A DNA stretch of 40,072 bases. Source: Rhizobacter sp. Root1221. GTDB taxonomy: Bacteria; Pseudomonadota; Gammaproteobacteria; Burkholderiales; Burkholderiaceae_C. The stretch covers positions 65,199 to 105,270 of the forward strand of contig NZ_LMDI01000024.1 of the NCBI RefSeq assembly GCF_001425785.1, in the 5' to 3' direction. Under the pieces are notes generated by a model. The model made no database searches, was not told the origin of the DNA, and saw only the letters and a program-made list of their open reading frames with translations. Below are positions 1-40,072 of the stretch, one piece after another. How positions within the stretch are numbered: the first letter of the stretch is position 1; every line of letters begins with the position of its first letter. Made by a program: the position numbers and the translations under genes.

Positions 1-157
1 GCCAGGACGTCTCTCCACGCCCTGACTCCCGGGGTCTGCCTTCCCAGGCACCGCACCACCCGTGCCACTCGCGTCACCCTGGACGGGTCTCCGGCTTGGT
101 CATCGATACAGCCGGGCACTGCGCAGGCTTGGCCTCGTCGTTCGACGGGACGGCGCC

Positions 158-994
158 TCAGCGGCTCGCCAGCCAATCGCCCATCACCTGCAGCACCTGT
201 TGCTGTTCCGGCTCGTTGAAGATCTCGTGGTACAGCGCGGGGAACTCCTGCGACGTGACGAGGTGCGACGGCGCCGACGACGCGAACGCCCGGCTGCCGC
301 GGGGGGCCACGCAGCGGTCGGCGCCGGCGTACACCAGCAGCGTGGGGAGGTTCCAGGCGGAGGCCTGGGTGCGGGCGAACTCGCCGCCATTCAGGATGAA
401 CGACACGAGCTTCGGCGTGATGCGGTCGTGCACGAGCGGGTCGGCCACGTAGGCGGCCACGACTTTCGGGTCGCGCGACACCCACTCGGGCTTGAGGCCG
501 TTGCCCACCGCGAGGTTGGGCACGAGCCAGCGCATGAGGCGCAACTGGAAACGCTGGCCGATGGTCAGGTCGGCGTCGAGGGCGGGCGATGACAGCACCA
601 TCGCGTCGACCGCGTGGAACCAGCGCTCCGGATCGTCCAGGGTGCCTTCCGCCCCATACCGCGCCACGACCAGGCCGCCCATGCTGTGGCCGAACAGCAC
701 GATGGGACCCGAGTGCGCAGAACGGGCGGCAGACACCACGCGGGAAAGGTCGTCGAGCAGCGCATCGGGGTCGTTCAACGCACCGCGCGGCCCTTCGCTG
801 CGGCCGTGTCCGCGGTGGTCGTAGGCCACGGCGTGCCAACCCCAGCCATTGAGCGCCTGCACCACATGCGCGTACCGGCCACAGTGTTCGCCCAGGCCGT
901 GCACGAGCACGACGGTGCCGCGCCCCTCACCCGCCGCGGGGCTGTGGTGGACGTGGAGCTTCAGGCCATCGGCCGTCTCGAGGGTGTTCAGCAT
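158..994 (-). CDS. Alpha/beta hydrolase, monoglyceride lipase/lysophospholipase-like (278 aa)
   Basis: Serine hydrolase of the alpha/beta fold (Hydrolase_4, monoacylglycerol lipase type), probably cleaving acyl esters of glycerol or lysophospholipids. Visible features are an oxyanion-hole motif VHGLGEH near residues 31-37, the nucleophile elbow GHSMGG with Ser104, Asp226 in AGADRCVAP and His256 in YHEIFNEP, a complete triad in the right order. There is no signal peptide, so it is probably cytoplasmic. The reading frame is open upstream, but the ATG at 994 places the protein start where the family begins (LETADGLKLHV). It is divergent from the chalcone-isomerase-like gene, with a 132-base shared upstream region. 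The natural substrate cannot be read from the sequence. Confidence 0.88.
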   Translation of the reverse strand: MLNTLETADGLKLHVHHSPAAGEGRGTVVLVHGLGEHCGRYAHVVQALNGWGWHAVAYDHRGHGRSEGPRGALNDPDALLDDLSRVVSAARSAHSGPIVLFGHSMGGLVVARYGAEGTLDDPERWFHAVDAMVLSSPALDADLTIGQRFQLRLMRWLVPNLAVGNGLKPEWVSRDPKVVAAYVADPLVHDRITPKLVSFILNGGEFARTQASAWNLPTLLVYAGADRCVAPRGSRAFASSAPSHLVTSQEFPALYHEIFNEPEQQQVLQVMGDWLASR

Positions 995-1126
995 GGTGGA
1001 CGAAGTGTAGACAGTGAATATGCCCGTGTCCGCAGGGCTTTTCCGGTTGCGATCCGCACAAACCCTGGCCGACACTTCTGCTCACGGTACGATCGCCGCA
1101 GACCACAACAGTTCCCGGAGGAGGCC

Positions 1127-1738
1127 ATGCCCTCGACATCCCCAGCCCGCCTGCCCCGCCAGCTCGCCCGCCACGCCGCCGCCGCGATGGCGCTGGCCGC
1201 CGGCCTCTGGGTGGCCGCGGCCCATGCCTCGCCCACCACCACGAAGTTCGAACCCACGGCCGAGGTGCTGGGAACCAAGCTGCAGATGAATGGCGCCGGC
1301 ACCCGCCGCCGCGGCATCTTCAACGGCTACGACATGGCGCTGTACACCACGCGCAAGGTCACCACGGCCGAGGAACTGCTCGTGCTGCCGGGCCCGAAGA
1401 AGCTCCAATTCGTGGCGCTGCGCGACCTGCCGGGCACCGAACTGGGCCGCCTGTTCATCAAGGGCATGGGTGAAAACTCGCCGAAGGAACTGACCCAGAA
1501 GCACAGCCTCTCCAGCCTGCGCCTGATCGAGATCTTCTCGGGCCGGCCCAAGGTGGCGCCCGGCGAGTCGTTCGCCATGGAGTTCATCCCCGGCAAGGGC
1601 ACGCTGTTCTACATCCTCGGCAAGCCGCAGGGGGAACCGGTGGGTGACGCCGAGTTCTTCCAGATGGTGCTGAAGATCTGGGTGGGCCAGGCGCCCGCCG
1701 ATTCGCTGCTGAAGGAGTCGCTGCTCGGCCGCGAGTGA
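1127..1738 (+). CDS. Chalcone isomerase-like secreted protein (203 aa)
   Basis: Protein of the chalcone-isomerase-like family found in many proteobacteria, where it is a periplasmic protein of unknown role and not a flavonoid enzyme. Residues 1-30 form a signal peptide (arginine-containing start, alanine/leucine core, AAHAS cleavage region). The mature part has the family pattern: a short strand LGTKLQMNGAGTRRRGIFN, then a YDMALYTT segment, and a C-terminal VGDAEFFQMVLKIWVG helix. The ATG at 1127 follows a strong GGAGGAGG ribosome site at 1117-1124, so the longer open frame to its left is rejected. It is a stand-alone gene, convergent with metW (3 bases between stops). Confidence 0.82.
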   Translation: MPSTSPARLPRQLARHAAAAMALAAGLWVAAAHASPTTTKFEPTAEVLGTKLQMNGAGTRRRGIFNGYDMALYTTRKVTTAEELLVLPGPKKLQFVALRDLPGTELGRLFIKGMGENSPKELTQKHSLSSLRLIEIFSGRPKVAPGESFAMEFIPGKGTLFYILGKPQGEPVGDAEFFQMVLKIWVGQAPADSLLKESLLGRE

Positions 1739-1741
1739 CGT

Positions 1742-2326
1742 TCAGCCGCGATCGAACTTGAACACCGCCACGCTGGCGCGCAGGTTGGGAAACCGGCGCA
1801 CGGTGCGGCCGTCCTGGATGCCGAACGACTCGCGCACGTTGAGCCCGTTCTTGCGGGCCAGCACCTCGAAATCGGCGAACGTGCCCACGCGGATGTTCGG
1901 GGTGTCGTACCACTGGTAGGGCAACACGCGGGTCACCGGCATGCGGCCGGCGGCGATCTGCAGCCGGTTGGGCCAGTGTGCGAAGTTGGGGAAACTGACG
2001 ATGCCCACGCGGCCCACCCGCGCCGTTTCACGCAACATGCGCTCGGTGTGGCGCAAGTGCTGCAGGGTGTCGAGCTGCAGCACCACGTCGAAGCTCTGAT
2101 CGTCGAAGATGGCCAGGCCGTCTTCCAGGTTCAGCTGGATGACGTCCACGCCACGCTGCGTGCAGGCCAGCACGTTGCTGTCGTCGATCTCGATGCCGTA
2201 GCCGCTGCACTGGCGGTGGTCGCGCAGGTGCGCCAGCAGTTCGCCGTTGCCACACCCGAGGTCGAGCACGCGCGAGCCCGGAGGCACCAGCTCGGCGATC
2301 AATTCCATGTCCTTGCGGTCGCTCAT
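1742..2326 (-). CDS. metW: Methionine biosynthesis protein MetW (194 aa)
   Basis: MetW-family SAM-dependent methyltransferase-like protein, usually encoded directly after metX and needed with it for homoserine acylation in several proteobacteria. The sequence shows the class I methyltransferase glycine motif [12 protein letters not shown] near residues 20-31, an acidic residue after the second strand (GIEIDDS), and a C-terminal block [19 protein letters not shown] typical of MetW. Length 194 is normal. Its ATG overlaps the metX stop codon by 4 bases (ATGA), implying translational coupling within a metX-metW operon. Confidence 0.95.
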
Positions 2327-3456
2327 GCGCGGACCTCGTCGGCGATGTTGGCGAAACGCTGGCGCAGCACACCGTGGTAGCGGCTGTCGTCGAGCAGGAA
2401 GGCGTCGTGGCCGTGAGGGGCGTCGATCTCGGCGTAGCTGACGGACAAGCGGTTGTCGAGCAGCGCCTTGACGATCTCGCGCGAGCGGGCCGGCGAGAAG
2501 CGCCAGTCGGTGCTGAAGCTCACCAGCTGGAACTTGCAGCGCGCGTGGGCGAACGCGGCCGTCAGGCTGCCGGCGTGCTCGCGCGCCGGGTCGAAGTAGT
2601 CGAGGGCGCGTGTGATGAGCAGGTAGGTGTTCGCGTCGAAGTACTCGCTGAACTTGTCGCCCTGGTAGCGCAGGTAACTCTCGATCTCGAACTCGATGTC
2701 CTGCGTGCTGTAGCCGAGTGCAGCGCCCTTCATGGTGCGGCCGAACTTGGCCTCCATCGAGTCATCGCTCAGGTACGTGATGTGCCCGATCATGCGGGCC
2801 ACCCGCAAGCCCCGCTTGGGCACCGTGCCGTAGGCGTAGAAGTGGCCGCCGTGGAACTCGGGGTCGGTGACGATGGCGCGGCGGGCCACCTCGTTGAACG
2901 CGATGTTCTGGGCCGACAGGTTGGGCGCGGTGGCCACCGCGATGCAGTGACGCAACCGGTCCGGGTACCGCAGCGACCAGCTCAGCGCCTGCATGCCGCC
3001 GAGGCTGCCGCCGAGCACCGCGGCCAGCTGCCGGATGCCCAGGCGATCGAACAGGCGGGCCTGCGCATCCACCCAGTCTTCCACCGTGATCACGGGGAAG
3101 TGAGCGCCGTAAGGTTGGTCGGTGGCCGGGTCGATCTGCATGGGCCCGGTGGAGCCGAAACACGAGCCGGGGTTGTTGATCCCGATCACGAAGAAGCGGT
3201 TGGTGTCGAGCGGTTTGCCCGGGCCCACCAGGTTGTCCCACCAGCCTTCGCTCTTCGGCTGGCCTTCGTAGGTGCCGGCCACGTGGTGCGACGCATTCAG
3301 CGCGTGGCACACGAGCACGGCGTTGTCGCACGCGGCGTTCAGCGTGCCGTAGGTTTCGTAGACGAGGGTGTAGTCGCGCAAGACGGCGCCGCTCTTGAGC
3401 GGCAGCGGCTCGGCAAAGTGCATCGATTGCGGTTGGACGTGGCCGACAGATCCCAT
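2323..3456 (-). CDS. metX: Homoserine O-acyltransferase MetX (377 aa)
   Basis: Transfers an acyl group (acetyl or succinyl) to homoserine in the first committed step of methionine synthesis, in the cytoplasm. The alpha/beta-hydrolase fold carries the nucleophile elbow [13 protein letters not shown] with Ser151. The catalytic Asp and His lie in FSTDWRFSP and DAPHGHDAF near the C terminus, and [14 protein letters not shown] near residues 92-105 is a family block. Proteobacterial MetX proteins next to metW often use succinyl-CoA; I cannot settle acetyl versus succinyl by eye. It is first gene of the metXW operon, and its upstream region 3457-3624 is shared with the divergent exporter genes. I recognised no SAM-type riboswitch there. 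Confidence 0.95.
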
Positions 3457-3624
3457 GGATCACCCAGTTGAGACAATCCGGCGCCGCCAAAAGCGGGACA
3501 CCGGATCGGGGCCACGTCTTTAGCGGAATTTTTAAAGCGCCCGCAAGCCGGAACAAATCAGCGCTGTGTGTCCAGTATACCGATGGACACTTGCCCCGCC
3601 CACCCGCGTGCCCAACAATGCAGC

Positions 3625-4572
3625 ATGCCCCGCGCCCTGCTCCTGCTGGCCTGCGCGCTGGCCGCCTGTTCGCCGCGGCCCGACCCGGCATGGTCGGGGT
3701 ATGCCGAGGGCGAGTACGTGTACGTCGCGGCCACGGCCGGCGGCACGTTGCAGGCCCTCACCACCCGGCGGGGCGACACGGTCGATGCCGGCACCCCGCT
3801 CTTTGCGCTGGAAGACACGGCCGAACGGGCCGCCCGCGACGAAGCCGCCGCACGCGCCGACACGGCCCGCGCCCAGGCCCGCAACACCACGCTCGGCCGG
3901 CGGTTCGAAGACACCAGCGCGCTGCGCGCGCAACTCGCCCAGGCCCGGGCCCAGGCCACGCTCGCCACGCGCGAGCTGGCCCGCCAGCAGGCGCTGGTGG
4001 AAAAGGGGTTCATCTCGCAATCGCGGCTGGACGACGCCCGCACCGCGGTCGAACAAGGCCGCCAGAAGGTGGCCGAACTCACGGCCACGCTGAAGGTGGC
4101 GCAGACCCCCGCCCGCGACGACGAGCGCGCCGCCGCGGCCGCCACGGCCCGCGCGGCCGAGGCGTCGCTCGCGCAGGCGCAGTGGCGCGAAGGCCAGCGG
4201 CGAGTGGTGGCCCCGGTGAAGGCGCGTGTCGCTGACACGTTCTTCCGCGTGGGCGAGTGGGTGCAACCCGGCCAGCCCGTGGTGTCGTTGCTGCCCCCCG
4301 CCAACATCAAGGCACGGTTCTACGTGCCCGAAGGGGAACTCGCGTCGCTGGCCGTGGGGGATGCGGTGACACTGCATTGCGACGGCTGCGCCACGCCCAT
4401 TGCCGCCCGGGTCGACCGCATCGCCACGGAGGCCGAGTACACCCCGCCGGTCATCTATTCCAACGCCCAGCGCTCGCGCCTCGTGTTCCTCGTCGAAGCC
4501 CGCCCCGACGACCCCGTGCGCGCCGGACTGAAACCCGGGCAGCCGCTCGACGTTCGCCGCACCACGCCATGA
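3625..4572 (+). CDS. HlyD/YhiI-like periplasmic adaptor (membrane fusion protein), 315 aa
   Basis: Adaptor subunit of an ABC-2 type exporter, linking the inner membrane transporter to the periplasm or an outer membrane channel. Residues 1-15 form a short signal with lipobox LAAC (Cys15), suggesting lipid anchoring. A biotinyl-lipoyl half (AATAGGTLQALTTRRGDTV) is followed by a long alanine-rich coiled coil (about residues 70-200), the second lipoyl half (RRVVAPVKARVADTF) and a beta-barrel domain. The ATG at 3625 is chosen because it starts directly at the signal peptide; in-frame ATGs at 3583 and 3568 would add a non-hydrophobic lead. The stop overlaps the ATPase start by 4 bases. Confidence 0.88.
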   Translation: MPRALLLLACALAACSPRPDPAWSGYAEGEYVYVAATAGGTLQALTTRRGDTVDAGTPLFALEDTAERAARDEAAARADTARAQARNTTLGRRFEDTSALRAQLAQARAQATLATRELARQQALVEKGFISQSRLDDARTAVEQGRQKVAELTATLKVAQTPARDDERAAAAATARAAEASLAQAQWREGQRRVVAPVKARVADTFFRVGEWVQPGQPVVSLLPPANIKARFYVPEGELASLAVGDAVTLHCDGCATPIAARVDRIATEAEYTPPVIYSNAQRSRLVFLVEARPDDPVRAGLKPGQPLDVRRTTP

Positions 4573-5510
4573 CCGGCCTGGCCATCGACGTGCGCGGCCT
4601 CACGAAGCGCTACGGCCCGCGCACGGTGGTCGACCACGTGGACCTGCAGGTGCGCACCGGCCGCATCTGCGGCTTCCTCGGCCCGAACGGCAGCGGCAAG
4701 ACCACCACGATCCGCATGCTGTGCGGGCTGCTGACCCCCGACGCGGGCGAAGGCACCTGCCTCGGGCTCGACCTGGTGCGGCAGGCGCACGACATCCGCC
4801 GGCAGGTGGGCTACATGACGCAGAAGTTCGGCCTCTACGACGACCTGTCGATCCGCCAGAACCTCGATTTCGTGGGCAGGCTCTTCGAGCTGCCACGGCG
4901 GCGCGAGGCGGTGGATGCGGCGCTCGAACGCCTGGGCCTCGCGGCCCGGCGCGACCAGCTCGCCGGGTCGCTGTCGGGCGGATGGAAGCAGCGCCTCGCG
5001 CTGGCCGCGTGCCTGCTCCACGAACCGCGCCTGCTGCTGCTCGACGAACCCACGGCCGGGGTCGACCCGAAGGCCCGGCGCGACTTCTGGGACGAGATCC
5101 ACCGGCTCGCGGCCGATGGCATCACGGTGCTGGTGTCCACGCACTACATGGACGAGGCCGAACGCTGCCACGAGCTCGCCTACATCGCGTACGGCAAGGC
5201 GCTCGCCCGAGGCACCGCCGACGAGATCGTCCGCGACGCGAAGCTGTCGGTGTGGTCCGTGGCAGGCGACGGCGCCGCGGCCCTGGTCGAACCGCTGAAG
5301 GTGGCGGAGGGGGTGCTGAGCGTGGCCGCGTTCGGCAACACGATCCACGTGGCCGGGCAGGACGACGCGGCGCTGTCCGCGGCCATTGCACCGTACCGGT
5401 CACAGGGCGGCCTGTCGTGGTCGCGCGCGGAGGCGAACCTCGAGGACGTGTTCATCAGCCTGATCGCCCGCGCCGACGACAACTTCGGCCCGAAGGCGGC
5501 CACGCCATGA
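4569..5510 (+). CDS. ABC-2 type exporter ATPase subunit (313 aa)
   Basis: Nucleotide-binding subunit that powers the exporter. Visible are Walker A GPNGSGKTT (residues 38-46), Q-loop region YMTQKFGLYDDL, signature LSGGWKQR, Walker B LLLLDEPTAGVD and the switch histidine in STHYMDEAERC. The C-terminal 70 residues are the regulatory tail seen in drug/export ATPases of the YhiH/YadG type. It is a single ATPase domain, not a double one as in RbbA. Both ends overlap neighbours by ATGA, so three subunits are made from one message. The exported substrate is unknown. Confidence 0.93.
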   Translation: MTGLAIDVRGLTKRYGPRTVVDHVDLQVRTGRICGFLGPNGSGKTTTIRMLCGLLTPDAGEGTCLGLDLVRQAHDIRRQVGYMTQKFGLYDDLSIRQNLDFVGRLFELPRRREAVDAALERLGLAARRDQLAGSLSGGWKQRLALAACLLHEPRLLLLDEPTAGVDPKARRDFWDEIHRLAADGITVLVSTHYMDEAERCHELAYIAYGKALARGTADEIVRDAKLSVWSVAGDGAAALVEPLKVAEGVLSVAAFGNTIHVAGQDDAALSAAIAPYRSQGGLSWSRAEANLEDVFISLIARADDNFGPKAATP

Positions 5511-6643
5511 GCCGCCGCTTCTCCGCCGCCCGCACGCTGGCCATCTTCATCAAGGAGTTCCAGCAGATGTTGCGCGACCGGCTCACGTTCGCGATGGCCA
5601 TCGGCGTGCCGATCCTGCAACTCGTGCTGTTCGGCTACGCGATCAACACCGATCCGAAAGGGCTGCCCACGGCCCTCGTGTCGTATGACAGCGGGCCCAT
5701 GGCCCGCACGCTGACGGCGGCGCTGCAGAACACCGGCTACTTCCGCATCGTGGTGCAGAGCCCCAGTGAACACGCGGCCGAGGCCTTGCTGGAGACGGGC
5801 GAGGCGCAGTTCATGGTGGTGATCCCGCCCGACTTCTCGCGGCGGCTCGTGCGCGGCGAACGGCCCGCGCTGCTGGTGGCGGTGGATGCCACCGACCCAT
5901 CGGCGTCGGGCAACGCCATGGCCGCGCTCGCGCAGCTCGGCGGCCAGGCGCTGCGGCACGACCTCACCGGCCCGCTGCAGCCGCTGCAATCCGGCATGCC
6001 GCCGTACGAGGTGCGCGTGCACCGCCGCTACAACCCCGAGGGCCTGTCGCGCTACAACATCGTGCCCGGGCTGATCGGCACCATCCTGACGATGACCATG
6101 GTGATGCTGACGAGCCTTGCGATGACCCGCGAGCGCGAACGCGGCACGATGGAAAACCTGCTCGCCACGCCGGTTCGGCCCATGGAGGTGATGGTGGGCA
6201 AGATCCTGCCGTACGTGGTGATCGGCTACCTGCAGCTCGGCGTGATCCTGGCCGCAGCGTTCCTGCTGTTCGACGTGCCGATGGCCGGCAGTGTCCCGCT
6301 GCTGATGGCGATGATCGGGGTGTTCATGCTCGCGAACCTCGGCGTGGGGTTCACATTCTCGACGCTGGCCGCGAACCAGCTGCAGGCCATGCAGATGACG
6401 TTCTTCTTTTTCCTGCCGTCGATGCTGCTGTCGGGCTTCATGTTCCCGTTCCGCGGCATGCCCGTGTGGGCCCAGTGGCTCGGCGAGGTGCTGCCACTCA
6501 CGCATTTCCTGCGCATCGTGCGCGGCATCATGCTCAAGGGAAACGACATGGGCCAGGTCCTTCCGGAACTCTGGCCCATGCTGGCGTTTCTCGCGGTGGC
6601 CGGCACCGTCGCGTTGCGGCGCTACCGGCAGACGCTCGATTGA
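5507..6643 (+). CDS. ABC-2 type exporter permease, YhhJ-like (378 aa)
   Basis: Membrane subunit of the exporter. A first transmembrane helix near residues 24-44 (AIGVPILQLVLFGYAI) is followed by a large periplasmic loop of about 130 residues. A C-terminal block of about five helices holds the ABC-2 signature region ERERGTMENLLATPVRP and the GFMFPFRGMP segment. This matches the YhhJ/YbhR family. Only one permease gene is present, so a homodimer is expected. The stop lies 1 base from the convergent GH3 stop, with no room for a separate terminator. Confidence 0.92.
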   Translation: MSRRFSAARTLAIFIKEFQQMLRDRLTFAMAIGVPILQLVLFGYAINTDPKGLPTALVSYDSGPMARTLTAALQNTGYFRIVVQSPSEHAAEALLETGEAQFMVVIPPDFSRRLVRGERPALLVAVDATDPSASGNAMAALAQLGGQALRHDLTGPLQPLQSGMPPYEVRVHRRYNPEGLSRYNIVPGLIGTILTMTMVMLTSLAMTRERERGTMENLLATPVRPMEVMVGKILPYVVIGYLQLGVILAAAFLLFDVPMAGSVPLLMAMIGVFMLANLGVGFTFSTLAANQLQAMQMTFFFFLPSMLLSGFMFPFRGMPVWAQWLGEVLPLTHFLRIVRGIMLKGNDMGQVLPELWPMLAFLAVAGTVALRRYRQTLD

Positions 6644-6644
6644 C

Positions 6645-9600
6645 CTACTGCGCCAGCGTCACGTTCGTCACCTCGAACTGCACCCCCTGCTGGTCGTCCC
6701 ACACCGGGAAGATGCCGAACGGCACCACCACGTTCTCGAGCGTGAAACACGGCGCGTTTTCGGTGGACACCACGTCGGCCAGGTTCAGCACGATGTGGTG
6801 CACCTGGCCGTCGGCCGGCGGCTTCACTGCGTCGGGGAGGATGTAGTCGACGTTGCGGCAGCCGTCGCCCGGGCTCTCCACCTTGATGGCCAGGCCCTTC
6901 GTGTTGGCGCCGTAGCTGATCACCTTCAGGTCGAACGCCAGCTTGCCTGACGCGAAGTTCGCCAGGTTCAGTGCGGAGCCCTTCAGCGTGAAGGTGCCGT
7001 TGCCACCGTCGGCGAGGAAGTTGACGTTGTACCCGCCGGTCACCGCCGTGGCCACCACGTGGGTGCCGTTCGAGATGTACATGTCGGTCTTCAGGTCGCC
7101 GTAGGCGCCGGCCGCGTCGAGCAGCGTCACCGACGGACCCGGCAGCGGTTCCACGGCCGCAGGCGGCGGCGGGGCCACGTCGGCACACGCCAGCGTGTCG
7201 GCGTCCGCGGCCTGGCCCACCGCCCAGCGCACCCGCGCCACGGTGGCCGAGAACGCCGAGGCGGTCTTCAGCAGGAACGGCGTGTCGATGGTGGTGAAGT
7301 CGGCGCCCGCGGCCATGAAACAGGCCAGCGGGATCTTCACCGTCTTTTTCGTGTCGAGCGGCAGGCTGCGCAGCAGCGCGGTCACGTCGGCCTCGCCGCG
7401 GCACGGGTACACGCAGTCCACCCGCACCACGGTCGTGCCCACCGGCGCCTGGTGCACCGCGATGTCGAAGGCAAGCACGGCCTTGGCATCGGGGTGCACG
7501 TAGCTCTCCAGGTCAGCCGGGCCGGCCGGGTTGCTGCCCGTGCCCACTTGCGCCTTGAACTCGGCGTCACCACCCGCCCACACCAGCTTCTTGGCGTCCT
7601 GCTGCACGTTGAGTTGCGACGTCTCGGCGCTCAGGAAACCGTCACTCGTCACGATCCTGGCGTTCAGGTCGTCGCCGAGCTGCACGTGCCAGTTCGGGCC
7701 GGAGCCGATCTCGAGCTTGAACTGCGGGTGTTGGCCCGGGTTGAAGATCTCGATCGGTTCGGTGGCTGCCGGGCCTGTGTTGGCGGTCTGGCCGCAGCCG
7801 AGGGCCGGCGAGGTCTCGTCGAGGGTGTTGCCCACGGCAGCGCCGGCGGCAGCGTACGACTTGCCCGCACCGAACGCAAACAGCGGCGCGTAGCCGGTGT
7901 CACCGCGGTTGACGGTGGTCTGGCAGCCGGTCTTCGGCCACGAGAACGACAGCTTGCCCTGGAAGTCGACGTTCACGGCGCCGTCGGCCTTGCGGAACAG
8001 CACGTCGGCCACCCCCTTGCCTTCGGTGCCGGGGAGGAACGCGGCCACGAACGCATCGCTGCGGTTGAGTTCCTTGTTGACCCACAGCGGACGGCCCGAC
8101 AGCAGCACGGTCACGACCGGCACGCCCTTGCCCGCCACGAGGTCGAGCACGGCCAGGTCGCCGGGGAACCGCTTGGCGTGTTCCAGCGTGCCGGCGCGGC
8201 CGATGTCACCGGCGCCTTCCGCGTACGGGGTCTCGCCGATCACGGCGATCACGGCCTTGAATTGCGTCACGTCGATGCCGGCGCCATCGGCCGAGAACGT
8301 CACGTTGTCGCTGCCCGCGGCCTCGCGGATGCCGGCGAGGATCGTGTCGGCCACGGGGAAGTCGGCGTTGACGTTGGTGGTGCCCTGCCACGTGAGCGAC
8401 CAGCCACCGGTCTGGTTGCCCAGGTTGTCGGCGTTGCGGCCCACGACGAGCACTTTCTCGCCGCGCGCGAGAGGCAGCACGCCCGTGTCGTTCTTCAGCA
8501 GCACGAGCGACTTGCGCACGGCCTCGCGGGCCAGGTCGCGGTGCACGAGGGCGGCGAGGTCGCCTACCCCCGGCCGGGCCGACGGTTTCACCGCCACGGT
8601 CTGGCCGTTCTCGATCTTCATCAGGCCCGAACGCAACTTCACGCGGAGGATGCGGGTCACGGCGTCGTCGATGCGGGCCATCGGGATGTCACCCGCCTGC
8701 ACCGCGGCGATCGTGTCGGCGATGAACTGCTTCCAGTCGTTGGGCACCATCACGAGGTCGATGCCGGCGTTGATGGCCGGCGGACACGACGTCTTCGTGC
8801 AGGTCTTCGTGGCGCCGCCCGCGTCGGTGTACTGCACCTGCGCGATGCCGTCCCAGTCGGACACGATCAGGCCGTCGAAGCCCATCTTGCCCTTCAACAC
8901 GTCGGTCATCAGGTACTTGTTGCCGTGCATCTTGACGTTGTTGAAGTCCAGCGCCGTGCCGTCCGGGGCCGTGCCCTTGAACGTCCAGCTGTTGAACGAC
9001 GCCATCACGGTCTGCGCACCGGCGGCCAGCGCGGGGTAGTAGCCCGCGCCATGGATCGCGATCATCTCGTCGATGCTCGCCTTCGTCTCGCCCTGGTCCT
9101 TGCCCTGGTCGGTGCCGCCGTCGCCCATGAAGTGCTTGGCGGTGGCCACCACGGTGGGCCGGCCGGACGTGGCGAACGTGCCCTGCAGGCCCGTGGTGTA
9201 GCGCCCACCGTAGGCGGCGACGATCGACGGCTCCTCGGAGAAGCCTTCGTACGTGCGGCCCCAGCGGTCGTCACGCACGACGGCCAGCGTGGGCGCGAAC
9301 GTCCAGTCGATGCCGGTGGCGTGCACCTGCGCGGCCACGGCCTTGCCGATGCGTTCGATCAACTCGGGGTCGTTGGCGGCACCGAGGCCGATGTTGTGCG
9401 GGAACAGCGTGGCGCCGTACACGTTGCCATGGCCGTGCACCGCGTCCGTGCCCCAGATCACCGGGATCTTGACGGCCAGGTCGGTGTCCATCGACGCCTG
9501 CCAGTAGGCGTCGGCCAGCGTGATCCAGTCGGCCACCGCTGCGCGCTTGTTGTTGCCGGGCCAGGCGCCGCCGCCGTTGAGCACCGAGCCGATGTAGTAC

Positions 9601-9866
9601 TGCGTGACCTCCGCGGGCGTGATGCTGCGGATGTCGGGCTGGGTCATCTGCCCCACCTTCTGCGCGAGGGTCAGGCCGGCCACGAGGGCCTTGACCTGCG
9701 CTTCCTGCCCGGCGTCCTGCGCGATGGCGCTCGCCACCTTGGGCCAATCGGCACGGGCGGGGCCCGGGGTGGCAACGTCGTCGCCACCGCCTCCGCAGGC
9801 CGCCACACCAACGCCCAGGGCGAACAGTCCCGCGGCCATGCGCGGGATCCGATGCTTTGTTTTCAC
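6645..9866 (-). CDS. GH3 exo-1,4-beta-glucosidase lipoprotein with two C-terminal beta-sandwich modules (1073 aa)
   Basis: Glycoside hydrolase family 3 enzyme of the 1,4-beta-glucan glucohydrolase (CelD/ExoP) type, releasing glucose from cello-oligosaccharide ends. The signal peptide has a lipobox VAAC (Cys24). The TIM-barrel domain (about 55-400) includes GTDAVHGHGN, KHFMGDGGTDQG and nucleophile Asp337 in GLIVSDWDG. The alpha/beta domain (about 430-660) follows. Beyond the usual core are an ExoP_C-like module (about 690-880) and, after a proline-rich linker, a second beta-sandwich-like module (about 905-1073). The start is GTG at 9866, with AAGGAG six bases upstream. A LacI-type palindrome lies about 80 bases upstream. 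It appears monocistronic; location at the envelope is inferred from the lipobox. Confidence 0.95.
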   Translation of the reverse strand: MKTKHRIPRMAAGLFALGVGVAACGGGGDDVATPGPARADWPKVASAIAQDAGQEAQVKALVAGLTLAQKVGQMTQPDIRSITPAEVTQYYIGSVLNGGGAWPGNNKRAAVADWITLADAYWQASMDTDLAVKIPVIWGTDAVHGHGNVYGATLFPHNIGLGAANDPELIERIGKAVAAQVHATGIDWTFAPTLAVVRDDRWGRTYEGFSEEPSIVAAYGGRYTTGLQGTFATSGRPTVVATAKHFMGDGGTDQGKDQGETKASIDEMIAIHGAGYYPALAAGAQTVMASFNSWTFKGTAPDGTALDFNNVKMHGNKYLMTDVLKGKMGFDGLIVSDWDGIAQVQYTDAGGATKTCTKTSCPPAINAGIDLVMVPNDWKQFIADTIAAVQAGDIPMARIDDAVTRILRVKLRSGLMKIENGQTVAVKPSARPGVGDLAALVHRDLAREAVRKSLVLLKNDTGVLPLARGEKVLVVGRNADNLGNQTGGWSLTWQGTTNVNADFPVADTILAGIREAAGSDNVTFSADGAGIDVTQFKAVIAVIGETPYAEGAGDIGRAGTLEHAKRFPGDLAVLDLVAGKGVPVVTVLLSGRPLWVNKELNRSDAFVAAFLPGTEGKGVADVLFRKADGAVNVDFQGKLSFSWPKTGCQTTVNRGDTGYAPLFAFGAGKSYAAAGAAVGNTLDETSPALGCGQTANTGPAATEPIEIFNPGQHPQFKLEIGSGPNWHVQLGDDLNARIVTSDGFLSAETSQLNVQQDAKKLVWAGGDAEFKAQVGTGSNPAGPADLESYVHPDAKAVLAFDIAVHQAPVGTTVVRVDCVYPCRGEADVTALLRSLPLDTKKTVKIPLACFMAAGADFTTIDTPFLLKTASAFSATVARVRWAVGQAADADTLACADVAPPPPAAVEPLPGPSVTLLDAAGAYGDLKTDMYISNGTHVVATAVTGGYNVNFLADGGNGTFTLKGSALNLANFASGKLAFDLKVISYGANTKGLAIKVESPGDGCRNVDYILPDAVKPPADGQVHHIVLNLADVVSTENAPCFTLENVVVPFGIFPVWDDQQGVQFEVTNVTLAQ

Positions 9867-9947
9867 GGTCGACTCCTTGAGGGAAAAAGGAACGGCGACG
9901 CGCGCTCGAGCAACTGCCTCCGCGCCGCAGAAGTGCCATACAGGTCA

Positions 9948-9967
9948 CGTTGGAACCGGTTTCAACG
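9948..9967. promoter_or_regulatory. LacI/GalR-type operator upstream of GH3
   Basis: The 20-base sequence CGTTGGAACCGGTTTCAACG is an inverted repeat with one mismatched pair and a central CCGG, the form bound by LacI-family repressors. It lies 82 bases before the GH3 start codon, a usual place for repression. The half-site differs from the palindromes near the LacI gene at 32873-33880, so another regulator is likely. The region 9867-10158 holds nothing else I recognise except a weak hairpin just before the PRC-barrel gene. Confidence 0.65.
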
Positions 9968-10158
9968 AGCCGCGACTCTACGCCTGACCGTGATTTCTTA
10001 ACTTGGGATTAACACTGATGAACGCCGCATTACAGCGCCGCCGATCGTCCTACGCCGAGGACCGGGCCATTCCGATGGCACACATGGCGCCGAGGTCCGA
10101 TAACTGAAAAACGACGGACCGGCATGTCGCCGGCCCGCATTCCGTGAAGGAGACTTCC

Positions 10159-10503
10159 ATGACCGGCAATCCCTGCATCTCTTCGAACAAGGTCGAAGGC
10201 ACGCCCGTCTACAACCCGGACGGCGACAAGCTCGGCTCGATCGACGACCTCGTGATCGACAAGCAGTCGGGCCACGTCCGCTACGCTGCGTTGGAGTTCG
10301 GCGGCTTCCTCGGCATGGGCACCGACCGGTACCCGCTGCCGTGGGACATGCTCACGTACGACACCCGGCTCGACGGCTACGTGGTGCCGCTCGACAAGGC
10401 GCGGCTCGAACAGGCGCCGCACTATGAGAGCGAAGACACCCCCGAGTACACGGACGACTACGGCCGCAAGGTGTACGACTACTACGGCGTGCCCTGGCAC
10501 TGA
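10159..10503 (+). CDS. PRC-barrel domain protein (114 aa)
   Basis: Small soluble protein with a single PRC-barrel fold: GTPVYNPDGDKLGSIDDLV and GHVRYAALEFGGFLGMG are the first strands, followed by YPLPWDMLTYD. The tail is acidic and tyrosine-rich (residues about 90-114). Such free-standing PRC-barrel proteins are common in proteobacteria and are often linked to stress or photosynthetic-complex assembly, but no function follows from the sequence here. The ATG at 10159 follows GAAGGAGA and is preferred over an ATG 15 bases upstream that would place the ribosome site inside the gene. It is the only plus-strand gene between GH3 and GH9 and shows no link to cellulose. Confidence 0.85.
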   Translation: MTGNPCISSNKVEGTPVYNPDGDKLGSIDDLVIDKQSGHVRYAALEFGGFLGMGTDRYPLPWDMLTYDTRLDGYVVPLDKARLEQAPHYESEDTPEYTDDYGRKVYDYYGVPWH

Positions 10504-10509
10504 TCGGCA

Positions 10510-10538
10510 CCCTCCCCGCCGCGATGCGGCGGGGAGGG
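10510..10538. terminator. Hairpin between convergent PRC-barrel and GH9 genes
   Basis: A perfect 13-base-pair stem (10510-10522 with 10526-10538) closes a three-base loop, directly between the PRC-barrel stop (10503) and the GH9 stop (10543). It can serve both strands. No long T-run follows on either side, so termination may be only partly intrinsic. Confidence 0.7.
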
Positions 10539-10542
10539 CCGT

Positions 10543-14033
<3,491 letters not shown>

Positions 14034-14062
14034 GCCATGTCTCCTTCCATTCCCGCTCCATC

Positions 14063-14098
14063 GCGGGCGGCCCGGGCCAGGGAGCCCGGACCGCCCGC
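14063..14098 (-). terminator. Strong hairpin between GH48 and the LemA-like gene
   Basis: A 15-base stem with one mismatch (14063-14077 with 14084-14098) and a six-base loop lies five bases past the GH48 stop codon. No T-run follows on the minus strand, so it may act as a message-stabilising or attenuating element inside the operon and not as a full terminator. Confidence 0.55.
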
Positions 14099-14102
14099 CA
14101 TG

Positions 14103-17100
14103 TCACTTGACGACCACCGTGCAGTTGAGGCCTTCCCACGTGAGGTTCACGGGGAGCGGTTTCGCGCCGCTGTAGCCGAGCTGCATGCCGAAGTCGATGC
14201 TGCTGTTGGGCGGCACCGTGGCATTCCACGCGGCCGGCGTGGCGACGAAGTTCCGGCCGGTGGCGGCCACCGTCGCGCCCCACGAGTTCGACATCGTCAC
14301 GTCGTTCGACGCGGTCCACGTGAGGCGCCAGCCGTTGATGGCGGTCGCGCTCGTGTTCTGCAACACGATCCGCGGCACCTGGCCCGCGCCCCAGTCGTTG
14401 GTGGTGTCGAAGTCCACCGTGCAGCCCGTGGTGACCACGTCGTTGTCCTGCTCGGTGGCCGCCACGGTGACGGCGGTGGCCGTCGCGGCCGACACCGTGA
14501 ACGTCGCCGCGCCGTTGGTGCTGTCGGCGTCCTCGGCCGCGCCCACCGTCACCGCCTGCGTGGTGTTCCAGTTCGCTGGCGTGAAGGTCAGCGTCGCACC
14601 GGCACTGACGGCCAGGTCGGTGTCACCCGACGTGCGGGCCACCGTGACCGTGACGTTCGCCGTGGGCGCCGCACCCAGCCTCACCTGGAAGCTGCGTGTA
14701 CCGCCCTCGGGCACCGCGAGCGGCGAGCCGGTGACCACGAGCGTGACGGGCACGACCACGTCGTTGTCGACCTCGGTGGCCGTCACGTTCGCGGTGACAA
14801 GCCCCGTGCCCGTCAACGCGAACGCGGCGCTGCCATTGACCTGGTCGGCGTCCTCGGCTGCCGCGAAGGTCAGCGCCTGCGGCACGTTGTGGTTGGATGG
14901 CGTGAACGTCAGCGTGGTGGCCCCTGCGGTCAGGCTCGTGTCGGCCCCCGCGGCCCGGGCGACGGTGACCGCGACGTTGGCCGTGGGGGCGCTCGACAGC
15001 GTCACCTGCACGCTGGCCGAACCGCCTTCCGGCACGCTGACCGCCGGCGCGCTCACCACGATGGCCGGCGTCACCGGGCCCGTGTCGCCGAGCAGGTTCG
15101 CGTAGTCGTTGAGGGCCATCGCGACGTCGGCCTGCGCCCAGAAGCGGTGGTACACCCAGTCCGGCGACGCCCCACCCACCAGGTAGGCTTGCAGCTTCGG
15201 CCACTGCGGGTCTTGCTGGTACTTGGGCCGCTGGCTCAGGAAGGTGGTGTTGGCGTCGATGGTGGCACCTTGTGCGTTGACGCCCGTCCAGCCCGGTGGC
15301 ACGTACACGCCGGAGCCGGTGGCCGGATCGAAGGCGTCGTCGAACCGCAGGTAGTCGGCGCGCTTCTCGGCGATGGCCACCCCCTTCGGGGTCTGGAAGT
15401 TCGCCCACAGGCGATCGAGCAGCTCCTTCGCCAACGTCTTCGCGGCCGCGTTGTTCGACTTCGCGGCGTAGTGGATCAGCGTGCGGGCGAACGCGGCGGT
15501 GGTGCCCACGTCGGTCGTCGAGTCCACCACGGTGACGTGCAGGCCCGTGTTGGCGCCGGGTGACGCGGCGTTCCACGTGTCGGGCTGGCCGCTCCACTTC
15601 AGCGTGCTCGGGATCGCATACGTGCCGTCGGCCTTCAGCGTGGTGTTGGCCGAGGCCCATGCCACCCACTTGTCGAGCACCGCCTTGGCCCGGGCGTCCC
15701 CGCTCGCGTAGTAGTACTCGGCCACACGGTGCATCGACCACACCTGCATGCCGAACCACTCGGCCGACCCAGGGTCGTGGTAGACCGGGTTGGTCTCGAA
15801 GAACATGCCGTAGAACGTGGACGTGCCGGCCGGCGGTGTGCCGTAGCTCCCGCCCCAGCTGTTCGTGGCACCGCCGGCAATGGCGCCTTCGCTCGATTGC
15901 AGCCAGCGGTAGAACTCCAGCTGGCGCGTGAGGCTCTTGTCCCAGTCGCCGGCGGCGGTAGGCGAGCCCGGCTTGAACTCGGCCTGGGTGGACAAGGTCC
16001 ACGCCGCCATCGGGTTCTGGTAGCCGAAGTGGTTGTGGCTGGAACCGATGCGCCAGGCCCAGCCCGCGCTCGCGTCGGTGGCCCCACCCCACGCGTAGTA
16101 CCAGCTCATCAGGTAGTGCTGGTTGTCGCGGTAGCCGTTCGCATCCGGCGTGCCCGATCCGCCGGGACACGCGGAGAGGCCCACGCAATTGCCCACCTTC
16201 TTGAAGTACTTGTCGAACATGGCGTACCGCAGGTAGTCGCCCATCTTCGCGGCCTTGGTCACGAGGCCCGCGACCTCTGCGCCCTTGCCCTGCGCCTTGG
16301 CCCACACGGAGGCCCAGTAGATCGCCTGCACGGCGCGGGCATCGGCATCGGGCGCGTTCGTGTAGCGCCACTGGCGGGCATAGCTGCCGTCGTTGATGAA
16401 CAGGCTCAGGAACCCCTGCGTGCCACCGGTGCGGCCCCACTTGAAGGTTTCGCACGACGGGTGCGGCACCGTCTCCCACACCGATTCCTGCGGGCCACGC
16501 TGGAAGGTGTTGATGTACGCGGGCCGCGTGGTGCCGTCACCGCACTTGCCGTAGCCGTACCAGTTGTCCACGTCGATCAGCCAGTGCATGCCGTAGATGT
16601 CGCGGGTGCCGTAGGCCGCGAACAGTTCGCCGGCGATCGGGTCCTGCCCCACGGGCACGCCGCTGTCGATGCGTTGCGGGTAGTTCTGCGGCAGCGGCGC
16701 CTCGCCGGCGTAGGTGGCGGGTTTGGCGGCGTTGTAGAAGCTGTTGGTCGTCTGGTCGGTGGTGCCCGGGATGATGTACTTCTCCATGTTGGCCCACGCG
16801 GCGTTGAGCGGCGCCCAATCCCCGGTGACCCGCCCGTACTGCGCTTCGAGCCAGATCCAGAAGCTGTACGCCTCCGACGTGGTCTCGTGCCCGTAGTCAG
16901 GCGCCTCGACCATCAGCGTCTCGACGGAGTGATACGGCACCCCTTCGGCGCTGAAGTAGCCGTTGGCCGGGTCCTTGATCTTGTTGTACTGGGTGAGGAA
17001 CCGCTGCGTGTAGACCGCATCGGCCGCCGCCGCCGGGGCGCCGGTCAAGGCCACCGCGGCGCCGATGGCCGACAGCGCCAGCAGCCGGCGCACGGTGCGG

Positions 17101-17162
17101 GCCGCCCATCGGCGGGCGCGGCGCGGCAGACGCCGCAGGGAGGGGGTCGGGAAGGATGTCAT
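14103..17162 (-). CDS. GH48 cellobiohydrolase, GH48-Calx-beta-Calx-beta-CBM2 (1019 aa)
   Basis: Family 48 reducing-end cellobiohydrolase, the exo-enzyme that works with GH9 on crystalline cellulose. A long arginine-rich signal peptide (residues 1-47, cleavage near AAAA-DA) precedes the catalytic domain (about 48-690). The block [18 protein letters not shown] holds Glu86 and Glu97, spaced like Glu44 and proton donor Glu55 of Cel48F. Other family blocks include [15 protein letters not shown] and [16 protein letters not shown]. Two tandem Calx-beta-like repeats follow (about 697-805 and 806-910; VPEGG...LTFTP...N...DND). A CBM2 (about 914-1019) closely resembles that of GH9. The ATG at 17162 follows GAGGAG. 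The 5' leader carries two hairpins and a LacI-type palindrome. Confidence 0.96.
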
Positions 17163-17240
17163 GTCGATGTCTCCTCGGTAGGGTCGCGGAAGAAGCGCTC
17201 ACCGGGTCCGGCAACGCTTCAGGCGCCGTCGGCCGCACCT

Positions 17241-17395
17241 CGCGGGGATCGAGCCCCGCGGGGATGCGGCAACGGCAGTGGGGCGTGGTCCCGGAGTCGG
17301 GCGGTGGAAGCCCGTCGAGTCCACGAGGCGTGCGGATCGGGTCGGTGAAGCCGGCCGCGGTCCGCGCGGCATCAGGGCGGGCCCGGTGGGCCCGC
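17241..17395 (-). promoter_or_regulatory. Hairpins in the GH48 leader
   Basis: Two GC-rich inverted repeats lie between the palindrome at 17441 and the GH48 start: 17241-17247 with 17254-17260 (7-bp stem, 6-base loop) and 17377-17384 with 17388-17395 (8-bp stem, 3-base loop). They could be structured leader RNA, or the terminator of the small remnant upstream. The rest of 17163-17440 holds no gene that I can support. Confidence 0.35.
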
Positions 17396-17402
17396 GGTGC
17401 GA

Positions 17403-17564
17403 TCAGCCGGGCGGCTGCGCCGACGTGGCCGGCTCGAAACTGAAAACGTTTTCACAACAGGGCAAGACACGATGCCGAGGACTTGCGGTGCGCCGCCCTT
17501 CGGCATTCATGGCCGCAGGCAGCGGGTGGGCGATTCGGCGAACGGAAACCGGGGTCGTTCTCAT
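17403..17564 (-). pseudogene. Probable 5' remnant of a secreted-protein gene (53 codons)
   Basis: On the minus strand AGGAG lies seven bases before an ATG at 17564 that opens a 53-codon frame. Its first 19 residues (MRTTPVSVRRIAHPLPAAM) look like the basic start of a signal peptide. The hydrophobic core never arrives: the frame turns into arginine- and proline-rich sequence crossing the palindrome at 17441, then stops. A second palindrome at 17604-17617 lies 39 bases upstream. The simplest reading is a promoter, ribosome site and start left over from a deleted gene under the same regulator as GH48. A short leader peptide is the alternative. Confidence 0.4.
17441..17454. promoter_or_regulatory. 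LacI-type operator upstream of GH48
   Basis: TGAAAACGTTTTCA is a perfect 14-base palindrome with central CG, the classic shape of LacI-family operators such as those of catabolite or cellulase repressors. It lies 279 bases before the GH48 start and inside the small remnant reading frame, which suggests that it belongs to the GH48 promoter. Confidence 0.65.
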
Positions 17565-17603
17565 GTCGCGTCTCCTGGTGTGTCGGTGACACCGCTTTGC
17601 TTT

Positions 17604-17617
17604 TGAAAGCGTTTTCA
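17604..17617. promoter_or_regulatory. Second LacI-type operator, upstream of the gene remnant
   Basis: TGAAAGCGTTTTCA differs by one base from the palindrome at 17441-17454 and breaks symmetry at one pair. It stands 39 bases before the remnant start codon at 17564. The stretch 17618-17740 up to the MFS stop codon shows no further feature. Confidence 0.6.
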
Positions 17618-17740
17618 GCGACGCCAGTGTCGTTGTCCGGCGCCGATGCCGGCACTGTCAGACCTTACATCCGGGCAAACACCGCCCCGCTTCGGCGTGT
17701 ATTGACTGGCAGGCGTTCCCGGCCAGGCGCCCGTGGATGA

Positions 17741-18946
17741 TCAGCCACTGACCTGCGGCACCGGGCTGCGAAAGCCCGCGAGGGTCAGCTGCGTGAAGCC
17801 CATCGCGACCATCGCGCAGAACGTGATGCCCGCCACCATCGGGAACGCGGTGCCGTCGAGGAACAGGCCGGTGAAGCCCATCACGATGGCGCCCGTCACG
17901 AGTTGCAGCGTGCCCATCAGCGCCGACGCCACACCGGCGATTTCGCCGTGGTCCTCGAGCGCCAGCACCGACGTGGCGGGGATCACGAGGCCGAGGAAGC
18001 CGAACCCGGCGAAGAGCAGCGCGGCGAGCACGTCGAGGCGATCCACGCCCGCGGTGAACACCACGAGCAGCAACACCATCGTGGCCGTGAACCCCACCAC
18101 CGCGCCCCGCACGGTGCGGTGCAGGCCGAACCGCTGCGCGAACCAGCCGGTGAGCTGCGACGCCCCGATGAACGACACCGCGTTGATCGAGAAGGCGACG
18201 CTGTACTGGCGCGGCGACAGCCCGTAGTGGTTGATCATCACGAACGACGAGTTCGCGAGGAACACGAAGAAGCTCGCCATGCCGAAGGCCCCGATGAACG
18301 TGAGGCCGAGGAAGTGGCGGTCGCGCATCAGGCGGCCGTAGGCGCTCACCGAACCGCGCCACGTGCTGGCCGCGCGGTCGGCAGCCGGGCGGGTTTCATC
18401 GAGCACGAACACCAGCAGCGCGAGCCCGGCAACCCCCGCGCCGGTGACCAACCAGAAGATGCCGCGCCAGCCGGCCGCGTCCACCACCAAGCTGCCCACC
18501 AGCGGGGCGAGGATGGGCGACACGCTGAACACGAGCATCAGCAGTGACATCAGGCGTGCCGCATCGTTGCCGGTGTGCACGTCGCGCACCACGGCACGCG
18601 GGATGGTCATGGCGGCGCCGGCACCGAGACCCTGCACGAAACGAAACACCACGAGCGTGTGGATGTTGGGCGCCAGCGCACAGCCGACGCTGGCGAGCGT
18701 GAACAGCACGAGCCCGAAAAGAAGCGGGGCCTTGCGGCCGAACAGGTCGGAGGCGGGGCCGTACGCCAGCTGGCTCACCGACACGGCAGCAAAAAACGCG
18801 GTGAGGCTCAGCTGCACGGCGCCGACGTCGGCGCCGAGGCTGTTGCCGATGGCGGGCAGCGCCGGCAGGTACATGTCGATGGCGAACGGACCGATGGCCG
18901 ACAGCAGGCCGAGCACCAGCGCCAGGCGCAGGAAGGGAGAGATCAT
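17741..18946 (-). CDS. Bcr/CflA-family MFS efflux transporter (401 aa)
   Basis: Inner membrane proton-coupled drug efflux pump of the major facilitator superfamily, with about 12 predicted transmembrane helices. The N-terminal IDMYLPALPAIG, the SQLAYGPASDLFGRK loop after helix 2, and VRDVHTGNDAARLMS are Bcr/CflA hallmarks, and length is typical. The substrate is not predictable. It points toward the cellulase locus, but about 580 bases and two operator-like sites separate it from GH48, so it is probably a separate unit. The ATG at 18946 has only a weak ribosome site. Confidence 0.92.
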   Translation of the reverse strand: MISPFLRLALVLGLLSAIGPFAIDMYLPALPAIGNSLGADVGAVQLSLTAFFAAVSVSQLAYGPASDLFGRKAPLLFGLVLFTLASVGCALAPNIHTLVVFRFVQGLGAGAAMTIPRAVVRDVHTGNDAARLMSLLMLVFSVSPILAPLVGSLVVDAAGWRGIFWLVTGAGVAGLALLVFVLDETRPAADRAASTWRGSVSAYGRLMRDRHFLGLTFIGAFGMASFFVFLANSSFVMINHYGLSPRQYSVAFSINAVSFIGASQLTGWFAQRFGLHRTVRGAVVGFTATMVLLLVVFTAGVDRLDVLAALLFAGFGFLGLVIPATSVLALEDHGEIAGVASALMGTLQLVTGAIVMGFTGLFLDGTAFPMVAGITFCAMVAMGFTQLTLAGFRSPVPQVSG

Positions 18947-19056
18947 GGGGGTGGCATTCAGGACGGGCGGCCAGCATCATGCCGGAGCGGCGCGCGGCCT
19001 GCGCGCCCGGGGCTGTTTGCCCGACCGTGACCCCGATTGCATCGACAGGACCCCCC

Positions 19057-19710
19057 ATGACACGCCGTTGCCTCGCCATCGCCTTGCTCGCCAGCGTGCC
19101 CGCCATGCCGGCGGCCGCCATCGCCGTCCACGGCGCCTTCACCGGGGTGGCCCATGTGTCGCCCCAGGCCATGGGGCGCAGCGCCGGCGGTGATGTGCCG
19201 GTGACAGGCACCTTCGCGCTGGAGATCCCCACCGCGCCCTGGGGCGAGGGGTCGGGCGTGGCGCCCCCGTCCGCCCGCATCGTGTTCGACCTCGGCGGCG
19301 AGCGGTTCTCGTTCCTGGCCGGCCCCGACCAGGTGGATGCGCCCGGTGTCGTGTCCATCGCCGACGACCCGCTGCAATCGGTGTCGTTCCTCACGAGCTA
19401 CCAGCCCCGCTTCGATGGGGCCATCCTGACCTTCGGTTCCCTCGACCACCGGCTGTTCGACCCGTCGGACTTCAGCACCCTCGCGATCGACGGTCGCACG
19501 GTGTCGTGGATGAGCGCGTCGTTTGCCTCGTCGCCTGCGGCGCTGGCCGCATCGATCGACGTGCTGTCATTCCAGTTCGGGGCCGTGGCGCCCCCGGTGG
19601 ACGAACCGGCGTCATGGGCGCTGATGCTGGCCGGCATGGCCGCGCTGGCGGTGCGGCGCACCCGCTCGACGGCCCCGGTGGCCGTGGGGGAATCTGCGCG
19701 AACCGGTTGA
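19057..19710 (+). CDS. PEP-CTERM sorted secreted protein (217 aa)
   Basis: Exported protein of unknown function with a PEP-CTERM-like sorting signal. Residues 1-22 form a signal peptide (LAIALLASVPAMPAAAIA). The C terminus has the pattern DEPASWALMLAGMAALAVRRTR: a proline-flanked motif, a hydrophobic helix and a basic cluster, as processed by exosortase in biofilm-forming Gram-negatives. An unusual 15-residue extension follows the basic cluster. The middle is a beta-rich domain seen with many PEP-CTERM proteins (VTGTFALEIP). No exosortase gene is in the window. The stop codon overlaps the -35 hexamer of the promoter for the next gene. Confidence 0.82.
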   Translation: MTRRCLAIALLASVPAMPAAAIAVHGAFTGVAHVSPQAMGRSAGGDVPVTGTFALEIPTAPWGEGSGVAPPSARIVFDLGGERFSFLAGPDQVDAPGVVSIADDPLQSVSFLTSYQPRFDGAILTFGSLDHRLFDPSDFSTLAIDGRTVSWMSASFASSPAALAASIDVLSFQFGAVAPPVDEPASWALMLAGMAALAVRRTRSTAPVAVGESARTG

Positions 19711-19737
19711 CCTCAACCGGGCTTGAGGTCGCACAGT
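19707..19737 (+). promoter_or_regulatory. MerR/SoxR-type promoter and operator upstream of the RidA-like gene
   Basis: A -35 hexamer TTGACC (19707-19712) is separated by 19 bases from a -10-like CACAGT (19732-19737). The overlong spacer is filled by the inverted repeat ACCTCAACCGGGCTTGAGGT (19710-19729). The arms CCTCAA and TTGAGG with a six-base centre are those of SoxR boxes, and a 19-base spacer is the hallmark of MerR-family activated promoters. The repeat could also fold as a hairpin ending the PEP-CTERM message, but the promoter geometry argues for regulation of the gene at 19765. Confidence 0.65.
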
Positions 19738-19764
19738 GGGCTCGTCTCCACTGCCAACCACCCC

Positions 19765-20181
19765 ATGTCTCACCTCACCTTCATCAACCCGCCCGGCCTC
19801 TACAACCCCACCGCCAACGGCTACTCGCACGTGGCCGTGGTGCAAGGTTCCCCACGGTGGGTGTTCATCGCGGGCCAGGGCGGCGAACTCGCCGACGGGT
19901 CGCTGCCCGCCGAGTTCGCCGACCAGGTGGACCAGGCGCTCGACAACCTCGTCACGGCCCTGGCCGCGGCGGGTGCCACGTTGCACGACGTGATCAAGTT
20001 CACCGTGCTCGTGGTGGACCACACCGAAGACCGGCTCGCGGTGCTGAGCCGCGCCCTGCGCGAGCGGTTCGAAGGCCGGCCGGCGCCCGCGTGCACGCTG
20101 ATCCCTGTGCCGCGGCTGGCGCTTGACGGCATGGCCATCGAGATCGAGGCCACGGCCGTCAGCCGAACCACGGCCGGATGA
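19765..20181 (+). CDS. RidA/YjgF-family protein (138 aa)
   Basis: Member of the RidA (YjgF/YER057c/UK114) family, trimeric cytoplasmic proteins, of which RidA itself hydrolyses reactive enamine/imine intermediates. Visible family blocks are VFIAGQGGELADG (strand before the active cleft), QVDQALDNLVTALAAAGATLHDVIKFTVLV, and RPAPACTLIPVPRLALDGMAIEIEATA. The arginine used by true RidA in the PAR(S/A) motif is not present; here the motif reads APACT. It therefore probably belongs to another Rid subgroup without proven imine deaminase activity. The MerR-type promoter upstream suggests induction by an oxidant or small molecule. The 3' end overlaps the convergent YkvA-like gene by 23 bases. Confidence 0.85.
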   Translation: MSHLTFINPPGLYNPTANGYSHVAVVQGSPRWVFIAGQGGELADGSLPAEFADQVDQALDNLVTALAAAGATLHDVIKFTVLVVDHTEDRLAVLSRALRERFEGRPAPACTLIPVPRLALDGMAIEIEATAVSRTTAG

Positions 20182-20554
20182 CCCACCACAGGCCCACGCC
20201 TGCGGCCAACCACAGCGCCACGACCAGCACCATGCCCACGCGGCTCGTGGGCCGGGCCCCGCGCGCGGCCATCCAGGCCGCCGCACGGGCGCGGCAATCC
20301 ACGCGCACGGACTCGGGCAACCAGCGGATGGCCAGCCAGATCAGGGCCGGCAGCAGGATCACGTCGTCGAGGTACCCGAGCACCGGGATGAAATCCGGGA
20401 TCAGGTCGATGGGGCTCAAGGCGTAGGCCACCACCAGCACCGCGAGGGCCTTGGTGTACCAGGGGGTGTCCGGGTGGCGGGCGGCGAACCACAACGTCAC
20501 CGCGTCGGCCTTGAGCGCCTTCGCCCAGCGTCTCAGTCGCGCCGCGATGGCCAT
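20159..20554 (-). CDS. YkvA-family (DUF1232) membrane protein (131 aa)
   Basis: Small membrane protein with the DUF1232 signature YALSPIDLIPDFIPVLGYLDDV at about residues 46-67; the segment from YTKALAVLVVAYALSPID into the signature is hydrophobic. A second transmembrane helix closes the C terminus (GMVLVVALWLAAGVGLWWV). Function of the family is unknown. The ATG at 20554 begins the recognisable domain. It is last in a minus-strand set with the DUF3037 and HipA-like genes (10-base gap) and overlaps the convergent RidA-like gene by 23 bases. Confidence 0.85.
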   Translation of the reverse strand: MAIAARLRRWAKALKADAVTLWFAARHPDTPWYTKALAVLVVAYALSPIDLIPDFIPVLGYLDDVILLPALIWLAIRWLPESVRVDCRARAAAWMAARGARPTSRVGMVLVVALWLAAGVGLWWVIRPWFG

Positions 20555-20564
20555 GGCGAGGCGC

Positions 20565-20960
20565 TCACCCGGCCACGCGCACCATGCGGTCGAACAGCTT
20601 GTCGAGCGCCAGGGCCAGGTCAGGGCACCGGCCCGTGTGCACCGGCGACACCTGCAGGCTGCTGCTGCGCGGGGCCACGAGCCAGTCGAACCGCTCGCGC
20701 GGCGACAGGTGCCGCAACGGGCCCGCGCCATCGCCCCCTGCGCAGATGGCAGGGATGCTCTCGAGGGCGGCGCGGATGTCGTGCGGATCGACGCCGGGCG
20801 CCAGCGCGGCAAACCGCGCGGCGTCGAACTCGACGCGGGCCTGCAGGTAACCCGCCGTCTTGCACGACACGATCACACCGGCGTTGATGAACTCGCCGCG
20901 CTCGACCCGTGGCACGACCCGCACGATGGCGTAGTCATACGTGTGCAGCGGCGTGGGCAC
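20565..20960 (-). CDS. DUF3037 family protein (131 aa)
   Basis: Cytoplasmic protein of the DUF3037 family, recognised from YDYAIVRVVPRVERGEFINAG at its start, the SCKTAGYLQARVEFD strand and the ending RCPDLALALDKLFDRMV. GTG at 20960 is the likely start, with GAGGAGG about eight bases upstream. Its first 26 bases overlap the end of the HipA-like kinase gene. DUF3037 genes are repeatedly found beside HipA-like kinase genes, so the two probably work together. No catalytic role is known. Confidence 0.82.
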   Translation of the reverse strand: MPTPLHTYDYAIVRVVPRVERGEFINAGVIVSCKTAGYLQARVEFDAARFAALAPGVDPHDIRAALESIPAICAGGDGAGPLRHLSPRERFDWLVAPRSSSLQVSPVHTGRCPDLALALDKLFDRMVRVAG

Positions 20961-21714
20961 GGAGGGCCTCCTCGGCAAAGGCGCGCGGCGCGGCAAGCCG
21001 GCGCTGGAAATACTGGACGAAGGCCCGGCGGTGGGCCGCCGGATCGGGGAACGGCGAATCGTGGTGCAACCAGGTGTCGGGGATGGTGTCGACGATGGCC
21101 TCCAGCGTGGCCGTGGTGAGCAGCGCCGGCGCCTGGGCGTCCACGTCGGACAGGCGCGCGGCAAAGGGCAGCAGCACGTGGTCCTTGATGAGGGCGAAGG
21201 GTTTCGCGGCCATCTGAAGCGGGTCGCCCCACTGGTGCTGGAAGTACAGCGACGCGCCGTGGTCGATCAGCCACAGCCGGCGGTGCCACATCAGCAGGTT
21301 GGCGTTGCGCGGCGTGCGGTCGAGGTTGGTCACGAACCCGTCGAACCAGACGATGCGCGAGGCCAGGTCGGCATCGGGCCGGTCGGACAGCGGGTCGAAC
21401 GTGACCGAGCCGGGCAGGTAGTCGAGCGCCAGGTTCAGTCCGCCGCTCGCGCGGATGAGTTCCTGGATCTCGGGGTCGGGTTCGGTGCGGGCCAGTTCGG
21501 CATCGAGTTCCATGAACACGATCTCGGGCACCGGCAGGCCCAGCGCCCGGCCGATCTCGCCGGCCAGCAGCTCGGCGATCAACGCCTTGGGGCCCTGCCC
21601 CGCGCCGCGGAACTTGAGCACATAGAGGCCATCGTCGTCGGCTTCGACGATGGCGGGCAACGAACCGCCCTCGCGCAGCGGCGTGACGTAGCGGGTGGCG
21701 TGGAGGGTGCGCAT
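20935..21714 (-). CDS. HipA-like kinase family protein (259 aa)
   Basis: Protein kinase-like fold related to HipA (HipA_2 type). A possible ATP-binding lysine is in LYVLKFRGAGQGPKAL (Lys34). The catalytic loop reads FVTNLDRTPRNANLL (Asp132, Asn137), and the metal-binding motif is LIDHGASL (Asp151), so the active site looks intact. It is shorter than classical HipA (about 440 aa), and no HipB-like DNA-binding antitoxin lies next to it; DUF3037 occupies that place. The ATG at 21714 (MRTLHATRYV) is chosen because residues upstream do not match the family. Some databases mislabel this family as aminotransferase. Toxin activity is unproven. Confidence 0.78.
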   Translation of the reverse strand: MRTLHATRYVTPLREGGSLPAIVEADDDGLYVLKFRGAGQGPKALIAELLAGEIGRALGLPVPEIVFMELDAELARTEPDPEIQELIRASGGLNLALDYLPGSVTFDPLSDRPDADLASRIVWFDGFVTNLDRTPRNANLLMWHRRLWLIDHGASLYFQHQWGDPLQMAAKPFALIKDHVLLPFAARLSDVDAQAPALLTTATLEAIVDTIPDTWLHHDSPFPDPAAHRRAFVQYFQRRLAAPRAFAEEALRAHAAAHV

Positions 21715-21803
21715 CGAGCCGTCATTCTCGCCGATGTCCTCGCGGCGGCGCGGGACAATCGTCGTGCCTATCATGGCCGCCCATCGCATTCCTCCGCGCT
21801 CAC

Positions 21804-22157
21804 GTGAACAGCAGCACCCAACGCCTCGAACACTGGGAAGCCGACGCCGGCGACACCGGTGTGGCCCACCTCGACATCCCGCCTCACGCCCAACGCGACC
21901 GCACGTTCGAGGTGTGGGCCGACTGCGCGGTGCGCGCCGTGCCCGGCCACGACGCCCCCTGGCACGAGATGCGCCTGTTGCTCAACGGTGCGCAGCAGTG
22001 GGTGCGCCGCGTGCCCACCCACCCCGAAGGCCCCGATTCGCTCGACTACCGCGTGCGCTGCAAGGTGCCGCTCGGGGAGCCGCTGCGCATCACGGTGACC
22101 ACCGAGGTCCACGGCGCACGCCGGCTGTCCCTGCGGGTCGTGGCCGACGAGGAGTGA
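21804..22157 (+). CDS. Hypothetical protein (117 aa)
   Basis: I do not recognise this protein. It begins at GTG 21804 and is divergent from the HipA-like gene (89 bases). It is soluble, with no signal peptide or membrane helix. Alternating hydrophobic strands (FEVWADCAVRAV, MRLLLNGAQQWVRR, LRITVTTEV, SLRVVADEE) suggest a small beta-sandwich. It keeps strong third-position GC bias and a clean stop, so it is likely real. The ribosome site is weak, leaving the start uncertain. It may be a free unit or be cotranscribed with the GGDEF-EAL gene 108 bases downstream. Confidence 0.65.
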   Translation: MNSSTQRLEHWEADAGDTGVAHLDIPPHAQRDRTFEVWADCAVRAVPGHDAPWHEMRLLLNGAQQWVRRVPTHPEGPDSLDYRVRCKVPLGEPLRITVTTEVHGARRLSLRVVADEE

Positions 22158-22265
22158 ACCCGCCTGGCGGCCATCGGGCCCGTCCGTCAACCCGCGCGCA
22201 ACATTTGTGACGTTGTGGGCAATGCCCGCGCGCCCGGGCTCCCTGCCAGCCGGGAGAATCCTGCG

Positions 22266-24836
22266 GTGCCCCAGCCCCCCCTTTTTTCCCTCTCCCCCCC
22301 GACCCCACCCGACCCGTCCGTGGCCGGCGCGATGCTCGACGCGCTGCCCGGCCGGGTGTGCCTGATCGATGGCGACGGATTGCTGCGCCACACGAACCGG
22401 GCCTGGCGCGCGGCCGCCGGGGTGTCGTGGGGCGTGGAGGGCAGCCGCTTCGCCGACCACTGCCCGGACCCTGCCCTCGCCGCGCGCCTGCAGGCGCTGA
22501 TGCTGGCGCCGCAGGGCAACGTGTCCACGTGCATCAGCCCGATGCCGGGTGTGCGTGTCATGGCGCGCGCCAGCCGCTTCCGCCACGGGGACATCGACGG
22601 GGTGCTGCTGATCCTCGACGACGTGGACGCGCTCGACACCGGCGACGAGGCCCTCGCGCGGTTCCGTGCCGCGATGGAAACCACGTCCGACGCCATCTAC
22701 CTGGTGGACCGCGCCACCATGCGGTTCATCGACGTCAACGACGCCGCCTGCCGCCTGCGCCAGTGCACGCGTGCGGAGCTGATGGCCATGGGCCCCGCCC
22801 GCGCGCTGCTGACCGACCGCAGCGGCCTCGAAGCGGTCTACGACGGTGTGATCGCCGCGGGCGAAGCGGTGGAACCCGTCGAATGGACCCACGGCCGCGA
22901 CGATGGCGAACGCGTCTACGCCGAGATCCGCCGCCGCGCATTGCGCACGACAGACGGCTGGGTGATCGTGACCATCTCGCGCGACATCACCGCGCGCAAG
23001 AACGCTGAAAACGGCGTGCGCCGGGCCGCACGCCAGCAGGGCCTCATCGCGGGCTTCGGGCAGACGGCCCTGGCCACGCCCCGCATCGACACGCTGTTCC
23101 AGCGTGCCGCCGCCGTGGCCGCCGAAGGGCTGCACATCGAGTTCGCCGAGGTGAGCCAGCGCCTGCCGGACGGCGGCGCGCTGGTGCTGGCGGCCAGTGC
23201 CGGGTTCGACGACGGGTACGTGGGCCACCCGATGGCCGGTGAAGGCCGGCTCACGCAGAGCGCCCAGGTGATGCGTGCCAACGCCCCGGTGGTGGTGACG
23301 GATCATCCCGGTGAACTGCCCGGTGCGTGTGCGCTGCTGCAGCGCCACCACGTGCGCAGCGGCATGGGGGTGCCCATCCCGGGCCCGTTGGGGCCACGCG
23401 GTGTGCTCGGTGTGTACTCGCCGCGGGCCTGGCGGTTCAACGGCGACAGCGTGCACTTCCTGGAGAGCGTGGCCAACACGCTGGCCACCGCGATCGACCG
23501 CATCGAGGCCGAGAGCCGGCTGGTCCAGCTCTCCCAGTTCGACATGTTGACCGGCCTGCCGAACCGCGGCCTCGTGCTCGACCGCCTGTCGCAGGCGCTT
23601 GCCCACGCGCAGCGGCACGACTGGCGGGTGGACGTGATGTTCCTGAACCTCGACCGGTTCAAGATGGTCAACGACACGCTCGGGCACGCGATGGGTGACG
23701 CGCTGCTCGCGCAGGCCGCGCAACGCCTCAAGGCGTGCGCCCGCGCGAGCGACACGGTAGGCCGCCTGGGCGGTGACGAGTTCGCCATCGTGCTGCCCAA
23801 GCCCGACGACGCCGCGACCGTCGCCAAGCGGGTGATGGCCGCCCTGGCCGAGCCGTTCGAGCTCGCCGGCCAAGCCGTGCATGTGTCGGCGAGCATCGGC
23901 ATTGGCGTGTTCCCGAACGACGGGCATGACGCCGACACGCTGCTCAAGAATGCCGGCACCGCGATGAACCAGGCGAAGCAGCGTGGCCGCAACCACCACG
24001 TCTTCTACCTGCCGCAGATGAACGACCAGGCGGGCGAACGGCTGCGCCTGGAAAACCAGCTGCGGTACGCGCTCGAACGCAACGAGTTCCTGCTGCACTA
24101 CCAGCCCAAGGTCAACGTCGCGAGCGGCGAGATCACCGGTTTCGAGGCGCTGCTGCGCTGGCAGCACCCGGAACGGGGCATGGTGCCGCCGCTCGAGTTC
24201 ATCGCGACCCTCGAGGACACCGGCATGATCGTGCCGGTGGGCGAATGGGTGCTGCGCACCGTGTGCCGGCAACTCGCCCGCTGGAAGGCCGACGGCCTGG
24301 CGTTGAAACCGGTGGCCATCAACCTGTCGGCCCGCCAGTTCCAGGACAAGGGGCTCGACGAGGTGGTGCGCACCATCGTGGCCGAAGAAGGCGGCGACCC
24401 GTCGATGCTCGAGTTCGAGCTGACCGAGTCGATGCTGATGGCCGACGCGGACGCCGCCGCGCGCACGCTGTCGGCGCTGAAGACCTACGGCATCCGCCTG
24501 TCGGTGGACGACTTCGGCACCGGTTACTCGAGCCTGTCGTACCTGAAGCGTTTCCCGCTCGACGCGTTGAAGATCGACCGCAGTTTCATGCGCGACGTGA
24601 CCACCGACCACAACGACGCGTCCATCGCGCTCGCCATCATCCGCCTGGCGCACAGCCTGCGGCTCGACGTGGTGGCCGAGGGCGTGGAGACGGCCGACCA
24701 GCTGCAGTTCCTGCGGTCGCACGACTGCGACCAGATGCAGGGCTACTTCTTCTCGAAACCGCTGCCGGTGGCCGACTGCACACGGGTGCTGTCCGAGGAC
24801 AGGCGGCTCCAGGGCGCATCAGCCCTGGCCGCATGA
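22266..24836 (+). CDS. PAS-PAS-GAF-GGDEF-EAL cyclic-di-GMP enzyme (856 aa)
   Basis: Bifunctional-type cyclic-di-GMP turnover protein. From the N terminus: a PAS-like domain (about 20-125), a second PAS with PAC end (about 130-245, VTISRDITARKN), a GAF domain (about 265-420), GGDEF (about 430-590) and EAL (about 600-845). The cyclase motif GGDEF (502-506) and the substrate loop NLDRFKMVNDTLGH are intact. In the EAL half EAL (627-629), NLSARQF, ELTES, DDFGTGYSSL, LKIDRSF and VAEGVET are all present, so phosphodiesterase activity is expected. No membrane helix is visible, so it senses cytoplasmic signals. GTG at 22266 after GGGAG is preferred; GTG at 22215 would add 17 residues. Confidence 0.93.
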   Translation: MPQPPLFSLSPPTPPDPSVAGAMLDALPGRVCLIDGDGLLRHTNRAWRAAAGVSWGVEGSRFADHCPDPALAARLQALMLAPQGNVSTCISPMPGVRVMARASRFRHGDIDGVLLILDDVDALDTGDEALARFRAAMETTSDAIYLVDRATMRFIDVNDAACRLRQCTRAELMAMGPARALLTDRSGLEAVYDGVIAAGEAVEPVEWTHGRDDGERVYAEIRRRALRTTDGWVIVTISRDITARKNAENGVRRAARQQGLIAGFGQTALATPRIDTLFQRAAAVAAEGLHIEFAEVSQRLPDGGALVLAASAGFDDGYVGHPMAGEGRLTQSAQVMRANAPVVVTDHPGELPGACALLQRHHVRSGMGVPIPGPLGPRGVLGVYSPRAWRFNGDSVHFLESVANTLATAIDRIEAESRLVQLSQFDMLTGLPNRGLVLDRLSQALAHAQRHDWRVDVMFLNLDRFKMVNDTLGHAMGDALLAQAAQRLKACARASDTVGRLGGDEFAIVLPKPDDAATVAKRVMAALAEPFELAGQAVHVSASIGIGVFPNDGHDADTLLKNAGTAMNQAKQRGRNHHVFYLPQMNDQAGERLRLENQLRYALERNEFLLHYQPKVNVASGEITGFEALLRWQHPERGMVPPLEFIATLEDTGMIVPVGEWVLRTVCRQLARWKADGLALKPVAINLSARQFQDKGLDEVVRTIVAEEGGDPSMLEFELTESMLMADADAAARTLSALKTYGIRLSVDDFGTGYSSLSYLKRFPLDALKIDRSFMRDVTTDHNDASIALAIIRLAHSLRLDVVAEGVETADQLQFLRSHDCDQMQGYFFSKPLPVADCTRVLSEDRRLQGASALAA

Positions 24837-24898
24837 GAGGTCACCGACAGGCCCATGGCCCGTCATGACCCCCTCCACGCCGCAGGCCCACTGACCCG

Positions 24899-25600
24899 TC
24901 AGTCGGTCACCCTCACCCAGTCGTAATAGGCCGGGCCACTGCCGCCGTTGTACGTGCCGACGAACCCCACCGCGTTCGGCGTGTTGTTGCCCACCCAGTG
25001 GTTGAGCATCAGCCGCATCGGGGCGGAGATGGACGTGTTCACGCGCCGGAACTCCTGCTCCTGCCCGGCATCGTTCACGTGGAAGAAGCGCACGAACGTG
25101 GGCCGCCATTCGAAGCCGATGGTGCGCCAGCCTGTGGCGATGGAGAACTGCTGGAGGTTCTGCCGCCCGCCGGTCCACACGTTGGTGTGCAAGGTGCGGC
25201 CGCCGCGGATGAACTCGAGGTCGATCTCGAAGTGGTTGCCGGTGCCCGCCGTGCCGGTGTAGAGGAAAAAGGAGCTGTTGCCCCCTTCGATGGTGCCGGG
25301 TTGCAGGCGCGTCACGAACTTGCCGTACTGGAAGCTCTGCCACGTGCGTACTTCGCCGCACTTCACGTTGGACCGGTTCGAACTGTTCACGTTCAGCTGC
25401 AGGCCACCCCAGCCGGTGCGCCACACCTCGCTGTACGCGAAGGTGCATCCGAAAATGTCGCCGTTGGCCCAGTTGGCCGTCTCCCAACTGCCGCCGGGCC
25501 CGCCGGTGCCGTCGAATCCCTCGAAGAAATTGGCGGCGTGGGCGGCCGCGCCGCAGACCGTGGCAAGCGCCGCGACGGCGCCCAGGATGAGCTTGTTCAT
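24899..25600 (-). CDS. GH16 beta-glucanase, lichenase-like (233 aa)
   Basis: Secreted family 16 endo-beta-glucanase, closest in look to beta-1,3-1,4-glucanase (lichenase). A signal peptide (residues 1-22, ending AAAHA) precedes one catalytic beta-jelly-roll. The active site HFEIDLEF gives Glu125 (nucleophile), Asp127 and Glu129 (acid/base) in the E-x-D-x-E order used by lichenases, without the extra residue of laminarinases. FVTRLQPGTIEGGNSSFFLYTG is the usual upstream block. No carbohydrate-binding module is attached. The ATG at 25600 starts the signal peptide. It is the last gene of the minus-strand glucan-use run, 104 bases after the lipoprotein gene at 25705. A 62-base gap separates it from the convergent GGDEF-EAL gene. 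Confidence 0.9.
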   Translation of the reverse strand: MNKLILGAVAALATVCGAAAHAANFFEGFDGTGGPGGSWETANWANGDIFGCTFAYSEVWRTGWGGLQLNVNSSNRSNVKCGEVRTWQSFQYGKFVTRLQPGTIEGGNSSFFLYTGTAGTGNHFEIDLEFIRGGRTLHTNVWTGGRQNLQQFSIATGWRTIGFEWRPTFVRFFHVNDAGQEQEFRRVNTSISAPMRLMLNHWVGNNTPNAVGFVGTYNGGSGPAYYDWVRVTD

Positions 25601-25634
25601 CGTGTGTCTTTCCTCATGTGGTGGTGCGAACACA

Positions 25635-25653
25635 CGGCCGCACCGTGCGGCCG
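25635..25653. terminator. Hairpin between lipoprotein and GH16 genes
   Basis: An 8-base-pair GC-rich stem (25635-25642 with 25646-25653) and a 3-base loop follow the lipoprotein stop and precede the GH16 start on the minus strand. There is no T-run. It could reduce read-through or protect message ends. Confidence 0.4.
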
Positions 25654-25704
25654 CGTGGAGACGAGGGCTGTGTCCGCCCTTTCGCCAGCCCTCCCCGCGG
25701 ATGA

Positions 25705-26418
25705 TCAGTTGCTGAACGAGACGCGGCCGACGCTCAGGTCGTGGGCGCCTGCCGACACGGCGCTGTTGATCACGTCGACCGAGAACACACCTGCCTTGAC
25801 GGCAGCGACCGCACTGCCGGCGCCGTTGCAGTACTCGGGCAACGGGAAGCTCGTGCTGTCGAGGTCGATGACCACTTCGGATTGCGTGGAGTTCACCAGC
25901 GCCTGCGCGGTGGCCGTGCAGCCGTCGGCCGCCACCGGGTTCGGCTGCAGCTTGATCGTCAGCGTGGCGTCGGTGCTCGACTTGAGCTCGATGCGCAGCT
26001 TGCCGAACGAGGAGGCATTGAACGGCGTGATCGGTGCCGTGCCGGTGTTGTTAGGCGCATACAGGCGCAGGGCCGCGCCGGCAAAGGCCTGCGCACCGGT
26101 CAGCGACGTCGCGAACGTGACGGCGCCGGCCGCGAACGACACCGCCCCCAGCGTCTGCTCGTTCGATTTCTCGGCGAACGCATACGTTTCGACCTTGCCG
26201 ACTTCGCTCGTGTCGGTACTGTTCATCGGCGTGGCGAACGGTGTGCTGGTCGCGGGTGCCGGAGCCGGAGCCGGTGGCGTGCCGGCGGGCGGTGCGGACA
26301 CCGGCGGCGTGGCCGTGGGGGTGGTTTCGTCGTCGCCGCTGCCGCAGGCCGTCAACGCGACGGCAGCGAACAGGGCCAGCAGGCCGGCCTGGGTGGCCTT
26401 GTGGATCGGGTGTTTCAC
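25705..26418 (-). CDS. Secreted lipoprotein, member 1 of a three-paralogue family (237 aa)
   Basis: Predicted lipoprotein: signal peptide with lipobox LTAC (Cys25), then a threonine/proline/alanine linker (about 30-62) and a beta-rich domain to the end. The C-terminal 100 residues share a pattern with the proteins at 26512-27312 and 37868-38548: LRIELK, a later LTIKL strand, a GC motif (DGCTATAQAL), a VVIDL strand, a cysteine after PEY (PLPEYCN), and a closing VGRVSFS strand. This resembles carbohydrate-binding jelly-roll domains, but I recognise no named family. Its position between GH16 and other glucan-use genes suggests binding of a glucan at the cell surface or in the periplasm. Confidence 0.72.
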   Translation of the reverse strand: MKHPIHKATQAGLLALFAAVALTACGSGDDETTPTATPPVSAPPAGTPPAPAPAPATSTPFATPMNSTDTSEVGKVETYAFAEKSNEQTLGAVSFAAGAVTFATSLTGAQAFAGAALRLYAPNNTGTAPITPFNASSFGKLRIELKSSTDATLTIKLQPNPVAADGCTATAQALVNSTQSEVVIDLDSTSFPLPEYCNGAGSAVAAVKAGVFSVDVINSAVSAGAHDLSVGRVSFSN

Positions 26419-26478
26419 GGGAACTCCGGTGCGAGTGAGGGTGTCTCATAGTGGCGATGCCTCACCCGCCCCGCAGTG

Positions 26479-26496
26479 GCCGGCTTGCTTTCCGGC
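26479..26496. terminator. Small hairpin between paralogue genes
   Basis: A 5-base-pair stem (GCCGG 26479-26483 with CCGGC 26492-26496) lies in the 93-base gap between the paralogue genes at 26512 and 26418. It is weak and may not be functional. Confidence 0.25.
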
Positions 26497-26511
26497 TAGC
26501 GGATCTTGCGA

Positions 26512-27312
26512 TCAGTAGCACATCATCAGGCCGAGCCGGTTGCGCTCGCACACGACGTGGCGCCCCGGCGCTGCCGCGGCCACGGGCTTGGGCGACTCAA
26601 CCGCCTTCCTGGGTGCCTCCGGGGCCTTCGCGGGGCGCTGCCGGACGGGGGCCGACGCGGCTTGCACCGCCTCGCCGACAGGCGCGGAAGTCGTCCGCTG
26701 CGCCACCAGCTCGATGCGGCCCACGCGCAACACGTACGGACGAGCCGACGGTTCGTTGACGGTCACTTCGACGTGGGTCAGCGCCGCCAGCGTCTGCACG
26801 ACGGAGGCACCCTGCTCGCCGCAGTAGGTCTCCGGCGAAAACGCATCGAGCGGGATCACGTAGTCCTGCGGCTCGGCCGTCACGCGCTGCATCATCACCG
26901 GGTAACAACCCGCGGCCTGGATGCGGCGGTCGGGGCCCTTCAGGCGGATGCGCAGCACCTGTGGCGTGGCCGCGGCCAGCCGGATGCGCATCTGGCGCGC
27001 CGCGGAGGCATCCACCGGGTGTGCCAACGGGTTGGCGGCCACGTCCATGCCCAGCGTGAGCCAGCGGCTTCCTGACGCGTCACCGAGCCGGCCCGTGACC
27101 TGCAGCAGGCCGTCCGACACGGACAGCGATTCGAACCGCGCGTCGCCGGGTTTCTCGGACATCGCGATCGGGTTCACCGGCGCCCCAGCCGACGTGGTGG
27201 CAGGGGCCACGAAGTCGGCCCAGCGGAGGTCGGCGCCGAACGCGAAGGAGGCCGACAGGGTCACGAGGCACGAGGCCCCGGCAACGCGCAGCGCGCGGAA
27301 CAACAAGGGCAT
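26512..27312 (-). CDS. Secreted protein, member 2 of the three-paralogue family, with Pro/Ala-rich tail (266 aa)
   Basis: Exported protein (signal peptide 1-26, cleavage near FGA-DL, no convincing lipobox) with one beta-rich domain (about 27-195) and a 70-residue proline/alanine/lysine-rich tail ending in CERNRLGLMMCY. The domain strongly resembles the lipoprotein at 37868: both have LRIRLKG or LRVRLVG, then GCYPVxMQxVT, DYxIPLxAFxPE and a cysteine-glycine (YCG/HCG), and end on a VGxI strand. The tail may span the envelope or bind the cell wall. The ATG at 27312 starts the signal peptide, with a weak ribosome site. It follows the AraC-type regulator on the same strand (110 bases). Confidence 0.72.
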   Translation of the reverse strand: MPLLFRALRVAGASCLVTLSASFAFGADLRWADFVAPATTSAGAPVNPIAMSEKPGDARFESLSVSDGLLQVTGRLGDASGSRWLTLGMDVAANPLAHPVDASAARQMRIRLAAATPQVLRIRLKGPDRRIQAAGCYPVMMQRVTAEPQDYVIPLDAFSPETYCGEQGASVVQTLAALTHVEVTVNEPSARPYVLRVGRIELVAQRTTSAPVGEAVQAASAPVRQRPAKAPEAPRKAVESPKPVAAAAPGRHVVCERNRLGLMMCY

Positions 27313-27399
27313 GGGGTCGCTCGGCAGTGGGACATGGACGCCGTTTGTACCCACCCCATCGCGCCGTGTCCTGACCGGTCTTGCGAAGCGTCGCTGACC

Positions 27400-27415
27400 G
27401 CCCGCCGTGGCGGGC
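27400..27415 (-). terminator. Hairpin after the AraC-type regulator
   Basis: A GC-only 6-base-pair stem (27400-27405 with 27410-27415) with a four-base loop lies eight bases past the regulator stop codon on the minus strand. No clear T-run follows, so termination strength is uncertain. Confidence 0.4.
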
Positions 27416-27422
27416 CGTTCCG

Positions 27423-28397
27423 TCAACCGGGTCGCACACGGACCGGCATGCGCAACGCGCAGTCGACCCAGTCATCGCCCGGGGTCGAGACCTGGCGGTC
27501 GTACCGCTCGAAGAACTGGCCCTCGCCGAGCGCGTAGGGTGACTGAGGCAACCACCCGTTGAGCAGTGCATCCCACCCGCGCCCGATGTGGCGCGCAGGC
27601 CCGGTGTAGTGCAACGAGGCATACAGGCCTGCCGGCACGGTGCGGCGCAGCGGTCGCAGGCCCGGGTCGACCCAACCCGGAGGCACCTGGACGCAGGCGT
27701 CGAGCCGGCAGTGCGCCGGCGCCGTGATGGCGGGGTCGTCGACCCCCATCGACAACAGCGGTTGGCCGGTGACGTCCAGCGCCTCGGCCCACGCCAGGAA
27801 CCGGGTCCACAGCGGCTTGGCCGACACCGCGTAGTCGCCCCGCTCCCGCAGGTACAGCACCTCGATCGCCTCGTGGCGCTTGACGTCGATGCGGAACGGC
27901 GCGCCGGCCCAGCCATCGTTGGCGGACACCCGCCAGTTCACCCAGCCCCCATGGCGCCATTGCGTGGGTGTCATGCCGAAGTGATCGCGGAACGCCCGGG
28001 CGAACGCCTCCGACGACGCGAAGCCGCAGCCGAGCGACACGTCGGTCACCCGCTCGTCGCGGCAGTGGCGCAACCGGCCCGCGGCCGTTTCCAGCCGCCG
28101 CCGCCGCACGAACTCCTTGACGGTTTCGCCAGTCCACGCATGGAACAGGCGATGGAAATGAAACGGCGAGATCGCAGCGCGTCCGGCCAGGCAGTCGAGG
28201 CTCAGGTCACCCGCCAGGTTCAGGTCGACGAAGTCGAGCACCTGCTCCATTCGGCGGATGTGGTGGGCATGCAGCACCGGGCCGTCAGCACGGCGTGCCG
28301 GAGGTCCGATGGGCATGTCCGCGCCGACCAGCGTGGCCAGGCAAGGTACGGCGAGCGCCGCGTGAGGGGCCCCAACCGGTACGGCAATGGGATTCAT
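27423..28397 (-). CDS. AraC-family regulator with GyrI-like ligand domain (324 aa)
   Basis: Transcription factor with two AraC helix-turn-helix motifs at about residues 50-150 (LSLDCLAGRAAISPFHFHRLFHAWTG and VTDVSLGCGFASSEAFARAFRDHFGMTP) followed by a GyrI-like/AraC-effector-binding domain (about 160-320). Such Rob-type proteins sense small molecules through the C-terminal pocket. The first 45 residues are not typical. The ATG at 28397 follows GAGGA. It starts 31 bases after the ABC ATPase gene on the same strand and may be transcribed with the importer. That makes it a second regulator of this sugar locus besides LacI, but the target and ligand are unknown. Confidence 0.88.
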   Translation of the reverse strand: MNPIAVPVGAPHAALAVPCLATLVGADMPIGPPARRADGPVLHAHHIRRMEQVLDFVDLNLAGDLSLDCLAGRAAISPFHFHRLFHAWTGETVKEFVRRRRLETAAGRLRHCRDERVTDVSLGCGFASSEAFARAFRDHFGMTPTQWRHGGWVNWRVSANDGWAGAPFRIDVKRHEAIEVLYLRERGDYAVSAKPLWTRFLAWAEALDVTGQPLLSMGVDDPAITAPAHCRLDACVQVPPGWVDPGLRPLRRTVPAGLYASLHYTGPARHIGRGWDALLNGWLPQSPYALGEGQFFERYDRQVSTPGDDWVDCALRMPVRVRPG

Positions 28398-28428
28398 GGA
28401 TGTCCTCGGTGACGGGCCCGCCAGGGCC

Positions 28429-29511
<1,083 letters not shown>

Positions 29512-29547
29512 GGTGGATTTTGGATTCCGTGAAGCGGGAGAAGGCTC

Positions 29548-30450
29548 TCAGCCCTTGACTGCGCCGGCGGTGAGGCCTTCGATGAGGCGCCGCGAATAGA
29601 GGATGAACAGCACGAGCAGCGGCAGCACCGTGATGGCCGAGCCCGCGCTGATGGCGCCCCATGGCGTTTGGCCGGTGCCCTGCAGCGAACGCAGCACGAG
29701 CGGTGCGGTGAACATGTCGACGTCGCTCATCACCAGCAGCGCGCCCACGAAGTTGTTGTACGCGCCGATGAACGTGACGAGCCCGAGCGTGCCCATCGCC
29801 GGCCCGATCAGCGGCAGCACCACGCGCCAGTAGATGCCGAACTCGCCGCACCCGTCCATGCGCGCGGACTCCACCAGTTCGCGCGGCACGGCCGAGCCGA
29901 TGTACTGCCGCATGAGGAACACGCCAAACGCGGAACAGGCCCCCGGCACGATCAGCGCGCGCGTGGTGTTGAGCCAGTCGAGTTCCTTCATCAGCAGCAC
30001 GAACGGGATCATCCCGACGAATGCGGGCAGCAGCATCGTGGCCATCAAGCCGCCGAACAGCATCTGCTTGCCCGGGAACTCGTACATCGCGAACCCGTAG
30101 CCGCCCAGCGAGCAGAAGAACAGGTTGAGTGCCGTGGCCGCCCCGGCGATCCACAACGACAGCATCAGGCTGCGCCAGAAATGCGGCCGCTCGGCGACCA
30201 GCGCCTTCAGGTTGTCGAGGAAGGCGTCGCCGAACCACAGCGGTGGTGGCACCGAGAGGATGTCGGTGTTCGTGTGCGTGGCGAACACGAACATGAAGTA
30301 GAACGGCACCAGCATGATCACGGCGCCGAACAGCACCAAGGCGTAGGGCACCCAGGCCACCGGCCGGCGCAGCACCTTGGCCGCACGGCGCTGGAAGGGC
30401 GTCGGCAAGGCGATGGCGGTCGACGCCATCGAGGGGGATGACGAGAGCAT
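29548..30450 (-). CDS. Sugar ABC importer permease, MalG type (300 aa)
   Basis: Inner membrane permease of the CUT1 family with six predicted helices. The cytoplasmic EAA loop that docks the ATPase reads VESARMDGCGEFGIYWRVVLP. The C terminus ends in the usual SRRLIEGLTAGAVKG. It lies three bases after the MalF-type gene and is clearly cotranscribed with it. The substrate, probably a beta-gluco-oligosaccharide, is inferred only from neighbours. Confidence 0.93.
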   Translation of the reverse strand: MLSSSPSMASTAIALPTPFQRRAAKVLRRPVAWVPYALVLFGAVIMLVPFYFMFVFATHTNTDILSVPPPLWFGDAFLDNLKALVAERPHFWRSLMLSLWIAGAATALNLFFCSLGGYGFAMYEFPGKQMLFGGLMATMLLPAFVGMIPFVLLMKELDWLNTTRALIVPGACSAFGVFLMRQYIGSAVPRELVESARMDGCGEFGIYWRVVLPLIGPAMGTLGLVTFIGAYNNFVGALLVMSDVDMFTAPLVLRSLQGTGQTPWGAISAGSAITVLPLLVLFILYSRRLIEGLTAGAVKG

Positions 30451-30453
30451 GGT

Positions 30454-31485
30454 TCAGTCCTTCTTGCCGAGGTAGCGGTTGTTGAGCCACGTCAGCGCGG
30501 CGATCACCATGAACATGAGCCAGGCCACGGCCGAGGCGGTGCCGAAGTCACCGTCGGTGAGGCCGACCTTGTACATCTGCATGGCCACGGTCTCGGCCAC
30601 CTGGCCCACGCCACCGGACCCGCCGGTGAGGATGAACGGCTCCTCGAACAGCTGCAGGTTGCCGATGATGGTGAGCGTCACCGCGAACAGGATCATCGGG
30701 CGCAACATGGGCAGCGTGATGTAGCGGAACTGCTGCCACAGCCCGGCACCGTCGATGGTGGCGGCTTCGTACAGGTCCTTCGGGATGGTCTGCAGCGCGG
30801 AGAGGTACAGCACCGTGTTCCAGCCCACGAAGCGCCACCAGATGATGAAGGCCACGATGGGCCGGGTGTACTCCGGGCGGCCCCAGTCGATGTTCTCCGC
30901 CGGGAACAGCCAGGCGAGCAGCTTCACGCCGCCCACCTCGGCATGGGCCAGGCCGGTGAGCACCTGGTTGACCACGCCGAAGTCACGCGAGAACAGCGAC
31001 GAGAACACGAGCGTGATGGCCACCGTGTTGGTGATGTAGGGCAGGAAGTACATCGCGATGGCCGGGTTGCGCGCCCGGCGGAACTTCATGTGGATGAAGT
31101 ACGCAAGCGGGATCGCGATCAGGTGCTGCGGCAACCCCGACACCACCCCGAGCCAGAACGTGTTGTAGAGCGCACGCCAGAAGTCGAGGCCGTGCAGCTC
31201 CGCCCAGAATGCCCCGCTGAAGAACTGCGGCCACGGCAGCGCATCGAGCTGCAGCACGAACGCGTAGTTGCCCAACCCCTCCCACTTCATGCCCGCGACA
31301 CCCGCCGACAACTCCCAGCGGAAGAAGGACGCGTAGGCGGAGAACAGCAGCGGGAACAAGCCGAACGACACGAAGAGCACGAAGAACGGCGCCACGAAGA
31401 CATAAGGCATGTAGTGCCATGGCTTCAGGCCGCGGCGCCGCCGCGCCGCAGGAGAGGAAAGAGCGGGCATGGGAGAACGGGGCAT
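30454..31485 (-). CDS. Sugar ABC importer permease, MalF type (343 aa)
   Basis: First permease of the CUT1 importer, with six predicted transmembrane helices, an N-terminal helix after an arginine-rich start (about residues 28-50), and the EAA loop LYEAATIDGAGLWQQFRYITLP. At 343 residues it lacks the large extra periplasmic loop of E. coli MalF, as is common in CUT1 systems. The start may be the ATG at 31485 or the in-frame ATG six codons later. It follows the binding-protein gene by 21 bases. Confidence 0.92.
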   Translation of the reverse strand: MPRSPMPALSSPAARRRRGLKPWHYMPYVFVAPFFVLFVSFGLFPLLFSAYASFFRWELSAGVAGMKWEGLGNYAFVLQLDALPWPQFFSGAFWAELHGLDFWRALYNTFWLGVVSGLPQHLIAIPLAYFIHMKFRRARNPAIAMYFLPYITNTVAITLVFSSLFSRDFGVVNQVLTGLAHAEVGGVKLLAWLFPAENIDWGRPEYTRPIVAFIIWWRFVGWNTVLYLSALQTIPKDLYEAATIDGAGLWQQFRYITLPMLRPMILFAVTLTIIGNLQLFEEPFILTGGSGGVGQVAETVAMQMYKVGLTDGDFGTASAVAWLMFMVIAALTWLNNRYLGKKD

Positions 31486-31506
31486 CGGGGAACGAACGGC
31501 AGGTCT

Positions 31507-32754
31507 TTAGCGGCGCACGCGGCGCTCGATGGCTTTCTTCGCATCAGCCAGCGCCTGCGGCACGGCCTTGTCCTGTTCGAGCACCTTGTCGAACTCGGCG
31601 GCCACGACCTCGGCGGCGATGGGGTCGTAGCGGTCCACCGCGGTGGCGGGAATCGCCGAAGCGGCGACCTTCCACTGCTTGCGCGCGGCCTGCCCGCCGA
31701 GGAACGGCATCGGTTGGTCGACGAACGCATCGTTGGTGGCGTCGATCAACGCCGGGAAGGCGTCGAGTTCACGGAACGCGGCCAGTTGCACTTCCTTGTT
31801 CGTGGTCATGAACTTGATGAAGTCCCACGCGGCGGGCTTGTTCTTCGCGCCCTTCGGGATCGCGTAGAACGAACCGCCCCACGAGGCGCTGACCCCGCCC
31901 GGCAGGCCGGCCGCGCGCCACTGGCCCGCGGTCTCGGGCGCGATCCAGTTCTTCAGGTGGCCGGCGAGCCAGGCGCCCATCATCTCGGAGGCGACGGTGC
32001 CGCGCTTGAACCCTTCGCTCCATTCGTTGCTCCATGCACCGACCTTGGCGTCGATGCCGGCGGCGCGGGCGAGCTTGGCGGTTTCGAACGCGCGCACGAA
32101 CCGCGGTGAATCGACGAGCACCTTGCCCTTGTCGTCGAAGTAGATGCCCTCGCCGTTCTTGAGGCCGGAGCGCAGGATGATGTCCTTGATGGTGGCGGCG
32201 TTCGGTACCAGGTACGCCCCGGTCTTGGCCTTCAGCGTCTTGCCGGCGTCGATGTACGAGTCCCACGACTTGGTCAGCTGGGCTTCGGTGATGCCGGCCT
32301 TGTCCATCAGGTCCTTGCGGTAGAACAGGGCGCCGGGGCCGATGTCGGCCGGTACGGCGGCGAAGATGCCGCCGCGGCTCGTGGCCTGGGCGCTTGCGAA
32401 CGGGAAGAACTTCGGCCTGAGCGCCCCCGCGTCGTACGGCGGCTTCGACAGGTCCTCGACGCCACCACCCTCGGCCATCTTCGCCACGAAGCCGATCTCG
32501 ATGCCCATCACGTCGGGCAGGTTCGCGCCGGTGGCCAGGGCCGTCGTCATCGCGTTGTGGTGGTCACCGTAGCCGAGCGACACGAGCTTGATCTCCACGT
32601 CGGGCCGCACCTTCTTGTAGAGCGGAATGGCCGCCAGCACGGACCGGTCGAGGTCCTTGAACGACGCCACGGTCAACACCGTGGTTTCGGCCTGCGCGCC
32701 CACCGCCGCTGATGCCAACAGACCCGCGAAACCCACTTTCGAGATGAAACCCAC
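31507..32754 (-). CDS. Sugar-binding protein of the ABC importer, family 1 (415 aa)
   Basis: Periplasmic solute-binding protein that delivers sugar to the MalF/MalG-type permeases. Signal peptide residues 1-21 (FAGLLASAAVGAQA) are followed by ETTVLTVASF and the family-1 domain (VKIxLV.. type lobe with GANLPDVMGIEIGF near residues 70-85, and PADIGPGALFYRKDLMDKAG). GTG at 32754 is chosen because AAGGAG sits six bases before it and it begins directly at the signal peptide; an ATG nine codons upstream would include the ribosome site in the gene. A perfect 14-base LacI-type palindrome lies 48 bases upstream, so the importer operon is probably repressed by the neighbouring LacI protein. Confidence 0.92.
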   Translation of the reverse strand: MGFISKVGFAGLLASAAVGAQAETTVLTVASFKDLDRSVLAAIPLYKKVRPDVEIKLVSLGYGDHHNAMTTALATGANLPDVMGIEIGFVAKMAEGGGVEDLSKPPYDAGALRPKFFPFASAQATSRGGIFAAVPADIGPGALFYRKDLMDKAGITEAQLTKSWDSYIDAGKTLKAKTGAYLVPNAATIKDIILRSGLKNGEGIYFDDKGKVLVDSPRFVRAFETAKLARAAGIDAKVGAWSNEWSEGFKRGTVASEMMGAWLAGHLKNWIAPETAGQWRAAGLPGGVSASWGGSFYAIPKGAKNKPAAWDFIKFMTTNKEVQLAAFRELDAFPALIDATNDAFVDQPMPFLGGQAARKQWKVAASAIPATAVDRYDPIAAEVVAAEFDKVLEQDKAVPQALADAKKAIERRVRR

Positions 32755-32802
32755 GTCTTGCTCCTTGAAAGGACTGAACACTGCCTCGCATGACAGAGTT
32801 CA

Positions 32803-32816
32803 TGCAAGCGCTTGCA
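32803..32816. promoter_or_regulatory. LacI operator of the importer operon
   Basis: TGCAAGCGCTTGCA is a perfect palindrome with the central CG expected for LacI-family binding. It lies 48 bases before the binding-protein start codon and is identical to the site at 34025-34038 before GH1. The LacI gene stands between the two copies. Confidence 0.85.
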
Positions 32817-32872
32817 GCAAAGTCTAATCGGGGCGTTCGCGGGGGTGTGTGAGTAGGAACCCTAGACCGGCG

Positions 32873-33880
32873 TCAGGCCGGCAGCGCGCGTGTGGATTCC
32901 CGCACGATCAGCTCCAGCCGGGCCAGTGCGGACCGCGGCGGCTGGCGCCCCTCGATCAGCGCGACGACGGCGTTCGCGGCCTCCCGGCCGAGTTCGCGCA
33001 GCGGCTGGCGCACCGACGTGAGCGGCGGGATGCAGTACGACGAGTGCGGCAGGTCGTCGTAGCCCACCAGCGAGATGTCGCGCGGAATGACGATGCCGCG
33101 CCGGTGCATGGCGAGCATCGCGCCGTAGGCCGAGTCGTCGTTGGCCGCGAACACCCCGGTGAACGGACGCCCGCGATCGAGCAGGATGTTCATCGCGGTC
33201 ACCCCGCCCGGCTCGACGTAGTTGCCGGACGCGACCAGCTGGTCGTCGAACGGGATGCCGGCCTGCGCGAGGGTGTCGCAGTAGCCGCGCAGGCGTTCGT
33301 CGGCGTCGAGCCGGCTGGGCGGGCCACTGATGAACGCGATGCGCTTGTGGCCGAGCTCGACCAGGTGGCGCACCGCACGGCAGGCGCCGTCGTAGTGGTC
33401 GAAGCCGAGCGAGTGCACCTGCTCCAGCGCGCTGTGGCGGCCCATCAGCACCATCGGCACGCCATTGGCGTGGCGTGCCATCACGCTGTCTTCGAGGCCG
33501 CCCATGATCAGCACGACCCCGTCGACACCGCGCCCCATCAGTGACGTCAGGCGGCGGGCCTCGTCGGCCGGATCCCAGTGGCCGCTCACGAAGATGGCTT
33601 CGTAGTTGTGGCCGATGAGCCCGTCCTCCACGCCGCGCATGGCCTCGTTGAAGAACGAGCTGAGGATTTCCTGCGTCATGACACCGACGGTCATGGTGCG
33701 GCCCTTGGCCAGCCCCCGGGCCACCAGGTTCGGGCGGTAGTTCAGCTGATCGATGCTGCTGTCGATGGCCGCCTTCTTGTCGGGCGACACCGGGTGCGTG
33801 CCGCTGAGGTAGCGGGAAACCGTGCTGGTCGACACGCCGGCCAGGCGCGCGACCGCTTCCAGGGTGACGTTGGAGGCCAT
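32873..33880 (-). CDS. LacI-family transcriptional regulator (335 aa)
   Basis: DNA-binding repressor with an N-terminal helix-turn-helix (residues 5-25, VTLEAVARLAGVSTSTVSRYL), the hinge region YRPNLVARGLAKG that inserts into the CG centre of operators, and a periplasmic-binding-protein-like sugar-sensing domain (about 60-335, with GVFAANDDSAYGAMLAM and ISLVGYDDLPHSSYCIPPLTSVRQP). Flanked by two identical palindromes, it most likely controls both the importer operon on its left and the GH1-GH26-porin operon on its right. The inducer would be an imported oligosaccharide or its product. Confidence 0.95.
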   Translation of the reverse strand: MASNVTLEAVARLAGVSTSTVSRYLSGTHPVSPDKKAAIDSSIDQLNYRPNLVARGLAKGRTMTVGVMTQEILSSFFNEAMRGVEDGLIGHNYEAIFVSGHWDPADEARRLTSLMGRGVDGVVLIMGGLEDSVMARHANGVPMVLMGRHSALEQVHSLGFDHYDGACRAVRHLVELGHKRIAFISGPPSRLDADERLRGYCDTLAQAGIPFDDQLVASGNYVEPGGVTAMNILLDRGRPFTGVFAANDDSAYGAMLAMHRRGIVIPRDISLVGYDDLPHSSYCIPPLTSVRQPLRELGREAANAVVALIEGRQPPRSALARLELIVRESTRALPA

Positions 33881-34024
33881 GGGCGGTGAGGATGGGAAAA
33901 GGGAAGCGCCAGATGATAGCGCCTGTCATCGCCCCGCCGGAAGAACGCGGCGCCAGCCCCACACGCCGCTCCTCGATAACCCTCGGTTGAGGCGGGATCC
34001 GCAAGTTCGGCTAGGCAGCCTCCT
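33881..34024. promoter_or_regulatory. Divergent promoter region between LacI and GH1
   Basis: Non-coding stretch between divergent genes. It holds an interrupted inverted repeat (GATGA ... TCATC, 33912-33930) close to the LacI start and a second imperfect repeat around 33974-33995. I cannot assign -35/-10 hexamers with confidence. Confidence 0.35.
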
Positions 34025-34038
34025 TGCAAGCGCTTGCA
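34025..34038. promoter_or_regulatory. LacI operator of the GH1 operon
   Basis: TGCAAGCGCTTGCA, a perfect 14-base palindrome identical to 32803-32816, lies 47 bases before the GH1 start codon. Same sequence and nearly same spacing to a start codon support joint control of both operons. Confidence 0.85.
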
Positions 34039-34085
34039 CAGCCCGATAAGGTGACGCCATTCCTTCCAGATCGCAGCCCGTCATC

Positions 34086-35483
34086 ATGAGTTCCTTGCCC
34101 ATCCGATTCCCCGCCGATTTCCTCTGGGGATCCGCCACGTCCGCCTACCAGATCGAGGGCGCCGCGGCCACCGACGGCCGCACCCCCAGCATCTGGGACA
34201 CGTTCGCCAGGACGCCGGGCTGCGTGGAAGGCGGCGACACCGGCGACGTCGCCTGCGACTCGTACCACCGCGTCGAGGAGGACGTGGCCCTGCTCAAGCA
34301 GATGGGCGCACGCGTGTACCGGTTCTCGATCTCGTGGTCGCGCGTGATGCCCGAAGGGCGGGGCGCCACGAACCCCGCCGGCATCGCCTACTACCGCCGG
34401 TTGATCGCGCTGCTGCACGAGGCCGGCATCGCGCCGATGGTGACGCTGTACCACTGGGACCTGCCGCAGTGCCTGCACGACGAGGGCGGCTGGCTCAACC
34501 GGCAGACCGCCCACGACTTCGCCGCCTACGCCAACCGGATGTTCGAGGTGTTCGGCGAGACCGTGCCCTACTGGTTCACCATCAACGAACCGTGGTGTGT
34601 GTCGTTCCTGTCGCACGCCATGGGCCACCACGCCCCCGGCGCACGCGACCTGCAGCAGGCCCTCACCGTGGCACACCACACGCTGCTCGCCCACGGCCTC
34701 GCGGTCAAGGCGTTCCGCCAGCGCCAGCTGGGCGGCAAGATCGGCATCGCCCCGAACGTCGACTGGCGCGAGCCGTTCTCCCAGCACCCGGACGACGTGG
34801 CAGCCAGCGAACGCGGGCTCGACTGGTTCAACCGCTGGTTCCTCGACCCGCTGTACCACGGCCGCTACCCGGAAGCGCTGCAGGCGCACTACGCGCGCCT
34901 GGGCGCCCACGTGCCGGTGCAGGACGGTGACATGGCACTCATCTCGATGCCCACCGACATGCTGGGCATCAACTTCTACACGGGCAGCTACGCCATGGCC
35001 CGGCACACACCGGTCGCGCTCCCCGAGCAGCCCGACGCAATGGCCAAGATCGACGCGGTGCTGGACCTCGCCACGGTCAACGTGCCCGGGTTCGCCAAGA
35101 CCGACATCGGCTGGGACATCTTCCCCGAGGCCTTCTACAAGGTGCTGCTGTGGCTGCGCGACGAATACGGCAACCCGCCGGTGTTCATCACCGAAAACGG
35201 CGCATGTGACAACACCGGCCCGTCCGACGATGGCCAGGTGCATGACGCGGTGCGCGTGGCGTACTACCATCGGCACGTGATCGCGCTGAACCGGGCTCTG
35301 CGTTCGGGCTGCGACCTGCGCGGGTACACCGCATGGTCGCTGATCGACAACTTCGAATGGGCCTTCGGCTACGGCAAGCGGTTCGGCCTCGTGCACGTCG
35401 ATTTCACGACGCTCGCACGCACGCCGAAGGACAGCTTCCGCTGGTTGCAGCGCCTGATCGCCGATGGCGGCTGCGAGGCCTGA
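34086..35483 (+). CDS. GH1 beta-glucosidase (465 aa)
   Basis: Family 1 retaining beta-glucosidase, cytoplasmic since there is no signal peptide. It starts with FPADFLWGSATSAYQIEGA, has the acid/base Glu168 in TINEPWC and the nucleophile Glu370 in FITENGA, plus YHWDLPQ and the late aglycone block SLIDNFEWAFGYGKRFGLVHVD. Length and order are standard. It would hydrolyse cellobiose or other beta-glucosides brought in by the importer. It is first gene of a plus-strand operon; the next start codon follows the stop after one base. Confidence 0.96.
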   Translation: MSSLPIRFPADFLWGSATSAYQIEGAAATDGRTPSIWDTFARTPGCVEGGDTGDVACDSYHRVEEDVALLKQMGARVYRFSISWSRVMPEGRGATNPAGIAYYRRLIALLHEAGIAPMVTLYHWDLPQCLHDEGGWLNRQTAHDFAAYANRMFEVFGETVPYWFTINEPWCVSFLSHAMGHHAPGARDLQQALTVAHHTLLAHGLAVKAFRQRQLGGKIGIAPNVDWREPFSQHPDDVAASERGLDWFNRWFLDPLYHGRYPEALQAHYARLGAHVPVQDGDMALISMPTDMLGINFYTGSYAMARHTPVALPEQPDAMAKIDAVLDLATVNVPGFAKTDIGWDIFPEAFYKVLLWLRDEYGNPPVFITENGACDNTGPSDDGQVHDAVRVAYYHRHVIALNRALRSGCDLRGYTAWSLIDNFEWAFGYGKRFGLVHVDFTTLARTPKDSFRWLQRLIADGGCEA

Positions 35484-35484
35484 C

Positions 35485-36768
35485 ATGAAGACATCCCTGG
35501 TGATGTGGGCCGCGGCGCTGCTCGCGGCGGCGCTGCCGGCGCAGGCGGACGTCACGGTCCGGGTCGACCCCGCCGCCGTCGGCGCCCCGTTGCCGCGGGC
35601 GGTGTTGCGCGGCTTCAACTTTGGCAACTGGATGGCCGTGGCCGACCACGAGGCCGCGCTGGCCGAAGTGCCGGCCGGGGCGTTGCGCTTCCCCGGCGGC
35701 AACGTGGGCGACGACCAGGACATGGACGAAGCCACGCTCGACACGTTCGCAAGCCTGCTGACGCTGGTGCGTGGCAAGCCTGAACTGATGATCCAGACGC
35801 GGGTGTTCGAAGGCCGTGTGGACCGGCCCGCCGCCAACCAGCCGGAAGATGCCGCCCGTGCGGTGCGCCTCGCCCGTGAGCGGGGCCTGGTGGTGCCCTA
35901 CTGGGAGATCGGCAACGAGCCCGACCTGTACGCCACCGTGCGCGGTGACCCGCGCTGGAACGCCGACCGCTACTGCGACGTCTTCCGCGCGCAGGCGGCG
36001 GCCATCCGCCGCGAGGACCCCAAGGCCCTCGTGGCCGGACCCGGCACGTCGGCCGCCGAACCTGGCGCCACCGCCTTCGTGAAGGCATTCGTCAAACGCT
36101 GCGGCGACGTGGTGGACCTGCTCACCTGGCACGTGTACCCGACCGGCGGCGACGGCACCGAGGCCGATGCGCTCGCGTCGGTGTCGCAGGTGGACACGCT
36201 GCTGCGCGACTACACCGCGCTGTGGAAGAGCCCGGCGACGAACCCGCTCGGCTACCAGCGGCCCATGCGGTATGGCGTGACCGAATACGGTCTGTCATGG
36301 CGCACCGACCGGCCGCGTTTCCTCGCCGACCAGACCAACGCGCTGTGGTCGGTGGAAGCAGCGCTGCGCATGGCGCAGGGTGGCATCACGTTGGCGCACT
36401 ACTTCGCCTACCAGGGCACCGGGTACCACGGGCTGCTCGATGCCGGCGGTGTGCCCCGCCCGACCCACTACGCCTTCCGCCTGCTCGGCGACCTGAGCGG
36501 GCGCTTCGTGCCGGCCCGCTCCGACGACCCCCTGGTGTGGGCGCATGCGGCGCGTGATGGCGGCCGCCTGGGCGTGATCCTCATCAACACCCATGCCGAA
36601 CCCCGCGCGGTGCGACTCGACGCTGGCGCTGCCCGCGTCACCCAGGTGCGCTGGTTCAACGAGGCCATCGCCGAGGCGGAAGACCCCGTCGCCGAACTCG
36701 CGCCCGGATCCCTGCTGACCCTGCCGGCTCGCGCCATGGCCTTCATCTCGTTGGAACTTGCTCCATGA
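35485..36768 (+). CDS. Secreted clan GH-A glycoside hydrolase, GH51/GH39-like (427 aa)
   Basis: Exported enzyme with a TIM-barrel of clan GH-A. A signal peptide (1-21, ending PAQA) is followed by RGFNFGNWM, a GALRFPGGNVGDD block, acid/base Glu145 in WEIGNEPDLY, LTWHVYPTGGDG, and a candidate nucleophile Glu267 in GVTEYGLSW. A small beta-domain ends the protein (about 345-427). The layout recalls alpha-L-arabinofuranosidases (GH51) and GH39-type enzymes. I cannot fix the family or the sugar by eye. Its stop overlaps the GH26 start (ATGA), so they are translationally coupled. Confidence 0.78.
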   Translation: MKTSLVMWAAALLAAALPAQADVTVRVDPAAVGAPLPRAVLRGFNFGNWMAVADHEAALAEVPAGALRFPGGNVGDDQDMDEATLDTFASLLTLVRGKPELMIQTRVFEGRVDRPAANQPEDAARAVRLARERGLVVPYWEIGNEPDLYATVRGDPRWNADRYCDVFRAQAAAIRREDPKALVAGPGTSAAEPGATAFVKAFVKRCGDVVDLLTWHVYPTGGDGTEADALASVSQVDTLLRDYTALWKSPATNPLGYQRPMRYGVTEYGLSWRTDRPRFLADQTNALWSVEAALRMAQGGITLAHYFAYQGTGYHGLLDAGGVPRPTHYAFRLLGDLSGRFVPARSDDPLVWAHAARDGGRLGVILINTHAEPRAVRLDAGAARVTQVRWFNEAIAEAEDPVAELAPGSLLTLPARAMAFISLELAP

Positions 36769-37829
36769 CCCCGAACCTCCCCAGCGATCCCACCCGCCGC
36801 CAGCTGCTCGCCGGCGGTGCCGCCACCGCACTGGCCCTGGCCCTTCCGCTCGGCGCCTGTGCCGGCGGCGGCTCGGGCGCCCCGAATGCCGAGGACGTCT
36901 TGTCCCTGCCCGTTCGCGTCGACACGAACACCAGCGCCCAGCAAGGCGTGTTCTTCGGCCTGTTCAAGGAAGCGGCGCTGACCGAGGTGGTGGCCGACTG
37001 CCAGAACGACTACCGCATCAAGCCCGCCTCGGCGATGTGGTTCACGCGCTTCGGTTCGCCCTTCCCCGAGTCCGCGATCCGCTACCTGGCACAACAGGGC
37101 ATCGCCGCGCAGGTCACGTGGGAACCCTGGGCCGAGCGCAACGAGGCCATCCCGTTGGCAGACATCGTGGCCGGCAAGTGGGACGCCTACCTCGCCGAGT
37201 ACGGTGCCGCCGCGGCAGCGCTCGACCTGCCGTTCATGCTGCGCTGGGGCCATGAGTTCAACGGCGACTGGTACCCGTGGTGCACCGTGCGCCAGGGCCA
37301 GTCCACCGACCTGTACGTGAAGGCCTACCGGCGTGTGGTGGAACGGATGCGCGCGGCCGGCGCCAGGAAGGTGCAGTGGGTCTGGTGTTTCAACAATGAG
37401 AGCACTCCTGCCGGCGCCTGGAACGCCCCGAAGCTCGCCTGGCCGGGCGACGACGTGGTCGACTGGGTGGGCATCGACGGCTACAACTTCGGCACGAGCC
37501 AGTCGTGGTCGCGGTGGACCCCGTTCCGCGATGTGTTCGGGAATGCGCTGGCCGCCGCTGCCGACATCGCGCCCAGGAAACCCGTGATCCTCGCCGAGAT
37601 GGCGTCGTCGGAGAACGGCGGGGACAAGGCCGCGTGGATCACGCAGATGTTTGCCGACCTGGCCACGCTGCCCCAGGTGCGCGCCTTCACCTGGTTCGAC
37701 CTGATGAAGGAAACGAGCTGGGCCATCACCTCGAGCGAGGCCGCCTGGGCGGCGATGGCCAAGGGCCTGCGCGGCGACTACATCCGCGGCAACGGCGCCG
37801 CACTGCTTTCCATCGCCAGCCCGCGTTGA
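36765..37829 (+). CDS. GH26-like endo-glycanase (mannanase or lichenase), Tat-type lipoprotein (354 aa)
   Basis: Family 26-like endo-acting hydrolase. The N terminus has a twin-arginine motif (TRRQLL, residues 10-15) and a lipobox LGAC (Cys32), suggesting Tat export and lipid anchoring. Catalytic residues are acid/base Glu164 in LRWGHEFNGDWYPW and nucleophile Glu278 in VILAEMASSENGG, both in GH26 contexts. WVWCFNNES is the strand between them. GH26 holds mannanases and beta-1,3-1,4-glucanases. The nearby GH16 and GH1 make a mixed-linkage glucan target plausible, and mannan cannot be excluded. It overlaps the gene before it by 4 bases. Confidence 0.85.
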   Translation: MTPNLPSDPTRRQLLAGGAATALALALPLGACAGGGSGAPNAEDVLSLPVRVDTNTSAQQGVFFGLFKEAALTEVVADCQNDYRIKPASAMWFTRFGSPFPESAIRYLAQQGIAAQVTWEPWAERNEAIPLADIVAGKWDAYLAEYGAAAAALDLPFMLRWGHEFNGDWYPWCTVRQGQSTDLYVKAYRRVVERMRAAGARKVQWVWCFNNESTPAGAWNAPKLAWPGDDVVDWVGIDGYNFGTSQSWSRWTPFRDVFGNALAAAADIAPRKPVILAEMASSENGGDKAAWITQMFADLATLPQVRAFTWFDLMKETSWAITSSEAAWAAMAKGLRGDYIRGNGAALLSIASPR

Positions 37830-37867
37830 GCGGACCGGTGCCCCTCCCCCTCGACCGAAGTCTTCCC

Positions 37868-38548
37868 ATGAACCACCTTCTTCGCCCGATGCGACTCCTC
37901 GCCCTGCCCGGGGCCGTTGCCATGTGCCTGGGTGCCTGCGCGCTGGCCCCGACGGCCGTGGCACCAACGCCTGCGGCTGCCACGCCCGCACCTGCTCCGT
38001 CGGCGCCCGCGGCCAAGCCATTCGCCACGTTCACCAACGCGGCCACCACCGTCCAGGGTGGGACGTTCGACGGATTCGACTACGCCGAAAAGGCAGGGGA
38101 CGCCGGCCTGCTTGCCGTCACCCCGGCCGCTGGCGCGGTGCGGGTCACCGGCTTCATCGGCACGGCCAAGGGCAGCACGTGGGCCGGCATCGGCCTGACG
38201 GTGCAAGGCGCACCGTCAGGCGCCCAGGACCTCAGCCGATACACGGCCGTGCGGGTCTCGCTCGCATCCGCGTCGGCCAAGACCCTGCGTGTCCGTCTCG
38301 TGGGCACCGACGCCGCCACGTTGGCCAGCGGCTGCTACCCGGTGTTCATGCAGGCCGTGACACCGCAGCTGCGTGACTACGACATCCCGATGGCGGCCTT
38401 TGCGCCCGAAGGCCACTGCGGCAGCAACGCCCGCACCACCGCGGCCACGCTGCCGGCAGTAGTGGCCATCGAGGTGGCCGATCCCACGGTGGCCGCGCAA
38501 CGCCGCGACGTCGACTTCCAGGTCGGAGCGATCTCGCTCCCGCGCTGA
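37868..38548 (+). CDS. Secreted lipoprotein, member 3 of the three-paralogue family (226 aa)
   Basis: Predicted lipoprotein: signal with lipobox LGAC (Cys24), a proline/alanine-rich linker (about 25-55), then one beta-rich domain. Shared with the protein at 26512-27312 are the order LRVRLVG, GCYPVFMQAVTP, DYDIPMAAFAPE, HCG, and a final VGAISLP strand; the same frame is weaker in the lipoprotein at 25705. It stands between GH26 and the LamB-like porin, so a glucan-binding role at the outer membrane, feeding the porin or enzymes, is a reasonable guess. I recognise no named family. Confidence 0.72.
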   Translation: MNHLLRPMRLLALPGAVAMCLGACALAPTAVAPTPAAATPAPAPSAPAAKPFATFTNAATTVQGGTFDGFDYAEKAGDAGLLAVTPAAGAVRVTGFIGTAKGSTWAGIGLTVQGAPSGAQDLSRYTAVRVSLASASAKTLRVRLVGTDAATLASGCYPVFMQAVTPQLRDYDIPMAAFAPEGHCGSNARTTAATLPAVVAIEVADPTVAAQRRDVDFQVGAISLPR

Positions 38549-38568
38549 CCCCTCCCGCTTCTTTCCAA

Positions 38569-38597
38569 CCGGACCGGCATCAGGCGAGCCGGCCCGG
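38569..38597 (+). terminator. Hairpin between lipoprotein and porin genes
   Basis: A 10-base stem with one mismatch (38569-38578 with 38588-38597) and a 9-base loop lies 20 bases past the lipoprotein stop and 46 before the porin start. There is no T-run. It may set different expression levels for porin and upstream enzymes. Confidence 0.4.
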
Positions 38598-38643
38598 AGG
38601 CCCTTGTTCGCCTGTCGCTTTCCCCGTCCTACAGGATTTCCCC

Positions 38644-39840
38644 TTGAAACCCACCTCCCTCTCCCTCGCCGCGGCCCTCCTGGTCGCAGGCACCGGCGCC
38701 ACCGCCGCCACCCTCGAGTACTCCGGCTACATGCGGGCCGGCATCGGCATCAACGCGCGGGGCGGCACGCAGGTCTGCTACGGCCTGCCGGGCGCCGACA
38801 CCAAATGGCGCCTGGGCAACGAATGCGACTACACCATCGAGCCCACCTTCAACGCCAAGCTCGGATCGTTCGAAGGATCCGACTGGAACGTGCTCGTGAT
38901 GCCGGGGATCTACCGCGCATGGGGTGACAGTTCGGAACTGGGCACGAGCGAACTGATCGCCCGCTTCGGCCAGGTCTACACCTACGGCAACCGCATCGCC
39001 GCGCTGGGTGGTGGCAAGGCGTGGGCAGGCCGCCGCTTCTACAACCGCCTGCAGACCGGCATCAACGACCAGTTCCTCGAAAAGAACGACGGTGACGGCG
39101 CCGGGCTCGAGGACATCAACGTCGGCTTCGGCAAGGTCAGCGCAGCTGTCATGCTCAACCCGCAGAACGCGGCCACGAACAACCGCCTGTCGATCCCGCT
39201 GCGGCTCACGAACGTCAAGACGTTGCCCAATGGCGAACTGTCGGTGTACGCCACCGCATCCACGCAGGTGAAGTCGCGCAACCGCGTGACGCAGGCGCTG
39301 GCCGCCGACGAGTCCGACGGCATGGCGCTGGGCATCTACCAGACGATCGGCGGCACGCTCGGCGGCGAGACGCTGCTGGGGGTCAAGTACGACCGCCAGG
39401 GTGAAGTGCGCAACAGCCGGGTGGTCGCGCAACAAAGCGGTTCGATCACCAAGTCGACCCGCTTCGACCTGCTCGGCGAATACCGCGTGGCCACGAACGC
39501 CGCCGGCCAGGACAGCACCTGGACCGCCCTCGGCGGCCGCACCGACACCCACATCACCGGCCCCTTCCGCGTGCTGGCCGAGCTGGGCTCCGACCGCGTG
39601 AAACCCGACGGGGCCGCGGCCCGTTCGATGACCAAGTTCACGCTGGCCGGCGCCATCTCGGCCGGTGCGGATGCGTGGTCGCGCCCCACCATCCGCCTCT
39701 TTGTCACCCATGCCGTGTGGAACGACGCCGCGCGCCAGGTGCTGAACCAGACCTGGGGAAGCGGCGAACGCCTGCAGCAGGTCTATGGCGACAAGCGTTC
39801 CGGCACGAGCGTGGGGGTGCAGACCGAAGCGTGGTGGTGA
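38644..39840 (+). CDS. LamB/maltoporin-like outer membrane carbohydrate porin (398 aa)
   Basis: Outer membrane beta-barrel porin of the LamB type. The signal peptide (1-21, ATA-ATLEY) leads into YSGYMRAGIGINARGG and a KWRLGNECDYTIEPTFNAKL block matching the start of maltoporins (GYxRSGIG, YRLGNE). Alternating amphipathic strands run to a C-terminal aromatic ending (TEAWW), as needed for BAM-mediated insertion. TTG at 38644 is the likely start, with AGGA eight bases upstream. As last gene of the GH1 operon it probably admits gluco- or manno-oligosaccharides. Confidence 0.9.
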   Translation: MKPTSLSLAAALLVAGTGATAATLEYSGYMRAGIGINARGGTQVCYGLPGADTKWRLGNECDYTIEPTFNAKLGSFEGSDWNVLVMPGIYRAWGDSSELGTSELIARFGQVYTYGNRIAALGGGKAWAGRRFYNRLQTGINDQFLEKNDGDGAGLEDINVGFGKVSAAVMLNPQNAATNNRLSIPLRLTNVKTLPNGELSVYATASTQVKSRNRVTQALAADESDGMALGIYQTIGGTLGGETLLGVKYDRQGEVRNSRVVAQQSGSITKSTRFDLLGEYRVATNAAGQDSTWTALGGRTDTHITGPFRVLAELGSDRVKPDGAAARSMTKFTLAGAISAGADAWSRPTIRLFVTHAVWNDAARQVLNQTWGSGERLQQVYGDKRSGTSVGVQTEAWW

Positions 39841-39922
39841 TCCCTTGCGCGCGCGGCGCGGAACCGCGGCGCTCGCGCACTGCTGTCCCGGGGTGAATCC
39901 CCGTCGCCCCGTCACCCCGTCA

Positions 39923-39968
39923 CCCCGACGGACGTCGGGGCCCACTCTTCGCTGTGGGTGGCGTTTTC
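39923..39968 (+). terminator. Terminator-like hairpins after the porin operon
   Basis: Two neighbouring stems, 39923-39929 with 39934-39940 and 39941-39945 with 39954-39958, are followed by a short T-rich stretch (GTTTTCT at about 39962-39968). Just upstream is a short tandem repeat of CCCCGTCA-like units (39907-39926). The remainder to 40072 holds no gene that I can support. Confidence 0.55.
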
Positions 39969-40072
39969 TCTCTGGCGAGGCCGCGCCGGGTCTCGGCCCG
40001 GCAGCCGAGTTACCTTTCTGGTCGCGCGGTGTGTGTCAAGGTAGTTGTCGCATCCGCCGTCAAGCTGCTTGC

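What the first reader, a model, noticed from the sequence alone, without database searches (positions are those of the whole stretch)
25705..38548. A family of three related secreted proteins threaded through one glucan-use locus
Proteins at 25705-26418, 26512-27312 and 37868-38548 share one C-terminal beta-rich domain: LRI/VxL strand, GC motif, D-x-x-IPL strand, a cysteine (YCG/HCG/YCN) and a final VGxI strand. Members 2 and 3 share GCYPVxMQxVT and DYxIPxxAFxPE almost intact. Two have lipoboxes; the third has a plain signal and a Pro/Ala-rich tail. Each sits beside glucan enzymes, importer genes or the porin, yet none matches a carbohydrate-binding family I know. Their number and placement suggest SusD-like capture proteins for a betaproteobacterial system. 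The shared pattern is seen directly; the binding role is inference.
Basis: partly seen in the sequence, partly recalled or inferred. Interest (0 to 1): 0.72.

Follow-up and report, generated by a model that had tools for sequence, protein, structure and literature searches.

The report
Stand-alone glucan-binding-like secreted protein family
Three related secreted proteins in a betaproteobacterium have the predicted fold of known sugar-binding modules and sit, in several relatives too, in a gene cluster that appears built to digest mixed-linkage beta-glucan (the cereal and lichen kind), so they probably hold that polysaccharide for the cell's enzymes, though binding has not been tested.

Summary
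In detail: P1 (25705-26418, minus), P2 (26512-27312, minus) and P3 (37868-38548, plus) share one ~172-residue domain (BLASTP E 1e-32, 4e-11, 5e-7). No window copy reaches a curated Pfam or NCBIfam cut-off. The AlphaFold model of the P2 domain (pLDDT 86) is a beta-sandwich; best solved matches are CIA30/NDUFAF1 and Clostridium thermocellum CBM11. Profile comparison links the family to CIA30; one distant member passes that Pfam cut-off. The family was found in 11 of 399 sampled genomes of the taxonomic family, each time beside glycoside hydrolase genes. In 5 of 8 P2 orthologues the domain is fused to a GH16 domain lacking the catalytic Asp; the window copy has no GH16 part. The window GH16 and GH26 have lichenases as nearest solved relatives; the GH26 and a second-locus GH5 match the two catalytic modules of endoglucanase H, whose third module is CBM11. 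One palindrome heads both operons. Best reading: divergent CBM11/CIA30-like, mostly lipid-anchored binders of mixed-linkage beta-glucan. Capture is plausible; 'SusD-like' holds at most as analogy. Binding is untested.

The parts
25705..26418 (-). P1: lipoprotein (lipobox LTAC), Pro/Ala linker, CBM11/CIA30-like domain 25714-26238
26512..27312 (-). P2: signal peptide, CBM11/CIA30-like domain 26707-27222, Pro/Ala tail ending CERNRLGLMMCY; without the GH16-like domain present in 5 of 8 orthologues
37868..38548 (+). P3: lipoprotein (lipobox LGAC), CBM11/CIA30-like domain 38021-38539
24899..25600 (-). GH16, nearest solved relatives are beta-glucanases of the 1,3-1,4 type; FEIDLEF motif present
27423..28397 (-). 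AraC-type regulator with GyrI-like domain
28429..29511 (-). ABC importer ATPase (MalK-like)
29548..30450 (-). ABC permease
30454..31485 (-). ABC permease
31507..32781 (-). solute-binding protein of the importer
32803..32816 (.). operator-like palindrome TGCAAGCGCTTGCA before the solute-binding gene
32873..33880 (-). LacI-family regulator
34025..34038 (.). operator-like palindrome TGCAAGCGCTTGCA between LacI and GH1
34086..35483 (+). GH1 (beta-glucosidase family)
35464..36768 (+). GH39-like protein (below the Pfam cut-off)
36765..37829 (+). GH26, nearest solved relative is the GH26 module of endoglucanase H; twin-arginine plus lipobox start
38644..39840 (+). LamB porin

Best explanation
The three proteins are paralogous, mostly lipid-anchored, non-catalytic glycan-binding proteins built on a divergent CBM11/CIA30-type beta-sandwich. 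[quoted passage not shown] Proposed working: P1 and P3 (and P2, in five orthologues joined to a GH16 domain that has lost its catalytic Asp) hold glucan chains at the outer membrane next to the GH16 and GH26 endoglucanases; released oligosaccharides pass LamB, are picked up by the solute-binding protein and imported by the ABC transporter, and are split by GH1. Shown here by computation: homology, predicted fold, conserved gene order, fusion to GH16, shared operator-like sites. Inferred: sugar binding, ligand, regulation, outer-membrane placement and which face of the membrane.
For: Fold: pLDDT 86.4, pTM 0.85; Foldseek best PDB matches CIA30/NDUFAF1 (E 1.1e-6) and CtCBM11 (three entries at E 1.8e-6 to 5.2e-6, query TM 0.59-0.64; a fourth, NMR, at 1.6e-4), then agarase modules, CBM30, CBM4, CBM29, CBM86 and a Bacteroides surface glycan-binding protein. 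Profile link to CIA30: hhalign probability 91.8, E 7.3e-7, against at most 0.43 in 40 column-shuffled controls and 0.6 reversed; one of 38 domains over the PF08547 cut-off. Context: 11 of 11 genomes with the domain have a copy on a stretch with glycoside hydrolase genes; in 10 of the 11 these include an endo-type family (GH16, GH26, GH5 or GH10), for G514 only a 25-residue GH16 match at the contig end. No copy in six sister importer stretches that show GH1 but no match to the GH16, GH26 or GH39-like proteins. Fusion: 5 of 8 P2 orthologues carry GH16 over the Pfam cut-off. Substrate: window GH16 nearest to 1,3-1,4-beta-glucanases; GH26 nearest to endoglucanase H, E 8e-43, other GH26 no better than 3.1e-5; second-locus GH5 (L042, one of three tested) nearest to endoglucanase H, E 2.7e-80, other endoglucanases from 9e-72. 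Regulation: the palindrome occurs 3 times in the 6.87-Mb genome (backward control 1), twice here, and twice, exact, in each of 8 genomes holding the locus. dN/dS 0.11-0.21 for the three domains in one genome pair.
Against: No binding data. No window copy reaches the Pfam CBM11 or CIA30 cut-offs. One genome, G689, has a copy beside GH1, LamB and an importer ATPase with no endo-enzyme on its 8.5-kb contig, as in the sister loci that lack the domain. In G570 the neighbours include GH10 and GH43, xylan-type families (recalled), beside three GH5, so ligands may differ within the family. The best-conserved aromatic (column 54, aromatic in 38 of 38) aligns with the CIA30 'GGF' motif and need not touch sugar; no ligand residues could be mapped. 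CIA30 proteins work in protein assembly. GH26 is missing from L046 and L047, which keep P1-P3.
Confidence: 0.66

Rival explanations
1. Scaffold, not lectin: like CIA30/NDUFAF1 the domain has become a protein-protein adaptor that docks the GH16/GH26 enzymes or LamB at the outer membrane, without binding sugar itself.
For: CIA30/NDUFAF1 is the top fold match and the only profile family reached. Several copies per locus and a conserved tail motif on P2 orthologues could serve interactions.
Against: The CBM11, CBM30, CBM4 and CBM29 matches lie within a factor of 200 in E-value of the best one; fusion to GH16 and co-occurrence with endo-enzymes are the usual setting of CBMs.
Confidence: 0.17
2. Periplasmic oligosaccharide holders (a variant of the best reading): the lipoproteins face the periplasm and buffer oligosaccharides that have passed LamB, before the solute-binding protein takes them.
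For: P3 is followed directly by lamB; G689 has a copy beside LamB, importer ATPase and GH1 with no endo-enzyme seen; outer-membrane lipoproteins face the periplasm by default in many proteobacteria (recalled); P2 has no lipid anchor in the window.
Against: Six sister importer stretches with solute-binding protein, permeases and GH1, four of them with LamB, show no copy; in 10 of 11 genomes the family accompanies polymer-cutting families.
Confidence: 0.12
3. SusD-like capture proteins in the strict sense: lids or partners of an outer-membrane transporter.
For: Position beside lamB (P3) and the importer (P1, P2).
Against: Beta-sandwich rather than the helical SusD fold (SusD fold recalled); no TonB-dependent receptor among the 20 proteins scanned.
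Confidence: 0.04
4. Binders of another glycan (glucomannan, cellulose, xylan, xyloglucan), or of a different one each, the GH16/GH26 neighbours being misleading (overlaps with the best reading).
For: P1 and P2 form separate clades and differ in conserved residues; the G570 locus has GH10 and GH43; the same contig as the window locus carries GH48 and GH9 with CBM2 domains.
Against: Nearest solved relatives of the window GH16 and GH26 are 1,3-1,4-beta-glucanases and the GH26 of endoglucanase H.
Confidence: 0.2

Closest known systems
CBM11 (Clostridium thermocellum Lic26A-Cel5E / endoglucanase H; PDB 1v0a, 6r31, 6r3m)
   Same: Predicted fold (Foldseek E 1.8e-6 to 5.2e-6 for these three, TM up to 0.64 query side, 0.66 target side). 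The window GH26 and the GH5 of the second locus have the GH26 and GH5 modules of endoglucanase H as nearest solved relatives (that both names mean one enzyme is recalled).
   Different: 8% identity, no PF03425 match; here separate secreted proteins, several per locus, instead of one module of a cellulosomal enzyme; the conserved cysteine pair (38 and 35 of 38) was not compared with CBM11.
CIA30 / NDUFAF1 (PF08547)
   Same: Best fold match, hhalign probability 91.8 over 97 columns, one family member over the Pfam cut-off. A review already notes that NDUFAF1 resembles CBM11 (PMC4992684, passages).
   Different: Window copies give no match; secreted and mostly lipidated; no VMGG motif as in the 14 bacterial CIA30 sequences used (frames chosen by that motif; A3).
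CBM112 (Bacteroides GH26 beta-mannanases and putative surface glycan-binding proteins; PMC13357471: abstract, section 21 and passages)
   Same: A former domain of unknown function in a polysaccharide locus, found both attached to enzymes and in putative surface binders.
   Different: Mostly Bacteroidota, mannan-specific, found mainly in PULs; not compared by sequence or structure here.
BoSGBP-MLG-A/B of the Bacteroides ovatus mixed-linkage glucan locus (PMC8612152: passages)
   Same: Binding proteins beside a GH16 endo-beta-glucanase for the same proposed substrate; BoSGBP-MLG-A had a binding profile like CtCBM11.
   Different: BoSGBP-MLG-A is a SusD homologue in a system with a SusC-like TonB-dependent transporter; here a beta-sandwich family with LamB and an ABC importer.

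Membership tests
CBM11 (PF03425) | Profile match to the family | tested here: not met
   PF03425 absent from hmmscan of the 3 proteins at E<=10 and from the families matched by 38 domains; 0 in the own genome, a search whose 14 control genomes also gave nothing
CBM11 (PF03425) | Beta-sandwich fold like CtCBM11 | tested here: met
   Foldseek of P2 domain model: 6r3m E 1.8e-6, 6r31 TMq 0.64, 1v0a
CBM11 (PF03425) | Binding of mixed-linkage beta-1,3-1,4-glucan through a concave-face aromatic platform (recalled) | not testable with these tools
   No coordinates available for residue mapping; no binding assay
CIA30 (PF08547) | Profile match over the gathering cut-off (24 bits) | tested here: inconclusive
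   Of 38 domains 4 match PF08547 at E<=10: L050 second half 26.2 bits passes, L046 18.9, L047 17.0, L039 14.7 do not; window copies none
CIA30 (PF08547) | Same fold and profile-profile similarity | tested here: met
   7zkq best Foldseek match; hhalign 91.8
Carbohydrate-binding module (any) | Module joined to or co-encoded with a carbohydrate-active enzyme | tested here: met
   Fused to PF00722 in 5 of 8 P2 orthologues; beside glycoside hydrolase genes in 11 of 11 genomes
Carbohydrate-binding module (any) | Demonstrated carbohydrate binding | not testable with these tools
   Needs purified protein
SusD-like | Helical SusD fold | tested here: not met
   P2 domain model is mainly beta; fold of SusD recalled
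SusD-like | Partner SusC TonB-dependent receptor encoded alongside | tested here: not met
   None among the 20 neighbouring proteins scanned; LamB is the porin; part of the window was not scanned

The most novel reading that the evidence does not exclude
A TonB-free counterpart of the Sus-type capture system: three lineage-specific CBM11-like receptors, two lipid-anchored and one (P2) that in relatives is a pseudo-GH16 fusion, form a surface station that feeds a LamB porin and an ABC importer with mixed-linkage glucan fragments, and the modules that C. thermocellum carries in one polypeptide (GH26, GH5, CBM11) are here dispersed over separate genes under related operators.
Probability: 0.3. 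Interest if true: 0.62.

Novelty: new variant of a known kind. Interest (0 to 1): 0.47.

Why it matters
If the family binds glucan it is a candidate new carbohydrate-binding family, and it would show how a betaproteobacterium may hold polysaccharide without SusC/SusD. It also links CIA30, known for respiratory complex assembly, to a glycan-use setting through sequence profiles as well as fold. The conserved loci, the paralogue clades and the fused and unfused P2 forms give a ready set of proteins for a binding test.

Tried and rejected
Rejected: chance similarity; strict SusD kinship. Dropped rows: 10 of the 21 genomes (their listed rows E 5.3e-5 to 8.8e-4), one genome (G293, E 1.9e-4) and three weak rows of the own genome, because none of the fetched stretches (about 3 kb each) matches the 38-domain profile; one further weak row, in G562, was not rechecked. 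Two fragments of a frame-split copy in L050 were left out of the 38-domain alignment. From the eight importer stretches, L089 (3.6 kb, no copy) was too short to count and L090 (G570, with copies) is the same locus as L050; six remain. Those six were compared only with window proteins, not scanned for other enzyme families.

Led nowhere: plasmid records and viral contigs, no match; PDB sequence search with P3 (two unrelated rows, E 0.34 and 0.7) and with the profile (none); profile search in a class sample found only the own genome of 369; the order sample found no real member outside the own genome of 300. The AlphaFold run on the full P2-GH16 orthologue was poor (pLDDT 46) and is not used; P1 and P3 were not modelled. 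Whether the GH16 part of P2 was lost in the window lineage or gained elsewhere could not be settled: the tree puts the window P2 first and the unfused L046/L047 pair beside a fused one with weak support (82/59). The CIA30 comparison was first run with two sequences in the wrong frame (probability 84.6) and repeated. PF03425 in a phylum sample: 5 of 259 genomes, 1 over cut-off; PF08547: 18 of 259, 17 over; used only to collect CIA30 sequences. Literature: one paper holds both CIA30 and CBM11, a complex I review; no listed paper describes a bacterial glycan locus with CIA30 proteins or such a betaproteobacterial locus (searches; listings only); the library holds open-licence papers only.
Full report
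OBSERVATION. The three ORFs are real. P1 and P2 lie on the minus strand, P3 on the plus strand. P2-P3 are 38% identical over 173 residues (E 1e-32), P2-P1 33% over 107 (E 4e-11), P3-P1 27% over 194 (E 5e-7). A profile from 13 P2/P3-type and second-locus domains, window P2 and P3 included but no P1-type row, matches three of 294 window frames, P1 at E 2.3e-19. P1 and P3 carry lipoboxes; P2 has an ordinary signal and a Pro/Ala-rich tail ending in CERNRLGLMMCY.

SURROUNDINGS. On the minus strand, in order of transcription: LacI, solute-binding protein, two permeases, ATPase, AraC/GyrI regulator, P2, P1, GH16. On the plus strand, divergent from LacI: GH1, GH39-like, GH26, P3, LamB. The palindrome TGCAAGCGCTTGCA stands before the solute-binding gene (32803) and between LacI and GH1 (34025). 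It occurs three times in the 6.87-Mb genome, the same pattern read backward once, and twice, exact, in each of eight genomes with this locus (window, L039, L040+L041, L043, L044, L046, L047, L049); with up to two mismatches it is absent from four sister importer loci scanned and from L048, L050 and L051. This suggests that both arms answer to one regulator; that P1 and P2 belong to the minus-strand operon is inferred from spacing and strand.

DISTRIBUTION. Of 399 genomes sampled from the taxonomic family, 21 had a match at E<=0.001; 10 were weak matches without the domain profile, leaving 11, in six genera. The order sample (300 genomes) and the class sample (369) gave no further real member; the samples are partial. 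The gene order GH16-P1-P2-AraC-importer-LacI-GH1-GH39-GH26-P3-LamB is complete in L039 and L044; other loci lack parts or the fetched stretch ends: no GH26 in L046 and L047, no importer or GH1 match in L043, two contigs in G562. A second locus in three genomes (L042, L045, L049) has LacI, a GH5 and three P genes, the first with two domains in tandem; near the GH5 start it carries a variant palindrome, TGCAATCGATTGCA, twice in L042 and L049, once plus a near variant in L045. G570 has LacI, three GH5, GH1, GH10, two P genes (one split over frames, one tandem) and, further on, GH43 and an importer. G514 is a contig end with P1, a 25-residue GH16 match and an importer. G689 is an exception: a P gene with LamB, importer ATPase and GH1, no endo-enzyme on its 8.5-kb contig, which ends inside GH1. 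Six sister importer stretches (solute-binding protein, permeases, ATPase and GH1 in all six, LacI match in five, LamB in four) have no match to the GH16, GH26 or GH39-like proteins of this locus and no copy of the domain. So the family follows polymer-cutting enzymes in 10 of 11 genomes and is not a fixed part of the importer type. In the tree P1 (8 rows, 95/92) and P2 (8 rows, 100/99) are clades, two second-locus genes form clades of three (100/99 each), and window P3 is unresolved beside six other P3-type rows. dN/dS between L046 and L047 is 0.13, 0.11 and 0.21 for the P1, P2 and P3 domains.

FUSION. Five of eight P2 orthologues (L039, L041, L043, L044, L049) continue after the domain into a GH16 domain above the Pfam cut-off (22.8 to 33.2 bits against 22), then a Pro/Ala tail; the window copy, L046 and L047 do not. 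All eight end in CERNx(2,3)[GD]LMMC[YFH]. Against a solved beta-1,3-glucanase (2hyk) the L052 copy reads GEIVMLE where the enzyme has GEIDIME; all five have V, T or A in place of the Asp, and L044 has Asp for the last Glu. The catalytic roles of these residues are recalled; an inactive or weak enzyme is inferred.

FOLD. AlphaFold2 with five aligned sequences (window and L052 only) gave pLDDT 86.4 and pTM 0.85 for the P2 domain. Foldseek against the PDB: NDUFAF1/CIA30 (7zkq, E 1.1e-6), C. thermocellum CBM11 (6r3m, 6r31, 1v0a), then agarase modules, CBM30, CBM4, CBM29, CBM86 and a Bacteroides surface glycan-binding protein; enterovirus capsid jelly rolls, an insecticidal-toxin beta domain and a flagellar sheath protein also appear at weaker scores. 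Sequence profiles agree: hhalign to 14 bacterial CIA30 sequences gives 91.8% and E 7.3e-7, against at most 0.43% in 40 shuffled and 0.6% in one reversed control. One distant member passes the CIA30 cut-off at 26.2 bits; three others reach 14.7-18.9; the window copies do not match. Two cysteines are conserved (38 and 35 of 38 rows), possibly a disulfide.

SUBSTRATE. Window GH16: the five best solved relatives are beta-glucanases, mostly named 1,3-1,4 (E 5e-24 to 9e-21), motif FEIDLEF present. Window GH26: endoglucanase H (C. thermocellum Lic26A, a lichenase; recalled) at E 8e-43, other GH26 no better than 3.1e-5. GH5 of the second locus (L042): endoglucanase H again, E 2.7e-80, another endoglucanase at 9e-72. 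The third module of that enzyme is CBM11 (title of 1v0a); CtCBM11 was crystallised with mixed-linkage tetrasaccharides (titles of 6r31/6r3m) and had a binding profile on barley and lichenan glucans like that of a Bacteroides mixed-linkage binder (PMC8612152, passages). Four lines (GH16, GH26, GH5, P fold) thus point the same way for this locus; G570's GH10 and GH43 warn that other members may have other ligands. The own genome has no match to that GH5 nor to PF03425 or PF08547; those searches had no positive control.

INTERPRETATION. Most likely these are stand-alone glycan-binding proteins for mixed-linkage beta-glucan. They would work like CBMs or surface glycan-binding proteins; they are not shown to be CBM11 (profile test failed) and not SusD-like by predicted fold. 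A protein-scaffold role remains the main rival because of CIA30. Which membrane face the lipoproteins occupy is open.

NOVELTY. The window copies are not covered by Pfam or NCBIfam models, and the profile finds no solved structure by sequence; one distant member crosses the CIA30 threshold. Fold and setting are known kinds; the multi-paralogue, stand-alone, LamB-linked arrangement looks new within the limits of the literature searches named under Tried and rejected.

Noticed in passing
window 10543-17162: GH9 with CBM3, fn3 and CBM2, a LemA-family protein, and GH48 with CBM2 stand together: a cellulase set, GH48 being unusual (recalled) for a betaproteobacterium.
   Followed up: no
window 36765-37829: The GH26 protein begins with a twin-arginine motif and a lipobox (RRQLLAGG...LGAC), so it may itself be a Tat-exported lipoprotein.
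   Followed up: no
window 26512-26560 and P2 orthologues (L039, L041, L043, L044, L046, L047, L049): A short C-terminal motif, CERNx(2,3)[GD]LMMC[YFH], ends all eight P2 proteins after a Pro/Ala-rich linker, with or without the GH16 part; function unknown.
   Followed up: partly
L119 about 1501-1514 (G000:C6:144152-144165): The only other genomic copy of the operator-like palindrome lies about 30 bases before a likely lipoprotein start; the rest of that gene reads N here.
   Followed up: no
L050 7147-7892: A family copy in G570 is split over two overlapping frames, a frameshift or sequencing error; described only.
   Followed up: no
L042 9859-11172, L045 9115-10518, L049 12431-13789, L050 8983-10350: Lipoproteins with two family domains in tandem; the second half in L050 is the member that crosses the CIA30 cut-off.
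   Followed up: partly
window 27423-28397: An AraC regulator with a GyrI-like ligand-binding domain stands between the importer ATPase and P2 in the window, L039, L041, L044, L046 and L047.
   Followed up: no
L048 3093-3791: In G689 a caspase-like (Peptidase_C14) gene stands directly downstream of the P gene.
   Followed up: no
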